From NCBI RefSeq assembly GCF_027568395.1, contig NZ_JANKZL010000006.1:124001-188000 (forward strand): 64,000 bases of DNA, read 5' to 3'. The stretch comes from Aminobacter sp. HY435 (GTDB lineage: Bacteria; Pseudomonadota; Alphaproteobacteria; Rhizobiales; Rhizobiaceae). This document shows positions 1-64,000 of the stretch, piece after piece (within the stretch, counting starts at the first letter, position 1; each line of letters opens with the position of its first letter). Position numbers and translations under genes: made by a program. Below the pieces are notes generated by a model. That model was not told where the DNA came from. It made no database searches and saw nothing but the letters and a program-made list of their open reading frames with translations.

Positions 1-717
1 GTTGAGGACGACAGGCGCCTTGTAGGTCGAAGCGAAAACGAGGGCTGCGTGGAAGTCGCTCTCGGCGGTGGCGCCGTCGCCAACCCAGCCGACCGCGATC
101 TTGGTGTCGCCCTTGATCGCGGACGCCATCGCCCAACCCACGGCCTGGATGTACTGGGTGGTCAGGTTGCCGGAAATCGAAAAGAAGCCGTGATCCTTGG
201 CCGAATACATGATCGGCAGCTGGCGGCCCTTCAGTGGATCCATCTCGTTGGAATAGATCTGGTTCATCATGTCGACCATCGGGTAGCCGCCTGCGATCAG
301 CAGACCGGCCTGGCGATAGGTCGGAAAATTCATGTCGCCCTGAATGAGCGCCTTGCGGAAGGCGCAGCTGACCGCCTCCTCGCCCATGTGCTGCATGTAG
401 AACGAGGTCTTGCCCTGGCGCTGGGCCATCTGCATGCGCGCATCGAAGGTGCGCAGCGTCATCATGTGGCGCAGGCCTTCGAGTTGTTCCTCGTCGGTCA
501 GCGTGCCGGCCCACGGCCCGACCGCATCGCCCTCGCGGTTGAGCACGCGGATAATCGAATAAGCCAGGTCGCGGATCGTGCGGGGATCGACGTCGACCGG
601 CGGCCTGTCGACCGAACCCGCCTTGGGGATCGGCACGTTGGAGAAGTCGGGCGTACCGCCCGGGCGCACTTCCGGCTCGGGCACGTGGAACTTGAGCGGG
701 GCGGGATTGTCCGTCAC
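1..717 (-). CDS. bkdA: Branched-chain 2-oxoacid dehydrogenase E1 alpha subunit (3' part outside window)
   Basis: The first 239 codons of a thiamine-diphosphate-dependent E1 alpha subunit lie here; the gene continues past the left edge. The product would decarboxylate branched-chain 2-oxoacids (from Leu, Ile, Val) in the cytoplasmic BCKDH complex. Visible family features are a proline-rich N-terminal extension, the segment FPTYRQAGLL, the stretch KDHGFFSISGNLTTQ and the TPP/Mg site GDGATAES. The start is a GTG at 717-715, preceded seven bases upstream by AGGAGG; there is no early ATG in frame. Its partners (E1 beta, E2, E3) should lie beyond the left edge. It diverges from the thiamine operon, which makes its cofactor precursor; this could be coincidence. 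The assignment over pyruvate dehydrogenase E1 alpha rests on the long N-terminus and is fairly secure. Confidence 0.88.
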   Translation of the reverse strand, partial: MTDNPAPLKFHVPEPEVRPGGTPDFSNVPIPKAGSVDRPPVDVDPRTIRDLAYSIIRVLNREGDAVGPWAGTLTDEEQLEGLRHMMTLRTFDARMQMAQRQGKTSFYMQHMGEEAVSCAFRKALIQGDMNFPTYRQAGLLIAGGYPMVDMMNQIYSNEMDPLKGRQLPIMYSAKDHGFFSISGNLTTQYIQAVGWAMASAIKGDTKIAVGWVGDGATAESDFHAALVFASTYKAPVVLN

Positions 718-908
718 GGATGCTCCTCCTGTCGCGCGCAGGCCAATCGGTCCTCCCTGCGCCGCAGACAATTTATGTCAGTAACGCTGACCTATTATCC
801 GATCGCATCGGTAACCGCAATGGGGTCCCGACACCAGGACTTTGGCATTCTCTCGGCCTCTGCGAAAGGCCGTTGACAGCACCGGCATTCGTCGCCCATG
901 TTGCCGGC

Positions 909-3923
<3,015 letters not shown>

Positions 3924-3940
<17 letters not shown>

Positions 3941-4121
3941 CGGCGAAAGCCACGAGGTCGCGGCCGCCACGCTCGCCACACTGCTCGCCGAGCTCGACTA
4001 TGACGGCGGCTGGCTCGCCACCGCCCTCAATGGCGAAGTGGTGCCGGCACGGGAACGCGGCGGCTGCGCGCTGGCCGAGGGCGACCGTATCGAAATCCTC
4101 GCGCCGATGAAGGGTGGGTGA
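3924..4121 (+). CDS. thiS: Sulfur carrier protein ThiS
   Basis: ThiS is a 65-residue ubiquitin-like carrier that delivers sulfur as a C-terminal thiocarboxylate to ThiG. It shows the beta-grasp pattern, the N-terminal MKLTINGE strand, the VVPRxxW-like segment in altered form (VVPARERGG), and the essential C-terminal Gly-Gly. It overlaps the end of thiO. A ThiF adenylyltransferase, needed to activate the terminus, is not encoded in this window, so it must lie elsewhere or be replaced by MoeB. Confidence 0.95.
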
Positions 4122-4140
4122 GGCATGCACTCGTCACCTT

Positions 4141-4321
4141 TCCCCCTCACCCAGCCTCCGCTTCGCTCGGCCACCCTCTCCCCGTTGGGGAGAGGAGGTT
4201 TACGCCCGACAGCGCCAGACCTTCGTCGACCCGCGTCGCCGGTAGAGCGCCGACATCCGACGATCTCTTCTCCCCAACGGGGAGAGGGTGGCCGAGCGAA
4301 GCGGAGGCCGGATGAGGGGGA
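4141..4321. repeat. Family A palindromic repeat between thiS and thiG
   Basis: Two arms of about 53 bases (4141-4193 and 4269-4321) are nearly perfect reverse complements. Each carries CCCCTCA-CC-(A/G)GCCTCCGCTTCGC and CTCTCCCCGTTGGGGAGA, the latter palindromic itself. A diverged copy lies at 9932-10061. It sits inside the thi operon, where the transcript could fold into a long hairpin between thiS and thiG. No coding potential is evident. Confidence 0.9.
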
Positions 4322-4366
4322 CCTTCTCGAACAACTGTCCCAACTCCAGCTCACGGAGCCTGACCC

Positions 4367-5140
4367 ATGCTGAAACTCTATGACATCGAGGTCTCGTCGC
4401 GCCTGCTGCTGGGCACCGCCCTCTACCCCTCGCCCGCCATCATGGCTGAGGCGATCGGCGCGTCGGGCGCCGACATCGTCACCGTGTCGCTGCGCCGCGA
4501 GGCCTCGGGCGGCAAGACGGGCGGGCAGTTCTGGTCGCTGATCCAGTCGCTTGGCGTGCGCGTTCTGCCCAACACCGCCGGCTGCCATTCGGTCAAGGAA
4601 GCGGTGACCACGGCGCGCATGGCGCGCGAGGTGTTCGGCACCAGCTGGATCAAGCTCGAGGTCATAGGCAACCACGACACGCTGCAGCCCGACGTGTTCG
4701 GGCTGATCGAGGCAGCGAAAATCCTAGCCGCCGAGGGCTTCGAGGTCTTCCCCTACACGACCGACGATCTGGTCGTCGCCGGGCGGCTGCTCGATGCCGG
4801 TTGCAAAGTGCTGATGCCGTGGTGCGCGCCGATCGGCTCGGCCCGTGGCCCGCAGAATCTCGATGCCCTGCGCAGCCTGCGCGGCCATTTCCCCGACGTG
4901 CCGCTGATCGTCGACGCCGGCATCGGCCGCCCGTCGCATGCGGCCACCGTCATGGAGCTTGGCTACGACGCAGTTCTGCTCAACACCGCCGTCGCCAAGG
5001 CTGGCGATCCCGTCGCCATGGCCGCTGCCTTCGGCAAGGCGGTCGACGCGGGACGGCAGGCATTCCTCGCCGGCCCGCTCGAACCGCGCGACATGGCCGT
5101 CCCCTCAACCCCCGTCATCGGCATGGCAGCGTTCTCATGA
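4367..5140 (+). CDS. thiG: Thiazole synthase ThiG
   Basis: ThiG condenses deoxyxylulose 5-phosphate, dehydroglycine and ThiS thiocarboxylate into the thiazole phosphate. The 257-residue TIM-barrel protein has the catalytic Schiff-base lysine at K96 (SWIKLEVIG), the phosphate-binding segments GSARGPQN and [11 protein letters not shown], and the C-terminal GRxAFLAG-like stretch. It starts 245 bases after thiS because of the palindromic repeat, and overlaps thiE by ATGA. Length and motifs are normal. Confidence 0.97.
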
Positions 5141-5742
5141 AGCTCGACCCGTTCTACCTCATTGTCGATTCCGCCGCCTGGATCGAGCGCCTGGTGCCGT
5201 TGGGCGTGAAGCTGGTGCAACTGCGCATCAAGGACATGGACGAGGCCGGCCTGCGCCGCGAAATCCGTACGGCGAAGGCCGTTTGCGGACGCCACGGCTG
5301 CCAGCTTGTCGTGAACGACCATTGGCGGCTTGCAATCGAGGAAGGCTGCGACTTCGTCCATCTCGGCCAGGAGGACCTCGCCGAGGCCGACGTTGCAGCG
5401 ATCCGCCGCGCCGGCATGAGGCTTGGCCTCAGCACGCATGACGACACCGAACTCGACACGGCGCTTGCCGCTGGGCCAGACTATGTCGCGCTCGGTCCCG
5501 TCTATCCGACCATCCTCAAGGCGATGAAGTGGGCGCCGCAAGGGCTCGACCGCATCGCCGAATGGAAGCGGCGTGTCGGTGCCACACCGCTCGTCGCCAT
5601 TGGCGGGCTCAATGTCGAGCGCATCGCAGGTGTCTTCGCCCAGGGCGCCGACAGTGCTGCCGTCGTCACCGACGTCACGCGCAACGCCGCCCCGGAGGTC
5701 CGGACGCGCGAGTGGCTGGCGGAGACGGTTCAGTGGCGATGA
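5137..5742 (+). CDS. thiE: Thiamine phosphate synthase ThiE
   Basis: ThiE joins the pyrimidine diphosphate and thiazole phosphate to give thiamine monophosphate. The 201-residue TIM barrel has the expected LVQLRIKD strand, [11 protein letters not shown], the HLGQEDL segment, ALGPVYPT and a C-terminal AIGGLN phosphate-binding loop. The start overlaps the thiG stop as ATGA and its stop overlaps the thiD ATG in the same way, so thiG-thiE-thiD are translationally coupled. The sequence of the PT-x-x-K loop is somewhat unlike E. coli ThiE, as is common in alphaproteobacteria. Confidence 0.93.
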
Positions 5743-6695
5743 CCCCGCATGTGCTCATCGTGGCCGGCTCGGATTCGAGTGGCGGCGCCGGCATCGTCCG
5801 CGACGTTGAGACGGTTTCCGCGTTCGGGTTGCGCAGCAGCGCCGCCGTCACAGCGGTGACGGTGCAGACGCATGCCCGCGTCGAACGGATCGAGCAGATG
5901 CCGCCCGAGCTCGTCGCCGAGCAGATGCGCGCGGCGTTTGCGGCCAGTTCGACGTCAAGCAAGATACCCCCACCCCCAACCCCTCCCCACAAGGGGGAGG
6001 GGGACACTTGCGTTCACCCGTCCAACGTGACGGCTCGTTCGACGCGATCCGGGCTGGCGATCCCGCCAAACAATCCCCCTCCCCCTTGTGGGGAGGGGAT
6101 AGGGGTGGGGGTATCCCGCGGGCAAAGGGAGCCGAGCGTGGAACTGCATGCCAGCCACATCGCCTCGGTCAAGATCGGCATGCTGGGAACGGCTGCCACG
6201 ATCGAGGCGGTCGTCTCGGTGCTGGCGAGCAGCAAGCCAGTCCCAGTCTTGCTTGATCCCGTCCTTGCATCGACCTCCGGCCGCGCGCTTCTGGACGATG
6301 ATGCGATCGACGTCCTCAAGCGCAAGCTGTTCCCGCTCTGCCGCTTGGTCACGCCAAACCTGCACGAGCTCGCACTGCTGACTGGCCGGCCGGTGTCATC
6401 GTCCGAGCAGCATGTCGTTCACCAAGCGAAACTGCTGCTGGAAACAGGGATGCAGGCGGTGCTGGTCAAGGGTGGTCACTCTGGAGGCAACCGCTCGGTC
6501 GACCTGCTGCTGACAGCCGATGGGATGCAGCAAGTGTTTGATGCTCCCCGCCTGATCGCCACGATGCGCGGCACAGGCTGCATGCTGGCGAGCGCCGTCG
6601 CCGCCAATCTGGCGCTCGGCGAGACCCTGGAAGCCAGCGTCTGCAAAGCCAAGCGCCATGTCTTCACGCGGCTTGCAGCCAGTCTGGCAGCCTAG
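5739..6695 (+). CDS. thiD: Hydroxymethylpyrimidine (phosphate) kinase ThiD with in-frame repeat insertion
   Basis: ThiD phosphorylates HMP and HMP-P before ThiE acts. Ribokinase-fold motifs are present: the N-terminal AGSDSSGGAGI, the KIGML turn, the PNLHE(L) segment, VLVKGGH, and the anion-hole/catalytic-base MRGTGCMLASA. At 318 residues it is about 50 residues longer than typical ThiD. The excess is residues about 75-126, encoded exactly by a 153-base palindromic repeat (5963-6115) rich in Pro and Gly. It falls in the variable loop just before the conserved KIGML, where the fold may tolerate it. The ATG overlaps the thiE stop; an in-frame GTG two codons earlier (5733) is possible. The C-terminus ends slightly early relative to E. 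coli. Confidence 0.9.
   Translation: MTPHVLIVAGSDSSGGAGIVRDVETVSAFGLRSSAAVTAVTVQTHARVERIEQMPPELVAEQMRAAFAASSTSSKIPPPPTPPHKGEGDTCVHPSNVTARSTRSGLAIPPNNPPPPCGEGIGVGVSRGQREPSVELHASHIASVKIGMLGTAATIEAVVSVLASSKPVPVLLDPVLASTSGRALLDDDAIDVLKRKLFPLCRLVTPNLHELALLTGRPVSSSEQHVVHQAKLLLETGMQAVLVKGGHSGGNRSVDLLLTADGMQQVFDAPRLIATMRGTGCMLASAVAANLALGETLEASVCKAKRHVFTRLAASLAA
5963..6115. repeat. Family B palindromic repeat inserted inside thiD
   Basis: The arms 5963-6004 and 6073-6115 are near-perfect reverse complements built from runs of C or G around CCCCTCCCCACAAGGGG. Its length, 153 bases, is exactly 51 codons and it has no in-frame stop, so thiD stays open. A second copy lies at 31051-31205 between two transporter genes. 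Confidence 0.9.
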
Positions 6696-6704
6696 CCGGT
6701 CGGC

Positions 6705-8177
6705 CTACGCCCAGGGATCGCTCACCCGTGGCCACAGTGGACGCGTGAGCCTGGTGTAGTTGGTCTCCCGCGGGTTGCTCGGATACGAGCTCGGCGCATC
6801 GACATAGATGATCTGGGCCGCGATCGGCGCAAAGCCGGCATAGAAATGATTGGTCGACTTGATCAGCAGCACGTCCTTGGCCACGGGATCGACGCCGAGG
6901 TTTGAGAAGATGTCGGGTTCGAAGGTCTGTGTTCGGTTGGTGTTCAGGATGACGTCGACCTCGGTGCCCTCGATGCGGACCAGCGCCGTTGCCCCGAGCG
7001 TCACACGGCTCGGCCCGAAGCTTTGCCAACCCTCGTCCACCACCTTCAGCACCTTGACCGTTGCGTCGATCGGCTCGCCGGCCTGCGGCCCTGCCTTGCC
7101 GCCAAAGCGCAGGCCGATGACAGCCCCCTCGCCCGCCGCGTGGCAGAAAGTGACGGCGATCGGATCCCAGATCGTCGCCACGCCGACCTTGCCAATGCCG
7201 CGCTCGAGCAGGCGGCGCAGCACGACAGTGCCGTCGCCGGCGACACCGCCGCCCGGGTTGTCCCAGACATCGGCGATGACGCCCGGCTTGGCCGGGTTGG
7301 CGGCATGGGCCGCCAGCGCCTGGTCGATGCCGGCATCGACGCCGACCATCTCCATCGCCGTCTTTTCCCGCATGGAATAGAGCTCCATGCCGAGCCGTTC
7401 GGCCAGCGCATCGCCCTTGGCCTTGTCGTTGTCGGTAACGACGACGATGCGGGTTCCCATTTCCGGCACGTCCGACGCCATGAAACCATGGATGACCGAG
7501 ACCGACAGGATGCCGTCCTTGCCGTGCAGCGCCTTGATGCGGTCGACGAAGGAACGCATCGGCTCGCGACTGGTGGGAAACACCGTGATCATGCGGCAAT
7601 CGAAGGTCGAGATTTCAGGCTTGATCTCGCCTCTCGCCGCCGCAAGCCCGAGCTCGACGACATGCTCGCCGCGCTCGTAGAAATCGGTGTGCGGAAACTC
7701 CAGGAACGCCGCCAGCACGTTGCAGGCCGCCACGCGCTTCGGCGTCAGGTGGCTGTGCGGGTCGAACTCGCAGGCGACCACGACATCGGCCCCGGCGATC
7801 TTGCGGACGCGGGCCAAAAGGTCGCCTTCGCAATCGTCATAGCCCTGCGCCACCATGGCGCCGTGCAGGCCGAGGATCACGGCATCGACAGGCAGTGCGG
7901 CTTGCAGCTGGCCGAGGATTTCGTCGCGCAGCGCCTCGAAGGTCTGACGCTGCACCAGCCCGCCCGGCTCGGCCCATGTGGCGGTGCCCTCGATGACGGT
8001 CAGCCCTTCGGCCGCCGCCCGCCTGCGCAGCGCGACGATCGGCGACGAACACAGCGTCGGCGTCTCCGGATGCTCACCGGGGCCGGCATAAAACGCCATC
8101 TCGAACGACGCCCGGTCGGTCGGCACCGGCGAGAAGGTGTTGGTTTCGGTCGCCAGCGAGGCGGTGAAGATGCGCAT
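6705..8177 (-). CDS. M81 family metallopeptidase (MlrC-like)
   Basis: The 490-residue protein resembles MlrC, the zinc peptidase family named for cleavage of linearised microcystin, most members of which have unknown substrates. It starts MRIFTASLATETNTFSP, typical of the family, and has the likely metal-binding region EFDPHSHLT, with the later HGFMASDVPEMG and a GGG-x-AGDGT segment. No signal peptide is visible, so it should be cytoplasmic. A longer in-frame extension upstream overlaps the permease gene; the ATG at 8177 fits the family start. It is the last gene of an ABC importer operon, suggesting it acts on the imported compound, perhaps an amide-bearing or peptide-like molecule. The substrate cannot be told from sequence. 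Confidence 0.85.
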   Translation of the reverse strand: MRIFTASLATETNTFSPVPTDRASFEMAFYAGPGEHPETPTLCSSPIVALRRRAAAEGLTVIEGTATWAEPGGLVQRQTFEALRDEILGQLQAALPVDAVILGLHGAMVAQGYDDCEGDLLARVRKIAGADVVVACEFDPHSHLTPKRVAACNVLAAFLEFPHTDFYERGEHVVELGLAAARGEIKPEISTFDCRMITVFPTSREPMRSFVDRIKALHGKDGILSVSVIHGFMASDVPEMGTRIVVVTDNDKAKGDALAERLGMELYSMREKTAMEMVGVDAGIDQALAAHAANPAKPGVIADVWDNPGGGVAGDGTVVLRRLLERGIGKVGVATIWDPIAVTFCHAAGEGAVIGLRFGGKAGPQAGEPIDATVKVLKVVDEGWQSFGPSRVTLGATALVRIEGTEVDVILNTNRTQTFEPDIFSNLGVDPVAKDVLLIKSTNHFYAGFAPIAAQIIYVDAPSSYPSNPRETNYTRLTRPLWPRVSDPWA

Positions 8178-8215
8178 CAGATCGTTTCTCTTGTCATTGC
8201 GGGAGCCAGCCCTGT

Positions 8216-9043
8216 TTACTTGACGGCCCCGAGCGCCAGTCCGCGCACGAGATAGCGCTGCAGCCAGACGAACAGGATGGCGACGGGCACCGTGGCGAGC
8301 AAGGTCGCGGCCATGACGTAGTGCCATTCGACCGTGTAGCGGCCGGCGACCAGCGAAAACACCTGGATCGGCAGCGTGTAGCTGTCCTGGCTGCGCAGCA
8401 TGGTCAGCGCCACGACGAACTCGTTCCAGGCATTGATGAAGGTGAAGATCGCCGTCACCGCGATTGCCGGCACGCAGAGCGGCAGGAACACCTTGCGCAG
8501 GGTGAGCAAGCGACTGCCGCCCTCCATCCACGACGCCTCCTCGAGATCGCGCGGGATGGTGTCGAAATAGCTCTGCAGCATCCACACGGTGAAGGCGATG
8601 TTGAAGGCCATGTAGACGCCGCCGACAGCGTTCAGGCTCTCGATCAGGCCGAAGGCGGCGAGCAGCCGGAACAGGCCGAGCACCAGCACGATCGGCGAGA
8701 TCATCTGCGACACCAGAAGAAACTGGCGGAAGGCGCCATGGCCGGCAAAGCGGAAGCGCGACATGGCGTAGGCTGCGGGGATTGACACCGCGATGGCGCC
8801 GATAGTGGCGATCAGCGAAACATGAAGCGAGTTGACAAGCGCCCTGCCGAACCCCGTGGCGGCCCACATATCGGCGAAGTTGCGCCAGCGGAACTCACTC
8901 GGCCACCAGCTCGGCGTCAGCACCTCCTGCGCCGGCTTGACCGCCGTCAGGAACATCACCGCGAACGGAAACAGCGTCACGACGACCAGCGGCAACAACA
9001 GCCCCCAGGCGATAAAGGTGCGCTTCAGCTTTGGCGAGATCAT
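8216..9043 (-). CDS. ABC transporter permease, carbohydrate type (MalG-like)
   Basis: This 275-residue inner-membrane permease belongs to the MalG/UgpE group. It has about six hydrophobic segments and the cytoplasmic EAA loop ([19 protein letters not shown]) that contacts the ATPase. The ATG overlaps the stop of the upstream permease by four bases. It pairs with the permease at 9040-9909, the binding protein at 10103-11338 and probably the ATPase at 12304-13371 on the other strand. Confidence 0.92.
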
Positions 9044-9909
9044 GCCCGTTCTCCCCGCATCGCGAGCCTGATGTAGATGGCGGTGAAGACGAGCAGGATC
9101 GCCAGCATGATCAGCGACACCGCCGACGCCTCGCCCAGCTTTCCGAGCCGGAACGCCATCTTGTAGAGATAGGTGACCAGGATGTCGGTCGAATTGGCCG
9201 GGCCGCCTTGCGTCATCACCCAGATGATCGGGAAGGAATTGAAGACGTAGATCGTGTTGAGCACGATGGCGATGTTCACGAAGGGTTTGAGCAGCGGAAA
9301 GGTGATCCGCCGGAACTGCTGCACCGGCCCCGCCCCTTCGAGCGCCGCCGCCTCGTAGAGGTCGTCTGATATCGACGACAGGCCGCCGAGGAAGATGGTG
9401 GTTGTGAACGGCACCGTCACCAGTATGCCGATCATGATCTGCATCGGAAATGCGGTCGCCGCGCTCGCCAGCCACTGGATGTTCTGGTCGATCAGGCCCA
9501 TCCCGCGCAGCGCCGAGTTGAGCATGCCGCTTTCGCCGTTCAGCGCCCAGCGCCAGACGATGGCCGTCATGGTCAGCGACACCGCCCATGGCAGCATGAC
9601 GATGACCCGTGCGATCGAGCGTCCGTAAAAATCGGTGTTGAGGATAATCGCGACCGGGATTGAAACCAGCAGCGCGCCGCCGACCACTGATACGGTCCAG
9701 ACACCGGTGCGGATCAGCGCGCGCAGGAAATCCGGATCGCCGAACAATGCCGCGAAATTGTCGGCGCCGTTGAAGGCGCGCAGCTGGCCAAAGCGGCTGA
9801 CGTCATGGGTCGCGATCTGGATCAGGTCGAGGACCGGCCAGAAGATCACCACCGCTGCAAGGATCAGGCTCGGCAGCGTCAGCAGATAGGGCAGTGCGCG
9901 ATTGTGCAT
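9040..9909 (-). CDS. ABC transporter permease, carbohydrate type (MalF-like)
   Basis: The 289-residue protein is a MalF/UgpA-type inner-membrane permease with about six transmembrane segments. The EAA motif reads [13 protein letters not shown] and is followed by [11 protein letters not shown]. It forms the heterodimeric channel with the following gene. It lies 193 bases after the binding-protein gene, and that gap contains a palindromic repeat that may uncouple expression of the binding protein from the membrane subunits. Confidence 0.92.
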
Positions 9910-9931
9910 CGACCGGTTTATCCGTTTGGTC

Positions 9932-10061
9932 TACCCCCTCACCCGGCCTCCGCTTCGCTTGGCCGACCTCTCCCCGAGGGGAGAGGAGGTCCCAGAGCGT
10001 CGCGATAGCCCCTTCTCCCCAACGGAGAGAAGGTGGCCCGAAGGGCCGGATGAGGGGGATG
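9932..10061. repeat. Family A palindromic repeat between binding-protein and permease genes
   Basis: This is a diverged copy of the element at 4141-4321. The arms are about 9932-9987 and 10011-10060 and share CCCTCACCCGGCCTCCGCTTCGC and CTCTCCCC blocks. In the transcript it would form a stable stem downstream of the abundant binding-protein message, a common place for elements that stabilise upstream mRNA. Confidence 0.85.
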
Positions 10062-10102
10062 AAGGACGACGTCCGAGCGACGCCATCCGTAGTTCGACGA
10101 GC

Positions 10103-11338
10103 TTACTTCTTCAGGATGCCATCAGCCTTGGCCGCGGCTTCCTTGAGCGTGGCCTCGACATCGCCCTCGCCAAGATAGACCTTCTGGATCGCGTCCGAAG
10201 TGACCTGCGCGACCTCCTCCCAGCCCGGGATGACCGGGGCGAAACGTGCGTCGGGCAGGAGCGCGGTGAAGGCGGCGAGGTCGGCGTTGTTGACGTAGTA
10301 GTCCATCTTGGCCTCTTCCTTGTTCACCGGCAGGAAGCCCTCGCCCTGGGTGAACTTGGCGCGCCAGTCGGTCTGGAACAGGAAGTCGAGCAGCTTCCAG
10401 GCCTCGTCCTTGTTCTTCGAGTTGGAGAACATGACGATGGAATCGGTGACGCCGTAGGTGCCGCGTGCGCCGGTCGGGCCGGCGGGGATGGCGGCAACGC
10501 CGTACTTCAGGTTCGGCGCTTCTTCCTTGATCTGGTTGGACAGGAAGGGCGCCGTGATCATCATGCCGACCTTGCCCTGCTTGAACAGGTTCTGCACGTC
10601 CTCGCGCGCATAGGAGGTGACGCCGGGCTGGGTCAGCCCCTCGTCGATCAGCGACTTGTAGAGCTTGGCCGCCTCGATGGCGCCGGGGCTGTCGAGGCCC
10701 GACGTGCCGTCCTTGTCGAGGATCTCGGAACCCTGCGACCACATCGCGTAGTAGTAATAGACGTCGGTCTCGATCTCCTTGCCCTGCAGGCCGAAGCCGT
10801 AATTCTCACCACCCAGCGCCTTGATCTTGGCCGCGGCGTCCTTGAGCTCGGCCCAGGTCGCCGGCGGATTGGCGACGCCAGCCTTCTCGAGCAATTCCTT
10901 GTTGTAATACATCGCACGCGCCGAAGCGGCGATCGGCAGGCCGTAGGTCTTGCCGTCCATGACCGACGGCGACAGGAACGTATCGATGAAGCGGCCCTTG
11001 AAGTCGGGCGTGATGTAGCCGTCGAGCGGCTCGGCGATGCCCTGCTGGACGAAGTCGATCAGCCAGCGCGTGCCGATGATCGACAGATCCGCATTTGTGC
11101 CGGCGGTGATGTCGGTGGTCAGCTTCTGCAGCAGCACGTCCCACGGCACGACCTCGAACTTGACGTCGATGCCGGGATTGGCCGCCTCGAACGCCTTTTC
11201 CACTTCCTGGAAGTACGGACCGGTCTTCGAGCTGTATTCCGCAACCGTCACCCTGACTTCGCCTGCATTTGCCTGGGCCGCCAGCGCCAGCACGCTCAAC
11301 CCGGCCAGAAGGCCGGCCTTCCATTTCGAAATCGCCAT
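10103..11338 (-). CDS. Extracellular solute-binding protein, family 1 (sugar type)
   Basis: This 411-residue periplasmic protein captures the substrate for the neighbouring importer. It has a Sec signal peptide (about residues 1-25, ending QANA) and family-1 features including PWDVLLQKLTTDIT, YYNKELLEKAG with the PPATWAEL motif, and GMMITAPF. Tyr and Trp residues lining the cleft, usual in sugar binders, are frequent. It is the first gene of the leftward operon, diverging from an SDR gene across a 192-base regulatory region. The substrate is not predictable; the accompanying M81 peptidase and dehydrogenase argue against a plain sugar. Confidence 0.92.
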   Translation of the reverse strand: MAISKWKAGLLAGLSVLALAAQANAGEVRVTVAEYSSKTGPYFQEVEKAFEAANPGIDVKFEVVPWDVLLQKLTTDITAGTNADLSIIGTRWLIDFVQQGIAEPLDGYITPDFKGRFIDTFLSPSVMDGKTYGLPIAASARAMYYNKELLEKAGVANPPATWAELKDAAAKIKALGGENYGFGLQGKEIETDVYYYYAMWSQGSEILDKDGTSGLDSPGAIEAAKLYKSLIDEGLTQPGVTSYAREDVQNLFKQGKVGMMITAPFLSNQIKEEAPNLKYGVAAIPAGPTGARGTYGVTDSIVMFSNSKNKDEAWKLLDFLFQTDWRAKFTQGEGFLPVNKEEAKMDYYVNNADLAAFTALLPDARFAPVIPGWEEVAQVTSDAIQKVYLGEGDVEATLKEAAAKADGILKK

Positions 11339-11530
11339 GTCGATGTTCCCTTGCTCCCGCGGGCAGGCGCCCGGTTCCTCCGGCGCTTTGGCGCGCCATT
11401 TGATTAAGTGACTTTCTTACATTATCTGCCTTTTTCGGCATATCAAGCAAATTATCTTGTTGCTTATTTACATTTTCGACCATAGTCCTGAGACAAGAAG
11501 CGGCCAAGATCGCTCGGGAGCCCGCCACCG
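11339..11530. promoter_or_regulatory. Divergent promoter region between binding-protein and SDR genes
   Basis: This AT-richer gap separates the two divergent units of the M81 locus. It contains the palindrome AAGTGACTT (11406-11414), the inverted pair TGCC-N6-GGCA (11427-11440) and a short direct repeat ATTATCT (11421 and 11452). One of these is a plausible site for the RpiR-type regulator encoded downstream, but I cannot pick which. Confidence 0.45.
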
Positions 11531-12298
11531 ATGCCAGACAGCGAATTCACTGGAAAATCCGTACTGATCACCGGCGCCGGCGGTGGCCTTGGCCGCGCGC
11601 TGGTGGCAATTTTTGCCGAGCGCGGCGCCAGCATCATCGGTTGCGACCAGAGCCTGGCGGCGATGGACGGGCTTGAGCTTGCCGGACGCCATGCCTTCGA
11701 CCTGACCGACCGTGCCAACCTGGCTGCTTCCGCCCAGGCTTTGATCGCAACCAGTGGGCTGCCCGATATCGTCGTCAACAATGCCGGCTGGACCCGCGCC
11801 GAGACCATGCCGGCGCTGACCCAGGAGAGCATCGAAACGGAGGTCGACCTCAACCTGACCGGTGTAGCCGCGCTCACCAACGCATTGCTCAGGCCGATGC
11901 TGGCGCGCGCTTCCGGCGCCTTCGTCTTCATCTCCTCGGTCAATGCGCTGTCGCACTTCGGCAATCCCGCCTACGCCGCGGCCAAGGCCGGCATCAACGC
12001 CTTGGCCCGCGCCATTGCTGTCGAGCATGGCCGCCAGGGCATCCGCGCCAACGTCGTCTGCCCCGGCTCCATTCGCACTCCGGCCTGGAACCACCGCCTG
12101 GAGAAGGACCCGGCGGTGCTGGGCAAACTGCAGCGGCTCTATCCGCTCGGCCGCATCGTCGACACGCGTGAAGTGGCCGAGGCGGTGGCCTTCCTGGCCT
12201 CGCCGCGCGCCTCTGGCATCACCGGCGCTGTGCTGCCGGTCGATGCCGGGCTGACCGCCGGATGCCTGCCTTTCATCGACGACATCCTGGGAGCGTGA
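11531..12298 (+). CDS. Short-chain dehydrogenase/reductase
   Basis: This 255-residue cytoplasmic NAD(P)-dependent oxidoreductase has the classical SDR layout: cofactor motif TGAGGGLG near residue 16, NNAG in the middle, the catalytic Ser in FISSV and the Tyr/Lys pair in YAAAKAG. It then has CPGSIRTP and a C-terminal AVLPVDAG. An acidic residue after the second strand (GCDQS) hints at NAD rather than NADP. It is the first gene of the rightward unit and ends five bases before the ATPase gene. It probably oxidises or reduces the compound brought in by the importer; the reaction is unknown. Confidence 0.9.
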   Translation: MPDSEFTGKSVLITGAGGGLGRALVAIFAERGASIIGCDQSLAAMDGLELAGRHAFDLTDRANLAASAQALIATSGLPDIVVNNAGWTRAETMPALTQESIETEVDLNLTGVAALTNALLRPMLARASGAFVFISSVNALSHFGNPAYAAAKAGINALARAIAVEHGRQGIRANVVCPGSIRTPAWNHRLEKDPAVLGKLQRLYPLGRIVDTREVAEAVAFLASPRASGITGAVLPVDAGLTAGCLPFIDDILGA

Positions 12299-12303
12299 AG
12301 AGC

Positions 12304-13367
<1,064 letters not shown>

Positions 13368-13371
<4 letters not shown>

Positions 13372-14249
13372 GCAACATCGCCGACATCATCACCCGGCTT
13401 CAGGTCATGACGCAGGACGGCTCCAGATCCGACAGGCGGCTGGCCAGCCTGGTGCTTTCGGATCTCGACTTCGCATCGAAAGCGGCGATATCGGAAATCG
13501 CCGCGCGCGTCGGCGTCAGCGAACCGACGGTTACCCGCTTCTGCCGCAACCTCGGCTGCGACGGCGTGCGCGACTTCAAGTTCTTCCTCGCACAAGCGAT
13601 TGCCATCGGCGGCCAGTATCTCAGGCCCGAGCCGCTCAACCGCGACATTCGCGAGCAGCGCATTGCAAAAGCCGTCACCGAGGCCGCGATTTCAGCGATC
13701 CAGCGCGCCTCCGACAATCTCGACATGGCGACGCTGGTTTCGGTAGCCGAGCGCATCTCCGCTTCCGGCAACGTGCTCTGCCTCGGCTCGGGCGGCATCT
13801 CCTCGATGATGGCGACCGAATTGCAGAACCGGCTGTTCCGGCTCGGCATCTCGGTCGTCGCGCAGGTCGACGGCCAATTGCAGCGCATGTATGCCGCCGT
13901 CGCCACGCCGGAAACGACCGTCGTCGCCTTCTCGGTCTCCGGCCACGCCAAGTCGGTGGTCGATGCCGTCCAGGTCGCCCGCCAGTATGGCGCCCGCTCG
14001 GTGGCGGTCACCGCGCCTGCCTCGGCGCTAGCCAAGGTCGCCGACATCGTGATCCCGTTCCAGCCGATCGAGGACGGCAACATCTACAAGCCGACCTCGT
14101 CGCGCTTTGCCCTGCTCGCCATCCTCGACATGATCGCCACCGCCACCGCCGAGACCCGTGAAACCAAGGTTCTCGAAGGTCTGCGCCGCATCAAGCAAAG
14201 TCTCAACACGCTGAAGGTCGACGACCCGAGGCTCCCTCTAGGTGACTGA
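13368..14249 (+). CDS. MurR/RpiR family transcriptional regulator
   Basis: This 293-residue regulator has an N-terminal RpiR-type helix-turn-helix (about residues 1-77, with AARVGVSEPTVTRFCRNLG) and a C-terminal SIS domain (about 125-265, with LGSGGISSMMA and AFSVSGHAKS) that binds phosphorylated sugars or similar ligands. Its ATG overlaps the ATPase gene, so it is cotranscribed with the transport genes it likely controls. The presence of a SIS domain suggests that the inducer is a sugar-phosphate-like intermediate. Confidence 0.92.
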
Positions 14250-14723
14250 ATGACCCCCAGGCAGAACCCCTTCTCCAACGACGCCGACCGCGCCCAGATC
14301 TGGGAGATGCTGGTCGAGCGCGACATCGCAGCTTTCGTCGGCCAGGACTGGTCGATGGTCGCAGGCGACTTCGACGAACAGCGCTTCCTCGGCATCCATG
14401 CCCACAGCTCGTCCAACCCCGACGATTGGAACGCCGCGTTCCCGACGCTATCAGTCTATCGCGACGAGTGGCTGCGCCAGGCGGCAGAGACGGCCGCGAC
14501 CGAATTTGCCGAGCCGCTGGCCGACGGCATCCACCGTGCCACACGCCTGACCGAAATCGACATCACTGGCGACGTCGCCCTCGCGCGCAAGAAGTTCGAC
14601 GGCACCATCCGCCGCGCCAACGGCAGCGACGACGTGCTCAACTGGCAGACTTTGTATTTTTGCCGCAAGGCGGGCGACCGCTGGAAGATCACCGGTTTCG
14701 TCGGCTACATGAAATACAGGTAG
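14250..14723 (+). CDS. NTF2-like (SnoaL-type) small protein
   Basis: The 157-residue protein has the look of an NTF2-like fold: a helical first half with the D-W-S-M-V-A-G-DFDEQRFLG segment, then alternating beta strands ending in WQTLYFCRKAGDRWKITGFVGYM. No signal peptide or membrane segment. It starts immediately after the regulator stop, so it belongs to the rightward unit of the M81 locus. Such folds serve as isomerases, hydrolases or ligand carriers; no catalytic residue can be assigned by eye. Confidence 0.7.
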   Translation: MTPRQNPFSNDADRAQIWEMLVERDIAAFVGQDWSMVAGDFDEQRFLGIHAHSSSNPDDWNAAFPTLSVYRDEWLRQAAETAATEFAEPLADGIHRATRLTEIDITGDVALARKKFDGTIRRANGSDDVLNWQTLYFCRKAGDRWKITGFVGYMKYR

Positions 14724-15058
14724 CTGCGAAAAAGGTCGCGGCTTCCGTGGGTCCCCCATGAAAGCCGCAATTTTCCCCTCCAGGGAGACAAAAAACTAGA
14801 TGAGTTAAAACTGTTGCATGCAGTTTGTATGGCAGCAAAGCTGCCGGAATATATTCGCCAGGCACCACGGAAATACAAGTTCACCCAACCCGCACCCAGA
14901 GTGCGGGACCGGATGTGTAGCGACCCCCGCGGGCAATCCACACGTTTCAGGGAATTGCAGCCTCGTCCAAACGGACTAGTGGCCCGCACGATGATTAGAA
15001 TCTGCTCAGATAAGGCGCATTTGGCGCGCTGCGTATGGCCGTAGCGTGCCGAAGCACA
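14724..15058. other. Intergenic stretch without recognisable gene
   Basis: About 335 bases, lower in GC than the flanking genes, lie between two convergent genes. There is one clear hairpin, CCCGCAC-N5-GTGCGGG at 14889-14907, without a T-run. Short open frames here lack codon bias and ribosome-binding sites. I see no gene remnant. Confidence 0.6.
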
Positions 15059-15457
15059 TCATTGCTTTGCGACTTCCTCCAGATATGCGATGACATTGGC
15101 GATATCAGCATCGTCCTTGAGGCCTGGGAAGGCCATTTTGTTGCCAGGTATCTTTTCCTTGGGCGCCTTCACATAAGCGGCAAAGTTGGCCTCGTCCCAG
15201 ACCAGGCCACCAGCCCCGGCCGCCTTCATCGCATCGGAATATTTTGCCTCGAAGCTTGCAAGCGTACCCGCTGTTCGCCCCATCACGCCATGCAGCGACG
15301 GTCCGATCTTGTTCTTGTCGGTCGCCGCCTCATGGCATGCCATGCATTTGGCGAAGACTTTCTTGCCGGCGGCGGCATCGCCTGCGGCATGCGCTGTGGC
15401 AGTGGCTAGAAACGAAGCTGCAAGAAGGACGGCGGCACTGCATGCTGTCGATTTCAT
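15059..15457 (-). CDS. Soluble c-type cytochrome (class I, c2/c550-like)
   Basis: This 132-residue periplasmic cytochrome has a Sec signal peptide (about residues 1-26, ending AHA), one haem-binding motif CMACH, and the distal Met in NKMAFPGLK. The GPSLHGVMGR stretch is typical of c2-like electron carriers. The start ATG at 15457 is preceded by AGGGAGA. It lies near the coxMNOP oxidase genes and could donate electrons to that oxidase, though it is separated from them by two genes on either strand. Confidence 0.93.
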   Translation of the reverse strand: MKSTACSAAVLLAASFLATATAHAAGDAAAGKKVFAKCMACHEAATDKNKIGPSLHGVMGRTAGTLASFEAKYSDAMKAAGAGGLVWDEANFAAYVKAPKEKIPGNKMAFPGLKDDADIANVIAYLEEVAKQ

Positions 15458-15703
15458 GGCTATCTCCCTGTTATGGCCGGCTCCCGTCGACGAAGACGAT
15501 CTTAGCGCTACGTGGGGCGACGCGCCATCTGCGTTTCCATGCTTCCGCGCCGCGCACCAGCAACAATGACGCGGGGCGACAAAGCCCGAGATGATTGCTA
15601 TCATCTTCCCCGGTGCAGGTCGCGGTTTTGCGTGACCAGACACGCTGGACGGCAGCACCGCGAGCCGCGACCCGAACCGGACCCGATCTCGGAGGAATGG
15701 TTC

Positions 15704-16540
15704 ATGGCAAATTTCCATGTCTACGCAGCAGGCACTGGCAGCGACGTCGAACATCCCGCCATATGTCGGATTGGGATTTCGGATGTCTTCGACGCACTTC
15801 GCCTCGGATTTGAAGATTTCTGGGATAAACCTTCACACTATGTCTTCTTGTGCCTGATCTATCCGATCGTAGGCGTATTCCTCATTACCTGGACCTCTGG
15901 CGGCAACGCGCTTCAGCTCATCTACCCGCTGATGACCGGCTTCGCCCTGCTCGGCCCATTCGCGGCGATCGGCCTCTACGAGATCAGCCGGCGACGCGAG
16001 CAAGATCTCGATACCTCCTGGTGGCACGCGCTCGAAGTCAGGAATTCGCCTGCCATGCCGGCCATCGCCATCCTCGGCATCATGTTGATGGCATTGTTCA
16101 TCGCGTGGCTGTTCACCGCACAGGCGTTGTTCTCCTGGTTGTACGGCGATGGCGCGCCGGCGACCTTCTCCGCATTCGCCAGCGATGTGCTGACCACGCA
16201 GCGCGGCTGGACACTGATGATCCTTGGCAACCTGATCGGTTTCCTGTTCGCCCTCGTGGCGCTGAGCACGACGGTCATCGCCTTTCCGCTGCTGCTCGAT
16301 CGTGACCTCGGCGCCTACACAGCCGTCGAGACTTCGGCGCGCGCGATCATGGCGAACCCAGGGCCGATGCTGCTCTGGGGCCTGATCGTCGCTGTCGGCC
16401 TGGTGATCGGTACGCTGCCTCTGCTCGTCGGGCTGGCCGTGGTCCTGCCCGTGCTCGGCCATTCGACCTGGCACCTCTACCGCAAGGTGATCGAGCCAGC
16501 CGTCGCGCCTGCACCCGTCCATGAGCGCAAGCTCGACTAA
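15704..16540 (+). CDS. DUF2189-like integral membrane protein
   Basis: The 278-residue protein has about six hydrophobic helices and the DUF2189-type pattern: an N-terminal IGISDVFDALRLGFEDF segment, then FALLGPFAAIGLYEISRRRE and a C-terminal GHSTWHLYRK. The family is membrane-bound, often found near cytochrome oxidase genes, with no assigned function. The ATG at 15704 follows GGAGGAA (15691-15697). A strong terminator follows it. In rhizobia it commonly accompanies oxidase genes, as here. Confidence 0.85.
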   Translation: MANFHVYAAGTGSDVEHPAICRIGISDVFDALRLGFEDFWDKPSHYVFLCLIYPIVGVFLITWTSGGNALQLIYPLMTGFALLGPFAAIGLYEISRRREQDLDTSWWHALEVRNSPAMPAIAILGIMLMALFIAWLFTAQALFSWLYGDGAPATFSAFASDVLTTQRGWTLMILGNLIGFLFALVALSTTVIAFPLLLDRDLGAYTAVETSARAIMANPGPMLLWGLIVAVGLVIGTLPLLVGLAVVLPVLGHSTWHLYRKVIEPAVAPAPVHERKLD

Positions 16541-16552
16541 CCCATTCCTGTT

Positions 16553-16581
16553 TCGGCGGGCGTCGGCCCGCCGATTTCTTT
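16553..16581 (+). terminator. Intrinsic terminator after the DUF2189-like gene
   Basis: TCGGCGGGC (16553-16561) and GCCCGCCGA (16566-16574) form a perfect 9-bp stem with a 4-base loop, followed by TTTCTTT. Confidence 0.85.
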
Positions 16582-16612
16582 GCAGCCACTCACGCACGGC
16601 AACAGGCGGCCA

Positions 16613-17083
16613 TCATGCAGGATGGCTGAAGCGCGCGACGCGTGCGCCCTCCATCAGGTCCCTGAAGCCGGCACCGGTCACATGCACCAGCGTCTTGTGG
16701 TCTCCACCCTCGAAATAGACGTCGCCGTCCACGCTCAAGCTTTCATCGAGGATGACCGGCACATCATAGGCAGCCCCGACCGGCGGCATCGCGCCGATGT
16801 CGCAGTCGTTGAAAAGTTGGCCGATTTCGTCTTCGGAGGCGAGGCCGAGACGTTTGTCGATCACCTCTTGCAGCGTGTTGAGCTCGACGCGATGGCTGCT
16901 CGGCACGACCGCCAGTGCATAACCCGTCTCATGATGCAGCAGCACCGATTTTGCGAGCAACCGACCGGGCACATGTGCCGCTTGCGCGGATTGGCTGGTG
17001 GTCGAGGTCCGGTGGTGGGCAACCGTGTCGAACTGGACACCCTTGCCGTTTATGTAGTCCTGGAGTTTCCTTGCAATCGTCAT
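16613..17083 (-). CDS. YbaK/aminoacyl-tRNA-deacylase-domain protein
   Basis: This 156-residue protein carries the YbaK/ProX-type editing domain, which hydrolyses mischarged aminoacyl-tRNAs in trans. Supporting segments are HHRTSTTSQSAQAAHVPG, the conserved lysine region AKSVLLHHETGYALAVVP, and GxMPPVG in IGAMPPVGAAYDVP. It is cytoplasmic. The ATG at 17083 (MTIARKLQDY) matches relatives better than a longer in-frame start. It converges on the DUF2189-like gene. Which tRNA it edits cannot be told. Confidence 0.88.
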   Translation of the reverse strand: MTIARKLQDYINGKGVQFDTVAHHRTSTTSQSAQAAHVPGRLLAKSVLLHHETGYALAVVPSSHRVELNTLQEVIDKRLGLASEDEIGQLFNDCDIGAMPPVGAAYDVPVILDESLSVDGDVYFEGGDHKTLVHVTGAGFRDLMEGARVARFSHPA

Positions 17084-17182
17084 CGCAGGCGCCCTTCTGT
17101 TGCAGGTCCTGACGCGTAGGAGAACGAGAACCCTCATTCTCCTCCCATCATTTTCCCTGTCAATGAAGAACGCAGTGTACCG

Positions 17183-17566
17183 CTACGGGCCGACGCCGAA
17201 TGACAGCGCGCGAATGACCTCGGTGTAGCGGGATTCGATCACCATGATTGCCACGAAAACCAGGATTACCAGCGGCGGCACGATGATGACGTACACAAGC
17301 GCTAGCCGCTCCCATGCCATATGCATGAAGACCGCAACGATCAGGCCGGCCTTGAGCATCATGAAGGTGAGGATGAGGCCCCAGCGCAAGTAGCCCTGTA
17401 CCTCAAAATAGTCGACGGCATAGGAGCAGGCGCTGAGGATGAACAGCCAGCCCCACACGACGAGATAGAGTTTTATCGGGTGCTGCTGGCCCTCGGCGTG
17501 CGCCATCGCCTGGGCCGGCTCCGCGTGCCCATGCAGCCCATGATCCTGCGCTTCCGCCTGTGCCAT
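17183..17566 (-). CDS. Cytochrome c oxidase subunit IV (CyoD/CoxF-like)
   Basis: The 127-residue protein has a His-rich cytoplasmic N-terminus and three membrane helices, with the CyoD-like segment LTFMMLKAGLIVAVFMHMAWE in the second and third helices. It is the small stabilising subunit of a haem-copper oxidase. It follows coxP by nine bases and is the last gene of the oxidase operon. Confidence 0.88.
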   Translation of the reverse strand: MAQAEAQDHGLHGHAEPAQAMAHAEGQQHPIKLYLVVWGWLFILSACSYAVDYFEVQGYLRWGLILTFMMLKAGLIVAVFMHMAWERLALVYVIIVPPLVILVFVAIMVIESRYTEVIRALSFGVGP

Positions 17567-17575
17567 CGCTCCACC

Positions 17576-18298
17576 TCACCAAAGATAGAAGAATGCGAAG
17601 ATGAACACCCATACCAGGTCGACGAAGTGCCAGTAGAGCCCCATGATTTCCACGCTCTCATACTGGCCTCGCCGGCTGGTGAAAAAGCCGCGCGCGCCGA
17701 CGTCGTAGTCTCCACGCCAAACCTTGCGCGCGATGATCAACAAGAAGATCACGCCGATTGTGACATGGGTGCCATGGAAACCCGTGATCATGAAGAAGGA
17801 CGACCCGAACTGCGCCGCGCCCCATGGATTTCCCCAGGGCCTCACGCCCTCGGTGATCAGCTTGGTCCACTCGAGGGCCTGCATGCCGACAAAGGTCGCG
17901 CCGAGTGCCGCCGTGAGAAGCATGAGGATAGCCGTCTTCTTGCGGTCGCGCCGGTAGCCGAAATTGACCGCCATCGCCATCGTTCCGGATGACGAGATCA
18001 GCACGAAGGTCATGATGGCGATCAGCAGCAACGGCACGTCGGTGCCGCCGACGTGTAGCGCAAAGACCTCGGCCGGGTTGGGCCACGGCACCGTCGTCGA
18101 CATGCGCGCGGTCATGTAGGCGAGCAGGAAGCAGCCGAACACGAAGGTGTCGCTGAGCAGGAAGATCCACATCATGGCCTTCCCCCAGGAGACGTTCTTG
18201 AACGCCCTCTGGTCGGACGACCAGTCTGCTACCAGGCCGCGCGCACCGCCTGGCCGCGGCGCGGCGTGATCGGCATGTCCAAGCGTGGACTCAGTCAT
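17576..18298 (-). CDS. coxP: Haem-copper oxidase subunit III (CoxP-like)
   Basis: This 240-residue inner-membrane protein has the subunit III features of the coxMNOP alternative oxidase: about five helices, the WIFLLSDTFVFGCFLLAYM helix with its conserved acidic residue, ALEWTKLI, HGTHVTIG and the C-terminal YWHFVDLVWVFIFAFFYLW. It starts nine bases after coxO. The symbol is given by analogy with Bradyrhizobium coxMNOP gene order. Confidence 0.9.
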   Translation of the reverse strand: MTESTLGHADHAAPRPGGARGLVADWSSDQRAFKNVSWGKAMMWIFLLSDTFVFGCFLLAYMTARMSTTVPWPNPAEVFALHVGGTDVPLLLIAIMTFVLISSSGTMAMAVNFGYRRDRKKTAILMLLTAALGATFVGMQALEWTKLITEGVRPWGNPWGAAQFGSSFFMITGFHGTHVTIGVIFLLIIARKVWRGDYDVGARGFFTSRRGQYESVEIMGLYWHFVDLVWVFIFAFFYLW

Positions 18299-18307
18299 CC
18301 GTCCCTC

Positions 18308-19012
18308 CTAGCTCAGCAGTTGCCGGCAGATGTCGATGAAATCGGCCGCCCAGCCCATCAGAACGGCAAACAGCACCAGCCAGACGACGAACAGGCCATG
18401 CCAGTAAAGCGCGCAGAGTTCGACCGAGAGCGTCAACCTGCCGGCAGGTGCGGATCTCCAGGCGCGGAGGTCAGTCCGCCCGAGAGCCACCAGCCCGCCC
18501 AGTATGTGCAGCCCATGCAGTGCCGTCATCATGTAGAAGAAGCTGATCGCCGGGTTGTCGATGGCGAAATAGCCCCCTGCGGAGAGGTCGCGCCAGGCTA
18601 CGAGCTGGCCACCGAGGAACGCCAGCGACGCCAGCGTGCCGATGGCGAGTGCCAGGCGCAGGTTGCCGAGTTGCCCGCCATGGGCCGCCGTCACCGCGCA
18701 TTGCAGGGCAACGCTCGCCAGCGCCAGCATCGCCGTGTTGACCCACAGCACCCTGGGCATCGGCGGCGCCTGCCAGTCGGCATAGGCCATGCGCATGAAA
18801 TAGGCGCTGACAAGCAGCATGAACATCGCGCCGATCACCGCCAGAAGCACGCCCACCCCGAGCTTGGCCGGCTCGATGGCCGGCGCTTCGGTGCGCGGAA
18901 AGGCGTCGGTCGAACCGGCCTCCAGCCACGGCTTGGCTGTCAGCCGCTGCTGGGTCAGCCACCAGATCGCCACGGCCGCAAGGCCGGCCATGAAGATGAG
19001 GATCGCGCTCAT
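18308..19012 (-). CDS. coxO: Second subunit III-like oxidase protein (CoxO-like)
   Basis: The 234-residue membrane protein is a divergent subunit III homologue. It has LHGLHILGGLVALG and the C-terminal ELCALYWHGLFVVWLVLF, and about six helices. Two adjacent subunit III-like genes of this kind are the hallmark of coxMNOP-type oxidases. Its ATG overlaps the coxN stop by four bases. Whether both proteins enter the same complex is not evident from sequence. Confidence 0.85.
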   Translation of the reverse strand: MSAILIFMAGLAAVAIWWLTQQRLTAKPWLEAGSTDAFPRTEAPAIEPAKLGVGVLLAVIGAMFMLLVSAYFMRMAYADWQAPPMPRVLWVNTAMLALASVALQCAVTAAHGGQLGNLRLALAIGTLASLAFLGGQLVAWRDLSAGGYFAIDNPAISFFYMMTALHGLHILGGLVALGRTDLRAWRSAPAGRLTLSVELCALYWHGLFVVWLVLFAVLMGWAADFIDICRQLLS

Positions 19013-20778
19013 TCCCGACCACCTGTCGGTTGCCAGGGATCATTTTGCGCGATGAAGTCCTGCGGCGCGCCGGGCACGCTGTAGTCATAGGCCCAGCGAT
19101 GGACCACAGGCAGTTCCTTGCCGAAATTGCCATGTGGCGGCGGCGTGCTCGCCGTCTGCCATTCGAGAGTCGTCGCCCGCCACGGATTGTCGCCCGCTTC
19201 CTTGCCGTGGCGGATGCTCCAGATGAGGTTGAACAGGAACACCATCTGGGCGAAGCCGACTGTCAGGGCCGCGATGGTGATGAATTCGTTGAGCGTGTGG
19301 ACCGAGGGCGGGATGAAGGCGGTTTCGCCGAGTTCGGGATAGCGGCGCGGCACGCCCACCAGCCCGACATAGTGCATGGGAAAAAAGATAAGATAGGCTC
19401 CGACGAAGGTGACCCAGAAATGGAAGCGTCCCATCGCCTCGTTGAGCATCCGGCCGGTGATCTTCGGGTACCAGTGATAGATCGCGCCGAACACAACGAG
19501 TATGGGGGCGACTCCCATCACCATGTGGAAATGCGCGACCACAAACATGGTGTCCGACAACGGCACGTCGACCACGACGTTGCCCAGGAACAGTCCGGTG
19601 AGCCCACCGTTGACGAAGGTGACGATAAAGGCGAGCGCAAACAGCATCGGCAAGGTCAGGTGGATGTCGCCGCGCCACAGCGTCAGCACCCAGTTATAGA
19701 CCTTGATCGCAGTCGGAACGGCAATGATCAGCGTCGTCGTGGCAAAGAAGAACCCGAAATAAGGGTGCATGCCCGACACGTACATATGGTGCGCCCATAC
19801 GACGAAGGACAACGCACCGATGCCGACGATCGCCCAGACCATCATGCGATAGCCGAAGATGTTCTTGCGCGCATGGGTGCTGATCAGGTCGGAAACGATG
19901 CCAAAGGCCGGCAGCGCCACGATATAGACCTCGGGGTGGCCGAAGAACCAGAACAGGTGCTGGAACATGATCGGGCTGCCGCCGCTGTGCGGTGACTGCT
20001 CGCCCATCTCGACGATGGCCGGCATGAAGAAGCTCGAGCCGATGACGCGGTCGAACAGCATCATCACGCAGGCAACGAACAGCGCCGGAAAGGCCAGCAG
20101 CGCCATCACGGTTGCGGTGAAGATACCCCACACCGTCAGCGGCAGCCGCATCAGGGTCATGCCGCGGGTGCGCCCCTGCAGCACCGTCACGACATAGTTG
20201 AGGCCCCCCATGGTGAAGCCGATGATGAACAGGATCAGCGAGGCGAGCATCACGATGATGCCCCAGTCGGAGCCGCCTGGCGTGCCCGAGGTTATCGCCT
20301 GCGGTGGATAGAGCGTCCACCCTGCCCCGGTCGGTCCGCCGGGGGCGAAGAAGCCCCCCACCAGCACCAAGACAGCAAGCAGGTAGATCCAGTAGCTCAG
20401 CATGTTGACATAGGGAAACGCCATGTCGCGCGCGCCAACCATCAGCGGGATCAGGTAGTTGCCGAATCCGCCAAGGAAGAGCGCGGTGAGAAGGTAGATC
20501 ACCATGATCATGCCGTGCATGGTCATGAACTGGTAGTAGGCCTCGGGCGTGATGAAGTCGAAAGTGCCCGGGAATGCCAGTTGCAGGCGCATCAGCCATG
20601 ACAGCACGAGGGCAACCAATCCGATCGCCAGTGCCGTGCCGGAATATTGGATCGCGATCACCTTCGCGTCCTGCGAGAAGACGTATTTCGTCCACCAGCT
20701 GTGCGGATGATAGAGTTCGACCTCGGCCACTTCGGCGGGCGGGATAAAATCTGCTCCATGCGGTGTGACGTCGACCAT
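19009..20778 (-). CDS. coxN: Alternative cytochrome c oxidase subunit I (CoxN)
   Basis: Subunit I carries the haems and Cu-B of this aa3-type oxidase, reducing O2 and pumping protons. The 589-residue protein has twelve or so helices and the hallmark motifs: HG(M)IM for the low-spin haem ligand, FGHPEVYI with the His-Tyr crosslink, VWAHHMYVSGM for Cu-B, and HFHMVMG for the haem ligands. The ATG at 20778 (MVDVTPHGAD) fits; the longer frame upstream overlaps leader sequence. It lies 71 bases after coxM. Confidence 0.96.
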   Translation of the reverse strand: MVDVTPHGADFIPPAEVAEVELYHPHSWWTKYVFSQDAKVIAIQYSGTALAIGLVALVLSWLMRLQLAFPGTFDFITPEAYYQFMTMHGMIMVIYLLTALFLGGFGNYLIPLMVGARDMAFPYVNMLSYWIYLLAVLVLVGGFFAPGGPTGAGWTLYPPQAITSGTPGGSDWGIIVMLASLILFIIGFTMGGLNYVVTVLQGRTRGMTLMRLPLTVWGIFTATVMALLAFPALFVACVMMLFDRVIGSSFFMPAIVEMGEQSPHSGGSPIMFQHLFWFFGHPEVYIVALPAFGIVSDLISTHARKNIFGYRMMVWAIVGIGALSFVVWAHHMYVSGMHPYFGFFFATTTLIIAVPTAIKVYNWVLTLWRGDIHLTLPMLFALAFIVTFVNGGLTGLFLGNVVVDVPLSDTMFVVAHFHMVMGVAPILVVFGAIYHWYPKITGRMLNEAMGRFHFWVTFVGAYLIFFPMHYVGLVGVPRRYPELGETAFIPPSVHTLNEFITIAALTVGFAQMVFLFNLIWSIRHGKEAGDNPWRATTLEWQTASTPPPHGNFGKELPVVHRWAYDYSVPGAPQDFIAQNDPWQPTGGRE

Positions 20779-20849
20779 GCATGCACCTTGCTCTTGGCTC
20801 TGGCGTTCGCGGTGAGGCCGCTTCAAGCGGTCGCGCCGTGTCTGTCTCC

Positions 20850-21746
20850 CTATTTCACTGTCGCCTTTGATCTTCCTGGTTCGACAAGCACACCGACCTT
20901 GGCGGGATCCGACAGCTGGGCAAATGTCGACTGCTGCTGCAGCCACGTGGCGTAGTCCTGATCGGTGTCGACCATCACCACGCCCCGCATGAAATTGTGG
21001 CCGACCCCGCAAAGTTCGGCACACAGCACCTCGAACGTTCCGGTACGCGTCGGCGTGAACCAGAAATAGGTAATCATCCCCGGGACCATATCCATTTTGG
21101 CGCGGAACTCGGGCACGTAGAAATCGTGCAGAACGTCGATCGAGCGCAGCAGCATCTTGACCGGTTTGTCGATTGGCAGGTGCAGGTCCGCCGCCTCGAC
21201 CACCACATCGTCCTGTCCATTGGGATCTTCAGGATTGATGCCGAGCGGATTGTCCGAACTGACCAGGCGCGCATTCGACGTGCCGAGCTTTCCGTCAGCG
21301 CCGGGCAGGCGGAAACTCCACTGCCATTGCTGGGCGACAACCTCGACCTCGGTCGCGTCATCGGGAACTGTGACGAACTGCTTCCAGACGTAGAGGCCGG
21401 GTGCCAGCATCGCCGCCACGCCGATGGCCGTCGCCACCGTCAGCCAGGACTCGAGTTTTCTGCTTTCAGGCTCGTAATGCGCCTTTTGCCCTTCCTTGTG
21501 GCGGAAGCGATAGACGCAATAGGCCATGAATAACACGACGGCCGCAAAGACTGCGCCGGTGATCCAGAAAGTGATGACAAGGGTCGTGTCGATATAGCCC
21601 CAGTTGGAGGCTATCGGAGTCCACCACCAAGGGCTCAGCACATGAAACAGCACCGAGCCGACAACGATCAGAACGAGTACGAGCGCAATGGCCACCCTCT
21701 GTTCCTCCCGGCATTCCGAGGGAAACTTTCCCTGCAGGAAGGCCAT
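20850..21746 (-). CDS. coxM: Alternative cytochrome c oxidase subunit II (CoxM)
   Basis: The 298-residue subunit II has two N-terminal transmembrane helices (about 20-40 and 55-80) and a periplasmic cupredoxin domain with the CuA site: a His in the DVLHDFYVPEF strand, then CAELCGVGHNFM. QQWQWSFRLPG is the aromatic electron-entry region. It is first in the operon. The C-terminus carries no haem c motif, so electrons come from a separate cytochrome c, possibly that at 15059-15457. Confidence 0.95.
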   Translation of the reverse strand: MAFLQGKFPSECREEQRVAIALVLVLIVVGSVLFHVLSPWWWTPIASNWGYIDTTLVITFWITGAVFAAVVLFMAYCVYRFRHKEGQKAHYEPESRKLESWLTVATAIGVAAMLAPGLYVWKQFVTVPDDATEVEVVAQQWQWSFRLPGADGKLGTSNARLVSSDNPLGINPEDPNGQDDVVVEAADLHLPIDKPVKMLLRSIDVLHDFYVPEFRAKMDMVPGMITYFWFTPTRTGTFEVLCAELCGVGHNFMRGVVMVDTDQDYATWLQQQSTFAQLSDPAKVGVLVEPGRSKATVK

Positions 21747-21854
21747 GAGGCATCATAGCTTGAAATGCCGGCGAAATACTAGGGGAGCCAATTGCCTGCC
21801 GCGCGTGATAGTCGCCAGTGGCGTGGGTTCGATGGAAAGTTCTTTTGAAACGCA

Positions 21855-21891
21855 AAGGGCGGCGCGCGGGAGTTCCCGTCACACCGCCCTT
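21855..21891 (-). terminator. Terminator-like hairpin after the copper chaperone gene
   Basis: AAGGGCGG and CCGCCCTT (21855-21862, 21884-21891) pair perfectly around a GC-rich inner loop, 16 bases past the chaperone stop on the minus strand, followed by a short T-containing stretch (TGCGTTTC). Confidence 0.6.
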
Positions 21892-21906
21892 GAATATCCA
21901 CCTGGC

Positions 21907-22104
21907 TCAGATCGTCTGAGCGGGATAGCCGGCTGCGTCGAGCGCCTGGGTAACCTTGGCGGCGTCGGCCGCGGTCTCGATCGACACCGTCTGCGCCTTC
22001 AGGTCGATGTCGATGCGCGCGCCGGCGTCGACGCTCTGCACCGCCTTGGTGACCATGCCAGCGCAATGGCCGCAGGTCATGTCGGGAACATTCATCTTCA
22101 GCAT
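21907..22104 (-). CDS. copZ: Copper chaperone CopZ-like (single HMA domain)
   Basis: This 65-residue cytoplasmic protein is a single HMA domain with the Cu(I) site MTCGHC at residues about 9-14. It should hand copper to the ATPase CopA encoded divergently. The ATG at 22104 has AAGGAG upstream; a longer open frame is not supported. A CueR-type promoter with a 19-bp spacer lies 41-71 bases upstream, so it is expected to be copper-induced. Confidence 0.93.
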   Translation of the reverse strand: MLKMNVPDMTCGHCAGMVTKAVQSVDAGARIDIDLKAQTVSIETAADAAKVTQALDAAGYPAQTI

Positions 22105-22144
22105 TTCAAGCTCCTTGTCTGGGTCGGCATCGCGCCGTTTCTGC

Positions 22145-22175
22145 AATCTGGTGTTTCCAGCGACTGTAAGGTCAA
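22145..22175 (-). promoter_or_regulatory. CueR-type promoter of the copper chaperone gene
   Basis: On the minus strand a -35 element TTGACC (22175-22170) and a -10-like CAGATT (22150-22145) are separated by exactly 19 bases containing an imperfect CTTACAG/CTGGAAA dyad. The long spacer and dyad are the signature of MerR-family promoters. It resembles the copA and cueR promoters in this window. Confidence 0.75.
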
Positions 22176-22307
22176 TCGGCTTGTCGATCACGGATTTGTT
22201 ACCGCGACTTTTCCATGGGTGGCAAAGCCATAAGCCACGCGCCGGAAGCACATAGATCAATATTTTCAGCCAGTTACGTCAATTCTGAAAAACTTGCTCG
22301 AAAGCTG

Positions 22308-22338
22308 TTGACCTTCCCAACACTGGAAGCCTTAGACC
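22308..22338 (+). promoter_or_regulatory. CueR-type promoter of copA
   Basis: TTGACC (22308-22313) and TAGACC (22333-22338) are 19 bases apart. The spacer carries CTTCC-N7-GGAAG (22313-22329), the CueR half-site pattern. It lies 30 bases before the copA ATG. Confidence 0.85.
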
Positions 22339-22367
22339 TCTGTTCGAAATTGATGACATAGAGGTCC

Positions 22368-24908
22368 ATGTCCATGAACGCTCCATTCACCCCGCCCGCT
22401 GCGCCGGCAGGCACCACAAGGCAAAGCTTCCCGATCGAAGGCATGACCTGCGCTTCCTGCGTGCGCCGCGTCGAGGTCGCCATCTCGAAGGTACCGGGCG
22501 TGACCGCGGCGGCCGTCAACCTCGCCACCGAAAGCGCCGACGTGAGCTTCGGCGGCGAGATCAACTCGGACGGCGTCATCGCGGCCATCCGCAACGCCGG
22601 CTACGACGTGCCGGTCGAGACGATCGAAGTCGAGATCGAAGGCATGACCTGCGCCTCCTGCGTGCGCCGTGTCGAAAAGGCCATCGCTGCAGTGCCCGGA
22701 GTGAAGTCCGCTTCGGTCAATCTCGCCACCGAGCGCGCCACCATCGAGACGCTGGGCGGCACCGCGCGCTCGGCCATCGACGCCGCTATCCGCAAGGCCG
22801 GTTACGAGCCGCGTCGCGTCGAGCAGGCAACCGCTGCCGTCGCCGACAGCCGCGAGGACGCACGCAACCGCGAATTCTCCCGCCTGAAGCGCGACTTCGC
22901 CATCGCCGCCACGCTCACCCTGCCGATCTTCGTGCTCGAGATGGGCTCGCATGCCATCCCGGCGCTGCACCACTGGCTGATGATGAACATCAGCAATCAG
23001 ACGCTCTACCTCGCCTTCTTCGTGCTGGCGACCATCGTCCAGTTCGGCCCCGGCCTGCGCTTCTACAGGAAGGGCGTGCCGGCGCTGCTGCGGCTTGCGC
23101 CCGACATGAACTCGCTGGTCGTGCTCGGCTCCACCGCTGCCTGGGCCTATTCGGTTGTGGCCACCTTCGCGCCCGGCGTGCTGCCGGCGGGCACGGCCAA
23201 CGTCTACTACGAGGCGTCGGCCGTCATCGTCACGCTGATCCTGCTCGGCCGCGTGCTCGAGGCCAAGGCCAAGGGCCGCACCTCCGAGGCGATCAAGCGC
23301 CTGATGGGCCTGCAGGCCAAGTCGGCACGCGTCGAGCGCAACGGCACCTTCGTCGATGTTCCGCTCGATGAGGTGGTCTCCGGCGATGTCGTCCAGGTGC
23401 GCCCCGGCGACAAGGTTCCGGTCGACGGCATCGTGCTTTCAGGCTCGTCTTTCGTCGACGAATCCATGATCTCGGGCGAACCCATTCCCGTCAGCAAGGG
23501 CGAGGGCGCGGAGGTCGTCGGCGGCACCATCAACAAGACCGGCAGTTTCACCTACCGCGCCACCAAGGTTGGTGCCGACACGCTGCTGGCCCAGATCATC
23601 CGCATGGTCGAAACAGCCCAGGGCTCCAAGCTGCCGATCCAGGCAATGGTCGACAAGGTCACGTCCTGGTTCGTGCCTGCCGTCATGGCAGCCGCCGCAC
23701 TGACCTTCCTGGTCTGGCTGCTCTTCGGGCCCGAACCGGCTGCCACCTTCGCGCTGGTCAATGCCGTTGCCGTGCTGATCATCGCCTGCCCGTGTGCCAT
23801 GGGCCTTGCCACCCCGACCTCGATCATGGTCGGCACCGGCCGCGCTGCCGAACTCGGCGTGCTGTTCCGCAACGGCGAGGCGCTGCAGTCGCTGAAGTCG
23901 ACCGAGGTCGTCGCGCTCGACAAGACCGGCACCCTCACTGCGGGCAGGCCCGTCATGACCGACCTGGACGTCGCGACAGGCTTTGACCGGGCCAAGGTGC
24001 TGGCGCTCGTGGCAGCCGTTGAGGCCCAGTCCGAGCACCCGGTCGCCGCGGCAATCGTAGCTGCTGCCAAGGAAGAAGGTCTCGCTTTGGCCGAGGTCGG
24101 TTCCTTCGAGGCGGTGCCCGGCTTCGGTGTCAGCGCCAGCGTCGGCACGCACAACGTCGCCGTCGGCGCTGACCGCTACATGGCCAAGCTCGGCATCTCG
24201 GTGCAGGACTTCGCCGAGACGGCGGTCCGCATGGGGCTGAAGGCCAAGACCCCGCTCTATGCGGCGGTCGACGGCAAGCTGGCAGCAGTCATCGCGGTCT
24301 CCGACCCGATCAAGCCGACGACGCCGCAGGCCATTCGTGCCCTGCACGACATGGGCCTGAAGGTCGCGATGATAACCGGCGACAACCGCCGCACCGCCGA
24401 AGCCATCGCCGCCCAGCTCGGGATCGACGAGGTCGTCGCCGAAGTGCTGCCCGACGGCAAGGTCGACGCCATCAAGCGCCTGCGTGCCGGCGGCCGCGCG
24501 GTGGCCTTCGTCGGCGACGGCATCAACGACGCGCCAGCCTTGGCCGAGGCGGAGGTCGGCATCGCCATCGGCACCGGCACCGACGTCGCCATCGAAAGTG
24601 CCGACGTGGTGCTGATGTCGGGTGACCTGCTCGGCGTCACCAACGCGATCGCGCTGTCCAAGGCCACCATCGCCAACATCCGGCAGAACCTGTTCTGGGC
24701 CTTCGCCTACAACGCCGCCCTCATTCCGGTCGCGGCGGGCGTGCTCTACCCGGTCAGCGGCACGCTTTTGTCGCCGATGCTGGCGGCGGGTGCGATGGCG
24801 ATGTCGAGCGTGTTCGTGCTCGGCAATGCGATGCGGCTGAAGCGCTTCAAGGCTCCAGCCCGCGCGACGGCCGCATCCGGCGCCCCGTCGCTCGCGCCCG
24901 CCGAGTGA
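22368..24908 (+). CDS. copA: Cu(I)-exporting P1B-type ATPase CopA
   Basis: CopA pumps Cu(I) out of the cytoplasm using ATP. The 846-residue protein has two N-terminal HMA domains (MTCASC at C28/C31 and C95/C98), eight predicted membrane helices, the intramembrane CPC motif at residues 474-476, the phosphorylated DKTGT at D518, and GDGINDAP in the hinge. Length and domain order are normal for a two-HMA CopA. The start at 22368 is followed by a second ATG two codons later; either is possible. A CueR-type promoter precedes it, and the chaperone gene is divergent. Confidence 0.97.
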
Positions 24909-24914
24909 CGTTTC

Positions 24915-24938
24915 CGGCCCGTCGTCTCAGGCGGGCCG
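24915..24938 (+). terminator. Hairpin after copA
   Basis: CGGCCCG (24915-24921) and CGGGCCG (24932-24938) form a 7-bp stem just after the copA stop. There is no T-run, so it may be an mRNA-stabilising stem or partial terminator. Confidence 0.45.
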
Positions 24939-24981
24939 CTCCTGCCTTCGACATCAAATCTCCTCATCACGCGAGGCCACC

Positions 24982-25245
24982 ATGCCGCACGCTCCCTGGA
25001 TCGAGATCTATACCACGCCCACCTGCCCCGACTGCCTGGCGCTGAAGCGCTGGCTGAACGCCCAGAACCTGCCTTTCGTCGAGCATGACCTGCGCGACCC
25101 GGCAATCGCCGACGAGGCCAAGCGCCGCACCGGCGTCCGCGTCGCGCCCATCACCATCATCGACGGCAAGCATGTCTTCTTCGGCACCTTCCCGACCCAG
25201 CGCGCCGAGATCGAGGCGCTACTCGACCTGACAAGGGCGGCCTGA
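24982..25245 (+). CDS. Glutaredoxin family protein
   Basis: The 87-residue protein is a small thioredoxin-fold glutaredoxin with an active-site CPDC near residues 13-16 (YTTPTCPDC), the cis-proline region VRVAPITIIDG and a C-terminal helix. It is cytoplasmic. It lies between copA and a ferredoxin reductase gene, two bases before the latter, so the two are cotranscribed. Its likely job is thiol redox or Cu(I)/glutathione handling in the copper response; that role is inferred from position. Confidence 0.88.
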   Translation: MPHAPWIEIYTTPTCPDCLALKRWLNAQNLPFVEHDLRDPAIADEAKRRTGVRVAPITIIDGKHVFFGTFPTQRAEIEALLDLTRAA

Positions 25246-25247
25246 CC

Positions 25248-26261
25248 ATGACCTACCTGACCCTGCCCCAACCGGGCCGCCGCATCCAGGTCGGCGATAG
25301 CAAGACGATCCTGCAGGCGGCTCTCGACGCCGGCATCGCCTACCCTCACAGCTGCCGCTCGGGTCGCTGCGGCGCCTGCAAGTCGCGCCTGATTTCCGGA
25401 CACGTCGAGCTGGGCAAGCACTCGCCCTTTGCGCTCTCCGAACAGGAGCGCGCCGACGGCTTCATCCTCGCCTGCCGCGCGGTGCCCAGCGACGACGTCG
25501 CCGTCGAATGGCTCGACGAGACTTTCGACGCAGAGCCAGCCCTCGCACAGGATGCAAAGGTCGTCGCCATCGACCGCATGACGCACGACATCCTTGCGAT
25601 CCGCCTCGCCCTTGCCGACCGTGCGGCTTTCCCCTTCGCAGCGGGCCAGTATCTGTCGCTGACCATGCCAGGTGCGCTGGCCCGCAACTATTCGATGGCC
25701 AACCGGCCCGACGAGGAGCTTGTCGAGTTGCACGTCAGGGCCGTGCCCGGTGGCCTCACCAGCGGCCGCATCCATGCGTCGCTTGCGACCGGCGACAAGG
25801 TCAGGATCGAGGGCCCATCAGGCTCGGCCTATCTGCGCGAGGCGCACGCCGGCCCGATCGTCGCTATTGCCGGCGGCAGCGGCCTCGCGCCAATCAAGTC
25901 CATCGTCGAGACGGCGCTGCATGCTGATATGACCCAGCCGATCCGTGTTTATTTCGGCGCCCGCGCCGAGCGCGATCTCTATCTGGTCGAGCACTTCCGC
26001 GCGCTGGAACAGACGTTCGCCAACCTGACATTCATTCCGGTTCTGTCGGAGACCGCGTCCGATGGCTGGCGCAGTGGCTTCGTCTCCGACGCGCTGGCCG
26101 GGGATCACCACGACCTCGCCGGTGCCAAGGCCTATGTCGCCGGCCCTCCGGCCATGGTCGATGCTGCCATGGCCGTTCTCGGCGGGCTTGGCGTGCCGCC
26201 TGATGACATCGACGCCGACGTCTTCTTCACGCCTGAGGAAAGCAACGACAACGCCGCTTGA
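25248..26261 (+). CDS. 2Fe-2S ferredoxin/flavin reductase fusion protein
   Basis: This 337-residue protein joins an N-terminal plant-type 2Fe-2S ferredoxin (about residues 1-90, cluster motif CRSGRCGAC plus a later Cys in FILACR) to a ferredoxin-NADP reductase-type module: FAD domain with ARNYSMAN and GGLTSGRIH, then NAD(P) domain with AGGSGLAPIKS and a C-terminal FFTPEE. This layout matches the electron-transfer components of oxygenases (CDP-6-deoxy-glucose reductase/phenol hydroxylase P5 types). No oxygenase is encoded nearby. Lying after glutaredoxin and before a multicopper oxidase, it may supply reducing power during copper stress. That function is unproven. Confidence 0.88.
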   Translation: MTYLTLPQPGRRIQVGDSKTILQAALDAGIAYPHSCRSGRCGACKSRLISGHVELGKHSPFALSEQERADGFILACRAVPSDDVAVEWLDETFDAEPALAQDAKVVAIDRMTHDILAIRLALADRAAFPFAAGQYLSLTMPGALARNYSMANRPDEELVELHVRAVPGGLTSGRIHASLATGDKVRIEGPSGSAYLREAHAGPIVAIAGGSGLAPIKSIVETALHADMTQPIRVYFGARAERDLYLVEHFRALEQTFANLTFIPVLSETASDGWRSGFVSDALAGDHHDLAGAKAYVAGPPAMVDAAMAVLGGLGVPPDDIDADVFFTPEESNDNAA

Positions 26262-26292
26262 CCAGAACAGGTCGAGTACCCATTGATAGGAC

Positions 26293-26736
26293 ATGCATTC
26301 GATGCGTCACATCACAGACACGCCCAAAGCTCTCCGCGCCACCAGGCCCGGGCAGGTCCGTGCGCGCGTTGCCGTTATGGACGACGGCAGGGCCAAGGCG
26401 TTCAAGATCCTGCGGCTGATGTTGCCGCTGGCACTGCTGTTCTTCCTCGCGCTCGGCCAGGCGGCATCCGCCCATCAGGCCGGCAGCCAGCACGAGCCAC
26501 ACGCCGTCCACACCATATCGCATCACGCCAAGGCTGGCATTGCCTGCTGTGGCGGCCTCTCGCAGGACGGGAAGGCTTGCCTGGCGCAATGTCTTGCCTC
26601 GTGCAGCTATTGCGCGCCGTTGCCGCTGCCGACGGCCTTCCCCGACCTGGCGACCTTCTCGCCGGCTCCCGCCAGGACCGAGCCGCTTTACGGCGCGATT
26701 GCCTCGCCGCATCTCAGGCCTCCATCCCTCTCCTGA
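26293..26736 (+). CDS. Cys/His-rich exported protein of the copper locus
   Basis: I do not recognise a named family. The 147-residue product has a charged N-terminus, one hydrophobic segment (about residues 44-62) that could be an uncleaved anchor or signal peptide ending ASA, then a periplasmic part rich in potential metal ligands: HQAGSQHEPHAVH, ISHH, CC, and a CLAQCLASCSYC cluster. The C-terminus is Pro-rich. A second ATG at 26302 gives better spacing to AGG. It sits just before the multicopper oxidase gene, and periplasmic copper binding is a reasonable guess. Confidence 0.65.
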   Translation: MHSMRHITDTPKALRATRPGQVRARVAVMDDGRAKAFKILRLMLPLALLFFLALGQAASAHQAGSQHEPHAVHTISHHAKAGIACCGGLSQDGKACLAQCLASCSYCAPLPLPTAFPDLATFSPAPARTEPLYGAIASPHLRPPSLS

Positions 26737-26806
26737 ACTGACGCGTCTCGACGCGTACGCCACGGCCTTTCCGCGCCGGGAGACAATCAGTTTTGGAGAC
26801 AATGAC

Positions 26807-28291
26807 ATGAATACCCTTTCACGCCGCGGCTTCCTCGCGGCATCGGCGGCAACGCTTTCGGCTGCCATCGTCCCGTCCCTTCTCCTGCCGGCGCGCCCGG
26901 CCCGCGCCGAAGGCCACAAGGTCATCACGGCCGGCAAGCGCGTCATCGAGGTCAAGGGCAAGGCGGCCAATGTCTTCGGCCTGCATCAGGCTGACGGCAG
27001 CTCCGGCCTCGTCATGAACGCCGGCGAGAACTTCCGCGTCAGGCTGAAGAACCTCATCGGCGAGCCGACCGCCATCCACTGGCACGGCCTCACCCCGCCA
27101 TGGCAGCAGGACGGCGTCGCCGGCATCTCGCAGGATCCGATCCCCGACGGCGGCAGCCACGACTACGATTTCCCCGTCGCCCGTCCCGGCACCTTCTGGA
27201 TGCATTCGCATTTCGGCCTGCAGGAGCAGCTGCTGCTCGCAGCCCCGCTGATCGTGCGCGACCCGGCCGAGGCCGGCCAGGACGTGCAGGAGGTGGTGGT
27301 GCTGTTTCACGACTTCACCTTCCGCGATCCGCAGGAAATCCTCGCCGAACTCAAGGCCGGCGGCCATGACATGAGCGCCATGGCGCCAGCGCCTGCAGCG
27401 AGCGGCGGCCATGAAGGCCACAACATGCCAGGCATGGCGATGGGTGGCGGACAAATGGGCGGCATGCAGATGGGCGGCATGTCCCACCTGCAGGACGTGC
27501 AGTACGACGCCCTGCTTGCCAACGACCGCACCCTCGACGACCCCGAAGTGTTCGCCGTCGAGCCGGGTGCCCGTGTCCGCCTGCGCCTCATCAACGGTGC
27601 CGCCTCGACCAACATGTGGCTCGATCTCGGCAAGCTTCACGGCAAGCTGATCGCGGTCGACGGCATGCCGGTCGAGCCGGTTCAGGGCACGCGCTTCGAG
27701 TTCGCCGTGGCCCAGCGCCTCGACATCCTGCTCGAACTGCCGAAGGAGGCTTCGGCCTGGCCGGTGTTTGCGGTGCAGGAAGGCGGCCGCAGGCGCACGG
27801 GCATAGTCCTCGCTGCCAAGGGCGCATCGGTCGGCAAGCTCGCTGGCATGGCCGACGAAGACTTCGCCGCCGTCGGCGTCGAACTAGAGCAGAAGCTGCG
27901 CGCGGCCAGCCCGCTGGTCGACAAGGCCGTCACGCGCCAGCACACCATGATGCTGGGCGAAGGCCCCAACTATGCCTGGACGCTCGACGGCGCCATGCAC
28001 GGCCAGGACAAGCCGCTGGCAGTGACAGGCGGCGATCGCTTCGAACTCACCTTCATGAACCACACCACCATGTCGCACCCGATGCACCTGCACGGCCACT
28101 CCTTCCAGGTCGTGGCCGTCAACGGCAAGCGCTTCGCCGGCGCGATGCGCGACACGGTGCTGGTGCCGGCCGAGATGGGCATGGTGACCATCGCCTTCGA
28201 CGCTGACAATGCCGGCAAATGGGCGCTGCACTGCCACCATCTCTACCACATGGCCGGCGGCATGATGACCTCGATGGCCTATGACGATTGA
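26807..28291 (+). CDS. Periplasmic multicopper oxidase (CueO/CopA-oxidase type)
   Basis: The 494-residue enzyme likely oxidises Cu(I) to less toxic Cu(II) in the periplasm. It has a Tat signal (SRRGFLAASAA), and the four copper-binding blocks: HWHG, HSHFG, HPMHLHGH near residue 425 and HCHHLYHMAGGM at the C-terminus, where the T1 ligands lie. A Met/His-rich insert (about 185-225, with repeated GGM/MGG and HNMPGMAM) is like the methionine-rich regions of copper-resistance oxidases. The ATG at 26807 begins the Tat peptide; upstream frame is not coding. It is followed by a palindromic repeat and cueR. Confidence 0.93.
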   Translation: MNTLSRRGFLAASAATLSAAIVPSLLLPARPARAEGHKVITAGKRVIEVKGKAANVFGLHQADGSSGLVMNAGENFRVRLKNLIGEPTAIHWHGLTPPWQQDGVAGISQDPIPDGGSHDYDFPVARPGTFWMHSHFGLQEQLLLAAPLIVRDPAEAGQDVQEVVVLFHDFTFRDPQEILAELKAGGHDMSAMAPAPAASGGHEGHNMPGMAMGGGQMGGMQMGGMSHLQDVQYDALLANDRTLDDPEVFAVEPGARVRLRLINGAASTNMWLDLGKLHGKLIAVDGMPVEPVQGTRFEFAVAQRLDILLELPKEASAWPVFAVQEGGRRRTGIVLAAKGASVGKLAGMADEDFAAVGVELEQKLRAASPLVDKAVTRQHTMMLGEGPNYAWTLDGAMHGQDKPLAVTGGDRFELTFMNHTTMSHPMHLHGHSFQVVAVNGKRFAGAMRDTVLVPAEMGMVTIAFDADNAGKWALHCHHLYHMAGGMMTSMAYDD

Positions 28292-28297
28292 GCCCGA

Positions 28298-28342
28298 GCA
28301 TGATCCCGAAAAGTGAAAGCCGGTTTTCGGAAAAGATCATGC
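28298..28342. repeat. 45-bp rhizobial-type palindromic repeat
   Basis: GCATGATC at 28298-28305 and GATCATGC at 28335-28342 bracket an inner CCGAAAA/TTTTCGG dyad. This layout recurs as a dispersed repeat in many rhizobial genomes, from memory. It lies just after the multicopper oxidase stop. Confidence 0.7.
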
Positions 28343-28403
28343 ACCAGCCAAATAGCGGGCCGGCGCTTCCTGCACCGGCCTGCATCACGATTTCGCCAGC
28401 CCC

Positions 28404-28434
28404 TTGAACTTCCAGTTACTGGAAGCTTTATATG
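28404..28434 (+). promoter_or_regulatory. CueR-type promoter of cueR
   Basis: TTGAAC (28404-28409) and TATATG (28429-28434) are separated by 19 bases. The spacer holds the perfect dyad CTTCCAGTTACTGGAAG (28409-28425). The site lies 28 bases before the regulator gene, suggesting autoregulation. Confidence 0.88.
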
Positions 28435-28461
28435 ACACTCAAGTTGATCGAGGAGTGACAG

Positions 28462-28860
28462 ATGAACATTGGTACCGCTTCGGAAAAGTCGGGCCTGCCG
28501 GCCAAGACCATCCGTTACTACGAAGACATCGGTCTGTTGCGCCCCGACCGCGCCGACAACGGCTATCGCGACTACTCCATGTCCGACGTGCATCGCCTGC
28601 GCTTCCTGCAGCGTTCGCGCAGCCTTGGCTTTTCGGTCGAGGAATGTCGCCAGCTGCTGTCGCTCTACGGCGACAAGGAACGCGAGAGTGCTGACGTCAA
28701 GGCCCTCGCCGAGACCAAGCTTGCCGAGATCGACCGCAAGCTCGCCGAGCTGACCGAGCTGCGCAACACGCTGCGCCACCTCGTGCACAATTGCCATGGC
28801 GACAACCGGCCCGACTGCCCGATCATCGACGGCCTGTCCGGCCGCTTGCAGACCCAGTAG
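28462..28860 (+). CDS. cueR: Copper-responsive MerR-family regulator CueR
   Basis: This 132-residue activator has the N-terminal MerR winged helix (TIRYYEDIGLL, NGYRDYS), a long dimerisation helix, and the C-terminal metal-binding loop with C111 and C119. The eight-residue spacing and the CPII tail match CueR, which senses Cu(I) with two cysteines. It should activate the three 19-bp-spacer promoters noted here (copZ, copA and its own). Confidence 0.94.
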   Translation: MNIGTASEKSGLPAKTIRYYEDIGLLRPDRADNGYRDYSMSDVHRLRFLQRSRSLGFSVEECRQLLSLYGDKERESADVKALAETKLAEIDRKLAELTELRNTLRHLVHNCHGDNRPDCPIIDGLSGRLQTQ

Positions 28861-28877
28861 CCGGCGAACGCTTTCCC

Positions 28878-29318
28878 ATGACAAGCCTCGCCGCCTATGG
28901 CGGCCTCTTCGTCGCGGCCTTCGCCGCCGCGACGCTGTTGCCCGCCCAGTCCGAGGCCCTGCTTGCCGGGCTCGTCATCAACGGCGGCTATTCACTTGCC
29001 CTGCTGATTGCGGTTGCCACCCTTGGCAACGTTCTGGGCTCGCTGGTCAACTGGCTGCTCGGCCGCCAGGTCGAGCGCTTCAGGGACCGGCGCTGGTTCC
29101 CGGTCGGCCCGGCTGCACTCGCCCGTGCGGAAAACTGGTACCGGCGCTATGGCCGCTGGTCGCTGCTGTTGTCCTGGGTGCCCATCATCGGCGACCCGCT
29201 GACGCTCATCGCCGGCACGTTGAAAGAGCCGCTGTGGAGCTTTCTGGCACTGGTCGGCATCGCCAAACTGACACGCTATCTGGCGGTGGCGGCGGCAGCG
29301 CAGGGGTTTGTTTCGTGA
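28878..29318 (+). CDS. YqaA/DedA-like membrane protein
   Basis: The 146-residue inner-membrane protein has about four hydrophobic segments and the YqaA-type stretch ATLGNVLGSLVNWLLGR with a later FPVGPAALARAENWYRRYG and WVPIIGDPLTLIAG. This is the VTT/SNARE-associated fold, thought to act in lipid or small-molecule transport. The ATG at 28878 lies 17 bases after the cueR stop, so it may be cotranscribed with cueR, though nothing in it suggests copper binding. Confidence 0.85.
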   Translation: MTSLAAYGGLFVAAFAAATLLPAQSEALLAGLVINGGYSLALLIAVATLGNVLGSLVNWLLGRQVERFRDRRWFPVGPAALARAENWYRRYGRWSLLLSWVPIIGDPLTLIAGTLKEPLWSFLALVGIAKLTRYLAVAAAAQGFVS

Positions 29319-29390
29319 GGGATTGCGGGTGGCGCGCGAGCGACTATCCGCTGGGAACGCCGCCAAGGAGCCCAGCAAGTCACGACCCTT

Positions 29391-29603
29391 CACGGCATGG
29401 ATTCCCGCCACTCTCCGCTCGTTTCACTCGCTCACGAGGTCGAGAATGACGAGCTGTAGAGGCGCGCCTGTTCCAACTTTTGACGCCTTCCAATGAGCCG
29501 TCGTCCGGCCCGGCGCTCTCCTGATGGACGGCCTAAGCTCTCCGTCATTCCCGACCTCGTGAGCGAGTGAAACGAGCGGAGAGTGTCGGGAATCCATGCC
29601 GTG
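29391..29603. repeat. 61-bp inverted repeat pair
   Basis: 29391-29451 and 29543-29603 are almost perfect reverse complements (about 2 mismatches in 61), containing GGATTCCCG, CTCCGCTCGTTTCACTCG and CTCACGAGGTCG. The arms are separated by 91 bases. Confidence 0.9.
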
Positions 29604-29659
29604 ACATCGATGGAGCCACGGCCGGTGCAGAACATGGCCCCGCACATTCGATGGCCGCT

Positions 29660-29817
29660 AGGTCGTGCGTCCTTCGACAAGCTCAGGATGAGGACCGTGG
29701 GCGCAATCGCAGCTTCTTGCAACTTGGCCATTTGGAAACCGGGCTTCAAACTTCGCGATGTGAAGGCCGGCGGCGCCAGCGCGCCTCATCCTGAGCTTGT
29801 CGAAGGACGCACGACCT
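29660..29817. repeat. 34-bp perfect inverted repeat pair
   Basis: 29660-29693 (AGGTCGTGCGTCCTTCGACA...) and 29784-29817 are perfect reverse complements of each other, with 90 bases between them. The core TTCGACAAGCTCAGGATGAG is a dispersed motif in many alphaproteobacterial genomes, from memory. Confidence 0.9.
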
Positions 29818-29822
29818 GGCAG

Positions 29823-29905
29823 CCCCTTACCCCGTAAGGACGGGGTAAGGGAGGCGTCAGCGTTGCGGCCCGCCTCCTTCTCCCCGTCCTTACGGGGAGA
29901 AGGTC
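29823..29905. repeat. Paired GC-rich palindromes (family C)
   Basis: CCTTACCCCGT-AAGG-ACGGGGTAAGG at about 29824-29850 and CCTTCTCCCCGT-CCTT-ACGGGGAGAAGG at 29876-29903 are each palindromic, and also pair partly with one another. Confidence 0.8.
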
Positions 29906-29939
29906 CGGCAGGGGTTGAGGGGCAGCCCAAGCATCCCGA

Positions 29940-31016
29940 TCACGCCCTGATCAGCACCGGCCCGCGCGCGGCAAACCCAATCCCGACGTCCTGCCCCGGC
30001 ACGAACGGCGCATCGACATCCGGCGACACCGCAAAGACCTCGCCGAACTCGGTGCCGACCATGAATTCGAGGTCGGAGCCGACATAGGTCACCTTGTCGA
30101 GGCGCCCGGGAATCGTACCCGCCGCCCCAGCCGGCTTGATCTCGATGCGGCTGGGCCGCACGGCAAGCTTTGCCGCCCCCGGCATCATGCCGCGTGCATC
30201 GAGCTTCGTTTCGAGGCCGCCCAGCCGCACGCTTGCCAGTCCGCCCTCGACCGACGCGATCTCGCAGTCGAAGATGTTGGCCTCGCCGATGAAGTCGGCG
30301 ACGAAGGCGTCCGCCGGTGCGTCGTAGAGTTCGCGCGGCGTGCCGTCCTGGGCGATGACTGCGTTGTTCATCACGATGATGCGGTCGGAGACGGCCAGCG
30401 CCTCCTCCTGGTCGTGGGTGACATAGACCACCGTCAGCCCGAGCTTGGTCTGGATGTCGCGGATTTCCTCGCGCACACGGCGCCTCAGCTTGGCGTCGAG
30501 ATTGGACAGCGGCTCGTCGAACAAAAGCACCTGCGGCTCAAGCACCAGCGCGCGGGCAACGGCGACACGTTGCTGCTGGCCGCCCGACAGCTCGCTCGGC
30601 AGCCGGCTGCCATAGCCGCCAAGACCGACGAGCTCGAGCCCTGCCCGCGCCCGGTCGGCTGTCTCCTTCTTGGCAAAACCCGAGAACTTCAGCCCGTACT
30701 CGACATTCTCAGTGACCGTCATGTGCGGAAACAGCGCGTAGGACTGGAACACCATCGAAACGTCGCGGTCCGTCGCCGGCAGTGTCGTGACGTCGGCCCC
30801 CCCGATCAGGATCTGTCCGCGCGTCGCCATCTCGAGGCCCGCAATCATCCTGAGCGTCGTGGTCTTGCCGCAGCCGGATGGCCCGAGCAGTGTCACGAGC
30901 TTGCCCGCCTCGACGAACATCGAGACATTGTTCACCGCCGGCGTCGGGCTCTTGCCGTAGACCTTGGTGACGTCGCGAAACTCCACCGAAGCGGCGTTGC
31001 TCTTGATCTCGGCCAT
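29940..31016 (-). CDS. ABC transporter ATP-binding protein (AfuC/FbpC/PotA-like)
   Basis: The 358-residue ATPase has Walker A GPSGCGKTT, signature LSGGQQQR, Walker B LLFDEPLSNLDA and VTHDQEEA, followed by a C-terminal regulatory TOBE domain (about 245-358). It is the last gene of the operon with a fused permease and a binding protein. A family B repeat separates it from the permease. The family includes ferric iron, phosphonate and sugar-phosphate importers. Confidence 0.92.
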   Translation of the reverse strand: MAEIKSNAASVEFRDVTKVYGKSPTPAVNNVSMFVEAGKLVTLLGPSGCGKTTTLRMIAGLEMATRGQILIGGADVTTLPATDRDVSMVFQSYALFPHMTVTENVEYGLKFSGFAKKETADRARAGLELVGLGGYGSRLPSELSGGQQQRVAVARALVLEPQVLLFDEPLSNLDAKLRRRVREEIRDIQTKLGLTVVYVTHDQEEALAVSDRIIVMNNAVIAQDGTPRELYDAPADAFVADFIGEANIFDCEIASVEGGLASVRLGGLETKLDARGMMPGAAKLAVRPSRIEIKPAGAAGTIPGRLDKVTYVGSDLEFMVGTEFGEVFAVSPDVDAPFVPGQDVGIGFAARGPVLIRA

Positions 31017-31050
31017 CAGCGCCTCCTCGATTTCTGTCTGCGTCCCGCAG

Positions 31051-31205
31051 TACCCCTACCCCTAGCCCCTCCCCGCAAGGGGGAGGGGGATTCTTGCGCC
31101 TTGGCTCCAGCGGTCGGTCTTCCCGCTCCCCTGGCTGATTGAAGCAAGGCTGTGCGCCGGCAGCTCCCGTCCCCCTTGTGGGGAGGGGTTAGGGGTGGGG
31201 GTAGG
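31051..31205. repeat. Family B palindromic repeat between permease and ATPase genes
   Basis: Arms 31051-31092 and 31166-31205 are reverse complements, built on CCCCTCCCC-GCAAGGGGGAGGGG. This is the same element as that inside thiD at 5963-6115, with a different central segment. It is intergenic here. Confidence 0.9.
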
Positions 31206-31236
31206 AAGTCCCAAATCGACGGCAGAAGAGCACCCA

Positions 31237-33492
31237 TCAGCCACCTCCCGAAAATGCCGGCTGGCTCACATTCGTGCGCGATTGCGCCAGGTCATGTCCG
31301 CGCCGTCCTATCTTGCGGCTGCCGACAAGCAGCTGCATCAGTCCCACCACCGCCAGCATGACCCCGATCAGCACCGCCGAATAGGCGATTGCGATGCCGT
31401 ATTCGTTGTTTTCGACACGGCCGACGATATAGCTCGTCGACATGTCGTAGCGGGCGCTGACCAGGAAGATGATGGCGCTGATCGCCGTCATGGCGCGCAC
31501 GAAGGAATAGACGAGCGCCGCCACAATCGCCGGGCGGAGCAGCGGCAGCACCACCTTGCGGAAGGTCTGCCAGGAGTTTGCCCCCAGCGTCAGCGACGAC
31601 TCGTCCAGGCTCTTGTCGATCTGCGACATCGACGCCACGCCTGCCCGCACGCCGACCGGCATGTTGCGGAAGATGAAGGACAAAACGAGGATGATGCCCG
31701 TCCCGGTCAGCTCGATCGGCGGCACGTTGAAGGCGATGACGTAGCTCACCCCGATGACCGTGCCGGGGATGGCGAACGACAGCATCGTGCCGAACTCGAA
31801 GGCGTTCTTGCCGGCGAAGTTCTGGCGCACCAGAAGATAGGCGGTGAGCAGGCCGATGGCTGCGGTCAGCGGCGACGAGATCAGCGCGATCATCATCGTC
31901 GTCCAGAACGAGCTCCACGCCGAGCCCTTCCAGTGGATGCCGAACTCGTTCCAGCCGACGGCGAAGGCCTTGATGTAGTGATTGAAGGTCAGGCTGTGAT
32001 CGACACCCCAGAGTTTGACGAAGCTGCCGTAAAAGATCGTCGCATAGACGACGATGGTGAACAGCACCCAGAAGCCGGCGACGCTATAGACGGCGCGCCT
32101 GAGGCCGGTCGGCAGATGCGGGTGCACGCCCGCGTCGCCCTTGCCGGTCATCGTCGTGTAGGACTTCTTGCCGAGCCAGAAACGCTGCGCATAAAAGGCC
32201 ACAAGCGTGAAGGCCAGCAGCACAATGGCAAGAACCGCAGCTTGTGCCTCGTCGTTCTGCGCACCGACGATGGCGAAGAAAATTTCGGTCGAAAGCACGT
32301 CGAAATTGCCGCCCAGCACCAGCGGATTGCCGAAATCGGCCATGCTTTCGATGAAGCCGAGCAGGAACGCGTTGGCGAGGCCCGGCCGCATCAGCGGCAG
32401 CGACACCGTCCAGAAGGTCTGCCAGCGGTTGGCGCGCAGCGTCTGGGCTGCTTCTTCCATCGACGGGCTGACGCCCTCGACGACACCGATCAGCACCAGG
32501 AAGGCAATCGGCGTGAAGGCCAGCAATTGCGCGATGAGCAATCCCGGCAGGCCATAGACCCAACGCGTCGGCTGGATGCCCAGCAATTCCGAAACCGACT
32601 GGTTGATGGCGCCCGACAGGCCGAACAGCAGGATGATGGCAAGGCCGATGACGAAGGGCGGCGTGATGATCGGCAGCACCGTCAGCGCGCGCAGCAGCTT
32701 GCCATGGCGGAAGCCGGTGCGCGTCACCATCAGCGCGAACACCAGCCCGAGAACCGTGGTCAGCACGCCGACCAGCACGGCCAGGAAAAGCGAGTTCCAG
32801 GCGACGCCGCAACGGCTGCCGCCGGCCAGGCAGTCAAGGCCCCAAAGCCGGGCGCTGAACAGCTTGCCGAGAAAGACGCTGAAGGAATAGGTGCCCTCGG
32901 AAGTCACCAGCGCATTGGCCAGCATCTGCAGGATCGGCATGAAGATGAACAGGCCGACCGCGACAACGATGAAGGCGATGGTCGAAACGACGAAGACATC
33001 GCCGCCGACGGCGCCCCGCGCCGCGAGGCCAAGTGAAAACAGAAACAGGAAAGCAAGGCCGACCAAAAGCGCGCCATAGCCCATGCCGAACTGGCGGTCG
33101 CCGAGCTCGCCGAAGAGCTCCTGCAGCCAGCCGAACTGCCAGCCGCGCAGACCGATGGCGAAGCCCTGGAACAGCAGCCAGGCAAAGCCGGCCGCGCCGA
33201 CGCCAACCAGTACCCTGCCGAACAGCGGATCGGATTTTCGGCGCCCCCACAGCAGCAGGGGGGCGACGAGCAGCAAGCCCATCGGCGCAAGCCAAAGCTT
33301 TTCGCCCTTGAGATTGAGGATCAGCGCAGGCGCGAGCTCGCTGTCGAGAGGGTAGCCCTCGAACAGCCAGGAAAAACCGAAGAACCCATCTTCGATGCCA
33401 TACCAGGGGAGCACGGCAAAGCCCAGCAAACCGACCGCCATCCAGAGGATGACGGCCGGATGCAGGCCGCCGCTAAAGTCGCGGGAGCGCAT
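31237..33492 (-). CDS. Fused ABC transporter permease (AfuB/FbpB-like, two channel domains)
   Basis: This 751-residue inner-membrane protein contains two permease domains in one chain, as in AfuB/FbpB. The N-terminal ~250 residues hold extra helices; the two EAA-like loops read SMEEAAQTLRANRWQTFWTVSLP and DESSLTLGANSWQTFRKVVLP, the duplicate nature being obvious. It starts four bases after the binding-protein stop on the minus strand. It is longer than typical 550-700 residue members because of the N-terminal helices. Confidence 0.92.
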   Translation of the reverse strand: MRSRDFSGGLHPAVILWMAVGLLGFAVLPWYGIEDGFFGFSWLFEGYPLDSELAPALILNLKGEKLWLAPMGLLLVAPLLLWGRRKSDPLFGRVLVGVGAAGFAWLLFQGFAIGLRGWQFGWLQELFGELGDRQFGMGYGALLVGLAFLFLFSLGLAARGAVGGDVFVVSTIAFIVVAVGLFIFMPILQMLANALVTSEGTYSFSVFLGKLFSARLWGLDCLAGGSRCGVAWNSLFLAVLVGVLTTVLGLVFALMVTRTGFRHGKLLRALTVLPIITPPFVIGLAIILLFGLSGAINQSVSELLGIQPTRWVYGLPGLLIAQLLAFTPIAFLVLIGVVEGVSPSMEEAAQTLRANRWQTFWTVSLPLMRPGLANAFLLGFIESMADFGNPLVLGGNFDVLSTEIFFAIVGAQNDEAQAAVLAIVLLAFTLVAFYAQRFWLGKKSYTTMTGKGDAGVHPHLPTGLRRAVYSVAGFWVLFTIVVYATIFYGSFVKLWGVDHSLTFNHYIKAFAVGWNEFGIHWKGSAWSSFWTTMMIALISSPLTAAIGLLTAYLLVRQNFAGKNAFEFGTMLSFAIPGTVIGVSYVIAFNVPPIELTGTGIILVLSFIFRNMPVGVRAGVASMSQIDKSLDESSLTLGANSWQTFRKVVLPLLRPAIVAALVYSFVRAMTAISAIIFLVSARYDMSTSYIVGRVENNEYGIAIAYSAVLIGVMLAVVGLMQLLVGSRKIGRRGHDLAQSRTNVSQPAFSGGG

Positions 33493-33495
33493 GGA

Positions 33496-34521
33496 TTACT
33501 GCGGCAGCGTCGAGACGTCCGTATCCCATTTCCCAAGCAGTCGCTTGCGCTCGTCGCTCGAGCCGTACTTCTTGAAGTCGTAGTCGATCAACTTGATGGT
33601 CGACATGTCGGGCGTCAGCTCGGACACCGCAGCCGACTTGTTCGACGGCAGCTGGAACGACTTCACCTCCTTGGCCTTGCCCTGCATTTCCGCCGACAGC
33701 GCCCAATCGTAGAACTTCTTCGCCGCTTCGGGATTGCGCGCGCCCTTGATCAGCGACATCGAGCCGATCTCGTAGCCGGTGCCTTCGCAAGGAGCGACCG
33801 TCACGATCGGGAAGCCTGCGGCCGACTGCGCCACCGCGTCATGCATGAAGACGATGCCGATGGTGGTCTCGCCCAGCCCCGCCGCCTTGATCGGCGCCGA
33901 GCCGGACTTGGTGTACTGGTTGATGTTCTTGTGCAGGGCCTTCATGTAGTCGAAGCCCTTGTCCTCGCCGAACAGCTGCACCATCGTCGCCAGCGTCGTG
34001 TAGGCGGTGCCCGACGAATTCGGATTGGCGATCTGGATCTGGCCCTTGTACTCGGGCTTCGTCAGGTCGGCCCAGCATTTCGGCTCCGGCAGCCCGTTCT
34101 TGGCCAGCAGATCCTTGTTGTAGCCGAAGCCAAGCGCACCGGAATAGACGCCGATCGTCTTGTTGCCGGCGGCTTCCGCCTGCTTGATCGCCCAGTCGTG
34201 CAGTTCGCCGCGCATCGGCGAGACATATTCTTCGGTCAGGCCTTCCTGCGCTGCCTGCAGGTGCGGATCGCCCGTGCCACCCCACCAGACGTCGCCCTTG
34301 GGATTTCCGGCCTCGGCGCGAACCTGGGCATAGGTCTCGCCCGAACTCTTGCGCGTCATGTCGACGGTGATGCCGGTCTTTTCCTCGAAGCCGGTCTTGA
34401 TCTGCTGGCACCATGCCTCGTCGGCAGCGCAATACAGGGTCAGGCTTTCGGCCTGCGCAGCCGTACCACCGGCAACCAAAACAGCGGCCAGCGCGGCCGA
34501 ACGCAAATAGGCAGTTTTCAT
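33496..34521 (-). CDS. Periplasmic binding protein, AfuA/FbpA superfamily (substrate uncertain)
   Basis: The 341-residue protein begins with a Sec signal peptide (about 1-24, ending AQA) and belongs to the class of binding proteins used for Fe(III), phosphonates and hexose phosphates. The block RKSSGETYAQVRAEAGNP, then DVWWGGTGDPHLQAA, resembles AfuA, described in Actinobacillus as a sugar-phosphate binder. The paired tyrosines that bind Fe(III) in FbpA (YY near the C-terminal third) are not seen. A SD-like GGAGGAAA precedes the ATG at 34521; a TTG six codons upstream is a less likely start. It heads the operon with the fused permease and ATPase. A phosphorylated organic substrate is at least as likely as iron. 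Confidence 0.85.
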   Translation of the reverse strand: MKTAYLRSAALAAVLVAGGTAAQAESLTLYCAADEAWCQQIKTGFEEKTGITVDMTRKSSGETYAQVRAEAGNPKGDVWWGGTGDPHLQAAQEGLTEEYVSPMRGELHDWAIKQAEAAGNKTIGVYSGALGFGYNKDLLAKNGLPEPKCWADLTKPEYKGQIQIANPNSSGTAYTTLATMVQLFGEDKGFDYMKALHKNINQYTKSGSAPIKAAGLGETTIGIVFMHDAVAQSAAGFPIVTVAPCEGTGYEIGSMSLIKGARNPEAAKKFYDWALSAEMQGKAKEVKSFQLPSNKSAAVSELTPDMSTIKLIDYDFKKYGSSDERKRLLGKWDTDVSTLPQ

Positions 34522-34720
34522 GTTTTCAGTTTCCTCCAATTATTTTTCGCCGTCTAACGATCTTCTGTCGCCTTGGCCTGTTGCAGAGTGAGTTGTTTTT
34601 ACGCATTTTGCAATCGTGTTCATGTCACTATCTTGGCTGTCATGACGCAGAACCGGCGGTGATGCTACTTAAGTGCAAAGCCTCGGAAACCGCCGCATCG
34701 AAAGGACCTGCTGGGCGAAA

Positions 34721-35200
34721 ATGCCAAAGGACAAGAAGACCATCCGCAAGGCGAACAAGGGCGAGCGCATCGCCCAGGTCGCGGCCATTCCGTTCCGGGT
34801 GAACGGTGACGGCGAGCTTGAGGTCATGCTTGTCACGTCGCGCGGCACGCACCGTTTCATCGTGCCCAAGGGCTGGCCGATGAAAGGCAAGAGCGCCCGC
34901 CAGGCAGCCCTCATTGAAGCCCGCGAAGAAGCCGGCGTCATTGGCAAAGCCTTGAAAAGGCCGGCTGGAAGCTATTGCTACTGGAAGCGCCTCTCGACCA
35001 GCTTCGTCCATGTCGAGGTCACCGCCTTCCTCATCGAGGTCACCGACGAGATCGAGGACTGGCAGGAAGCAGGTGCCCGCCAGCGCGCCTGGCTGCGCCC
35101 CGCCGATGCGGCGATCCTGATCGACGAACCCGAATTGTCCACGCTGATCCGCAACCTGAAGCTGGCCGACATCGCCCAGCACGTCGACGCCGCGGCCTGA
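34721..35200 (+). CDS. Nudix hydrolase
   Basis: This 159-residue cytoplasmic hydrolase should cleave a nucleoside-diphosphate-X or diphosphoinositol-type substrate. The Nudix helix is visible around PKGWPMKGKSARQAALIEAR and EEAGV, keeping the REEAG catalytic core; the first Glu of the Nudix box is not in its usual place. The Pro-Lys-Gly-Trp-Pro entry is typical of diphosphoinositol polyphosphate/Ap4A-type members. The ATG at 34721 follows AAGGACC weakly; an upstream start is possible. It faces away from the AfuA-like gene and lies before the LacI regulator. Confidence 0.88.
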   Translation: MPKDKKTIRKANKGERIAQVAAIPFRVNGDGELEVMLVTSRGTHRFIVPKGWPMKGKSARQAALIEAREEAGVIGKALKRPAGSYCYWKRLSTSFVHVEVTAFLIEVTDEIEDWQEAGARQRAWLRPADAAILIDEPELSTLIRNLKLADIAQHVDAAA

Positions 35201-35282
35201 ACAGCAGCCCGTTTTTCTGTTCGCCAGGATCGCGGCCGCAGGATTGCGCAGGCCGGTTTCCGATTGTATCACGATGCAGGCT

Positions 35283-35298
35283 TTGCACATTTGTGCAA
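35283..35298. promoter_or_regulatory. LacI-type operator before the regulator gene
   Basis: TTGCACATTTGTGCAA is a perfect 16-base palindrome with the central CpG-less TT typical of even-spaced LacI operators. It lies 44 bases before the regulator ATG. The same motif recurs at 39624 and, less perfectly, at 47191 and 47293. Confidence 0.85.
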
Positions 35299-35341
35299 CG
35301 GCCAATAGCCGTGTCCAGGTAGTGCCAAAATGGAGCCCGCA

Positions 35342-36361
35342 ATGTCCGAACTGAAGCCGGGCAGGTCATTCGTCAGCGCCCAGCAGGTCGCTGAACTGGC
35401 CGGCGTTTCCCGCTCAGCCGTGTCCCGGACATTCACCGATGGCGCCAGCGTGTCCGAGACCACCCGCAAGAAGGTTCTCGAGGCGGCCGAGCGACTCGGC
35501 TACCACGTCAATCACCTGGCCCGCAGCCTCATCCATGAAAACAGCGGCATCGTCTGCCTCATCGGCGCCGACATCAACACGCCGTACCATTCCCGCCTGC
35601 TCGATGCGATCACCCGGCGCCTGCAGGCGATCAACCGCGTCGCCATGGTCATCAACACCTCCGGCGACAGCGACAGCGTCGAAGCCGCCCTGCGCCAGAC
35701 CCTGAACTACCGCGCCAACGCGACCGTCGTCTTGTCGGGCACGCCTCCGACGTCGCTGATCAACACCTGCATCAACAGCGGCCAGCACGTCATCCTGATC
35801 AATCGCGACGATCATCTCGACGGTCCCGAAAGCATCACCGTCGACAATGGCGTCGCTGCCCGCGAAGCCTTCCACATGCTGCATCGCGCCGGCTGCCGCC
35901 GCATTGCCGTGGTTTCGTCGCAGGCGGGCACGCCAAGCCTGGTCGCGCGTGAGCGCGGCTTCGAGCAGGCAGCGCAGGAAGCCGGCCTCGGCGTCACCAT
36001 CACCCGTGCCGGGCCGACCGGTTATGGCGCGGGATTCGAGGCGGGTCGGCTGTTGCTGAGCGGCTCCGATCGGCCCGAGGCCGCCTTCTGCGTGACCGAT
36101 CTTTTGGCCTGTGGTTTCATGGACGCGGCGCGCGTCGAGTTTGGCATGAACGTGCCCGAAGAACTCTGCGTCGTCGGCTTCGACGACATCGAGCAGGCGA
36201 GCTGGTCGTCCTACCAGCTGACGACCTTCCGCCAGCCGATCGCCCAGATCGCCGAGCACATCACCACCTTGCTCGACAGCGAAAACCCCGATGCCGTGCG
36301 CGGCGGGAGGGTCTGCTTTCATGCCGCTCCGGTCTGGCGCCGCACGGTGCGGCCCAAGTGA
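35342..36361 (+). CDS. LacI-family transcriptional regulator of the phosphatase/ABC locus
   Basis: The 339-residue repressor has the N-terminal LacI helix-turn-helix (about residues 12-35: AQQVAELAGVSRSAVSRTF) and hinge helix (NHLARSLI), followed by a periplasmic-binding-protein-like ligand domain. An earlier ATG at 35330 is in frame; the ATG at 35342 has GGAG six bases upstream. Its 3' end overlaps the convergent metallophosphoesterase gene by 43 bases. It probably regulates itself and the two phosphatase/transporter operons through the TTGCACA-N2-TGTGCAA palindromes; the inducer is unknown but is likely the transported compound or a product. Confidence 0.92.
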   Translation: MSELKPGRSFVSAQQVAELAGVSRSAVSRTFTDGASVSETTRKKVLEAAERLGYHVNHLARSLIHENSGIVCLIGADINTPYHSRLLDAITRRLQAINRVAMVINTSGDSDSVEAALRQTLNYRANATVVLSGTPPTSLINTCINSGQHVILINRDDHLDGPESITVDNGVAAREAFHMLHRAGCRRIAVVSSQAGTPSLVARERGFEQAAQEAGLGVTITRAGPTGYGAGFEAGRLLLSGSDRPEAAFCVTDLLACGFMDAARVEFGMNVPEELCVVGFDDIEQASWSSYQLTTFRQPIAQIAEHITTLLDSENPDAVRGGRVCFHAAPVWRRTVRPK

Positions 36362-38049
36362 TCCTTGCGCTCGACCGCGCCGGTGGCGAGGTCGATGGAA
36401 AAGTCGCGCGAGGGTTGGCTGTCGAGCCAGTCCACCATCATGCGCATGAACGAGGCGAGGCGGTCCTGCAGGCTGCCCTGCGGCCATGAACCCAAAGCGT
36501 AGCGCTGGGCGAGCAGGCGATAGGCGGCGATGCGTTCGGGGGCGATGAAATCGTGCGCGATTTCCCTGCCCTTGCGCAGCCGGTACCAGTCGACGACCAT
36601 CTCGAAGAAGGGCAGTGCGGCCCATGCGGCTTCCGCCTGGCCCCTTCCCCCGACGCTCACTCGATCTGCCGCATCCGCAACCGACAGCGGCCGGGCAGTG
36701 CCGGCAAAGGCATCGAGATCGCCAAGCTGGAGATGCGGCACAAGCACGGCCAGATCCTGCGGCCATTCCTTGGGCAGATAGCGGTGGCGAACCATGTCGG
36801 AGAGATGGCGACTGAGGAAGTCGGCGTGGTTCGCAGCGTCCGTAACAGCCGCCGAAATCCCCTCGCGTGCCGCCTCGACGCGATAAAGCGCAAACGCCGC
36901 ATCATGGCCGGGCACATCGGAGATGGTGACGGTCTCGATGTCGAGGCGCTCGCGCTCGACGTCGACAATCTTGTAGGCAGGCGGGAAGCCGACCATGGAA
37001 GGCACCGCAACGTTGACCAGGACGTCGTCGCCGGCGCGAAAGACCGCCGTGTCGTTGATGTGCAGGTGGCCGCTGAAATGGATCTTGATGCCAGTAGCCG
37101 CTGCGGCCCTCGAAACTTCGGCATTGGGCGTCCGGCGCAGGAACGACGTGTCGTTGAGCAGCCGCGCCTCGTCGACCGAAGTGCCGTTGAGCGGATCGAT
37201 GATCGGGTAGTGAGAAAACGCGATCAGCTGTTTGCCTTGCGCGCGCGCGCGCCTTGCGACATCCGCCATCCAGTCGAACACGAAGCCCTTGTTGCGCAGC
37301 ATCGAGTTCCAGCCGGCGTCGGTGCTGTCGTGGTAGCTTTTCTCCAGCCTCGGATCGAGATCGCCATTGCGTGGCTCGAACACATTGGCGTCGATCGACA
37401 GCAGCCACAGTCCCTCCACGGGCTCGACCAGGAAGGACGCGTCGATCATGCGCCGTGTCGTACGACCATCGGCAGAGACGATCTCGAACGTCCGCGCCTC
37501 CAGCCTGTCATCGCTTCCGAACGGGCTTTCCCAGTGCAGGTCGGCCTCGCGCCTGAAGAACCCGAATGCAGCCATCGCCGGAATGGCCTGCCCATAGCCG
37601 CCGCAATACATCTCCGCGGAGATGACGCGCTCGATAGACTGCCCTTGTTCGACGGCCGGATCGCTGCTCACCAGCGTGTGCGAACCGTCGGCATTCAGGA
37701 AGCGCTTGCTCTGGTGGCGGCCGTGGATGGCGTATAGATCGTGATTGCCCGGCGTCGCGACGAAGCGCAGGCCGAAACGCCTGGAATAGTCGGCAAACAG
37801 GATCGTCGCGGCCGCCATAGTCGATTGCTGTCCGTCGTCGGTAAGATCGCCCGCAACGACGACCAGCGAAATGCCCCTCCGGACGATGTCGTCGAGCAGA
37901 GCGCGCGTCGTGTGATAGCTCTCGTTGAAGACGCGCGTCGAAGCCGCCGTGTCGGCAAGGGTGCGGACAGCCACCCCATCGCCCACGCCAACGCCCTGCC
38001 GGTTGTTGATGTCGTGGAAATGCGGGTCAGCGATGACGGCAATCTTCAT
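36319..38049 (-). CDS. Calcineurin-like metallophosphoesterase
   Basis: The 576-residue cytoplasmic enzyme has the binuclear-metal phosphoesterase motifs in order: DPHFHD (residues 8-13), GDLTDDGQ, GNHD, FSHYPI and GHLH. This class hydrolyses phosphomonoesters, phosphodiesters and cyclic nucleotides. There is no signal peptide. At 576 residues it is larger than simple members; the extra C-terminal half (about 380-576) shows no motif I recognise. It is third in the operon with an IMPase-family gene and a dual-specificity phosphatase gene. A phosphodiesterase activity upstream of phosphomonoesterases would fit, but is inference. Confidence 0.88.
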   Translation of the reverse strand: MKIAVIADPHFHDINNRQGVGVGDGVAVRTLADTAASTRVFNESYHTTRALLDDIVRRGISLVVVAGDLTDDGQQSTMAAATILFADYSRRFGLRFVATPGNHDLYAIHGRHQSKRFLNADGSHTLVSSDPAVEQGQSIERVISAEMYCGGYGQAIPAMAAFGFFRREADLHWESPFGSDDRLEARTFEIVSADGRTTRRMIDASFLVEPVEGLWLLSIDANVFEPRNGDLDPRLEKSYHDSTDAGWNSMLRNKGFVFDWMADVARRARAQGKQLIAFSHYPIIDPLNGTSVDEARLLNDTSFLRRTPNAEVSRAAAATGIKIHFSGHLHINDTAVFRAGDDVLVNVAVPSMVGFPPAYKIVDVERERLDIETVTISDVPGHDAAFALYRVEAAREGISAAVTDAANHADFLSRHLSDMVRHRYLPKEWPQDLAVLVPHLQLGDLDAFAGTARPLSVADAADRVSVGGRGQAEAAWAALPFFEMVVDWYRLRKGREIAHDFIAPERIAAYRLLAQRYALGSWPQGSLQDRLASFMRMMVDWLDSQPSRDFSIDLATGAVERKDHLGRTVRRQTGAA

Positions 38050-38078
38050 GTCATTCTCGCTTGTCTACGAATAGTCCG

Positions 38079-38729
38079 TCAGTCGTCCGCAACCACCGCG
38101 CCGGCGGCAATGCCCTGATCAGGCGGCAGGCCGCGATCGATCATGGCGATCCACTGCGCCGCCTTTCGCGCGGCGGCGATCAGCATCGGCTTCGGCGCCT
38201 CATGCCACTCGTCCGGGCGAAGCTCGCGCTTGGTCCGGACATGGTTGAGCGCATCGTCGAGCGTCGGGAACCTGTCGGGCATCTCGACATGCAGGAACAG
38301 CGCGACCAACGTCACCGAGCGGCTGCGCCCGCCGCGGCAATTGACCAGCACATTGCCCTTCTCACGCCGGCGATAGGTCTTCTTGTCCGGCAGTTCCTGG
38401 CTGAAGGCGCCGCGCAGCAGGTAAAAGCCCGACAGCATCATCGTCTCGGGATTGCCATGCCCATCGATCAGCCCGAGCTTGTAGTAGCGCACCGCACCGA
38501 CGCCATAGATGGCGTCCGCATCTTCGCCCTCGCCAAAGCGCTCTGTGGCGTAGTTGAAATCGAGATTGACCGCGCAGTTGACCACCGTGGTGATGTTGTT
38601 CTGCTTGAGCAGCGCGAGATCGCCCGCCCCATCCATTCCGCCGACATAGATGTCGACGCCATATTCCGAGATGTCGCGCTCGATCAGGCTGAGCGCCGGA
38701 CGCTCATATCGCGGGCTGTTCATATCCAT
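38079..38729 (-). CDS. Dual-specificity/tyrosine-phosphatase-like protein
   Basis: This 216-residue protein has the Cys-based phosphatase loop C-R-G-G-R-S-R (C-x5-R), Cys near residue 130, after the strand VLVNC. The residue usually occupied by His before the Cys is Asn, a variation known in some relatives. A DIYVGGMDGAGDLALLKQ start and YYKLGLIDGHGNPETMM also fit the atypical DSP class. Small-molecule members dephosphorylate phosphoinositides or sugar phosphates. It lies between the IMPase-like and metallophosphoesterase genes in a LacI-operator-controlled operon. Confidence 0.82.
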   Translation of the reverse strand: MDMNSPRYERPALSLIERDISEYGVDIYVGGMDGAGDLALLKQNNITTVVNCAVNLDFNYATERFGEGEDADAIYGVGAVRYYKLGLIDGHGNPETMMLSGFYLLRGAFSQELPDKKTYRRREKGNVLVNCRGGRSRSVTLVALFLHVEMPDRFPTLDDALNHVRTKRELRPDEWHEAPKPMLIAAARKAAQWIAMIDRGLPPDQGIAAGAVVADD

Positions 38730-38764
38730 GGGTCTTGTTCTTTCAGATTGGATGCGAGGGCCGG

Positions 38765-39589
38765 TCAGCGCGACTGTTCGAGCGCGATGCCGGTCGCCTC
38801 GCTCATGCCCTGCGCCACCCCGGGCGCGGCTGCCAGCACCTCCCCGCCCTTGGTAAGCCCGCCGAGCGACAGGAATGGCGCAACCACGCCGCCCGCCTCC
38901 TTGACCAGCAGCAGGCCCGCAAGACAGTCCCAGGCATGCATGTGCAGCTCGGCATAGGCGTCCGAGCGCCCATCGGCGACATAGGCGAGGCCCAACGCAC
39001 CCGACGCGCCGCGCCGCACATTGGCGCCGCGCTCGAGGATGCTGGACAGCACGTCGAGATAGCGCTCGTTCGACTTGCGGTTCGACCAGCCGAACTCGAC
39101 GCAGGCGGCATCGAAATCGCTTGTCCTGGCGACCGACAATGGCTTGCCGTTGCGGGTGCCGCCGTGCCCGCGGCGGGCGAAATACAGCTCGTCCAGCACC
39201 GGGTTGTAGATCGCGCCGATCTCGGTCTCGCCATTGCTGACGAAGGCGATCGAAATGCAGAAGTGCGGAATGTCGCGGGCGAAATTCGCCGTGCCGTCGA
39301 TCGGATCGACGACCCAGATATCCGACTTGATCGCCCCACCGCCCTCCTCGCCGAGGAAACCATCCTCGGGGAATGCTTCGGCGATGCGTGCCTTGAGATG
39401 CCGCTCCACGGCGGCATCCGTCTCCGTCAGAAAGTCCTGCGGCCCCTTCATGCCAAAACCAGCCACGCGGTTGGTGAAACCGTCGAGCGCCACCGCGCCC
39501 GCCGAGCGCGCTATGTCCCGGCAGAAAGCGGCACGCCGGTCGAGACCGGTATCAGGTGTGGCTTCGGTTGCTGTTGCATGAACCGTCAT
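38765..39589 (-). CDS. Inositol-monophosphatase family protein (first copy)
   Basis: This 274-residue Mg-dependent phosphatase has the family motifs GEEGG near residue 79 and DPIDGTANF near residue 94, plus the C-terminal metal residue in HMHAWDCLAG. The family covers inositol-1-phosphate, fructose-1,6-bisphosphate, PAP and other sugar phosphates. The ATG at 39589 (MTVHAT) is the best start; the frame stays open a few codons upstream. It heads the three-gene phosphatase operon, with the operator 35 bases before the ATG. A paralogue is at 39734-40588. Confidence 0.9.
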   Translation of the reverse strand: MTVHATATEATPDTGLDRRAAFCRDIARSAGAVALDGFTNRVAGFGMKGPQDFLTETDAAVERHLKARIAEAFPEDGFLGEEGGGAIKSDIWVVDPIDGTANFARDIPHFCISIAFVSNGETEIGAIYNPVLDELYFARRGHGGTRNGKPLSVARTSDFDAACVEFGWSNRKSNERYLDVLSSILERGANVRRGASGALGLAYVADGRSDAYAELHMHAWDCLAGLLLVKEAGGVVAPFLSLGGLTKGGEVLAAAPGVAQGMSEATGIALEQSR

Positions 39590-39623
39590 TTCAATGCCGC
39601 CTGTGGTAAAAGTTGACCTCAAA

Positions 39624-39639
39624 TTGCACAGGTGTGCAA
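39624..39639. promoter_or_regulatory. LacI-type operator before the three-phosphatase operon
   Basis: TTGCACAGGTGTGCAA is a perfect palindrome of the same form as that at 35283. On the minus strand it directly follows a possible -35 TTGACG, so a bound repressor would block the promoter of the operon beginning at 39589. Confidence 0.85.
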
Positions 39640-39733
39640 AATCGTCAACGTCTTAAGTCAAATAATGTTTCCGCACTTCGCAGAACCAGACGCATTCCTG
39701 ATATTTCATGCGGATGCACACGCGTTCCATCCA

Positions 39734-40588
39734 TCATGCCGCATCGCGCGCGCGAGCCGCATCGCGGCTGTCGGAGATGCGCCGCGCGACGCGCATCAGC
39801 GTCGGATAGTCGGCCCCCTCGCCCAAGGCAACGTAGCCCGGGCAGATGAAGTCGTGGGTGTCGGCGCTGACCTTGCCGAGCGTCAGCGGGTGGTAGCTCC
39901 CCCCGGCTTGCTTGAGGATGAGGACCGCCGCGGCCACGTCCCACGGGTTGCTGCCAAATCCGGCGGAGGCGTCCACCCAGCCGGCCGCAACGTGGCAAAG
40001 GCTGAGCGCGCCGCTGCCCGGCCGGCGCAAGGTCGAGAATGTCTCCACCAGCTCGCCAAGGTTCTCCAGCGCCTGCGCGCGCCCGTCGAGGCGCAGGTCG
40101 CGCGCCACCGGATAACCGGTGATCAGCGTTGCATGGCGCTCGTCTGCAATGGCGCGCGAGCGCAAGGGCTCGCCGTTCAGCCAAGAGCCCGCAAGATCAG
40201 CAGAAAACAGCATCCCGGTGACGGGGTCGTAGACGGCGCCGGCTACGATCTCGCCGTCGATCACCACCCCCACCGACACGCACCAGAACGCGAACCCCCG
40301 GGCGAAATTCGAGGTGCCGTCGATCGGGTCGACATACCATTTCACCCGCCCCTCGCCGCTGGTCCCGTCTTCCTCGCCGAGCACAGTCGAATCGGGAACT
40401 TCGCCGAGGATGAAGGCTCGGATCGCAACCTCCGACTCCTTGTCGTGCTTCGTCACCACATCATGCAGGTCGACCTTGTAGTCGACGGCCATGTTCGACC
40501 GGAACGCCGCAAGCAGCGGTTCGCGCATCAGCTGCGAAGCCTGCTCTGCGACGCCGCGCAGGTACCTGGATTCCTCGAGCCTGTTCAT
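39734..40588 (-). CDS. Inositol-monophosphatase family protein (second copy)
   Basis: This 284-residue Mg-dependent phosphatase is a paralogue of that at 38765-39589. It has GEEDG, DPIDGTSNFARG and the metal-site SNPWDVAAAV. It is the last gene of the ABC-transporter operon and its ATG overlaps the HAD gene stop by ATGA, so the two are translationally coupled. The two copies differ in flanking residues, so they may take different positions or stages of the substrate. Confidence 0.9.
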   Translation of the reverse strand: MNRLEESRYLRGVAEQASQLMREPLLAAFRSNMAVDYKVDLHDVVTKHDKESEVAIRAFILGEVPDSTVLGEEDGTSGEGRVKWYVDPIDGTSNFARGFAFWCVSVGVVIDGEIVAGAVYDPVTGMLFSADLAGSWLNGEPLRSRAIADERHATLITGYPVARDLRLDGRAQALENLGELVETFSTLRRPGSGALSLCHVAAGWVDASAGFGSNPWDVAAAVLILKQAGGSYHPLTLGKVSADTHDFICPGYVALGEGADYPTLMRVARRISDSRDAARARDAA

Positions 40589-41391
40589 GCCGCGATCCCG
40601 CGCATTGCCTGGACGAAAAGCGCCAGCAGCCCGACCGGATCGGCAACGATGGCGTCGGGCTTGAGCTTCAGTTCATAGGGCAGGTCGTAGGTGCCCTTGT
40701 CTTCCATCAGGATGTTTCCGCCTATGCAGGCGCGTTTGCCGCACAGCACGTCGCGGTCGAAATTGTCGCCGACATACCATGCCGCTCCAGCCTCGACGCC
40801 AAGCGCCCGCGTCGCCTGGAAAATCATCTCCGGGTTCGGCTTGCGCACCTTGACCTCGTCGCTGTGGATCGCCACCGCGAAGCGGCCGGTCAGCCCGTGG
40901 GCGTCGAGGAAGTCGATATGGACCTGGCCGCACAGCGCGTTGGAAACGATGCCGACGGGGATACCGGCCCCATCCGCTGCGTCGAGCAGGTCGAGCATGC
41001 CATTGCGCAGTCTGCGCTCGCTCTTCCAGTTGCCCATCTTGCGGCACAGGTCGTAAGCCTCGGCGACAACGACATCCTGGGCTGGTTTTGCCCAGTCGCC
41101 GGCGACGAAGTCGCCCCAGAATTCCTCATGGCGCAATTCGCGCGGCGCCAGCGGCCGCGACATCGCATTCTTCCAGTGCGAGTCGGCAATGCCCGCCGCC
41201 TTGATGTCGTCGGTGATCTGTTCGACCGAAAGCTCCGGCGCCGCGACACCAGCCGCGTCGATCAGCCCGCGGACATGCCCCGCCAGGCGCTCGCGCCAGC
41301 CAGGCAGGTGCTTTGTCGACACGATCACGCCGCCAAAATCGAGCAGCAGCGCCGTGGGCGCCAGAAGCGTTCGGCCAGAGGTTTTCGTCAT
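40585..41391 (-). CDS. HAD-superfamily hydrolase
   Basis: The 268-residue protein has HAD motif I with the nucleophile D18 (LLLDFGGVI), Thr/Ser motif II in GIVSNALCG, Lys in VKVRKPNPEM, and motif IV GDNFDRDV. The second Asp of the usual DxD is Gly, as in some sugar-phosphate phosphatases of the YihX group, so the acid/base may be unusual. The ATG at 41391 begins the family core; a longer frame runs into the hairpin region. It follows the first binding protein by 80 bases, which include a strong hairpin, and overlaps the IMPase gene. Confidence 0.88.
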   Translation of the reverse strand: MTKTSGRTLLAPTALLLDFGGVIVSTKHLPGWRERLAGHVRGLIDAAGVAAPELSVEQITDDIKAAGIADSHWKNAMSRPLAPRELRHEEFWGDFVAGDWAKPAQDVVVAEAYDLCRKMGNWKSERRLRNGMLDLLDAADGAGIPVGIVSNALCGQVHIDFLDAHGLTGRFAVAIHSDEVKVRKPNPEMIFQATRALGVEAGAAWYVGDNFDRDVLCGKRACIGGNILMEDKGTYDLPYELKLKPDAIVADPVGLLALFVQAMRGIAA

Positions 41392-41423
41392 CAATCCGTC
41401 TCCACTGCGATCCCGGGAAAAAG

Positions 41424-41457
41424 AGGGACGGAGCCGAAGGAGAAAGGCCCCGTCCCT
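41424..41457 (-). terminator. Intercistronic hairpin between binding protein and HAD genes
   Basis: AGGGACGG (41424-41431) and CCGTCCCT (41450-41457) pair perfectly. No T-run follows. A partial terminator or RNA-stabilising stem would keep the binding-protein message higher than the phosphatase genes behind it. Confidence 0.6.
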
Positions 41458-41471
41458 AGCCCACCGGGAAA

Positions 41472-42620
41472 CTATTTCTTGTAGGCGACGCGCCAGAGGT
41501 CCTGCCAATCCTGGCGCGCATCCCAGTCCTCGAGTGCCGTCGAGGCGTCGTACTGCTGCAGCTTGTCCAGCACCTTGCCGATGCCGGAAGGCTCGTCGGC
41601 AGGCAGGCCGATGTCTGGGTTGGTCGGCAGCTTGCCGTCTTTCACCTGCGGCGCGATGCCTTCGTCCGTCAGGATGTAGTGGATGAACAGCTTCGCCGCG
41701 TTCGGGCTTTTGGTGCCGGTGGCGATCAGCCCGAGCTTGACATAGGTCCAGCCCGGCCACGGCTCGAGCCCCTCGCAAAGTCCGAGCTTGAAGCCCTTGT
41801 CGGCGTTATCGCGGAACTTGGCCGAGCTCATCAGGCCGAAGAAAGGCTCCTTCTGGCCGGGTGCGCCGACCGCTTCCGCGATCGCATCGTCGGCGTCCGC
41901 CAGCAGCGGTGAATTCCCGGCAAAGGCCTTGACCCAGGCTGCCGTCGCGCTGTCTTCACCGACCTCGATGTCCTTGCCGAAATGCGCCTTGTAGGCGGCC
42001 TTCATCTTGTCATCGTTATGCGTCGCCGTCTGGTTGAACCAGTCCGGATAGGTGCCCTTCGACAGCGGGTCGTAGAAGGCAACCTTGCCCTTCCACTTCG
42101 GGTCGGTGAGCTCCCAGATGTTCTTCACCGGGCAGGCGTCGTAGGCCTCGGTGTTGTAGGCCCAGACCGCGGCGTTGGTGGTGATCGCCAACGGGTTCTG
42201 GAACTTGGCCGGGATCTTGTCGGCCATGTCTGGCGGCAGATAGCTCTCGACGAACTTCTGCGGCAAAAGCTGCGCCAAACCGGCCGGCGCGTCGGTGATC
42301 AGCACCACGTCGCCCTTGACGTTCTTGGCCTGGCCCTCGCGCACGATCATTTCGAGCTGCGCGCTTGCCGAAACCTTGATGCCCGTCGCCTGCACGCCGT
42401 ACTTCTTGGTGAAGTTCTCGGCCATTTCGACGATCTTGCCGGTGCTGTCATAGATGTTGATCGGCGCTTCCTTCTTCGCCGCCTCGACCAACGCGTTGAT
42501 GTCGAAGGTTTCGGAACGCGCTGGAACCACGCCAAACATCGCTGCCGCGAGCATTCCTGCAAGTGCGGTCGATGCCAATGCCCTGCTTGTCTTGCTGCTC
42601 ATTCCAAACGTGGATGTCAT
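41472..42620 (-). CDS. Periplasmic binding protein, Fe(III)-type family (copy 1)
   Basis: The 382-residue protein has a Sec signal peptide (about 1-37, ending ARS) and belongs to the same superfamily as FbpA/AfuA. It is closely similar to the next gene: both have FDINALVEAAKKE, YGVQATG, REGQAKNVKGDV and the C-terminal WDARQDWQDLWRV. A conserved pair of adjacent tyrosines used for Fe(III) is not apparent. The ATG at 42620 follows GGGAGGAAG; a second ATG six codons on is possible. It is followed by a hairpin and the HAD gene. It probably shares the permease and ATPase upstream with the paralogue. Confidence 0.88.
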   Translation of the reverse strand: MTSTFGMSSKTSRALASTALAGMLAAAMFGVVPARSETFDINALVEAAKKEAPINIYDSTGKIVEMAENFTKKYGVQATGIKVSASAQLEMIVREGQAKNVKGDVVLITDAPAGLAQLLPQKFVESYLPPDMADKIPAKFQNPLAITTNAAVWAYNTEAYDACPVKNIWELTDPKWKGKVAFYDPLSKGTYPDWFNQTATHNDDKMKAAYKAHFGKDIEVGEDSATAAWVKAFAGNSPLLADADDAIAEAVGAPGQKEPFFGLMSSAKFRDNADKGFKLGLCEGLEPWPGWTYVKLGLIATGTKSPNAAKLFIHYILTDEGIAPQVKDGKLPTNPDIGLPADEPSGIGKVLDKLQQYDASTALEDWDARQDWQDLWRVAYKK

Positions 42621-42651
42621 TTCTTCCTCCCGTTCAAAATTCATGCCGCCG

Positions 42652-42674
42652 GCGCCCGGCTTCCTGCCGGGCGC
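42652..42674 (-). terminator. Hairpin between the two binding-protein genes
   Basis: GCGCCCGGC (42652-42660) and GCCGGGCGC (42666-42674) form a perfect 9-bp stem with a 5-base loop, just downstream of the second binding protein. No T-run is seen. Confidence 0.6.
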
Positions 42675-42689
42675 TGCGCTTGCAGGCGT

Positions 42690-43820
42690 CTATTTCTTGT
42701 AATTGACGCGCCAGAGGTCCTGCCAATCCTGCCGCGCATCCCAGTCGCTCTGGGCGGTCGCCGCGTCGTAAGGGAAGATCTGGTCGAGCACCTTGCCGAT
42801 GCCGGATGGTTCGTCATCCGGCAGCTTGGCATCGGTGTTGGTCGACATCTTGCCGTCGTCCGCCTGCGGGGCGATTCCCTCCTCGGTCATCAGATAGTGG
42901 ATGAAGAGCTTCGCGGCGTTGGGGCTGTCGGTGCCCTTGGCAATGAAGCCGAGGCTCGGATACATCCAGCCGGCGAAGGGCTGCAGGTCCTTGCACAGCC
43001 CAAGCTTGCTGCCGACGTCCTTGTTGTTGCGGAACTTGGCCGAGCTCATCAGGCCGATGAAGGGCTCCTTCTGGTCCGGCGCACCCGCTGCCTGGGCCGC
43101 GCCCTCGTCGGCATCGGTGAGCAGCGGGCCATTGGCGGCGAGCGCCTTGACCCAGGCGGCAGTCGCACCCGCCTCGTCGGTCACCAGATCCTTGCCGAAA
43201 TGCGCCTTGTAGGCGGCGGCAACCTTGTCGTCGCCGTGGGTGGCAAGCTGGTTGAACCAGTCGACATAGGACGCCTTGTTGAGCGGGTCCTGCATGGCGA
43301 GCTTGCCCTTCCACTTTTCCTCCGTCAGCTCCCAGATGTTCTTGATCGGGCAGCTTTCGTTGAGCTGGGTGTTGTAGGCAAAGACATTGGCCTCTTGAGA
43401 GACGGTCAGCGGGTTCTGGAACTTGGCCGGGATCTTGTCGGCGAGATCAGGCGGCAGCCAGCTGTCGACGAAACCCTGGGGCACAAGTTGCGCCACGCCG
43501 GCCGGAACGTCGCTGATCTGGATCACGTCGCCCTGCACGTTCTTGGCCTGGCCCTCGCGGATCACCATTTCGAGCTGGGCGGCAGCATTGGCCTTGGTTC
43601 CGGTCGCCTGCACGCCGTACTTCTTGCTGAAGGCTTCGGCCTGCTTCACGATCTTGCCGGTGCTCGAATAGACGCTGAGCGGCGGCTCCTTCTTGGCCGC
43701 CTCGATCAGCGCGTTGAGATCGAACTTCTCCTCTGCCTGCGCGGCACCTGCAAACAGGCCGGCAGCGACGCTGAGCGCCGTCGCAGCAAGAAGCCGTTTC
43801 ACGTCGAAATGCCTGCTCAT
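42690..43820 (-). CDS. Periplasmic binding protein, Fe(III)-type family (copy 2)
   Basis: This 376-residue periplasmic protein is a paralogue of the preceding one and has a Sec signal peptide (about 1-28, ending AQA). Similarity extends the whole length: KNIWELTE, AAYKAHFGKDL, GLMSSAKFRNN, and the identical tail WDARQDWQDLWRV. The ATG at 43820 (MSRHFD) has AGGGAGGAAAAG upstream. Differences cluster in the loops lining the cleft, so the two may differ in affinity or ligand. It follows the ATPase gene after hairpins at 43893-43911 and near 43840-43856. Confidence 0.88.
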   Translation of the reverse strand: MSRHFDVKRLLAATALSVAAGLFAGAAQAEEKFDLNALIEAAKKEPPLSVYSSTGKIVKQAEAFSKKYGVQATGTKANAAAQLEMVIREGQAKNVQGDVIQISDVPAGVAQLVPQGFVDSWLPPDLADKIPAKFQNPLTVSQEANVFAYNTQLNESCPIKNIWELTEEKWKGKLAMQDPLNKASYVDWFNQLATHGDDKVAAAYKAHFGKDLVTDEAGATAAWVKALAANGPLLTDADEGAAQAAGAPDQKEPFIGLMSSAKFRNNKDVGSKLGLCKDLQPFAGWMYPSLGFIAKGTDSPNAAKLFIHYLMTEEGIAPQADDGKMSTNTDAKLPDDEPSGIGKVLDQIFPYDAATAQSDWDARQDWQDLWRVNYKK

Positions 43821-43892
43821 CTTTTCCTCCCTCTGTCGGGCCGGCGCCATGCCGGCCGTCTTGTTTCCCGATAGTCCTGCTTTGTTCCCGAC

Positions 43893-43911
43893 GGGCGGTC
43901 CTCCACCGCCC
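43893..43911 (-). terminator. Hairpin between ATPase and binding-protein genes
   Basis: GGGCGGT (43893-43899) and ACCGCCC (43905-43911) form a perfect 7-bp stem just past the ATPase stop on the minus strand. A second GCCGGC-N5-GCCGGC stem lies closer to the binding-protein start. Confidence 0.5.
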
Positions 43912-43922
43912 GCGAAATCTCC

Positions 43923-45053
43923 TCAATGCAGCTTTGCCGGCCGCATCAGTCTGTCGGCCGCCTCCATGCGGTTGCCGGTCTTGTCGAAGACATGCAGCGC
44001 CTTGGGCTTGGTCCACCAGGTCACGGCCTCGCCCACCTCGATTTCCGGCGACTGGTGCGTGGTCATGAACAGCTTCTCGCCCGATGCCGTCAGCTCGATG
44101 ATCCAGCTGCCGCCGGTGGGCAGGATGCCTGTCACCTCGGCCTCACCTGACAGCGCCCCTTCCGCCACGCCGCGCTCGGCGTCCGCCAGGCGTATCGCTT
44201 CCGGCCGGATGCCGATCGAGCCCGCATCCCGCAGCTCGGCAAAGCGCGAGCCGAGATAGCCATTGGCGAGCCGCGACACTTCTGACTTTGCGTCGCCAAG
44301 TTCGACGATGTTGATCGGCGGGTTGCCGACGAACTGCGCCACGAAGCGGTTGGCCGGCCGGTCGTAGATGTCGTTGGGCGTGCCGACCTGCTGCAACTGC
44401 CCTTCGCTCATGACGGCGATGGTGGTGGCGAGCGTCATCGCTTCCCACTGGTCGTGGGTCACGAACACGATGGTCGTCTTGAATTCGGCGTGCAGGCGCT
44501 TGAGCTCGGCACGCATCTCGAGCCTGAGCGCCGCGTCGAGGTTCGACAGCGGCTCGTCGAGCAACAGCACCTCCGGATTGACCGCCAGCATGCGGGCAAG
44601 CGCCACGCGCTGCTGTTGTCCGCCCGACAGCTGCGAGGGATAGCGGTCGCGGTATTTTTCGATGCCGAGCGTCTTCATTACGCGCTCGACGCGCTCCTCG
44701 CGCTCGGCCTTCGGCATCTTGCGCAGACGCAGGCCGAAGTCGGTATTGCGCTCGATCGTCAGGTGCGGCCACAGCGCGTAGCTCTGGAACACCAGCCCCA
44801 TCTCGCGCCGCTCCGGCGGGATGAACACGCCTTCGGTGACCGAGTCGACGACGCGCGGGCCGACCCGGATTTCGCCCGCCGTGAGGTGCTCCAGCCCGGC
44901 GATCATCCGCAACGTGGTGGTCTTGCCGCAGCCCGAAGGCCCCAGCAGGCACATGAATTCGCCATCGCCGATTTCGAGGTCGAGATCGGCGACCGCATTG
45001 GCCGCATTCGCCCCGTAGTTCTTCTCGACGCCGCGCAGGTTGATTTTCGGCAT
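43923..45053 (-). CDS. ABC transporter ATP-binding protein of the organophosphate-type locus
   Basis: The 376-residue ATPase has Walker A GPSGCGKTT, signature LSGGQQQR, Walker B LLDEPLSNLDAA and VTHDQWEA, with a C-terminal TOBE domain (about 250-376). It lies one base after the fused permease stop, so the pair is coupled. It powers the importer with the two binding proteins downstream. The family includes PhnT/FbpC/AfuC. Confidence 0.93.
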   Translation of the reverse strand: MPKINLRGVEKNYGANAANAVADLDLEIGDGEFMCLLGPSGCGKTTTLRMIAGLEHLTAGEIRVGPRVVDSVTEGVFIPPERREMGLVFQSYALWPHLTIERNTDFGLRLRKMPKAEREERVERVMKTLGIEKYRDRYPSQLSGGQQQRVALARMLAVNPEVLLLDEPLSNLDAALRLEMRAELKRLHAEFKTTIVFVTHDQWEAMTLATTIAVMSEGQLQQVGTPNDIYDRPANRFVAQFVGNPPINIVELGDAKSEVSRLANGYLGSRFAELRDAGSIGIRPEAIRLADAERGVAEGALSGEAEVTGILPTGGSWIIELTASGEKLFMTTHQSPEIEVGEAVTWWTKPKALHVFDKTGNRMEAADRLMRPAKLH

Positions 45054-45054
45054 G

Positions 45055-46920
45055 TCAGTTCCCCAGTCCTTGGGCGAGATTGGTCTTGGTCAGCTTTTGG
45101 CCAAGCAGCGCGCCGAAATAGGCGAGGCCGGCGATGATCAGCACGACGGCGTTGGCGGCCTGCGTGTAGTGGTAGTCAACCAGGCGCAGCGAATAGGTGG
45201 TCAGCACGTCGGTCGACGGCACCGCCAGCACGACGAACAGGCTGAGGCCCTTGATGCCGGAGATGAAGGGCAGCAGGATGCCTGTCGTCAGCGAGCCCTT
45301 CTGGATCGGGATGACGATGGTGATCATGCGGCGGAACCAGCCGGCGCCGGCGACCTGGGCGGCCTCTTCCGGATCCTTGCCGAGCTGCATCATGGCGGCG
45401 ATACCGGCGCGCGAGGCATAGGGCATCTGGTCGGCGATCAGCGCCAGCATCAGGATCAGCGTCGTTCCGTAGAGCGCGGGGATCGGCCCGCGCGGCACCG
45501 CAAACAGCGAGAGATAGGCGGCGGCAAAGGCGATGCCGGGCACGAGGTAAGGCAAAAACGTCACCTGGCGCAGGAAGGTGCCGAGCGGCTTTACCTGGGT
45601 GCGCGCCACGACATAGCCGACCAGAAGACCAAGGATGCCCGAGGTGACGGAAGCCACGCCGACGATGCGCAGGCTGTTCCAGGCCGCGTTCCACAGGTCG
45701 GGCGAGAGCAGGATGCCGGTCTGCAGCGCAACCGTATTCAGATTTGTGCCGATCCAGTAGTCGAGCGTGAAATTGTCGATATTGAACTGCGCCGGCACCC
45801 GCATGATCGTCGACAGGAACAGCGTGGCCAGCGGCAGACCGACGCTCAACAAAAACATCAGCGCCGCAAACCCTGTCGCCGGCAGCCGCATGATGCCGAG
45901 CGGGTTCAGCCGGTTCATCGAACCCTTCGAGCCGATGGTGACGAAGCGGCGCGCCTCCTTCATCAGGCGGGCGTCGATGGTGATGGTGATGATGCCGATC
46001 AGCATGATCGAGCCGGCAAGCACGGCGCCGACGCCGACCTGGCGCGAGGCGATGTTCTGATAGAGCGAGGTCGCCAGCACGTCGAAGTTGACCGGAAGCC
46101 CCAGCACGTAAGGCACGCCGAACTCGCCGAGGCACTTGGCGAAGATCAGCACCATCGCCGAGATCAGCGACGGCCGCATCAGCGGCATGATCACCTTGCG
46201 GGCGACCGTCAGCCTGCCGGCGCCGAGAATGCGGGCCGAGTCTTCGAGCTGCGAGTCGAAGCGGCGCAGCGCGTTGCCGAACAGCAAAATGACGAAGGGC
46301 GAATAGTGCAACGCCAGGATGATGGTCACCGGAAGCTGGCCGTAGGACAGCCAGTCGGGCGGCGAAAAGCCGAGTGACTCCATCCAGCCCGGCTGGCCGC
46401 CGACGGTGCGGTTCTTGAACAGCGTCGTCCAGGCCAGCGCGAACGTCCAGGCCGGCAGCATGTAGGGCACGATCAGGGCGGTGGAGAACCAACGCCGGCC
46501 GAACATGTCGGTTCGGCTGAGCAGCCAGGCCAGCGTGCCGCCGACAAGCATCGACAGCACAATCGCGCCGACCGCGACGCTCAGCGTGTTGAACAGCGGT
46601 TCCCAGAACAGGTCGCGAGACACCCGCGACATGAAGACCCGCTCGAGATAGTACCAGGTCAGCTCCCCGACATCCTGCTTGATGCGGCGCTCGTCGCCGA
46701 ACTGCACGCGCGCTGCGTCCGAAAGCATCGATATGATCGGCACGACGATGAGATAGGTGAACAGCGCCGCGGCCAGGAAGCCGATTGTCGTGGTCGGCTC
46801 GCGCAGCGCGACCTTCAGCCGGTAGCGCAGCCGCTGCGCCCTCGTCGGGGCGGCGATCGAGCCGACGCCCGTCCGGCGGACCGCAGCGCTTTTATCCGAT
46901 GCATGCGAGGTGCTCGTCAC
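45055..46920 (-). CDS. Fused ABC permease of the organophosphate-type locus
   Basis: The 621-residue inner-membrane protein has two permease domains, each with about six helices and an EAA-like loop: SQLEDSARILGAGRLTVARKV and DPEEAAQVAGAGWFRRMITIV. The first gene of the operon. The start is taken at a GTG (46920) with GGAGG nine bases upstream; an in-frame TTG further up gives an extension without support. The N-terminal ~50 residues before the first helix are polar and Arg-rich. Two LacI-type palindromes lie 270-390 bases upstream. Confidence 0.9.
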   Translation of the reverse strand: MTSTSHASDKSAAVRRTGVGSIAAPTRAQRLRYRLKVALREPTTTIGFLAAALFTYLIVVPIISMLSDAARVQFGDERRIKQDVGELTWYYLERVFMSRVSRDLFWEPLFNTLSVAVGAIVLSMLVGGTLAWLLSRTDMFGRRWFSTALIVPYMLPAWTFALAWTTLFKNRTVGGQPGWMESLGFSPPDWLSYGQLPVTIILALHYSPFVILLFGNALRRFDSQLEDSARILGAGRLTVARKVIMPLMRPSLISAMVLIFAKCLGEFGVPYVLGLPVNFDVLATSLYQNIASRQVGVGAVLAGSIMLIGIITITIDARLMKEARRFVTIGSKGSMNRLNPLGIMRLPATGFAALMFLLSVGLPLATLFLSTIMRVPAQFNIDNFTLDYWIGTNLNTVALQTGILLSPDLWNAAWNSLRIVGVASVTSGILGLLVGYVVARTQVKPLGTFLRQVTFLPYLVPGIAFAAAYLSLFAVPRGPIPALYGTTLILMLALIADQMPYASRAGIAAMMQLGKDPEEAAQVAGAGWFRRMITIVIPIQKGSLTTGILLPFISGIKGLSLFVVLAVPSTDVLTTYSLRLVDYHYTQAANAVVLIIAGLAYFGALLGQKLTKTNLAQGLGN

Positions 46921-47190
46921 GAGGCGCAGCCTCCGAAATGGCAACACGCCGCCTTGCAACAAGCCCGGAGAACCGGACGTACGGCTGGGCAGTCATGCAA
47001 TGGCACGAACATGCGATTTCCTCCCCTGTATCGCCCGAAATGGGACCTGGCCGGCTCCGGCCAGACGCTCCTCAGCGCCCCGCTTCTGGCGTCTCCACCT
47101 TCCTCAGGGCAGGGCGGCACATTCCTGCACCTCGTTGGCATATTCATTCCATCGACGGCATGTTCGTGTCAATCCGGATTCTTCACAATA

Positions 47191-47206
47191 TTGCACAGCC
47201 GTGCAA
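47191..47206. promoter_or_regulatory. LacI-type operator before the ABC/phosphatase operon
   Basis: TTGCACAGCCGTGCAA has perfect outer arms TTGCAC/GTGCAA and matches the operators at 35283 and 39624 except at two inner positions. It is in the region between the fused permease and gmd. Confidence 0.75.
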
Positions 47207-47292
47207 ATCATCGCGATCCCACCACAAACTCCATGTTTCTCGAACTTTTTTGACAATCTCTCATCAGATGCCGGTTACATTTCGGCGGATTG

Positions 47293-47308
47293 CTGCACTG
47301 CCGTGCAA
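47293..47308. promoter_or_regulatory. Second, weaker LacI-type operator
   Basis: CTGCACTGCCGTGCAA retains TGCAC/GTGCA arms. It lies 102 bases from the operator at 47191, close to ten helical turns, a spacing that could allow looping by a tetramer or paired dimers. Confidence 0.55.
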
Positions 47309-47447
47309 GCGGTCGAAACGCCGGGTGCCAATGCACTTCAAAACGGACAAAACCCTGGACTTCCGGGCTTCGCAGCCATCGCCCCTTTCGAAACCCGGTC
47401 GATATCTCTAGTGTGCGCCGCACTTATCGACCTGCAGGGATTCTGAA

Positions 47448-48527
<1,080 letters not shown>

Positions 48528-48528
48528 A

Positions 48529-49470
48529 ATGGCTGAACTCGTCTATCCGCTCGCCGGCAAGCGCGTCTGGGTCGCAGGCCACCGCGGCATGGTCGGCGCG
48601 GCACTGGTGCGCCGACTGGAAACGGAAGGCTGCGAGATCGTCACGGCAGGCCGCGACATCGTCGACCTGACGCGGCAGTCGGAAGTCGAGTCCTGGCTGG
48701 CGGAAACGCGCCCGCATGCGGTGCTTCTGGCAGCTGCCAAGGTCGGCGGTATTCTGGCCAACGCCACCTATCCGGCCGAGTTTCTCTATGAAAACCTCGC
48801 CATCGAAACCAACGTCATCCACGCCTCCCACAAGGTCGGCGTGGAGAAGCTGCTATTTCTGGGCTCCAGCTGCATCTATCCGAAGTTCGCGGCCCAGCCG
48901 ATATCTGAAGATTCCCTGCTTACCGGGTCACTCGAGCCGACCAACGAGTGGTACGCGATTGCCAAGATCGCTGGCCTCAAGCTCGCCGAAGCCTACCGCA
49001 AGCAGCATGGCGTCGACTTCATCTCGGCAATGCCGACCAATCTTTACGGGCCCGGAGACAATTTCGATCTCGCCTCCAGCCATGTCCTGCCGGCGCTGAT
49101 CCGCAAGGCGCACGAGGCGAAGCTTTCAGGCGCCAGGGAGCTTACGATCTGGGGCACCGGCACGCCGCGGCGCGAATTCCTGCATGTCGACGACGCCGCC
49201 GACGCCATGGTCTACCTGCTCAAGCACTATAGCGGCGACCAGCATGTCAATGTCGGCTCGGGCACCGACGTCACCATCCGCGAACTGACCGAGACGGTCG
49301 CACGCGTCGTCGGCTTCACCGGCGGCATTGTGCTCGACACCTCCAAGCCGGATGGCACGCCGCGCAAGCTGATGAGCGGCGAGAAGCTCGCCGCGCTCGG
49401 CTGGCGCCCGCGCATCGGGCTCGAAGAAGGCATTCGCTCGACCTACGAGTGGTTCCTCAAGTCGATCTGA
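48529..49470 (+). CDS. fcl: GDP-L-fucose synthase
   Basis: This 313-residue bifunctional epimerase/reductase makes GDP-L-fucose from the Gmd product. Visible motifs are the cofactor site AGHRGMVGAAL, AAKVGGI, the SSCIYPKFA active-site serine and cysteine, and YAIAKIAG with the catalytic Tyr/Lys. Length is normal. It starts one base after the gmd stop, so the pair is cotranscribed. It is followed by a bidirectional hairpin. Confidence 0.96.
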   Translation: MAELVYPLAGKRVWVAGHRGMVGAALVRRLETEGCEIVTAGRDIVDLTRQSEVESWLAETRPHAVLLAAAKVGGILANATYPAEFLYENLAIETNVIHASHKVGVEKLLFLGSSCIYPKFAAQPISEDSLLTGSLEPTNEWYAIAKIAGLKLAEAYRKQHGVDFISAMPTNLYGPGDNFDLASSHVLPALIRKAHEAKLSGARELTIWGTGTPRREFLHVDDAADAMVYLLKHYSGDQHVNVGSGTDVTIRELTETVARVVGFTGGIVLDTSKPDGTPRKLMSGEKLAALGWRPRIGLEEGIRSTYEWFLKSI

Positions 49471-49482
49471 TCAGCAAAGACT

Positions 49483-49501
49483 GCGCCGGCCTGGCCGGCG
49501 C
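49483..49501. terminator. Hairpin between convergent fcl and L,D-transpeptidase genes
   Basis: GCGCCGGC (49483-49490) and GCCGGCGC (49494-49501) form a perfect 8-bp stem with a 3-base loop, between the two convergent stops. No T-run on either side. Confidence 0.6.
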
Positions 49502-49505
49502 GGGT

Positions 49506-49967
49506 CTACTTGACGATCTGGATGCTGGTGTTCGACGGCCCGAAGGTTTCGACCAGCTGGTAGAAGTCGGCGGCGTTGTCGGGATGCAGGCGCACGCAGC
49601 CGTGCGACGCAGGCCTGCCAAGCCGGCTGATCTGGTTCGTCGCATGCACCGCATAGCCGCCGTTGAAGAACACCGAATGCGGCATCGGCGCGTTGTCGTA
49701 TTTCCGCGAATACCACATCTCATGCATGCGGGTCGGCTTGAACGAGCCCTTCGGCGTGACGTAGCCGCGGCCGGCGGTCGACACCTTCCACACGAAGGCC
49801 GTGCGGCCGTCGATCATCACATGCATCTTCTGCTCGCCGATCGAAACGCGCGCAACGATCCTGTTGGCAGCACTCGCGCTCCCCTGCCCCGCGCCGATCA
49901 GCAGCGCCGCGCCCGTCACGGCAATCGCTGTCAGGTTGATCAGCCTTCTCTTCAGTTCAGTGTCCAT
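49506..49967 (-). CDS. L,D-transpeptidase (YkuD domain)
   Basis: This 153-residue enzyme crosslinks peptidoglycan or attaches proteins to it. It has a Sec signal peptide (about 1-32, ending ASA) and a YkuD domain with the His and Cys catalytic block H-x15-SHGCVRLH near the C-terminus. The ATG at 49967 (MDTELKRR) follows GAGGGG; longer frames are not supported. Rhizobial genomes carry many paralogues. It is short but complete. Confidence 0.92.
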   Translation of the reverse strand: MDTELKRRLINLTAIAVTGAALLIGAGQGSASAANRIVARVSIGEQKMHVMIDGRTAFVWKVSTAGRGYVTPKGSFKPTRMHEMWYSRKYDNAPMPHSVFFNGGYAVHATNQISRLGRPASHGCVRLHPDNAADFYQLVETFGPSNTSIQIVK

Positions 49968-50009
49968 CACGTCCCCTCTGCGCCAGCCACGCCGGCAATA
50001 CGTTTGCAA

Positions 50010-50352
50010 TGGACGCCTTTCTGGCAGCGCTCTGTTTCAGCAAAATTTCGTTTAGCTAGTAATATTGTTTCATATAAGTTTCTAAAATACCGCGTCCATT
50101 TTCGGATGACCCACCTTCAACAAGACGCTGTCCTCCCCTTTCCGCCCCGCCCGCTGCAAGCCTTACCTTCGGCAGATCGCATGTCCGGCCTCCTCGCGAA
50201 CGAGGAATACCGTTGAAATTTCGACCCTTGCCGCAGCGGGCCTGGCAACGGCAATGAAACATTAGGTTTCAGCGAGCAGCCTTCGGCGGCATCTTCCTGA
50301 TACAGCCACGCCTCACATTCGGCCCCGACGAAACGAATGTTGCGAAGGCAGC
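50010..50352. other. Gene-free stretch upstream of the L,D-transpeptidase gene
   Basis: This region is AT-rich near 50040-50090 (GTAATATTGTTTCATATAAG), a likely promoter zone for the leftward gene. Short frames are not supported. Confidence 0.55.
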
Positions 50353-50595
50353 ATGGGCACTGGACGGTCGACAGCAACTTGGTTCCTGAGGGTGGGCGTC
50401 GCTACGGCGATTCTGTCAGGAATTGGAGTTCTTGCCGACCCGGGCAGCGCCGTAGCTGCGGATTTGTTGCCGGTACAGGGCAGTGTCCCGGCAACCCGCT
50501 CCTTGCAGGCATTCCTGACAGCCGTGTTCGTCACCACTCTGTACATCCGCCAGGTCCATGGGCGTGGGTGCCCGGCACAAACCGGGCGGCGGTGA
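50353..50595 (+). CDS. Possible small exported protein
   Basis: An 80-residue frame with a plausible signal peptide (hydrophobic stretch about 10-28, cleavage near AVA-AD at residues 33-36) and a second hydrophobic stretch (about 52-64). GAAGG lies five bases before the ATG. No family is recognised. It overlaps other frames, so coding is uncertain. Confidence 0.35.
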   Translation: MGTGRSTATWFLRVGVATAILSGIGVLADPGSAVAADLLPVQGSVPATRSLQAFLTAVFVTTLYIRQVHGRGCPAQTGRR

Positions 50596-50738
50596 ACAGA
50601 ACCCCGCGCGTTGATCGCTGCGGGACCGGGAACCCGCACCGTCTATGGCAGGTCAGACGGTGCGGGTATCTCGGATTGCTCGATTGAATGCGCAGTCGCA
50701 TTTGTGTGGACCCCGAGACGGGAACAGGGCCAACCAGG

Positions 50739-50891
50739 ATGAAGACAAAGCTCGCAGCATCGGTGCTTTCGGCACTGCTTTACGCCCAGGGACTTCTGGG
50801 CTTCGCAGGCGTGGCAACCATCCTCCTCAAGGACCGGGCGCATGCCGCGGTCCTTGTCGACACGACGGTCGTATCCGCACCGGCGCGCTGA
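50739..50891 (+). CDS. Possible small exported peptide
   Basis: A 50-residue frame begins MKTKLAASVLSALLYAQGLL, a good signal peptide or anchor, and ends in a short polar tail after a possible cleavage site AHA. Third-position GC is high. The ribosome-binding site is weak. It ends just before the convergent response regulator. No family is recognised. Confidence 0.4.
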   Translation: MKTKLAASVLSALLYAQGLLGFAGVATILLKDRAHAAVLVDTTVVSAPAR

Positions 50892-50913
50892 AACCTTGAA
50901 CGCCGCAACGCCC

Positions 50914-51621
50914 TCAGTTCTGGCTATCGGCCTCCGGGCTGGCCGGCTTCGTCGGCGGGTCGAACCGATAGCCCGAGCCGCGAATGGTGGTGATGCTGTC
51001 CGTGTCCAGCTTGCGGCGCAGGCGTACGATGCGGGAATCGATCGAGCGGTCGAAGGCGTCGGCGCTCTCCGCTGGCGCAGCAGCCATGATGTCGTCGCGC
51101 GTCAGCACCTTGCGCGGCTGCGACAGGAACAGCTTGAGCAGTGCGATCTGGCCCGGCGACAGCTGCTCCTCCTCGCCGGTTGCATGCATGACCAGCGCCG
51201 AGCGCAGGTCGACCGTCGAGTTCTCCAGCACGACCAGCTCCTGCGTGCCGCGTCCCCGGCGTGCGAGAAGGCCGCCGATGCGCGCGGCGAGTTCCCGCAC
51301 GTTCAGCGGGCTCTCCACGACATCGGCGGCCCCCAGTTCAAGCGCCAGCACCTTGTCGACCAGTTCGCCCGGCCGGCAGATCAGGATGAACGCGGGTCCG
51401 CTTTCGCCGCCGAAGCTGCGCAGCAGGTCGCGGCCTTCGGCTGGCGTCAGGCCGTCACCCACCACCACGACGTCGATGCCTTTGGCCGAAAGCAGCGACT
51501 CGGCCTCCCAAAGCCGCCGCGCGGTGCGCACGTCATGCCCGCGCCGGTCAAGGTGATCGGTGAGCTCGGAGGCGACGACCTCCGCTATGGCAACAAGGGT
51601 TACGACAGATCTTCCAGCCAT
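50914..51621 (-). CDS. OmpR-family regulator with degenerate receiver domain
   Basis: This 235-residue protein has a C-terminal winged-helix DNA-binding domain (about 130-230, ending with IRGSGYRFDPP) but a receiver-like N-terminus that lacks the phosphorylation machinery. The acceptor Asp position is G55 (with D56 beside it), the acidic pair is replaced by A13-E14, and the conserved Lys is Ser in VVESPLNV. It would therefore act without phosphorylation, or by a different signal. The start is uncertain: ATG 51621 is chosen, but an in-frame GTG at 51750 would add 43 residues. It is transcribed away from a typical response regulator and hybrid kinase. Confidence 0.8.
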   Translation of the reverse strand: MAGRSVVTLVAIAEVVASELTDHLDRRGHDVRTARRLWEAESLLSAKGIDVVVVGDGLTPAEGRDLLRSFGGESGPAFILICRPGELVDKVLALELGAADVVESPLNVRELAARIGGLLARRGRGTQELVVLENSTVDLRSALVMHATGEEEQLSPGQIALLKLFLSQPRKVLTRDDIMAAAPAESADAFDRSIDSRIVRLRRKLDTDSITTIRGSGYRFDPPTKPASPEADSQN

Positions 51622-51820
51622 CAATCTATCCGCATTGTCTGTGACAGCGCCGTCAATGCCTGCCGCAACGGCCAGATCGGCGTCTTCAGAGGCAAAAAGA
51701 TGCCGCGCGACGCGCTTGGCCGGGGATGGGTCCCCAGTCGTCGCATCCACAGCCTCAAATCGCCCCTAACGAGGCAGAACGCCATTGGCAACTGCCCACC
51801 TGAAATGATCGCTGGACATC

Positions 51821-52600
51821 ATGTTTATACCCAATCTACTTTCCGCCGGTAGCGGAGGCGAGACCAAACTGCGAGCCCGAATAGTTATTGTCGAAGACGA
51901 GCCCGACTTGCGGGACGCCGTCGCCGAGTATCTCGGCGCGAACGGTTTCGACGTGACTGCACTCGAGAGCGCCGCCGCCCTGCGTGCGCTCATCGAAACC
52001 GAATCTTTCCACCTTGCCATTCTCGACATCGCCATGCCCGGCGAAGACGGCCTGTCGCTCGGCCGCTGGCTACGATCCAGGATACCCATCGGCATCATCT
52101 ACGCCACCGCCGCGGGCACTGCGCTCGACCGCATCGTCGGTCTCGAGATCGGTGCCGACGACTACATGGTCAAACCTTACGAGTTGCGCGAGTTGCTGGC
52201 TCGCGTGCGCAGCGTCATTCGCCGCGTGCCGCAGCCCGACAGCCTCCGCCAATCGCTCGTCTCCAGCCAACCGCAGCGCCGCACCATAGGCTTCGGCTCC
52301 TTCCTGGCCGATCTCGACGGACGCCTGGTCACGGGCGGAAGCGGCGCGATCATCGACATGGCCAAGAGCGAGTTCGACATGCTCGAGGTCTTCCTGACCC
52401 GACCCAACCGCCTGCTCAGCCGCGCCACCATCTCGGAAGCCATCGGCTTCGCCGAGGATCCCGAATCCTCGCGCGCCGTCGATATCCGCATCATGCGGCT
52501 GAGAAAGAAGATCGAGGACGACCCGGCGAACCCGAGATTTCTGCGCACCGTTCGCGGAGAAGGCTACATCTTCTCCTTGCCCGGCAGCGAAGGCTACTGA
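51821..52600 (+). CDS. OmpR-family response regulator
   Basis: The 259-residue regulator has a complete receiver: acidic pocket E25-D26, phosphoacceptor D69 (AILDIAMPGEDG), Lys in DYMVKPYEL, and a C-terminal winged helix (about 155-255, TVRGEGYIF). It sits 26 bases before a hybrid histidine kinase gene, its probable partner. Its divergent neighbour encodes a degenerate regulator. Confidence 0.92.
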   Translation: MFIPNLLSAGSGGETKLRARIVIVEDEPDLRDAVAEYLGANGFDVTALESAAALRALIETESFHLAILDIAMPGEDGLSLGRWLRSRIPIGIIYATAAGTALDRIVGLEIGADDYMVKPYELRELLARVRSVIRRVPQPDSLRQSLVSSQPQRRTIGFGSFLADLDGRLVTGGSGAIIDMAKSEFDMLEVFLTRPNRLLSRATISEAIGFAEDPESSRAVDIRIMRLRKKIEDDPANPRFLRTVRGEGYIFSLPGSEGY

Positions 52601-52626
52601 CGCCTCCGGCCTCGCAGGAAACCGCA

Positions 52627-54711
52627 ATGGCTTTGTTGACCGCTTCACGAACCGACATCCAGTCGGGCACGCCGAGCCCCACCGTGGTGGCGGGGCAGAT
52701 CGTGCGCCGGCTGCGTCAGGCCCAGGATTGGCAGATCGAGATCGATCATATCCTGGAGGTCTTCGCGCGCGGATTTGGCGGCCACCGAACCATCTTGTTC
52801 AGGCTACGCGACGTGCCCGGCCAGGGCTTCGCCCAGTCCATCGCAGCCTACTGGGTCGACCCGGCGGTCGACGAAATCGCCGCGGCGCCGACGACCATCA
52901 ATCAGACGATCGTCGATTCCGATCCATTGCTCGGGAGGCTGGCCGAAGAAGGCCGGCAGGGCAAGATCTTTGCCGGCCATACCCGCGACCTGAGCGGCTT
53001 CTTGCGCAGCGACTTCGAAAACCAGCACATCAAGTCGTTCCTGTCGGTTTCGGTGTCGGCGCACGGCCATCTGTGGGGAACTCTTGCCGTCAACGATTGC
53101 GTCGTCGAGCGCAATTGGACCGACGATGAGATTGCTGCTCTCGAGATCATTGCAGCAGCCTTGGGCGACGCCATCGAACGCTCGCTTTCAGAATATCATG
53201 TCAGCGAAATCATTCGCCGAACCATGCTGCAATCGTCACTCGATGCCATCATGGTGGTCGACGAGACCGGTTCGATCATCGAGTTTAACCCGGCGGCCGA
53301 GAAGATGTACGGCTGGACCCGTGACCAGATCCTCGGCAAGGACCTGCTCGATACGGTCATCCCGTCCTATTACCGCAAGGGTTTCAACAATGGCGCCGAA
53401 TACATGGTCGGTCGCGGCGCCCCCATGGTCGGCCAGCGCATGGAGACCGTGACGCAGAACGCCGCCGGCGAAATCATCCCGATCGAACTCACCGCGAACG
53501 AGATGCGGCTGGCCGATCGCCGGCTGATCTTCGGTTCGATCCGCGACCTCAGGGAAAAACACCGCGCCGAAGAAGAGATCAATCGCCAACGCGAGAAGCT
53601 GCACCAGAACGAGAAGATGGCGGCTATGGGCTCGCTGCTTGCCGGGGTGTCGCACGAACTCAACAACCCGCTCGCAGTGGTCGTTGCGCAATCGACATTG
53701 CTGCACGAATTCGCGCCTGATGCCCAGACCAAGATCCGCGCCGAAAAGGTCCGCGCCGCAGCCGAGCGGTGCGGCCGCATCGTCAAGAGCTTCCTCGGCA
53801 TGGTGCGCCTGCACCCGACCTCGCGCTCCGAGACCGACCTCAATCAGGTCATCCGGGCAGCGCTTGAAGTCACGGCCTATGGCGCACGATCGAGCGGCAT
53901 CAGCATCGACACCGATTTCGCACCCGGCTCGCTGATGGTCCTGGCCGACGCCGACCACATGACGCAGGTGGCCGCCAATTTCCTGGTCAACAGCCAGCAC
54001 GCGCTCGCCGGCGCTTCCGGCGAGCGCACCATTCGGGTCAAGACGTTCCGCAACGACGACGGCACCGCAGGCTTCCAGGTCGAAGACAGCGGACCTGGCA
54101 TCGCCGAGAACATCCGCGACCGCGTCTTCGAGTCCTACTTCACCACCAAGCCGGTGGGAGTTGGCACCGGCATCGGACTTTCGATATCGAAATCGATTGT
54201 CGACAGGCACAATGGCAAGGTCTGGTTCGAACCTGTCGCGCCGACGGGCGCGCGTTTCATTGTGGAGTTGCCGCCGACAGGCATTGGCGAAGGCGCAGTC
54301 CTTGAAGCTGCTCCCAAGTCGAGTGGCTTGCGCCATGCCGTCATCATTGACGACGAACCCGATGTCGCCGGATCGCTTGCCGACATTCTTGAGCTGATGG
54401 GCGTCAAGTCGCGCATTGTCTCGACCTGGGATTCGGTTGCCGAAGCACTGGCCGGCCGGCCCGACATCATCTTTTCAGACCTTCGCATGCCGGACCGGAG
54501 CGGCATCACCATCTTCCGCGAGATCGTCGCCCAGGAGCCCGAGATGGCCCAGCGCTTCGTCCTCGTCACCGGTGATCTGATCGGCGCCAAGGCCGAACTC
54601 GAACAGCTGCCGCCGAACCTCAAGCCGCACATTCTGGAAAAGCCGTTCAGCACCTTCGACGTGCGCAGCGCGCTCAGCGCCGTCAGCGACCAGGTCGCCG
54701 AAAACGGCTGA
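52627..54711 (+). CDS. Hybrid sensor histidine kinase (GAF-PAS-HisKA-HATPase-REC)
   Basis: The 694-residue protein has an N-terminal GAF-like domain (about 25-190), a PAS domain (about 200-310, FNPAAEKMYGWTRDQILGK), a HisKA dimerisation domain with the phosphorylated H343 (GVSHELNNPL), a HATPase domain (DSGPGIAENI, GTGIGLSISKSIV) and a C-terminal receiver with D618 (IFSDLRMPD). No transmembrane helix is seen, so it senses a cytoplasmic signal. It forms an operon with the upstream response regulator. The intrinsic receiver suggests a phosphorelay. Confidence 0.93.
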   Translation: MALLTASRTDIQSGTPSPTVVAGQIVRRLRQAQDWQIEIDHILEVFARGFGGHRTILFRLRDVPGQGFAQSIAAYWVDPAVDEIAAAPTTINQTIVDSDPLLGRLAEEGRQGKIFAGHTRDLSGFLRSDFENQHIKSFLSVSVSAHGHLWGTLAVNDCVVERNWTDDEIAALEIIAAALGDAIERSLSEYHVSEIIRRTMLQSSLDAIMVVDETGSIIEFNPAAEKMYGWTRDQILGKDLLDTVIPSYYRKGFNNGAEYMVGRGAPMVGQRMETVTQNAAGEIIPIELTANEMRLADRRLIFGSIRDLREKHRAEEEINRQREKLHQNEKMAAMGSLLAGVSHELNNPLAVVVAQSTLLHEFAPDAQTKIRAEKVRAAAERCGRIVKSFLGMVRLHPTSRSETDLNQVIRAALEVTAYGARSSGISIDTDFAPGSLMVLADADHMTQVAANFLVNSQHALAGASGERTIRVKTFRNDDGTAGFQVEDSGPGIAENIRDRVFESYFTTKPVGVGTGIGLSISKSIVDRHNGKVWFEPVAPTGARFIVELPPTGIGEGAVLEAAPKSSGLRHAVIIDDEPDVAGSLADILELMGVKSRIVSTWDSVAEALAGRPDIIFSDLRMPDRSGITIFREIVAQEPEMAQRFVLVTGDLIGAKAELEQLPPNLKPHILEKPFSTFDVRSALSAVSDQVAENG

Positions 54712-54749
54712 GCCGTTTCACATCCTTCCCGCTTCGGTCGCGAAAGAAA

Positions 54750-54902
54750 CTCCGACGTCTTCGACCAATGGGGCCGGCTGTTCCATTGCCGCGCAATGCC
54801 CATCATCTCCGTCCAGCGCACCAGATTGGGATATTGCTTCACCGACCACGACCGCGGCGGCTTGACCACTTCCCTTGGGTGGCGGGCATGGGTCGAAGGC
54901 AT
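54750..54902 (-). pseudogene. Possible glutathione S-transferase C-terminal fragment
   Basis: One reading frame contains KQYPNLVRWTEMM followed by SRPHW, which resembles the C-terminal helix segment of GST-type proteins (YPNL-x-RW-x-x-M ... RP). No N-terminal half or start is present. It could be a decayed gene end; the likeness is short and may be chance. Confidence 0.3.
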
Positions 54903-54947
54903 CTCAAAACGCCCCCGAATGCAGCGCCTGCATCAAGGCGGGTGACG

Positions 54948-55721
54948 TCACTGCGCGGTGTAGCCTCCGTCGATCACCAGCTCGGTGCCGGTGACGAAAC
55001 CTGCTTCGTCCGAAGCGAGGTAGAGCACGCCATAGGCGACGTCGTCGGGCTCGCCGACCCGGCCCAGCGGCGTCAGCTCGACCGCCTTGTTGCCCTCGCC
55101 GCTCGCCGCCAGCTTGTCGAGTGCGCCCGACGACATCGGCGTGCGTATCCAGCCGGGACAGATCGAGTTGACACGGATGCCATAGCGCTCCCTCGCGCAG
55201 TGCAGCGCCGCCGACTTGGTGAACAGCTTGACCCCGCCCTTGCTCGCCACATAAGCCGCGGTCGAAGGGCTGCCGACAATCCCCATGGTCGACGAGAAGT
55301 TGACGATCGAGCCTCCCTTGCCGGTCTTGCGCATCGCCTCGATGGCGTATTTCGTTCCCAGGAAGACGCCTTCCATGTTCACCGCCATGACCTTGCGCCA
55401 GTCGTCGAGGCTGAGATCCTCCACACTGCCGAACGGCGCGCCGACACCAGCGTTGTTGACCAGGATATGGAGCCCTCCGAATACCTCGAGCGTCTGCGCA
55501 ACGACATGTTGCCAGCCGGCCTCCGACGTCACGTCATGTTCGACATAGAGGCTGCGCCCCCCGGCCACCTGAATGGCTGCGGCCACGTCGCGCCCTTTGT
55601 CGGCCTGCAGGTCGCAAATCACCACGGCCGCGCCTTCGCGCGCCAGGAGCCTGGCGCTTGCCTCGCCCATGCCGGAAGCCGCACCGGTGACGATTGCGAT
55701 TTTTCCTGCGACGCGACCCAT
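54948..55721 (-). CDS. Short-chain dehydrogenase/reductase
   Basis: The 257-residue NAD(P)-dependent oxidoreductase has TGAASGMGEA near residue 13, NNAG, the catalytic Ser in NFSST, YVASKGG, CPGWIRTPM and a C-terminal TGTELVIDGGYTAQ. Asp after the second strand (ICDL) suggests NAD preference. The ATG at 55721 has GAGAGGAG upstream. It is not obviously part of an operon. The substrate is unknown; similar proteins are annotated as 3-oxoacyl reductases or cyclopentanol dehydrogenases. Confidence 0.9.
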   Translation of the reverse strand: MGRVAGKIAIVTGAASGMGEASARLLAREGAAVVICDLQADKGRDVAAAIQVAGGRSLYVEHDVTSEAGWQHVVAQTLEVFGGLHILVNNAGVGAPFGSVEDLSLDDWRKVMAVNMEGVFLGTKYAIEAMRKTGKGGSIVNFSSTMGIVGSPSTAAYVASKGGVKLFTKSAALHCARERYGIRVNSICPGWIRTPMSSGALDKLAASGEGNKAVELTPLGRVGEPDDVAYGVLYLASDEAGFVTGTELVIDGGYTAQ

Positions 55722-55812
55722 GCCGGCTCCTCTCCGAAAGGAACGAACGTCGCGCCTGGGCGGCGGGTGCGGCATCGTCCCAAGGGACTAGCCCGGGCTT
55801 GCGCCTGCGCAC

Positions 55813-55846
55813 AAAAAAAGACCCCCGCAGCCGAAACCACGGGGGG
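55813..55846 (-). terminator. Intrinsic terminator
   Basis: On the minus strand CCCCCG and CGGGGG flank a 12-base loop and are followed by a TCTTTTTTT run. It lies past the stop of the small anchored protein gene at 55896-56306. Confidence 0.85.
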
Positions 55847-55895
55847 AGGTACGCGCTGGAGGATTTCGTGCGCGGCAGGGAACTTCAGGCTTCGC

Positions 55896-56306
55896 CTAGA
55901 AGATGTTGGGCGTCGTGCGCACCGGCTCGGCGCTGGCGATCAGCCGCACCTTGCGCGCCTCGCCCATGCCGGTTTCGCTGGCAATCGCTTCGAGGCAGAC
56001 CTCGCTTTCGGCGCCCCATGCCTGGCCCTGGCAAGCGATGTCGCTCTCCGACAGAGGCAGGCGATCGGTCTTTTCCGTCGTCCGCGTACCCTCGACCCGG
56101 TGCTGCGTCGAACCCATCGAAGCAAAGGCCGGCCCGCTGGACGGCATCAGCGCCATCGACGACAGCGACGCAAACACGAACACCGTGAACATCGCCATCG
56201 GATGTTCATTGGCGCGCTGGCGAAGCGCAAGACGCGGGCGGCGATAGATGCGCGAACGCGGCTGAAACTGGCGGTCGAATTCGGAAAGCTGCTTGGAGCC
56301 GTGCAT
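55896..56306 (-). CDS. Small single-anchor hypothetical protein
   Basis: No family is recognised. The 136-residue product has an Arg-rich N-terminus, one hydrophobic segment (about residues 36-60), then a polar exported part with two Cys. The ATG at 56306 has AAAAGG upstream; an ATG nine codons earlier lies almost on top of a possible CtrA box, so the shorter start is preferred. A strong terminator follows the gene. Potential CtrA control suggests cell-cycle or surface function. Confidence 0.65.
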   Translation of the reverse strand: MHGSKQLSEFDRQFQPRSRIYRRPRLALRQRANEHPMAMFTVFVFASLSSMALMPSSGPAFASMGSTQHRVEGTRTTEKTDRLPLSESDIACQGQAWGAESEVCLEAIASETGMGEARKVRLIASAEPVRTTPNIF

Positions 56307-56338
56307 CGGTAACGCCTTTTCGCTAAATTTCATTCCCT

Positions 56339-56354
56339 GTTAAATCGAACTTAA
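56339..56354 (-). promoter_or_regulatory. CtrA-like binding site
   Basis: On the minus strand the sequence TTAAGTTCGATTTAAC matches TTAA-N7-TTAAC, the CtrA full-site consensus. It lies about 33 bases upstream of the preferred start of the small anchored protein. Confidence 0.55.
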
Positions 56355-56564
56355 TCGCGCCACGTAACCGCCCGATGCTGATCAGGATACGCTAATGAAA
56401 CAAATACTGAAGCTCCAATAACGGTCAACATTTCTGTCATTACAGTCACAAAACTCACAAAAATCAGTCACGTCGCAGAGAGTCTTGTACCATTTCAGGA
56501 ATTCCAGCAGATGACGCTACGTAACAACTCGGGACCAAATTCGAACCAACTCGAACATAACGAA

Positions 56565-56594
56565 AGAGCCGATGCGGTTGCCCGCACCGGCTCT
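56565..56594 (-). terminator. Intrinsic terminator of the MhqOD-like operon
   Basis: AGAGCCGATGCGG (56565-56577) and CCGCACCGGCTCT (56582-56594) form a 13-bp stem with one wobble. On the minus strand it is followed by TTTCGTT. It lies 31 bases past the last gene of the operon. Confidence 0.85.
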
Positions 56595-56625
56595 CGTCCA
56601 CGTAAAATGTCGGCGCTTGGCGCTG

Positions 56626-56925
56626 TCAGCCGTTCAGCACGTCGGCCCATTCGGGGTGGCGGCGGAACTGCGCCGCCGCGAACGGGCACAGCGGGATGAT
56701 CTTCTTGCCTGCCGAGCGCGCGTCTTCCACTGCCCGGGTAACCAGCCTCAGTCCCGCGCCCTGTCCCCTGAACGCGTCAGGCACGCCGGTGTGGTCGATG
56801 ATCAGCAGGTGTTCGCCGACCTTGGTGAAGGTCATCTCCGCTTCGTCCCCGCTCGGCGCGCGGATGACATAACGGCCCTTGGTGCCGCGATCTTCGAGTT
56901 CGATGGCTGCAAGCTCTTCAGTCAC
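56626..56925 (-). CDS. YjdJ-type GNAT-like N-acetyltransferase
   Basis: This 99-residue protein is a small acetyltransferase-fold domain with the acetyl-CoA loop DAFRGQGAGLRLV (R/Q-x-x-G-x-G/A) and a C-terminal IPLCPFAAAQFRRHPEW that is characteristic of the short Yjdj/COG2388 group. It overlaps the esterase gene by four bases. Its role in the dioxygenase/esterase operon is unknown. Confidence 0.88.
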   Translation of the reverse strand: MTEELAAIELEDRGTKGRYVIRAPSGDEAEMTFTKVGEHLLIIDHTGVPDAFRGQGAGLRLVTRAVEDARSAGKKIIPLCPFAAAQFRRHPEWADVLNG

Positions 56926-57542
56926 TTCTCACGCTCCCCGCTGGCGAACAGATGCTTCACCGCTTCAATTTCGTTGGGTCGAACCTCGTGTCCGCCCTCA
57001 TGCCATTCCAGCCTGACATCAGCGCCGGCATCGCGCAAATAGGCGTCGAGACGACTCGTCAGCTCGGGTGGGCAGATCGGATCGCGCCGACCTGCGGTGA
57101 TCAGCACCCGCCGCCCCTCAAGGCTGCCATTGACCTCCGGCGCAAACGGAATCAGCGGATGCATCAGCGCCACGGCGTCGAAGGCATCGGCCGCTGCGAA
57201 CAACACGGAGGCCAGGATGTTGGCGCCGTTGGAATAGCCCAGCGCATAGACCGCGGACGGCTTGGCCGCCTCGACATGCGCCGTGACAAAGCCGGCCATC
57301 TTGGCCGTCGCCCGGGCGAGATCGTCCATATCGTAGACACCCTCGCCGGTGCGGCGGAAGAAGCGTGCCGCACCCATTTCCGACACGTCGCCGCGGGGCG
57401 ACACCACTGTTGCCCCCGGCACCAGCTCGCGGGCAAAGCCGAGCAGCTGGTTTTCATCGCCGCCGGTGCCGTGAAAGGCGAAGACCAGCGGTCCGCCGGG
57501 TTCCCCCGGCAGCACCTTGTGGATGTATGTGTCCTTGCTCAT
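56922..57542 (-). CDS. Alpha/beta hydrolase (carboxylesterase/MhqD-like)
   Basis: The 206-residue cytoplasmic hydrolase has the nucleophile elbow GYSNGA (Ser near residue 103), oxyanion segment FHGTGGDENQLL, Asp in GRRDPICP and the C-terminal catalytic His in EGGHEV. It matches the phospholipase/carboxylesterase family that includes MhqD of Bacillus subtilis, found with a ring-cleaving dioxygenase in quinone detoxification. It lies nine bases after the dioxygenase gene. Confidence 0.9.
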   Translation of the reverse strand: MSKDTYIHKVLPGEPGGPLVFAFHGTGGDENQLLGFARELVPGATVVSPRGDVSEMGAARFFRRTGEGVYDMDDLARATAKMAGFVTAHVEAAKPSAVYALGYSNGANILASVLFAAADAFDAVALMHPLIPFAPEVNGSLEGRRVLITAGRRDPICPPELTSRLDAYLRDAGADVRLEWHEGGHEVRPNEIEAVKHLFASGEREK

Positions 57543-57551
57543 CGTTTTTCC

Positions 57552-58484
57552 TCAGTCGCCCAGGGGCTGCAGGGTCTTTTCCAGATGGTCGCGCAGATGC
57601 GCATGCTGCACAGGCAGTTTCAGCGCCTCGCCGAGATGGGCGGTGTCCTCGTCGCGATCGAAGCCGGGTTCGTTGGTCGCGATCTCGAACAGCACGCCGC
57701 CGGGGGTGCGGAAGTAGATCGCCCAGAAATAATCGCGATCGATCACCGGCGTCACCTGGTAGCCCGTCTCCATCAGCGCCTTGCGCACCTCGAGCTGCTT
57801 TGCCCTGTTCTCCACCGCAAAGGCGATGTGGTGCACCGAACCTGCGCCAAGCCCGGCAAGGTTCGCACCCGGCAGCGTCTCGATGTCGATGAAATCGGCG
57901 CCGTTGCCGTCCTTCACGGCCAGCCGCTTGATATTGCCTGACGTGTCGACTTCCTCGTAGCCCATGAACTTCAGCAGTTCCTCGGTGGCGCCGCCGTCGC
58001 GCAGCCTGAGCGATGCCGAGTGGAAGCCGCGGATCGCCTCGTCGGTGCCGACACCGCCCTTGATCCAGGGCGCACGGGTGTCGCCCTTGGCCTCGACGAG
58101 TGCAAAACCATCGTCATCGGGCCCGGCGAAGCTCACGCGCTTTTCGCCGAATTGTTCGTCGCGCGACATCCCGGCCACGCCCTGTTCGGCAAGGCGCTGC
58201 TGCCAGAAGGGCAGCGTGCCCTCGGGAACGGAGAACACTGTCGTGCCGACCTCGCCGACGCCCGGACGGCCCTTTCCGATGTTGGGGAACGGGAAATAAG
58301 TCATGACCGAACCCGGCGTGCCGAGTTCGTCGGCGTAATAGAGGTGATAGACATCGGGCGCGTCGAAATTGACCGTCTTCTTGACCCGGCGCAGGCCGAG
58401 CTTGTGGGTGAAGAACCGGTTGTTCTCGGCCGCATCCCTGGCCATCGAGGTCACGTGGTGCAGACCCTTGATCTGGTTGAGCAT
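57552..58484 (-). CDS. Ring-cleaving dioxygenase, glyoxalase/VOC family (MhqO-like)
   Basis: The 310-residue protein contains two VOC domains (about 5-140 and 155-280). It begins LNQIKGLHHVTSMARD, with the metal ligands H in LHHVT and E in the FEIATNEPGF block, as in MhqO/YkcA-type hydroquinone dioxygenases. It should cleave a hydroquinone or catechol ring in the cytoplasm, with Fe(II). The ATG at 58484 has AAAGGAG-like sequence upstream. The MhqO-MhqD-like gene order supports a quinone-detoxification role; specificity is inferred. Confidence 0.88.
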   Translation of the reverse strand: MLNQIKGLHHVTSMARDAAENNRFFTHKLGLRRVKKTVNFDAPDVYHLYYADELGTPGSVMTYFPFPNIGKGRPGVGEVGTTVFSVPEGTLPFWQQRLAEQGVAGMSRDEQFGEKRVSFAGPDDDGFALVEAKGDTRAPWIKGGVGTDEAIRGFHSASLRLRDGGATEELLKFMGYEEVDTSGNIKRLAVKDGNGADFIDIETLPGANLAGLGAGSVHHIAFAVENRAKQLEVRKALMETGYQVTPVIDRDYFWAIYFRTPGGVLFEIATNEPGFDRDEDTAHLGEALKLPVQHAHLRDHLEKTLQPLGD

Positions 58485-58571
58485 CGTCTTGCTCCTTTCG
58501 CTTGCCGCGGCCCCTGCCGCTCTGTTGGGCTGAATATGGGCGCATCGACTGGTGCGGGATAGTGGTCGCTC

Positions 58572-58622
58572 ACGGAATGGTCCGTGCTCAACTAGTGAAC
58601 AATCAAAAGGAAAATGTTCACA
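58572..58622. promoter_or_regulatory. Two palindromes in divergent promoter region
   Basis: CACGGA-N4-TCCGTG (58572-58587) and GTGAACA-N13-TGTTCAC (58596-58622) lie between the dioxygenase operon and the sulfatase gene. They are plausible operators, for example of a MarR-type quinone sensor, which is not encoded here. Confidence 0.5.
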
Positions 58623-58713
58623 CTTCGTGACATTCCCTTCGGCGCGACAAGGTCCTTGCACGGTAGCGTGAATCCGGCTTCCTTGACCGCGATTTCAATT
58701 TCAGGGGGCGAGC

Positions 58714-60270
58714 TTGGCAATCAAGGGCGGACGGCCGAACATTCTTCTCATCACGTGCGACCAGTGGCGCGGCGACAGCCTGTCGGCAGTCGGCCATCCA
58801 GTGGTGAAAACACCCAATGCCGACGCGCTGGCCAGTGAAGGCGTGCTGTTCAAGCGGCATTACGCCGGCACGGCGCCCTGCTCGCCGGCGCGCGCCTGCC
58901 TCTACACCGGCCTCTACCAGATGAACAATCGTGTCTGCCGCAACGGCACACCGCTCGATGACAGGCACGACAACATTGCCCGCGCCGCGCGTCGTGTCGG
59001 CTATGACCCGACGCTGTTTGGCTACACCGACGTTTCGCCCGATCCGCGCAACCGTGCGCCCGGCGATCCGTACCTGCGCACCTATGAGGGCGTGCTGCCC
59101 GGTTTCACCACCCGCCAGCTTTTGCCCGAGCACCAGAAGGCCTGGCTGTCCTGGCTCGCCGCGCGCGGCATCGATTCCAGCGCAGGCTTTCCCGATGTCC
59201 ACCGCCCTGTCGATGTCAATGCGCCTGAGGTGAGCAACGCCGCCCCCGCCTATTCCAAGGACGAGACGCCGGCGGCTTTCCTCGCTGGCGAGTTCCTGCG
59301 CTGGCTCGGCGAGCAGGACAAGGGCGAGCCATGGTTCGCCCATGTCTCGTTCCTCAGCCCGCATCCGCCCTTCATCGTGCCCGGGCCGTTCAACACCATG
59401 TACGACCCGGCGGCGGGCAGCGACTACCACCGCGCGGCCACCCTTGAGGCCGAGAAGGCGAGCCATCCCTTCCTCGCCTACCATCTCGCTCACCACCAGA
59501 AGAAGTCGAGCTTCATTCCTGGCGCAAAGGGCAAGGTCGGCGACTGGAGCGAGGACGAGTTCCGCACGATCCGCGCCCTCTATTACGGCATGATTTCGGA
59601 AGTCGATTCACAGCTCGGCCGCATCTGGCAAGGCATCAAGGCGGCCGGCAGCTGGGACGACACCATCATCATCCTCACCTCCGACCATGCCGAGATGATG
59701 GGCGACCACTACTTGCTCGGCAAGGGCGGCTGGTTCGACGGCAGCTACCACATCCCGCTTGTCATCAAGGCCCCCGGCCACCGGCAGTCCGCCGGCACGA
59801 AGATCGACCGCTTCACCAGCGCGGTCGACATTGTGCCGACATTGCTCGATCTCATCAGCGGCGCAGCACTGCCGCATCTCGACGGTCAGTCGCTCAAGCC
59901 TTTCCTCGACGGCCGCGAGCCAACCGGATGGCGCGACGCAGCCTTCTGGGAGTATGATTTCCGCTCGGTCGCGGAAGGTGCGACGGAAGCCTATTTCGGG
60001 CTGGACTCGCGCTCGCTCAACCTGGCCGTCATCCGTACTGAGGCGGTAAAGTACGTGCACTTCGGCGGCGGCCTGCCGCCGCTGCTTTATGATCTTGCCA
60101 ACGACCCCGGCGAAACCCGCAACCTCGCCGGCGATCCGGCCTGGCTTCCTACACGGCTGGAATTCGCCGAGCGCCTGCTTGCCTTCAGGGCCAGGCATCT
60201 CGACCAGTCGCTTGCGCTGTCCGAACTGGCGCCGGCCGGCGCTGTCGGCCATTTTGCTCGCCTGCCCTGA
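58714..60270 (+). CDS. Sulfatase-family hydrolase (phosphonate monoester hydrolase/arylsulfatase type)
   Basis: This 518-residue enzyme of the alkaline phosphatase superfamily hydrolyses sulfate, phosphonate or phosphodiester bonds. It has the C56-S-P-A-R formylglycine site (APCSPARACLYTG), metal-binding CDQWRGD at the N-terminus and SDHAEMMGDH near residue 325. Size and lack of a signal peptide match cytoplasmic rhizobial phosphonate monoester hydrolases. The start is a TTG at 58714 with AGGGGG upstream; there is no ATG. It ends 17 bases before a bidirectional terminator. It requires a formylglycine-generating enzyme not encoded in this window. Confidence 0.88.
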   Translation: MAIKGGRPNILLITCDQWRGDSLSAVGHPVVKTPNADALASEGVLFKRHYAGTAPCSPARACLYTGLYQMNNRVCRNGTPLDDRHDNIARAARRVGYDPTLFGYTDVSPDPRNRAPGDPYLRTYEGVLPGFTTRQLLPEHQKAWLSWLAARGIDSSAGFPDVHRPVDVNAPEVSNAAPAYSKDETPAAFLAGEFLRWLGEQDKGEPWFAHVSFLSPHPPFIVPGPFNTMYDPAAGSDYHRAATLEAEKASHPFLAYHLAHHQKKSSFIPGAKGKVGDWSEDEFRTIRALYYGMISEVDSQLGRIWQGIKAAGSWDDTIIILTSDHAEMMGDHYLLGKGGWFDGSYHIPLVIKAPGHRQSAGTKIDRFTSAVDIVPTLLDLISGAALPHLDGQSLKPFLDGREPTGWRDAAFWEYDFRSVAEGATEAYFGLDSRSLNLAVIRTEAVKYVHFGGGLPPLLYDLANDPGETRNLAGDPAWLPTRLEFAERLLAFRARHLDQSLALSELAPAGAVGHFARLP

Positions 60271-60286
60271 CCGTCGCGGCATGCAC

Positions 60287-60310
60287 AAAGCCCGCGCCGA
60301 CGCGGGCTTT
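60287..60310. terminator. Bidirectional terminator between sulfatase and PRC-barrel genes
   Basis: AAAGCCCGCG (60287-60296) and CGCGGGCTTT (60301-60310) form a perfect 10-bp stem with a 4-base loop. T-runs are present on both ends (TTT/AAA), between convergent genes. Confidence 0.88.
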
Positions 60311-60330
60311 CAGGACCGAAGTCCAGCCGA

Positions 60331-61275
60331 CTACTGCACCACGATCAGGCGCTGCGCGTCGCGCTTTTCGGCCCAACTGCTGGCATCATAGGCCGGCTGC
60401 TTCTGAAGCTGGTCCTTGGTGAAGCTGGTGTAGAGATAACGATTGCCCTCGGCATCGATCAGGAAGGCCAGGTTTTCACTACCGACCGCAACCTTCTTCT
60501 CGCCCATTCCGAGGAAGCCGCCAACGTCGACGACATAAGCGTCCACCTTGCCGTCGGCGGTCAGCAGGATGTCGCCGATCTCGCCGATATTGGCGTCATC
60601 GGCGCCATAGACTGTGGTGCCCACCATGTCTTCTGCCCGGATTTCCGATGCCGGCAAATCCTTCAGCGTCGACTTGTCGATGGCTGCCGTCTTGGTGCTG
60701 TCAGTCGCAGCGGCGTCAGGAGTTGCGGGCGCCTGGGCGTTCTGCTCGGTTACCGGCGGCGCGGCCTCGGGAGTGGCCGGCACAACCGGTGCCTGCGCGG
60801 TCTGATCGGTTGCAGGCACTGCCGGATCGCTGGCGGCGGTCGGAGCGGGCGCAGGGTCATAGGCGCCGCGTTCGAAATCGGGCATGCCCTGCAGCTGTTC
60901 CCTGGTGGTGGCCATCACCAGCCAGCGGTCGCCGTTCTTCTCGGCCCAGTCGAACTCCTTGAAAGGCAGCGCGACGTTCTTCTCGCCAATCCCGAGGAAG
61001 CCGCCGACGCCGATCACCAGCTGGTCGGCAGTACCGTCAGCTGCAAGCACGATGTCATTGACGTCGCCGATATTCTCGGCGTCGTCGCCGGTGCCGTTAT
61101 AGACCTTCTCGCCGATGATGTTGGTGGCGAGGAAGCCGTCAGCATGGGGAATAGCCGCCGGGGCCATTTCCGTCGGCGCAGGCGCGGCAGGCGCCGGCGC
61201 AGTCGTCTCCTGCGCATAAGCGCCGGTGGTGAGCAGTACCGCCAAGGCGGTCGTAGCCAATAGGTTGCGGATCAT
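60331..61275 (-). CDS. Exported protein with two PRC-barrel domains
   Basis: The 314-residue protein has a Sec signal peptide (about 1-22, ending AYA) and two PRC-barrel repeats (about 45-135 and 218-300), each with the pattern IGxVNDIVL/IGEIGDILL then GGFLGxGEK. They are joined by a Pro/Ala-rich linker. The ATG at 61275 follows GAGGAGAG; longer upstream frames are not supported. The function of periplasmic PRC-barrel proteins is not established; they bind RNA/protein when cytoplasmic, and in rhizobia occur in envelope stress settings. Confidence 0.88.
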   Translation of the reverse strand: MIRNLLATTALAVLLTTGAYAQETTAPAPAAPAPTEMAPAAIPHADGFLATNIIGEKVYNGTGDDAENIGDVNDIVLAADGTADQLVIGVGGFLGIGEKNVALPFKEFDWAEKNGDRWLVMATTREQLQGMPDFERGAYDPAPAPTAASDPAVPATDQTAQAPVVPATPEAAPPVTEQNAQAPATPDAAATDSTKTAAIDKSTLKDLPASEIRAEDMVGTTVYGADDANIGEIGDILLTADGKVDAYVVDVGGFLGMGEKKVAVGSENLAFLIDAEGNRYLYTSFTKDQLQKQPAYDASSWAEKRDAQRLIVVQ

Positions 61276-61481
61276 GGTAGTCTCTCCTCGTGCGTGGATA
61301 TTCATGCATGCCGCGCCGAGCGGTCTTTTGCGGGATAGTTCGGCGCGGCCCATTACTACTTCACAACGTGACGGGCGGTGCTTGGTTCCGATCTTTCCCG
61401 GGCTTGGATCTTCCATTGTTATTTGCGCGTCGGCCTCGCCTACTGACGAGGCGAATTGGAAACTGTTTCCGCACCAGATAC

Positions 61482-61658
61482 TTAGCTCGGCACCACCGTT
61501 GTCTGGACGGTGTCGTGGTCGATCATTTCGCCATAGAGCTCTACGCCCGCCCACACCGCAGCAGCCAGCAGCAGCGCCGCCGCCAGGACGATCAGCATTT
61601 GCCGCCCGTTGTTGCCCTGGCGTGCTTGCTGGGCGGCTGCACACGATGTTTCCGACAT
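61482..61658 (-). CDS. Small membrane protein
   Basis: A 58-residue frame with one hydrophobic helix (about 21-42, LIVLAAALLLAAAVWAGV) and a polar tail. It has Cys near the N-terminus (MSETSCAAA). It lies divergent to the HWE kinase gene. The ribosome-binding site is weak and coding is uncertain. Confidence 0.45.
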   Translation of the reverse strand: MSETSCAAAQQARQGNNGRQMLIVLAAALLLAAAVWAGVELYGEMIDHDTVQTTVVPS

Positions 61659-61725
61659 TCGGCACCGCAGGCTTTTCAATCCGGCGACGGACGTTTAGTT
61701 TTCCGGCAGGCAAAGGGGGTGGCGG

Positions 61726-63204
61726 GTGGACGACAGCGAGATCGCCCAGAACGGGCAGGCAGGCAGGCCTGCGACGCCGTCGAGGATTGAGGATGCCGGG
61801 CATCCGGCGACCCCGGTTGCCTCCGATCCGGATTTGGACCGCCTGACCGCGCTTGCCGCTTCGATCGCCGCCGCACCGATCGCAATTCTGGCGGTAGCCC
61901 CACAGGCGGGCCAGCAGTCGGTCAAATCGGCCTTTGGCCTCGATGCCTCTGAAACAGCCGCGGCAGCGCAATTGCTGGGCGCAATTCTCGGCGATCGCCC
62001 GTCACCCGACGGCGCCGCGCAGGATCGCCTCGCCCTCGTCGTCAGCCTGCCGCTTGCCCTTGAAAACGACGGCGGCGGTGTGCTGCTCGTCCTCGACAGG
62101 ATTCCTGGACCGCCGCCCGACGAACGCACGTCCGCGCAGTTGCGCGCGCTGGCCGACCTTGCCGCCAGCCTCATCGCCCTGCGTCATCGATCGCAAGCCG
62201 CAGCCAAGGCCGAAGCAGCGCTTGTGCACGCCGAAACCCGGAGAACCATCGCGCTCGAAGCGGCTGCCCTGGCCAGTTGGGTCTGGAACCCACGTACCGG
62301 CGTCGTCGAATGCGACGCGCTGCTGCCGCAGCTTTTCAATCGGGGGGCAGCAACTCGCATGCGCGCGCGCGACATCGTCGCCGCGATAGACCCGCGCGAC
62401 ATCGGCAAGACCCGCAAGCTGTTCAAGCAAGCCCTCGATGGCAACGACGACTATTCAGGCGAGTACCGGGTCAGGGGCTCGGATCCCGCGCGCTGGCTGG
62501 CGGCGCGCGGCCGCGTCGTCGAACGCAACGCCGACGGCAAGCCGACACTGGTATTTGGCGTCAATTACGACATCACCGAGCGGCGCGGTATCGAAGATCG
62601 CCAGCGCTTTTTGCTGCGCGAGCTCAACCACCGCGTCAAGAACACCTTGTCCATCGTCCAGGCGCTGGCAACGCAGACCGTGCGCCACGCCCGTGAACCA
62701 CGCGAATTCCTCACCGCCTTTACCGGGCGGCTGCGCTCGCTGGGTCTCGCTCACGGGCTGCTGTCCGAGCACGAGTGGCGCGGCATCGGCATCAGGGAGC
62801 TCGCGCAGACGGAGCTCGCACCCTTCGACGAGGCGGACGCGCGCCGCATCTCCATTGTCGGGCAGGATGCCCTGCTGACCCCGGACCAGGCGCTCGGCCT
62901 GGCGCTTGTCCTGCACGAACTGGCCAGCAACGCCTTGAAATATGGCTCGCTGTCTGTGTCTTCGGGCAATGTGGTCGTCTCCTGGGTCATCCAGGGCAAT
63001 AGGGATGACAAGCGGCTGGTGCTCGACTGGACCGAAACCGGCGGCCCGGAAGTGACCCCGCCCAAGCATCACGGCTTCGGCTCCATCCTCATCCGCCGCA
63101 GCCTCGCCAAGGTCATTTCCAGCGAGGTCAGGCATGAGTATCTGCCGGAAGGCGTGCATGCGCGCATCGCCATGCCGCTCGGCGAGGCGGCGGAGCCTGT
63201 CTAG
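61726..63204 (+). CDS. HWE-family sensor histidine kinase
   Basis: The 492-residue kinase has an N-terminal GAF-like region (about 35-170), a PAS-like region (about 185-285), and an HWE kinase core with the phosphorylated H302 (LRELNHRVKNTL) and the later HELASNALKYGSL N-box. It lacks the usual HisKA domain and a membrane segment. It starts with a GTG at 61726, preceded by AGGGGG. HWE kinases are typical of Hyphomicrobiales, often in light or general stress signalling. No response regulator is adjacent. Confidence 0.92.
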   Translation: MDDSEIAQNGQAGRPATPSRIEDAGHPATPVASDPDLDRLTALAASIAAAPIAILAVAPQAGQQSVKSAFGLDASETAAAAQLLGAILGDRPSPDGAAQDRLALVVSLPLALENDGGGVLLVLDRIPGPPPDERTSAQLRALADLAASLIALRHRSQAAAKAEAALVHAETRRTIALEAAALASWVWNPRTGVVECDALLPQLFNRGAATRMRARDIVAAIDPRDIGKTRKLFKQALDGNDDYSGEYRVRGSDPARWLAARGRVVERNADGKPTLVFGVNYDITERRGIEDRQRFLLRELNHRVKNTLSIVQALATQTVRHAREPREFLTAFTGRLRSLGLAHGLLSEHEWRGIGIRELAQTELAPFDEADARRISIVGQDALLTPDQALGLALVLHELASNALKYGSLSVSSGNVVVSWVIQGNRDDKRLVLDWTETGGPEVTPPKHHGFGSILIRRSLAKVISSEVRHEYLPEGVHARIAMPLGEAAEPV

Positions 63205-63205
63205 T

Positions 63206-63295
63206 GCATGGCCCCCGAAAATCGGAACCGATTCCGGGAAGGATTCAAGGCGCTGCAGCGTCCCTTGCGCGTCCAAAAGGATGCGCGGCGCCGTG
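63206..63295. repeat. Composite rhizobial-type palindromic repeat
   Basis: CCCCGAAAATCGG-AA-CCGATTCCGGG at about 63213-63238, then GCGCTGCAGCGTCC and a second dyad GCGCGTCC-AAAA-GGATGCGC near 63267-63286. This pattern recurs in rhizobial genomes, from memory. Confidence 0.6.
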
Positions 63296-63296
63296 C

Positions 63297-63752
63297 CTAT
63301 TCGCCGGCCACGCCGTCGCCATCGCCCGAACCCTTGCGGTGTTCCCGGATGATCGCATAGGCGGCCAATGCGACGACCGGCCCAAGGAGCGCCCCGATGC
63401 CGCCCTTGCTTCTCATCAAGGCCGGCAGAAGCGCCATCGCCGCCGAGGTGCCCAGCGCGGTCATGTCGGCCCGGCGTTGCTGCTGTTCTTCGCGGGTGCG
63501 CGATGTCGCCAGCATCTTGTGGACGCCAAGGATAAGCCCTGCCAGCACCAGAAAGCCGACGCCGAAGCCGATGGCGGCCTCGATGCGTCCGAACTCCTGC
63601 GCCGTCCAGATGAACGCCGCGGCAACCAGAAAGCCGATGCCCACGCAGGCAACCACGACGGCCGCGCCATAGGCGGTCGCGGCGCGGCGCGTCCGCCGGA
63701 TGGCAAGCGACGTTTCCGCGGCGGCAAAACTTGCAAGCAATGATGACAGCAT
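63297..63752 (-). CDS. Holin-like/small integral membrane protein
   Basis: The 151-residue protein has two hydrophobic helices close together (about 30-50 and 58-77), and a third near 117-136. The N-terminal helix-rich segment and layout resemble the chromosomal phage-holin-superfamily-like proteins that occur with DUF883 (ElaB/YqjD) proteins, as here. There is no phage context. No enzymatic motif is visible. Confidence 0.75.
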   Translation of the reverse strand: MLSSLLASFAAAETSLAIRRTRRAATAYGAAVVVACVGIGFLVAAAFIWTAQEFGRIEAAIGFGVGFLVLAGLILGVHKMLATSRTREEQQQRRADMTALGTSAAMALLPALMRSKGGIGALLGPVVALAAYAIIREHRKGSGDGDGVAGE

Positions 63753-63773
63753 GTGTCCCCCGGCCGGCCTGGG

Positions 63774-64000
63774 TTAGCGCCGCGCCAGAAGCGCAACGAG
63801 AAAGCCGACGCCTGCAGCGATTGCCAGCGATGTCACCGGCTTTTCGCGGACACTTGCAAGAAACTGGTCCTCAAGGTCACGCGCGCCGTGTCGCAAGGTC
63901 TCGTATGCCGCCTCGCCTTGAACGCGCATCTGGTCGGCGCCCTGGCTTGCCGCACTCCGCGCGGCGCGATAGCCGTGCTGGCCGGTTTCCGTCAGGTGCC
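63774..64000 (-). CDS. DUF883/ElaB-YqjD-like protein (5' part outside window)
   Basis: The last 75 codons of a gene continuing beyond the right edge. It reads as an amphipathic helix followed by VREKPVTSLAIAAGVGFLVALLARR, the C-terminal anchor typical of ElaB/YqjD proteins, which tether ribosomes to the membrane in stationary phase. It ends 21 bases before the holin-like gene's start, so the two form an operon. Confidence 0.85.
   Translation of the reverse strand, partial: HLTETGQHGYRAARSAASQGADQMRVQGEAAYETLRHGARDLEDQFLASVREKPVTSLAIAAGVGFLVALLARR

Follow-up and report, generated by a model that had tools for sequence, protein, structure and literature searches.

Introduction

Accounts of how bacteria use phytate usually leave the whole task to exported phytases. 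Importers linked to phosphoesterases are found in the agrocinopine (acc) genes of Agrobacterium, in which one of the enzymes is IMPase-like. AfuABC (for hexose and heptose phosphates) and P5PAB (for pyridoxal phosphate) are described as FbpA-type ABC importers that had formerly been annotated as iron importers (PMC4546632, PMC8427247). Inositol phosphates are counted among the main classes of organic soil phosphorus (PMC9430895), and extracellular or periplasmic phytases, together with iol catabolism, are reported to yield phosphate and myo-inositol from phytate (PMC9430895, PMC12838507, PMC11219571). The phytase genes, as portrayed in PMC12838507, show no conserved gene neighbourhood across genera. 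Here, we analyze a gene cluster in a stretch of 64,000 nucleotides of DNA from Aminobacter sp. HY435 (the window), which is probably a catabolic regulon for inositol phosphates.

Results

Organization of the cluster

According to the original prediction, the window combines a LacI-type gene with an ABC importer that has two binding proteins and with five hydrolases of phosphate esters; gene calls and Pfam confirmed this. The hydrolases represent four families, as two of them are IMPases. The genes are:

35330 to 36361, plus strand: LacI-family regulator (Pfam LacI 46 bits and Peripla_BP_3 86 bits, both above cut-offs; start codon at 35330 or 35342)
36319 to 38049, minus strand: calcineurin-like metallophosphoesterase (Pfam Metallophos 52.4 bits; no signal peptide seen by eye)
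38079 to 38729, minus strand: C-x5-R (DSPc) dual-specificity-type phosphatase (Pfam DSPc 35.2 bits, cut-off 33.5; no signal peptide seen by eye)
38765 to 39589, minus strand: IMPase-family phosphatase 1 (Pfam Inositol_P, PF00459, 197.3 bits, cut-off 27)
39734 to 40588, minus strand: IMPase-family phosphatase 2, last gene of the ABC operon (Pfam Inositol_P, PF00459, 158.7 bits, cut-off 27)
40585 to 41391, minus strand: HAD-family hydrolase (Pfam Hydrolase and HAD_2)
41472 to 42620, minus strand: periplasmic binding protein 2 (Pfam SBP_bac_11 53.6 bits)
42690 to 43850, minus strand: periplasmic binding protein 1 (Pfam SBP_bac_11 48.2 bits)
43923 to 45053, minus strand: ABC transporter ATPase (Pfam ABC_tran 122.5 bits, and TOBE_2)
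45055 to about 46920, minus strand: fused ABC permease with two permease units (Pfam BPD_transp_1 in two stretches; start codon by eye)

The phosphatase operon begins with the gene for IMPase 1, whose start is supported by its start codon context, and the ABC operon begins with the fused permease. The regulator has the LacI/GalR domain plan in Pfam (an N-terminal LacI helix-turn-helix and a periplasmic-binding-type ligand domain), and its helix-turn-helix core shows almost no variation among relatives.

The importer is of the FbpA type, with homologues now annotated as "iron ABC transporter". The two binding proteins are 66% identical to each other, and a full-length likeness to AfuA (PDB 4r72-4r75) was not found, binding protein 2 matching it over part of the chain with an E-value of 1e-5. 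An AfuABC-type importer, absent from the original prediction, adjoins the cluster at 29940-34539; its binding protein (33496-34521) scores 322 bits against AfuA, a strong match, and comes with its own permease and ATPase. Importers of the AfuA type also lie beside the set in the L060, Shinella and R. leguminosarum WSM1325 loci.

Among the hydrolases, the C-x5-R enzyme carries the P-loop NCRGGRSRS, and a loop of the C-R-G-G-R-S-R type is present in 36/36 loci inspected. The DSPc domain and the C-x5-R loop make it a dual-specificity-type phosphatase; likeness to PTP-like (cysteine) phytases was not seen, there being no phytase-named chain among its 45 PDB matches (E up to 1). Its structural model has a modest mean pLDDT-type score of 65.9 and lies nearest to VHR-type structures, with TM-scores below 0.5 by query length, and that of binding protein 1 has a mean pLDDT of 35.4. 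Since model quality is low, no argument on the substrate was drawn from either of them. The two IMPases are placed at the level of the Inositol_P family, all NCBIfam equivalog models falling below cut-off, and a rhizobial member of the IMPase family is described as a histidinol-phosphate phosphatase, so that this family has other substrates as well (PMC5929573). In two homologues, from Erwinia sp. E602 and from Klebsiella plasmid pKP121-2, the IMPase is fused to the C-x5-R phosphatase.

Conservation of the gene set

The original prediction was to fall if related genomes did not keep the two operons together, and they are kept together in 29 related loci. Importer, LacI-type regulator, IMPase and C-x5-R phosphatase co-occur in distant relatives, and the C-x5-R phosphatase is a core gene of the set. 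IMPase 1 is present in 26/29 loci, IMPase 2 in 22, the metallophosphoesterase in 23 (it is absent from six, and no copy was detected in the operons of Vibrio, Erwinia, Klebsiella and Thioclava) and the HAD hydrolase in 11. In Sinorhizobium meliloti, homologues lie on pSymB. A Na/Pi transporter matching Na_Pi_cotrans and PhoU belongs to 14/29 loci and is absent from the window's own cluster. Members of the Na/Pi cotransporter family with a PhoU domain (NptA/YjbB type) have an export role, and the transporter of the regulon is presumably a phosphate exporter.

These counts retain the partial sets L063, L073 and L074, and exclude L064-L072 and L075, which have weak C-x5-R profile matches and a different arrangement, as well as seven loci that had been reached through the metallophosphoesterase alone. 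In five of the latter (L017-L020 and L022) its homologue lies in an unrelated cluster with ABC exporter-like and cyclic-nucleotide-binding-type proteins, and in L024 and L032 it occurs without the module. Transposase-like genes adjoin the L063 set. For the Klebsiella operon, a near-identical search of E. coli genomes gave no match.

Predicted operators

The palindromes that had been noticed were found again, three of them exact and one weaker. They are listed as predicted operators, with no strand assigned:

35283 to 35298: operator 1, TTGCACATTTGTGCAA, upstream of lacI; no mismatch; kept in six other Aminobacter-group genomes
39624 to 39639: operator 2, TTGCACAGGTGTGCAA, upstream of the phosphatase operon; no mismatch
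47191 to 47206: operator 3a, TTGCACAGCCGTGCAA, upstream of the ABC operon; no mismatch
47293 to 47308: operator 3b, weaker copy; one mismatch; score 11/14

The count statistics were mixed, and only the exact form stood out. Of the four exact TTGCAC-N4-GTGCAA sites that the genome (4.6 Mb) contains, three fall in the window. With up to two mismatches the window holds five sites versus 2.65 expected, which is not significant, and with at most one mismatch the whole genome has eight sites versus 11 for a reversed control pattern. Conservation, used in place of the mismatch-tolerant counts, makes the stronger case for the operators. The three exact sites sit at the same three places in 6/6 other Aminobacter/Mesorhizobium-type genomes examined. 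In relatives sharing the layout, the counterpart of operator 2 lies 32-63 bp ahead of IMPase 1; that of operator 3a precedes the permease match by 309-345 bp in the six other genomes of the Aminobacter group. There, operator 3b also recurs as TTGCACGGCAGTGCA-N, at 91, 101 or 102 bp from 3a; these spacings (91 versus 101/102 bp) differ by about one helical turn, and we propose 3b as a loop partner of 3a.

The 29 related loci hold 70 sites, compared with 0-0.2 per locus in shuffles; 69 of these lie just upstream of genes of the regulon, and at least one is present in 27/29 loci. Sites scoring 12-14 of 14 also occur in the Vibrio, Erwinia, Klebsiella, Thioclava, Shinella and Sinorhizobium loci. 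The palindrome thus precedes both the regulator's own gene and its putative targets, as for LacI/GalR proteins, and this distribution supports, at the level of sequence, the claim of one regulon under the LacI-type gene.

Links to inositol and phytase genes

Among the Devosiaceae genomes that have the set, 5/16 carry iolE at most 35 kb from the C-x5-R gene (expected 0.32); without the genus that first drew attention to the link, the figure is 3/11 (expected 0.22, P 0.0012). The widths used were picked after the distances were seen. Such tight linkage is absent in the other 11 of the 16 genomes, and iolE is common in Devosiaceae anyway (81/105 genomes without the set and 16/16 with it, P 0.022). 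Elsewhere, iol genes adjoin the set or lie near it in L105, L062/L078, L060/L077, L120/L112 and L080, and in a genome of a different class (G1097) the C-x5-R gene occurs a second time, next to iolGBEDC. For G094, G061, G155, G474 and G178 the stretches read showed no iol linkage, and G178 lacks an iolE match above cut-off.

Three loci carry a phytase of a different kind. In a Devosia relative (G946), a beta-propeller phytase (149.7 bits) is flanked by the iol genes on one side and the set on the other. Vibrio sp. HDW18 has a histidine phosphatase of MINPP-like type (matching PDB 6rxd with 240 bits) and a porin, both divergent from the set, and in Klebsiella plasmid pKP121-2 a PhyK-like phytase (closest to the 3-phytase 2wnh, 278 bits) and a porin lie upstream of it. 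The genome of the window gave no match to the two phytase families searched, histidine phosphatase (PF00328) and beta-propeller (PF02333), and its iolG and iolE genes above cut-off are on contig C29, unlinked to the window. Since phytase matches are absent and the iol genes are on another contig, the substrate in this genome is assigned by homology.

Discussion

The results support import and dephosphorylation of an organophosphate, the latter predicted to take place in the cytoplasm, and the sequence context suggests inositol phosphates, not an opine-like diester, as the compound. For the substrate, the direction of phosphate transport, the order of the enzymes, repression and the ligand, we propose the following scheme. 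The FbpA-type importer would take in phosphorylated myo-inositol, probably partly dephosphorylated products of phytases, from which the C-x5-R phosphatase and the IMPases would strip phosphates in the cytoplasm, the metallophosphoesterase and the HAD enzyme assisting in some lineages. The resulting myo-inositol would enter the iol pathway, and in many relatives the Na/Pi transporter of the same regulon would discard surplus phosphate. The LacI-type protein would repress the operons through TTGCACA-N2-TGTGCAA until released by substrate or product, so that the genes would work in carbon use and not in the response to phosphate starvation.

A bolder form of this scheme is possible, although we hold it to be rather doubtful. 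Phytases leave the axial 2-phosphate, which IMPase handles poorly. Inositol polyphosphates, up to phytate itself, might be imported by the dedicated ABC importer and dephosphorylated wholly in the cytoplasm, with the C-x5-R enzyme as a new class of inositol phosphate phosphatase removing the axial 2-phosphate and the co-regulated Na/Pi transporter expelling Pi; phytate would then be a carbon source and phosphate a waste product.

The AfuA-type importer beside the set, in the Aminobacter group and in some other carriers, might hint at sugar phosphates; in that case the regulon would import and dephosphorylate hexose or other sugar phosphates, and the inositol genes would be chance neighbours. 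IMPases are able to act on sugar phosphates, and the binding proteins fall, with weak likeness, within a broad group that includes AfuA. Nevertheless, this explanation is unlikely: three different phytases beside the set and an iol linkage across several genera and two classes would be left unexplained, and hexose phosphates would already be covered by the adjoining AfuABC.

The original prediction had also allowed for a phosphodiester cut by the metallophosphoesterase as the first step. Calcineurin-like enzymes include glycerophosphodiesterases, the gene is widespread among the loci, and a diester such as glycerophosphoinositol would still give inositol. However, with six loci lacking this gene and the phytases beside the set yielding monoesters instead of diesters, such a substrate, whether an inositol phosphodiester or another one, seems quite improbable. 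Much the same logic of importer, phosphoesterase and IMPase-like enzyme had suggested the analogy to agrocinopine, for which nothing was found: many carriers (Vibrio, Devosia, Thioclava, Klebsiella) are not tumour-associated, and inspection of the neighbourhoods listed revealed no opine genes, which makes an opine system of this type very improbable. What is supported of the interpretation is the regulon, the import of a phosphate ester, its dephosphorylation and a polyol as product; the wording of a multiply phosphorylated polyol fits best, and the context points to inositol. The diester first step and the agrocinopine analogy are not supported.

If inositol phosphates are indeed the substrate, the regulon would be a new bacterial route to a major store of soil phosphorus, the phosphorylated inositol from plant phytate. 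Conserved uptake coupled to phosphatases in the cytoplasm would account for the use of partly dephosphorylated products, and would give a function to "iron ABC transporter" genes on replicons of Sinorhizobium, Shinella, Devosia and others. No inositol phosphate importer of such kind was described in the titles or abstract openings of the literature matches listed; these cover subscription papers thinly, so that the absence is weak evidence.

The system resembles AfuABC and P5PAB in having an FbpA-type ABC importer for phosphate esters. It differs from AfuABC in its binding proteins, weakly related to AfuA. What sets it apart from both is the link of its importer to a LacI regulator and to phosphatases of four families and, among relatives, to inositol genes. 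With the phytase and iol route it would share the overall goal, phosphate and myo-inositol from phytate; in that route dephosphorylation occurs outside the cytoplasm and inositol is imported, whereas here phosphorylated forms would be imported and finished inside. Compared with the NptA/YjbB type, the Na/Pi transporter sits in an organophosphate catabolic regulon. The context also differs from that of the acc genes of Agrobacterium, and nothing here points to opines.

Gene Organization and Conservation of the Regulon

The regulon genes in the window (hereafter the set) comprise a plus-strand LacI-family gene and nine minus-strand genes arranged in two operons, and they adjoin an importer of the AfuABC type:

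29940-34539: AfuABC-type importer, kept in six other Aminobacter-group genomes
29940-31016: Afu-type ATPase
31237-33492: Afu-type permease
33496-34521: AfuA-type binding protein (322 bits to AfuA)
35330-36361, plus strand: LacI-family gene
39589 down to 36319, minus strand: phosphatase operon (IMPase 1, C-x5-R phosphatase, calcineurin-like phosphoesterase), after the ABC operon
46920 down to 39734, minus strand: ABC operon (fused permease, ATPase, binding proteins 1 and 2, HAD, IMPase 2)

Matches in other Aminobacter genomes have 78-83% protein identity. A NUDIX-type gene kept in the Aminobacter group (34673-35200) separates the regulator from the Afu-type genes, and NUDIX-type genes also occur near the set in loci L112 and L131.

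The original prediction was of an organophosphate import and dephosphorylation regulon under LacI control. When genomes were searched, the set genes and the operator were indeed found together (29 loci, 27 with operator). The permease, the ATPase, a binding protein and the C-x5-R phosphatase were present in 29/29 loci, followed by LacI (27), IMPase 1 (26), the metallophosphoesterase (23), IMPase 2 (22), a Na/Pi transporter (14) and HAD (11). The window's two operons are elsewhere fused or rearranged; L021 and L023 carry a single run of lacI, IMPase, permease, binding protein, ATPase, C-x5-R phosphatase, metallophosphoesterase and Na/Pi transporter. Strong C-x5-R matches are rare, being detected in 16 of 121 genomes of the Devosiaceae-type family (E up to 1e-40). 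At E up to 1e-10, weak relatives counted, there were 22 in 397 genomes of the order and 4 in 385 of the class sample; the phylum sample gave 4 in 299. In the plasmid collection 86 records matched, 54 of them named Sinorhizobium and the others from Ensifer, Shinella, Klebsiella, Vibrio, Erwinia, Thioclava, Devosia and others.

Some related loci depart from this organization. Microvirga brassicacearum (L030:5899-8386) has an extra IMPase, making three within a single cluster, and Sinorhizobium loci (L125:15168-16771, L126:14097-15591) contain two C-x5-R phosphatase genes, each adjoining an IMPase gene. A second kind of locus (L064-L070, L072, L075) combines an FbpA-type importer with a distant C-x5-R phosphatase; most of these loci also have a related LacI gene and, ahead of the ATPase gene, the same operator. 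L065, L066, L070, L072 and L075 also encode a metallo-beta-lactamase-fold hydrolase; the available text of one source reports phytase activity for proteins of this fold (PMC6584368). In L017, L018, L019, L020 and L022 (matches near 9100-10850), metallophosphoesterase homologues have another conserved setting, alongside glycosyltransferase-like genes, a cyclic-nucleotide-binding-type protein and a large ABC exporter-like protein.

Putative Operators of the LacI Regulator

Exact TTGCAC-N4-GTGCAA occurs four times in the 4.6-Mb genome, three of these being the sites at 35283 (before lacI), 39624 (phosphatase operon) and 47191 (ABC operon). Allowing one mismatch gives 8 genomic sites vs 11 for the reversed pattern used as control, and allowing two within the window gives a count that is not significant. 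Evidence from counting alone is thus mixed, and conservation settles the question. Operators were scored in the 29 loci, one per genome, picked by protein similarity and not by operator; the loci are not independent, seven being from the Aminobacter group and sixteen from Devosiaceae. With 12 or more matches to the 14 consensus bases defining a site and 450 bp as the upstream limit, 70 sites were found, 69 of them upstream of permease, IMPase, C-x5-R, lacI, Na/Pi transporter or afuA genes and one within an ATPase gene. At least one site was present in 27/29 loci, block-shuffled controls giving 0-0.2 per locus. The predicted palindromes before the regulator and both operons are therefore real by conservation. 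The weaker copy proposed at 47293 is likewise counted as real, since each of the other six genomes in the Aminobacter group retains it, at a distance of 91, 101 or 102 bp from the main site. Across the seven genomes these spacings differ by about one helical turn, which suggests that the pair may act as partners in a repression loop. A search expression for the LacI helix-turn-helix fitted 20 of 21 loci, with SRSAVSRTF in 19 of these 20; the motif of R. leguminosarum WSM1325 is SRSAVSRAF, and the expression had no match in Sinorhizobium B11.

Substrate of the Regulon

Three lines, namely inositol genes, phytases and the enzymes themselves, point to inositol phosphates as the substrate. The linkage to inositol genes was first seen in G439, where iolG (416.5 bits, above cut-off) lies near the set, and the other genomes were tested afterwards. 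With widths set after the distances were known and contig breaks between the genes scored as unlinked, 5 of the 16 Devosiaceae genomes carrying the set have iolE no more than 35 kb from the C-x5-R gene (expected 0.32), at 3.5 kb (G879), 5.6 kb (G339), 14 kb (G439 and G946) and 32 kb (G299). Excluding the discovery genus, 3 of 11 were linked (expected 0.22, P 0.0012). In G879, iolC-D-E-B converges into the set, and iolG, B, C, D and E are all nearby in the other four. In G1097, from a different class, a second C-x5-R copy adjoins iolG-B-E-D-C, the main set (importer, IMPase, C-x5-R, LacI) being elsewhere in the genome. iolE was above cut-off in 17 of 18 set-carrying genomes (the exception was G178) vs 55 of 199 in the order; in Devosiaceae it is common regardless (16/16 with the set vs 81/105 without, P 0.022).

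Phytases of three types directly adjoin the set. In G946 the gene for a beta-propeller phytase (149.7 bits), with a signal peptide by eye, separates the iol genes from the divergent permease gene. Vibrio sp. HDW18 carries, divergent from the set, a porin and a histidine-type phosphatase whose closest PDB entries are a histidine acid phosphatase (240 bits) and a multiple inositol-polyphosphate phosphatase. On Klebsiella plasmid pKP121-2 the permease is preceded by a porin together with a phosphatase whose nearest match is 3-phytase 2wnh (278 bits); the importer-phosphatase stretch occurs in four Klebsiella plasmid records, the neighborhood being known from one. L128:6216-14970 places the set, phytase and porin on a conjugative Klebsiella pneumoniae plasmid, with insertion sequences on the flanks. 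Of 29 genomes or records searched, 3 had histidine-phosphatase genes, and beta-propeller phytases turned up in 5 of 30; most carriers searched, including the window's genome, matched neither.

Regarding the enzymes, inspection by eye revealed no signal peptide on any of the five hydrolases, so the ester must be taken up into the cell. Erwinia sp. E602 (528 aa) and the Klebsiella plasmid (479 aa) each encode a fusion of IMPase and C-x5-R phosphatase, which indicates that both act in one pathway. The basic residues at positions 2 and 5 of the C-x5-R loop resemble the inositol-phosphate-binding loop of PTEN, which is only a hint. The Na/Pi transporter (Na_Pi_cotrans and PhoU domains) suggests phosphate in surplus, and we take its role to be phosphate export, as in E. 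coli YjbB.

The set might instead handle sugar phosphates. An AfuABC-type importer adjoins it in the window as well as in L060, Shinella sp. HZN7 and R. leguminosarum WSM1325, and similar AfuA-type binding proteins do so in L060, L130 and L131, with a 12/14 operator 90 bp before the AfuA-type gene of L060. Against inositol phosphates also count the window's own cluster, linked to neither inositol nor phytase genes, and the other jobs that IMPase family members can have (PMC5929573). Likewise, sequence comparison does not show the C-x5-R phosphatase to be a cysteine phytase, and the sole PDB match of the metallophosphoesterase was one chain at E 0.014. In the proposed mechanism phytase products, made in some lineages by a phytase that the cell itself exports and in the Aminobacter group presumably by other organisms, would cross the outer membrane, bind the FbpA-type protein and enter the cytoplasm through the ABC importer. 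There, the predicted activities of C-x5-R phosphatase and IMPase would release the last phosphates, and the metallophosphoesterase, HAD and second IMPase may allow forms with more phosphates to be processed as well. Plasmid-borne loci of Vibrio, Erwinia, Klebsiella and Thioclava have importer, IMPase, C-x5-R and LacI only, two of the four with a histidine-type phytase, and larger sets occur in alphaproteobacteria; this pattern, from few cases, fits such an extension. A bolder reading, rather unlikely in our judgment, is that intact polyphosphates are imported and the C-x5-R protein is a new inositol phosphate phosphatase.

Comparison With Known Systems

Searches of an open-access library turned up no account of a regulon in which an importer, cytoplasmic phosphatases and a LacI regulator occur together. 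For phytate use, the available texts describe phytase genes without a conserved neighborhood across genera (PMC12838507) and exported phytases followed by inositol uptake (PMC9430895, PMC12482443, PMC12838507, PMC11219571). That FbpA-type importers carry phosphate esters into the cell is known for AfuABC and P5PAB (PMC4546632, PMC8427247).
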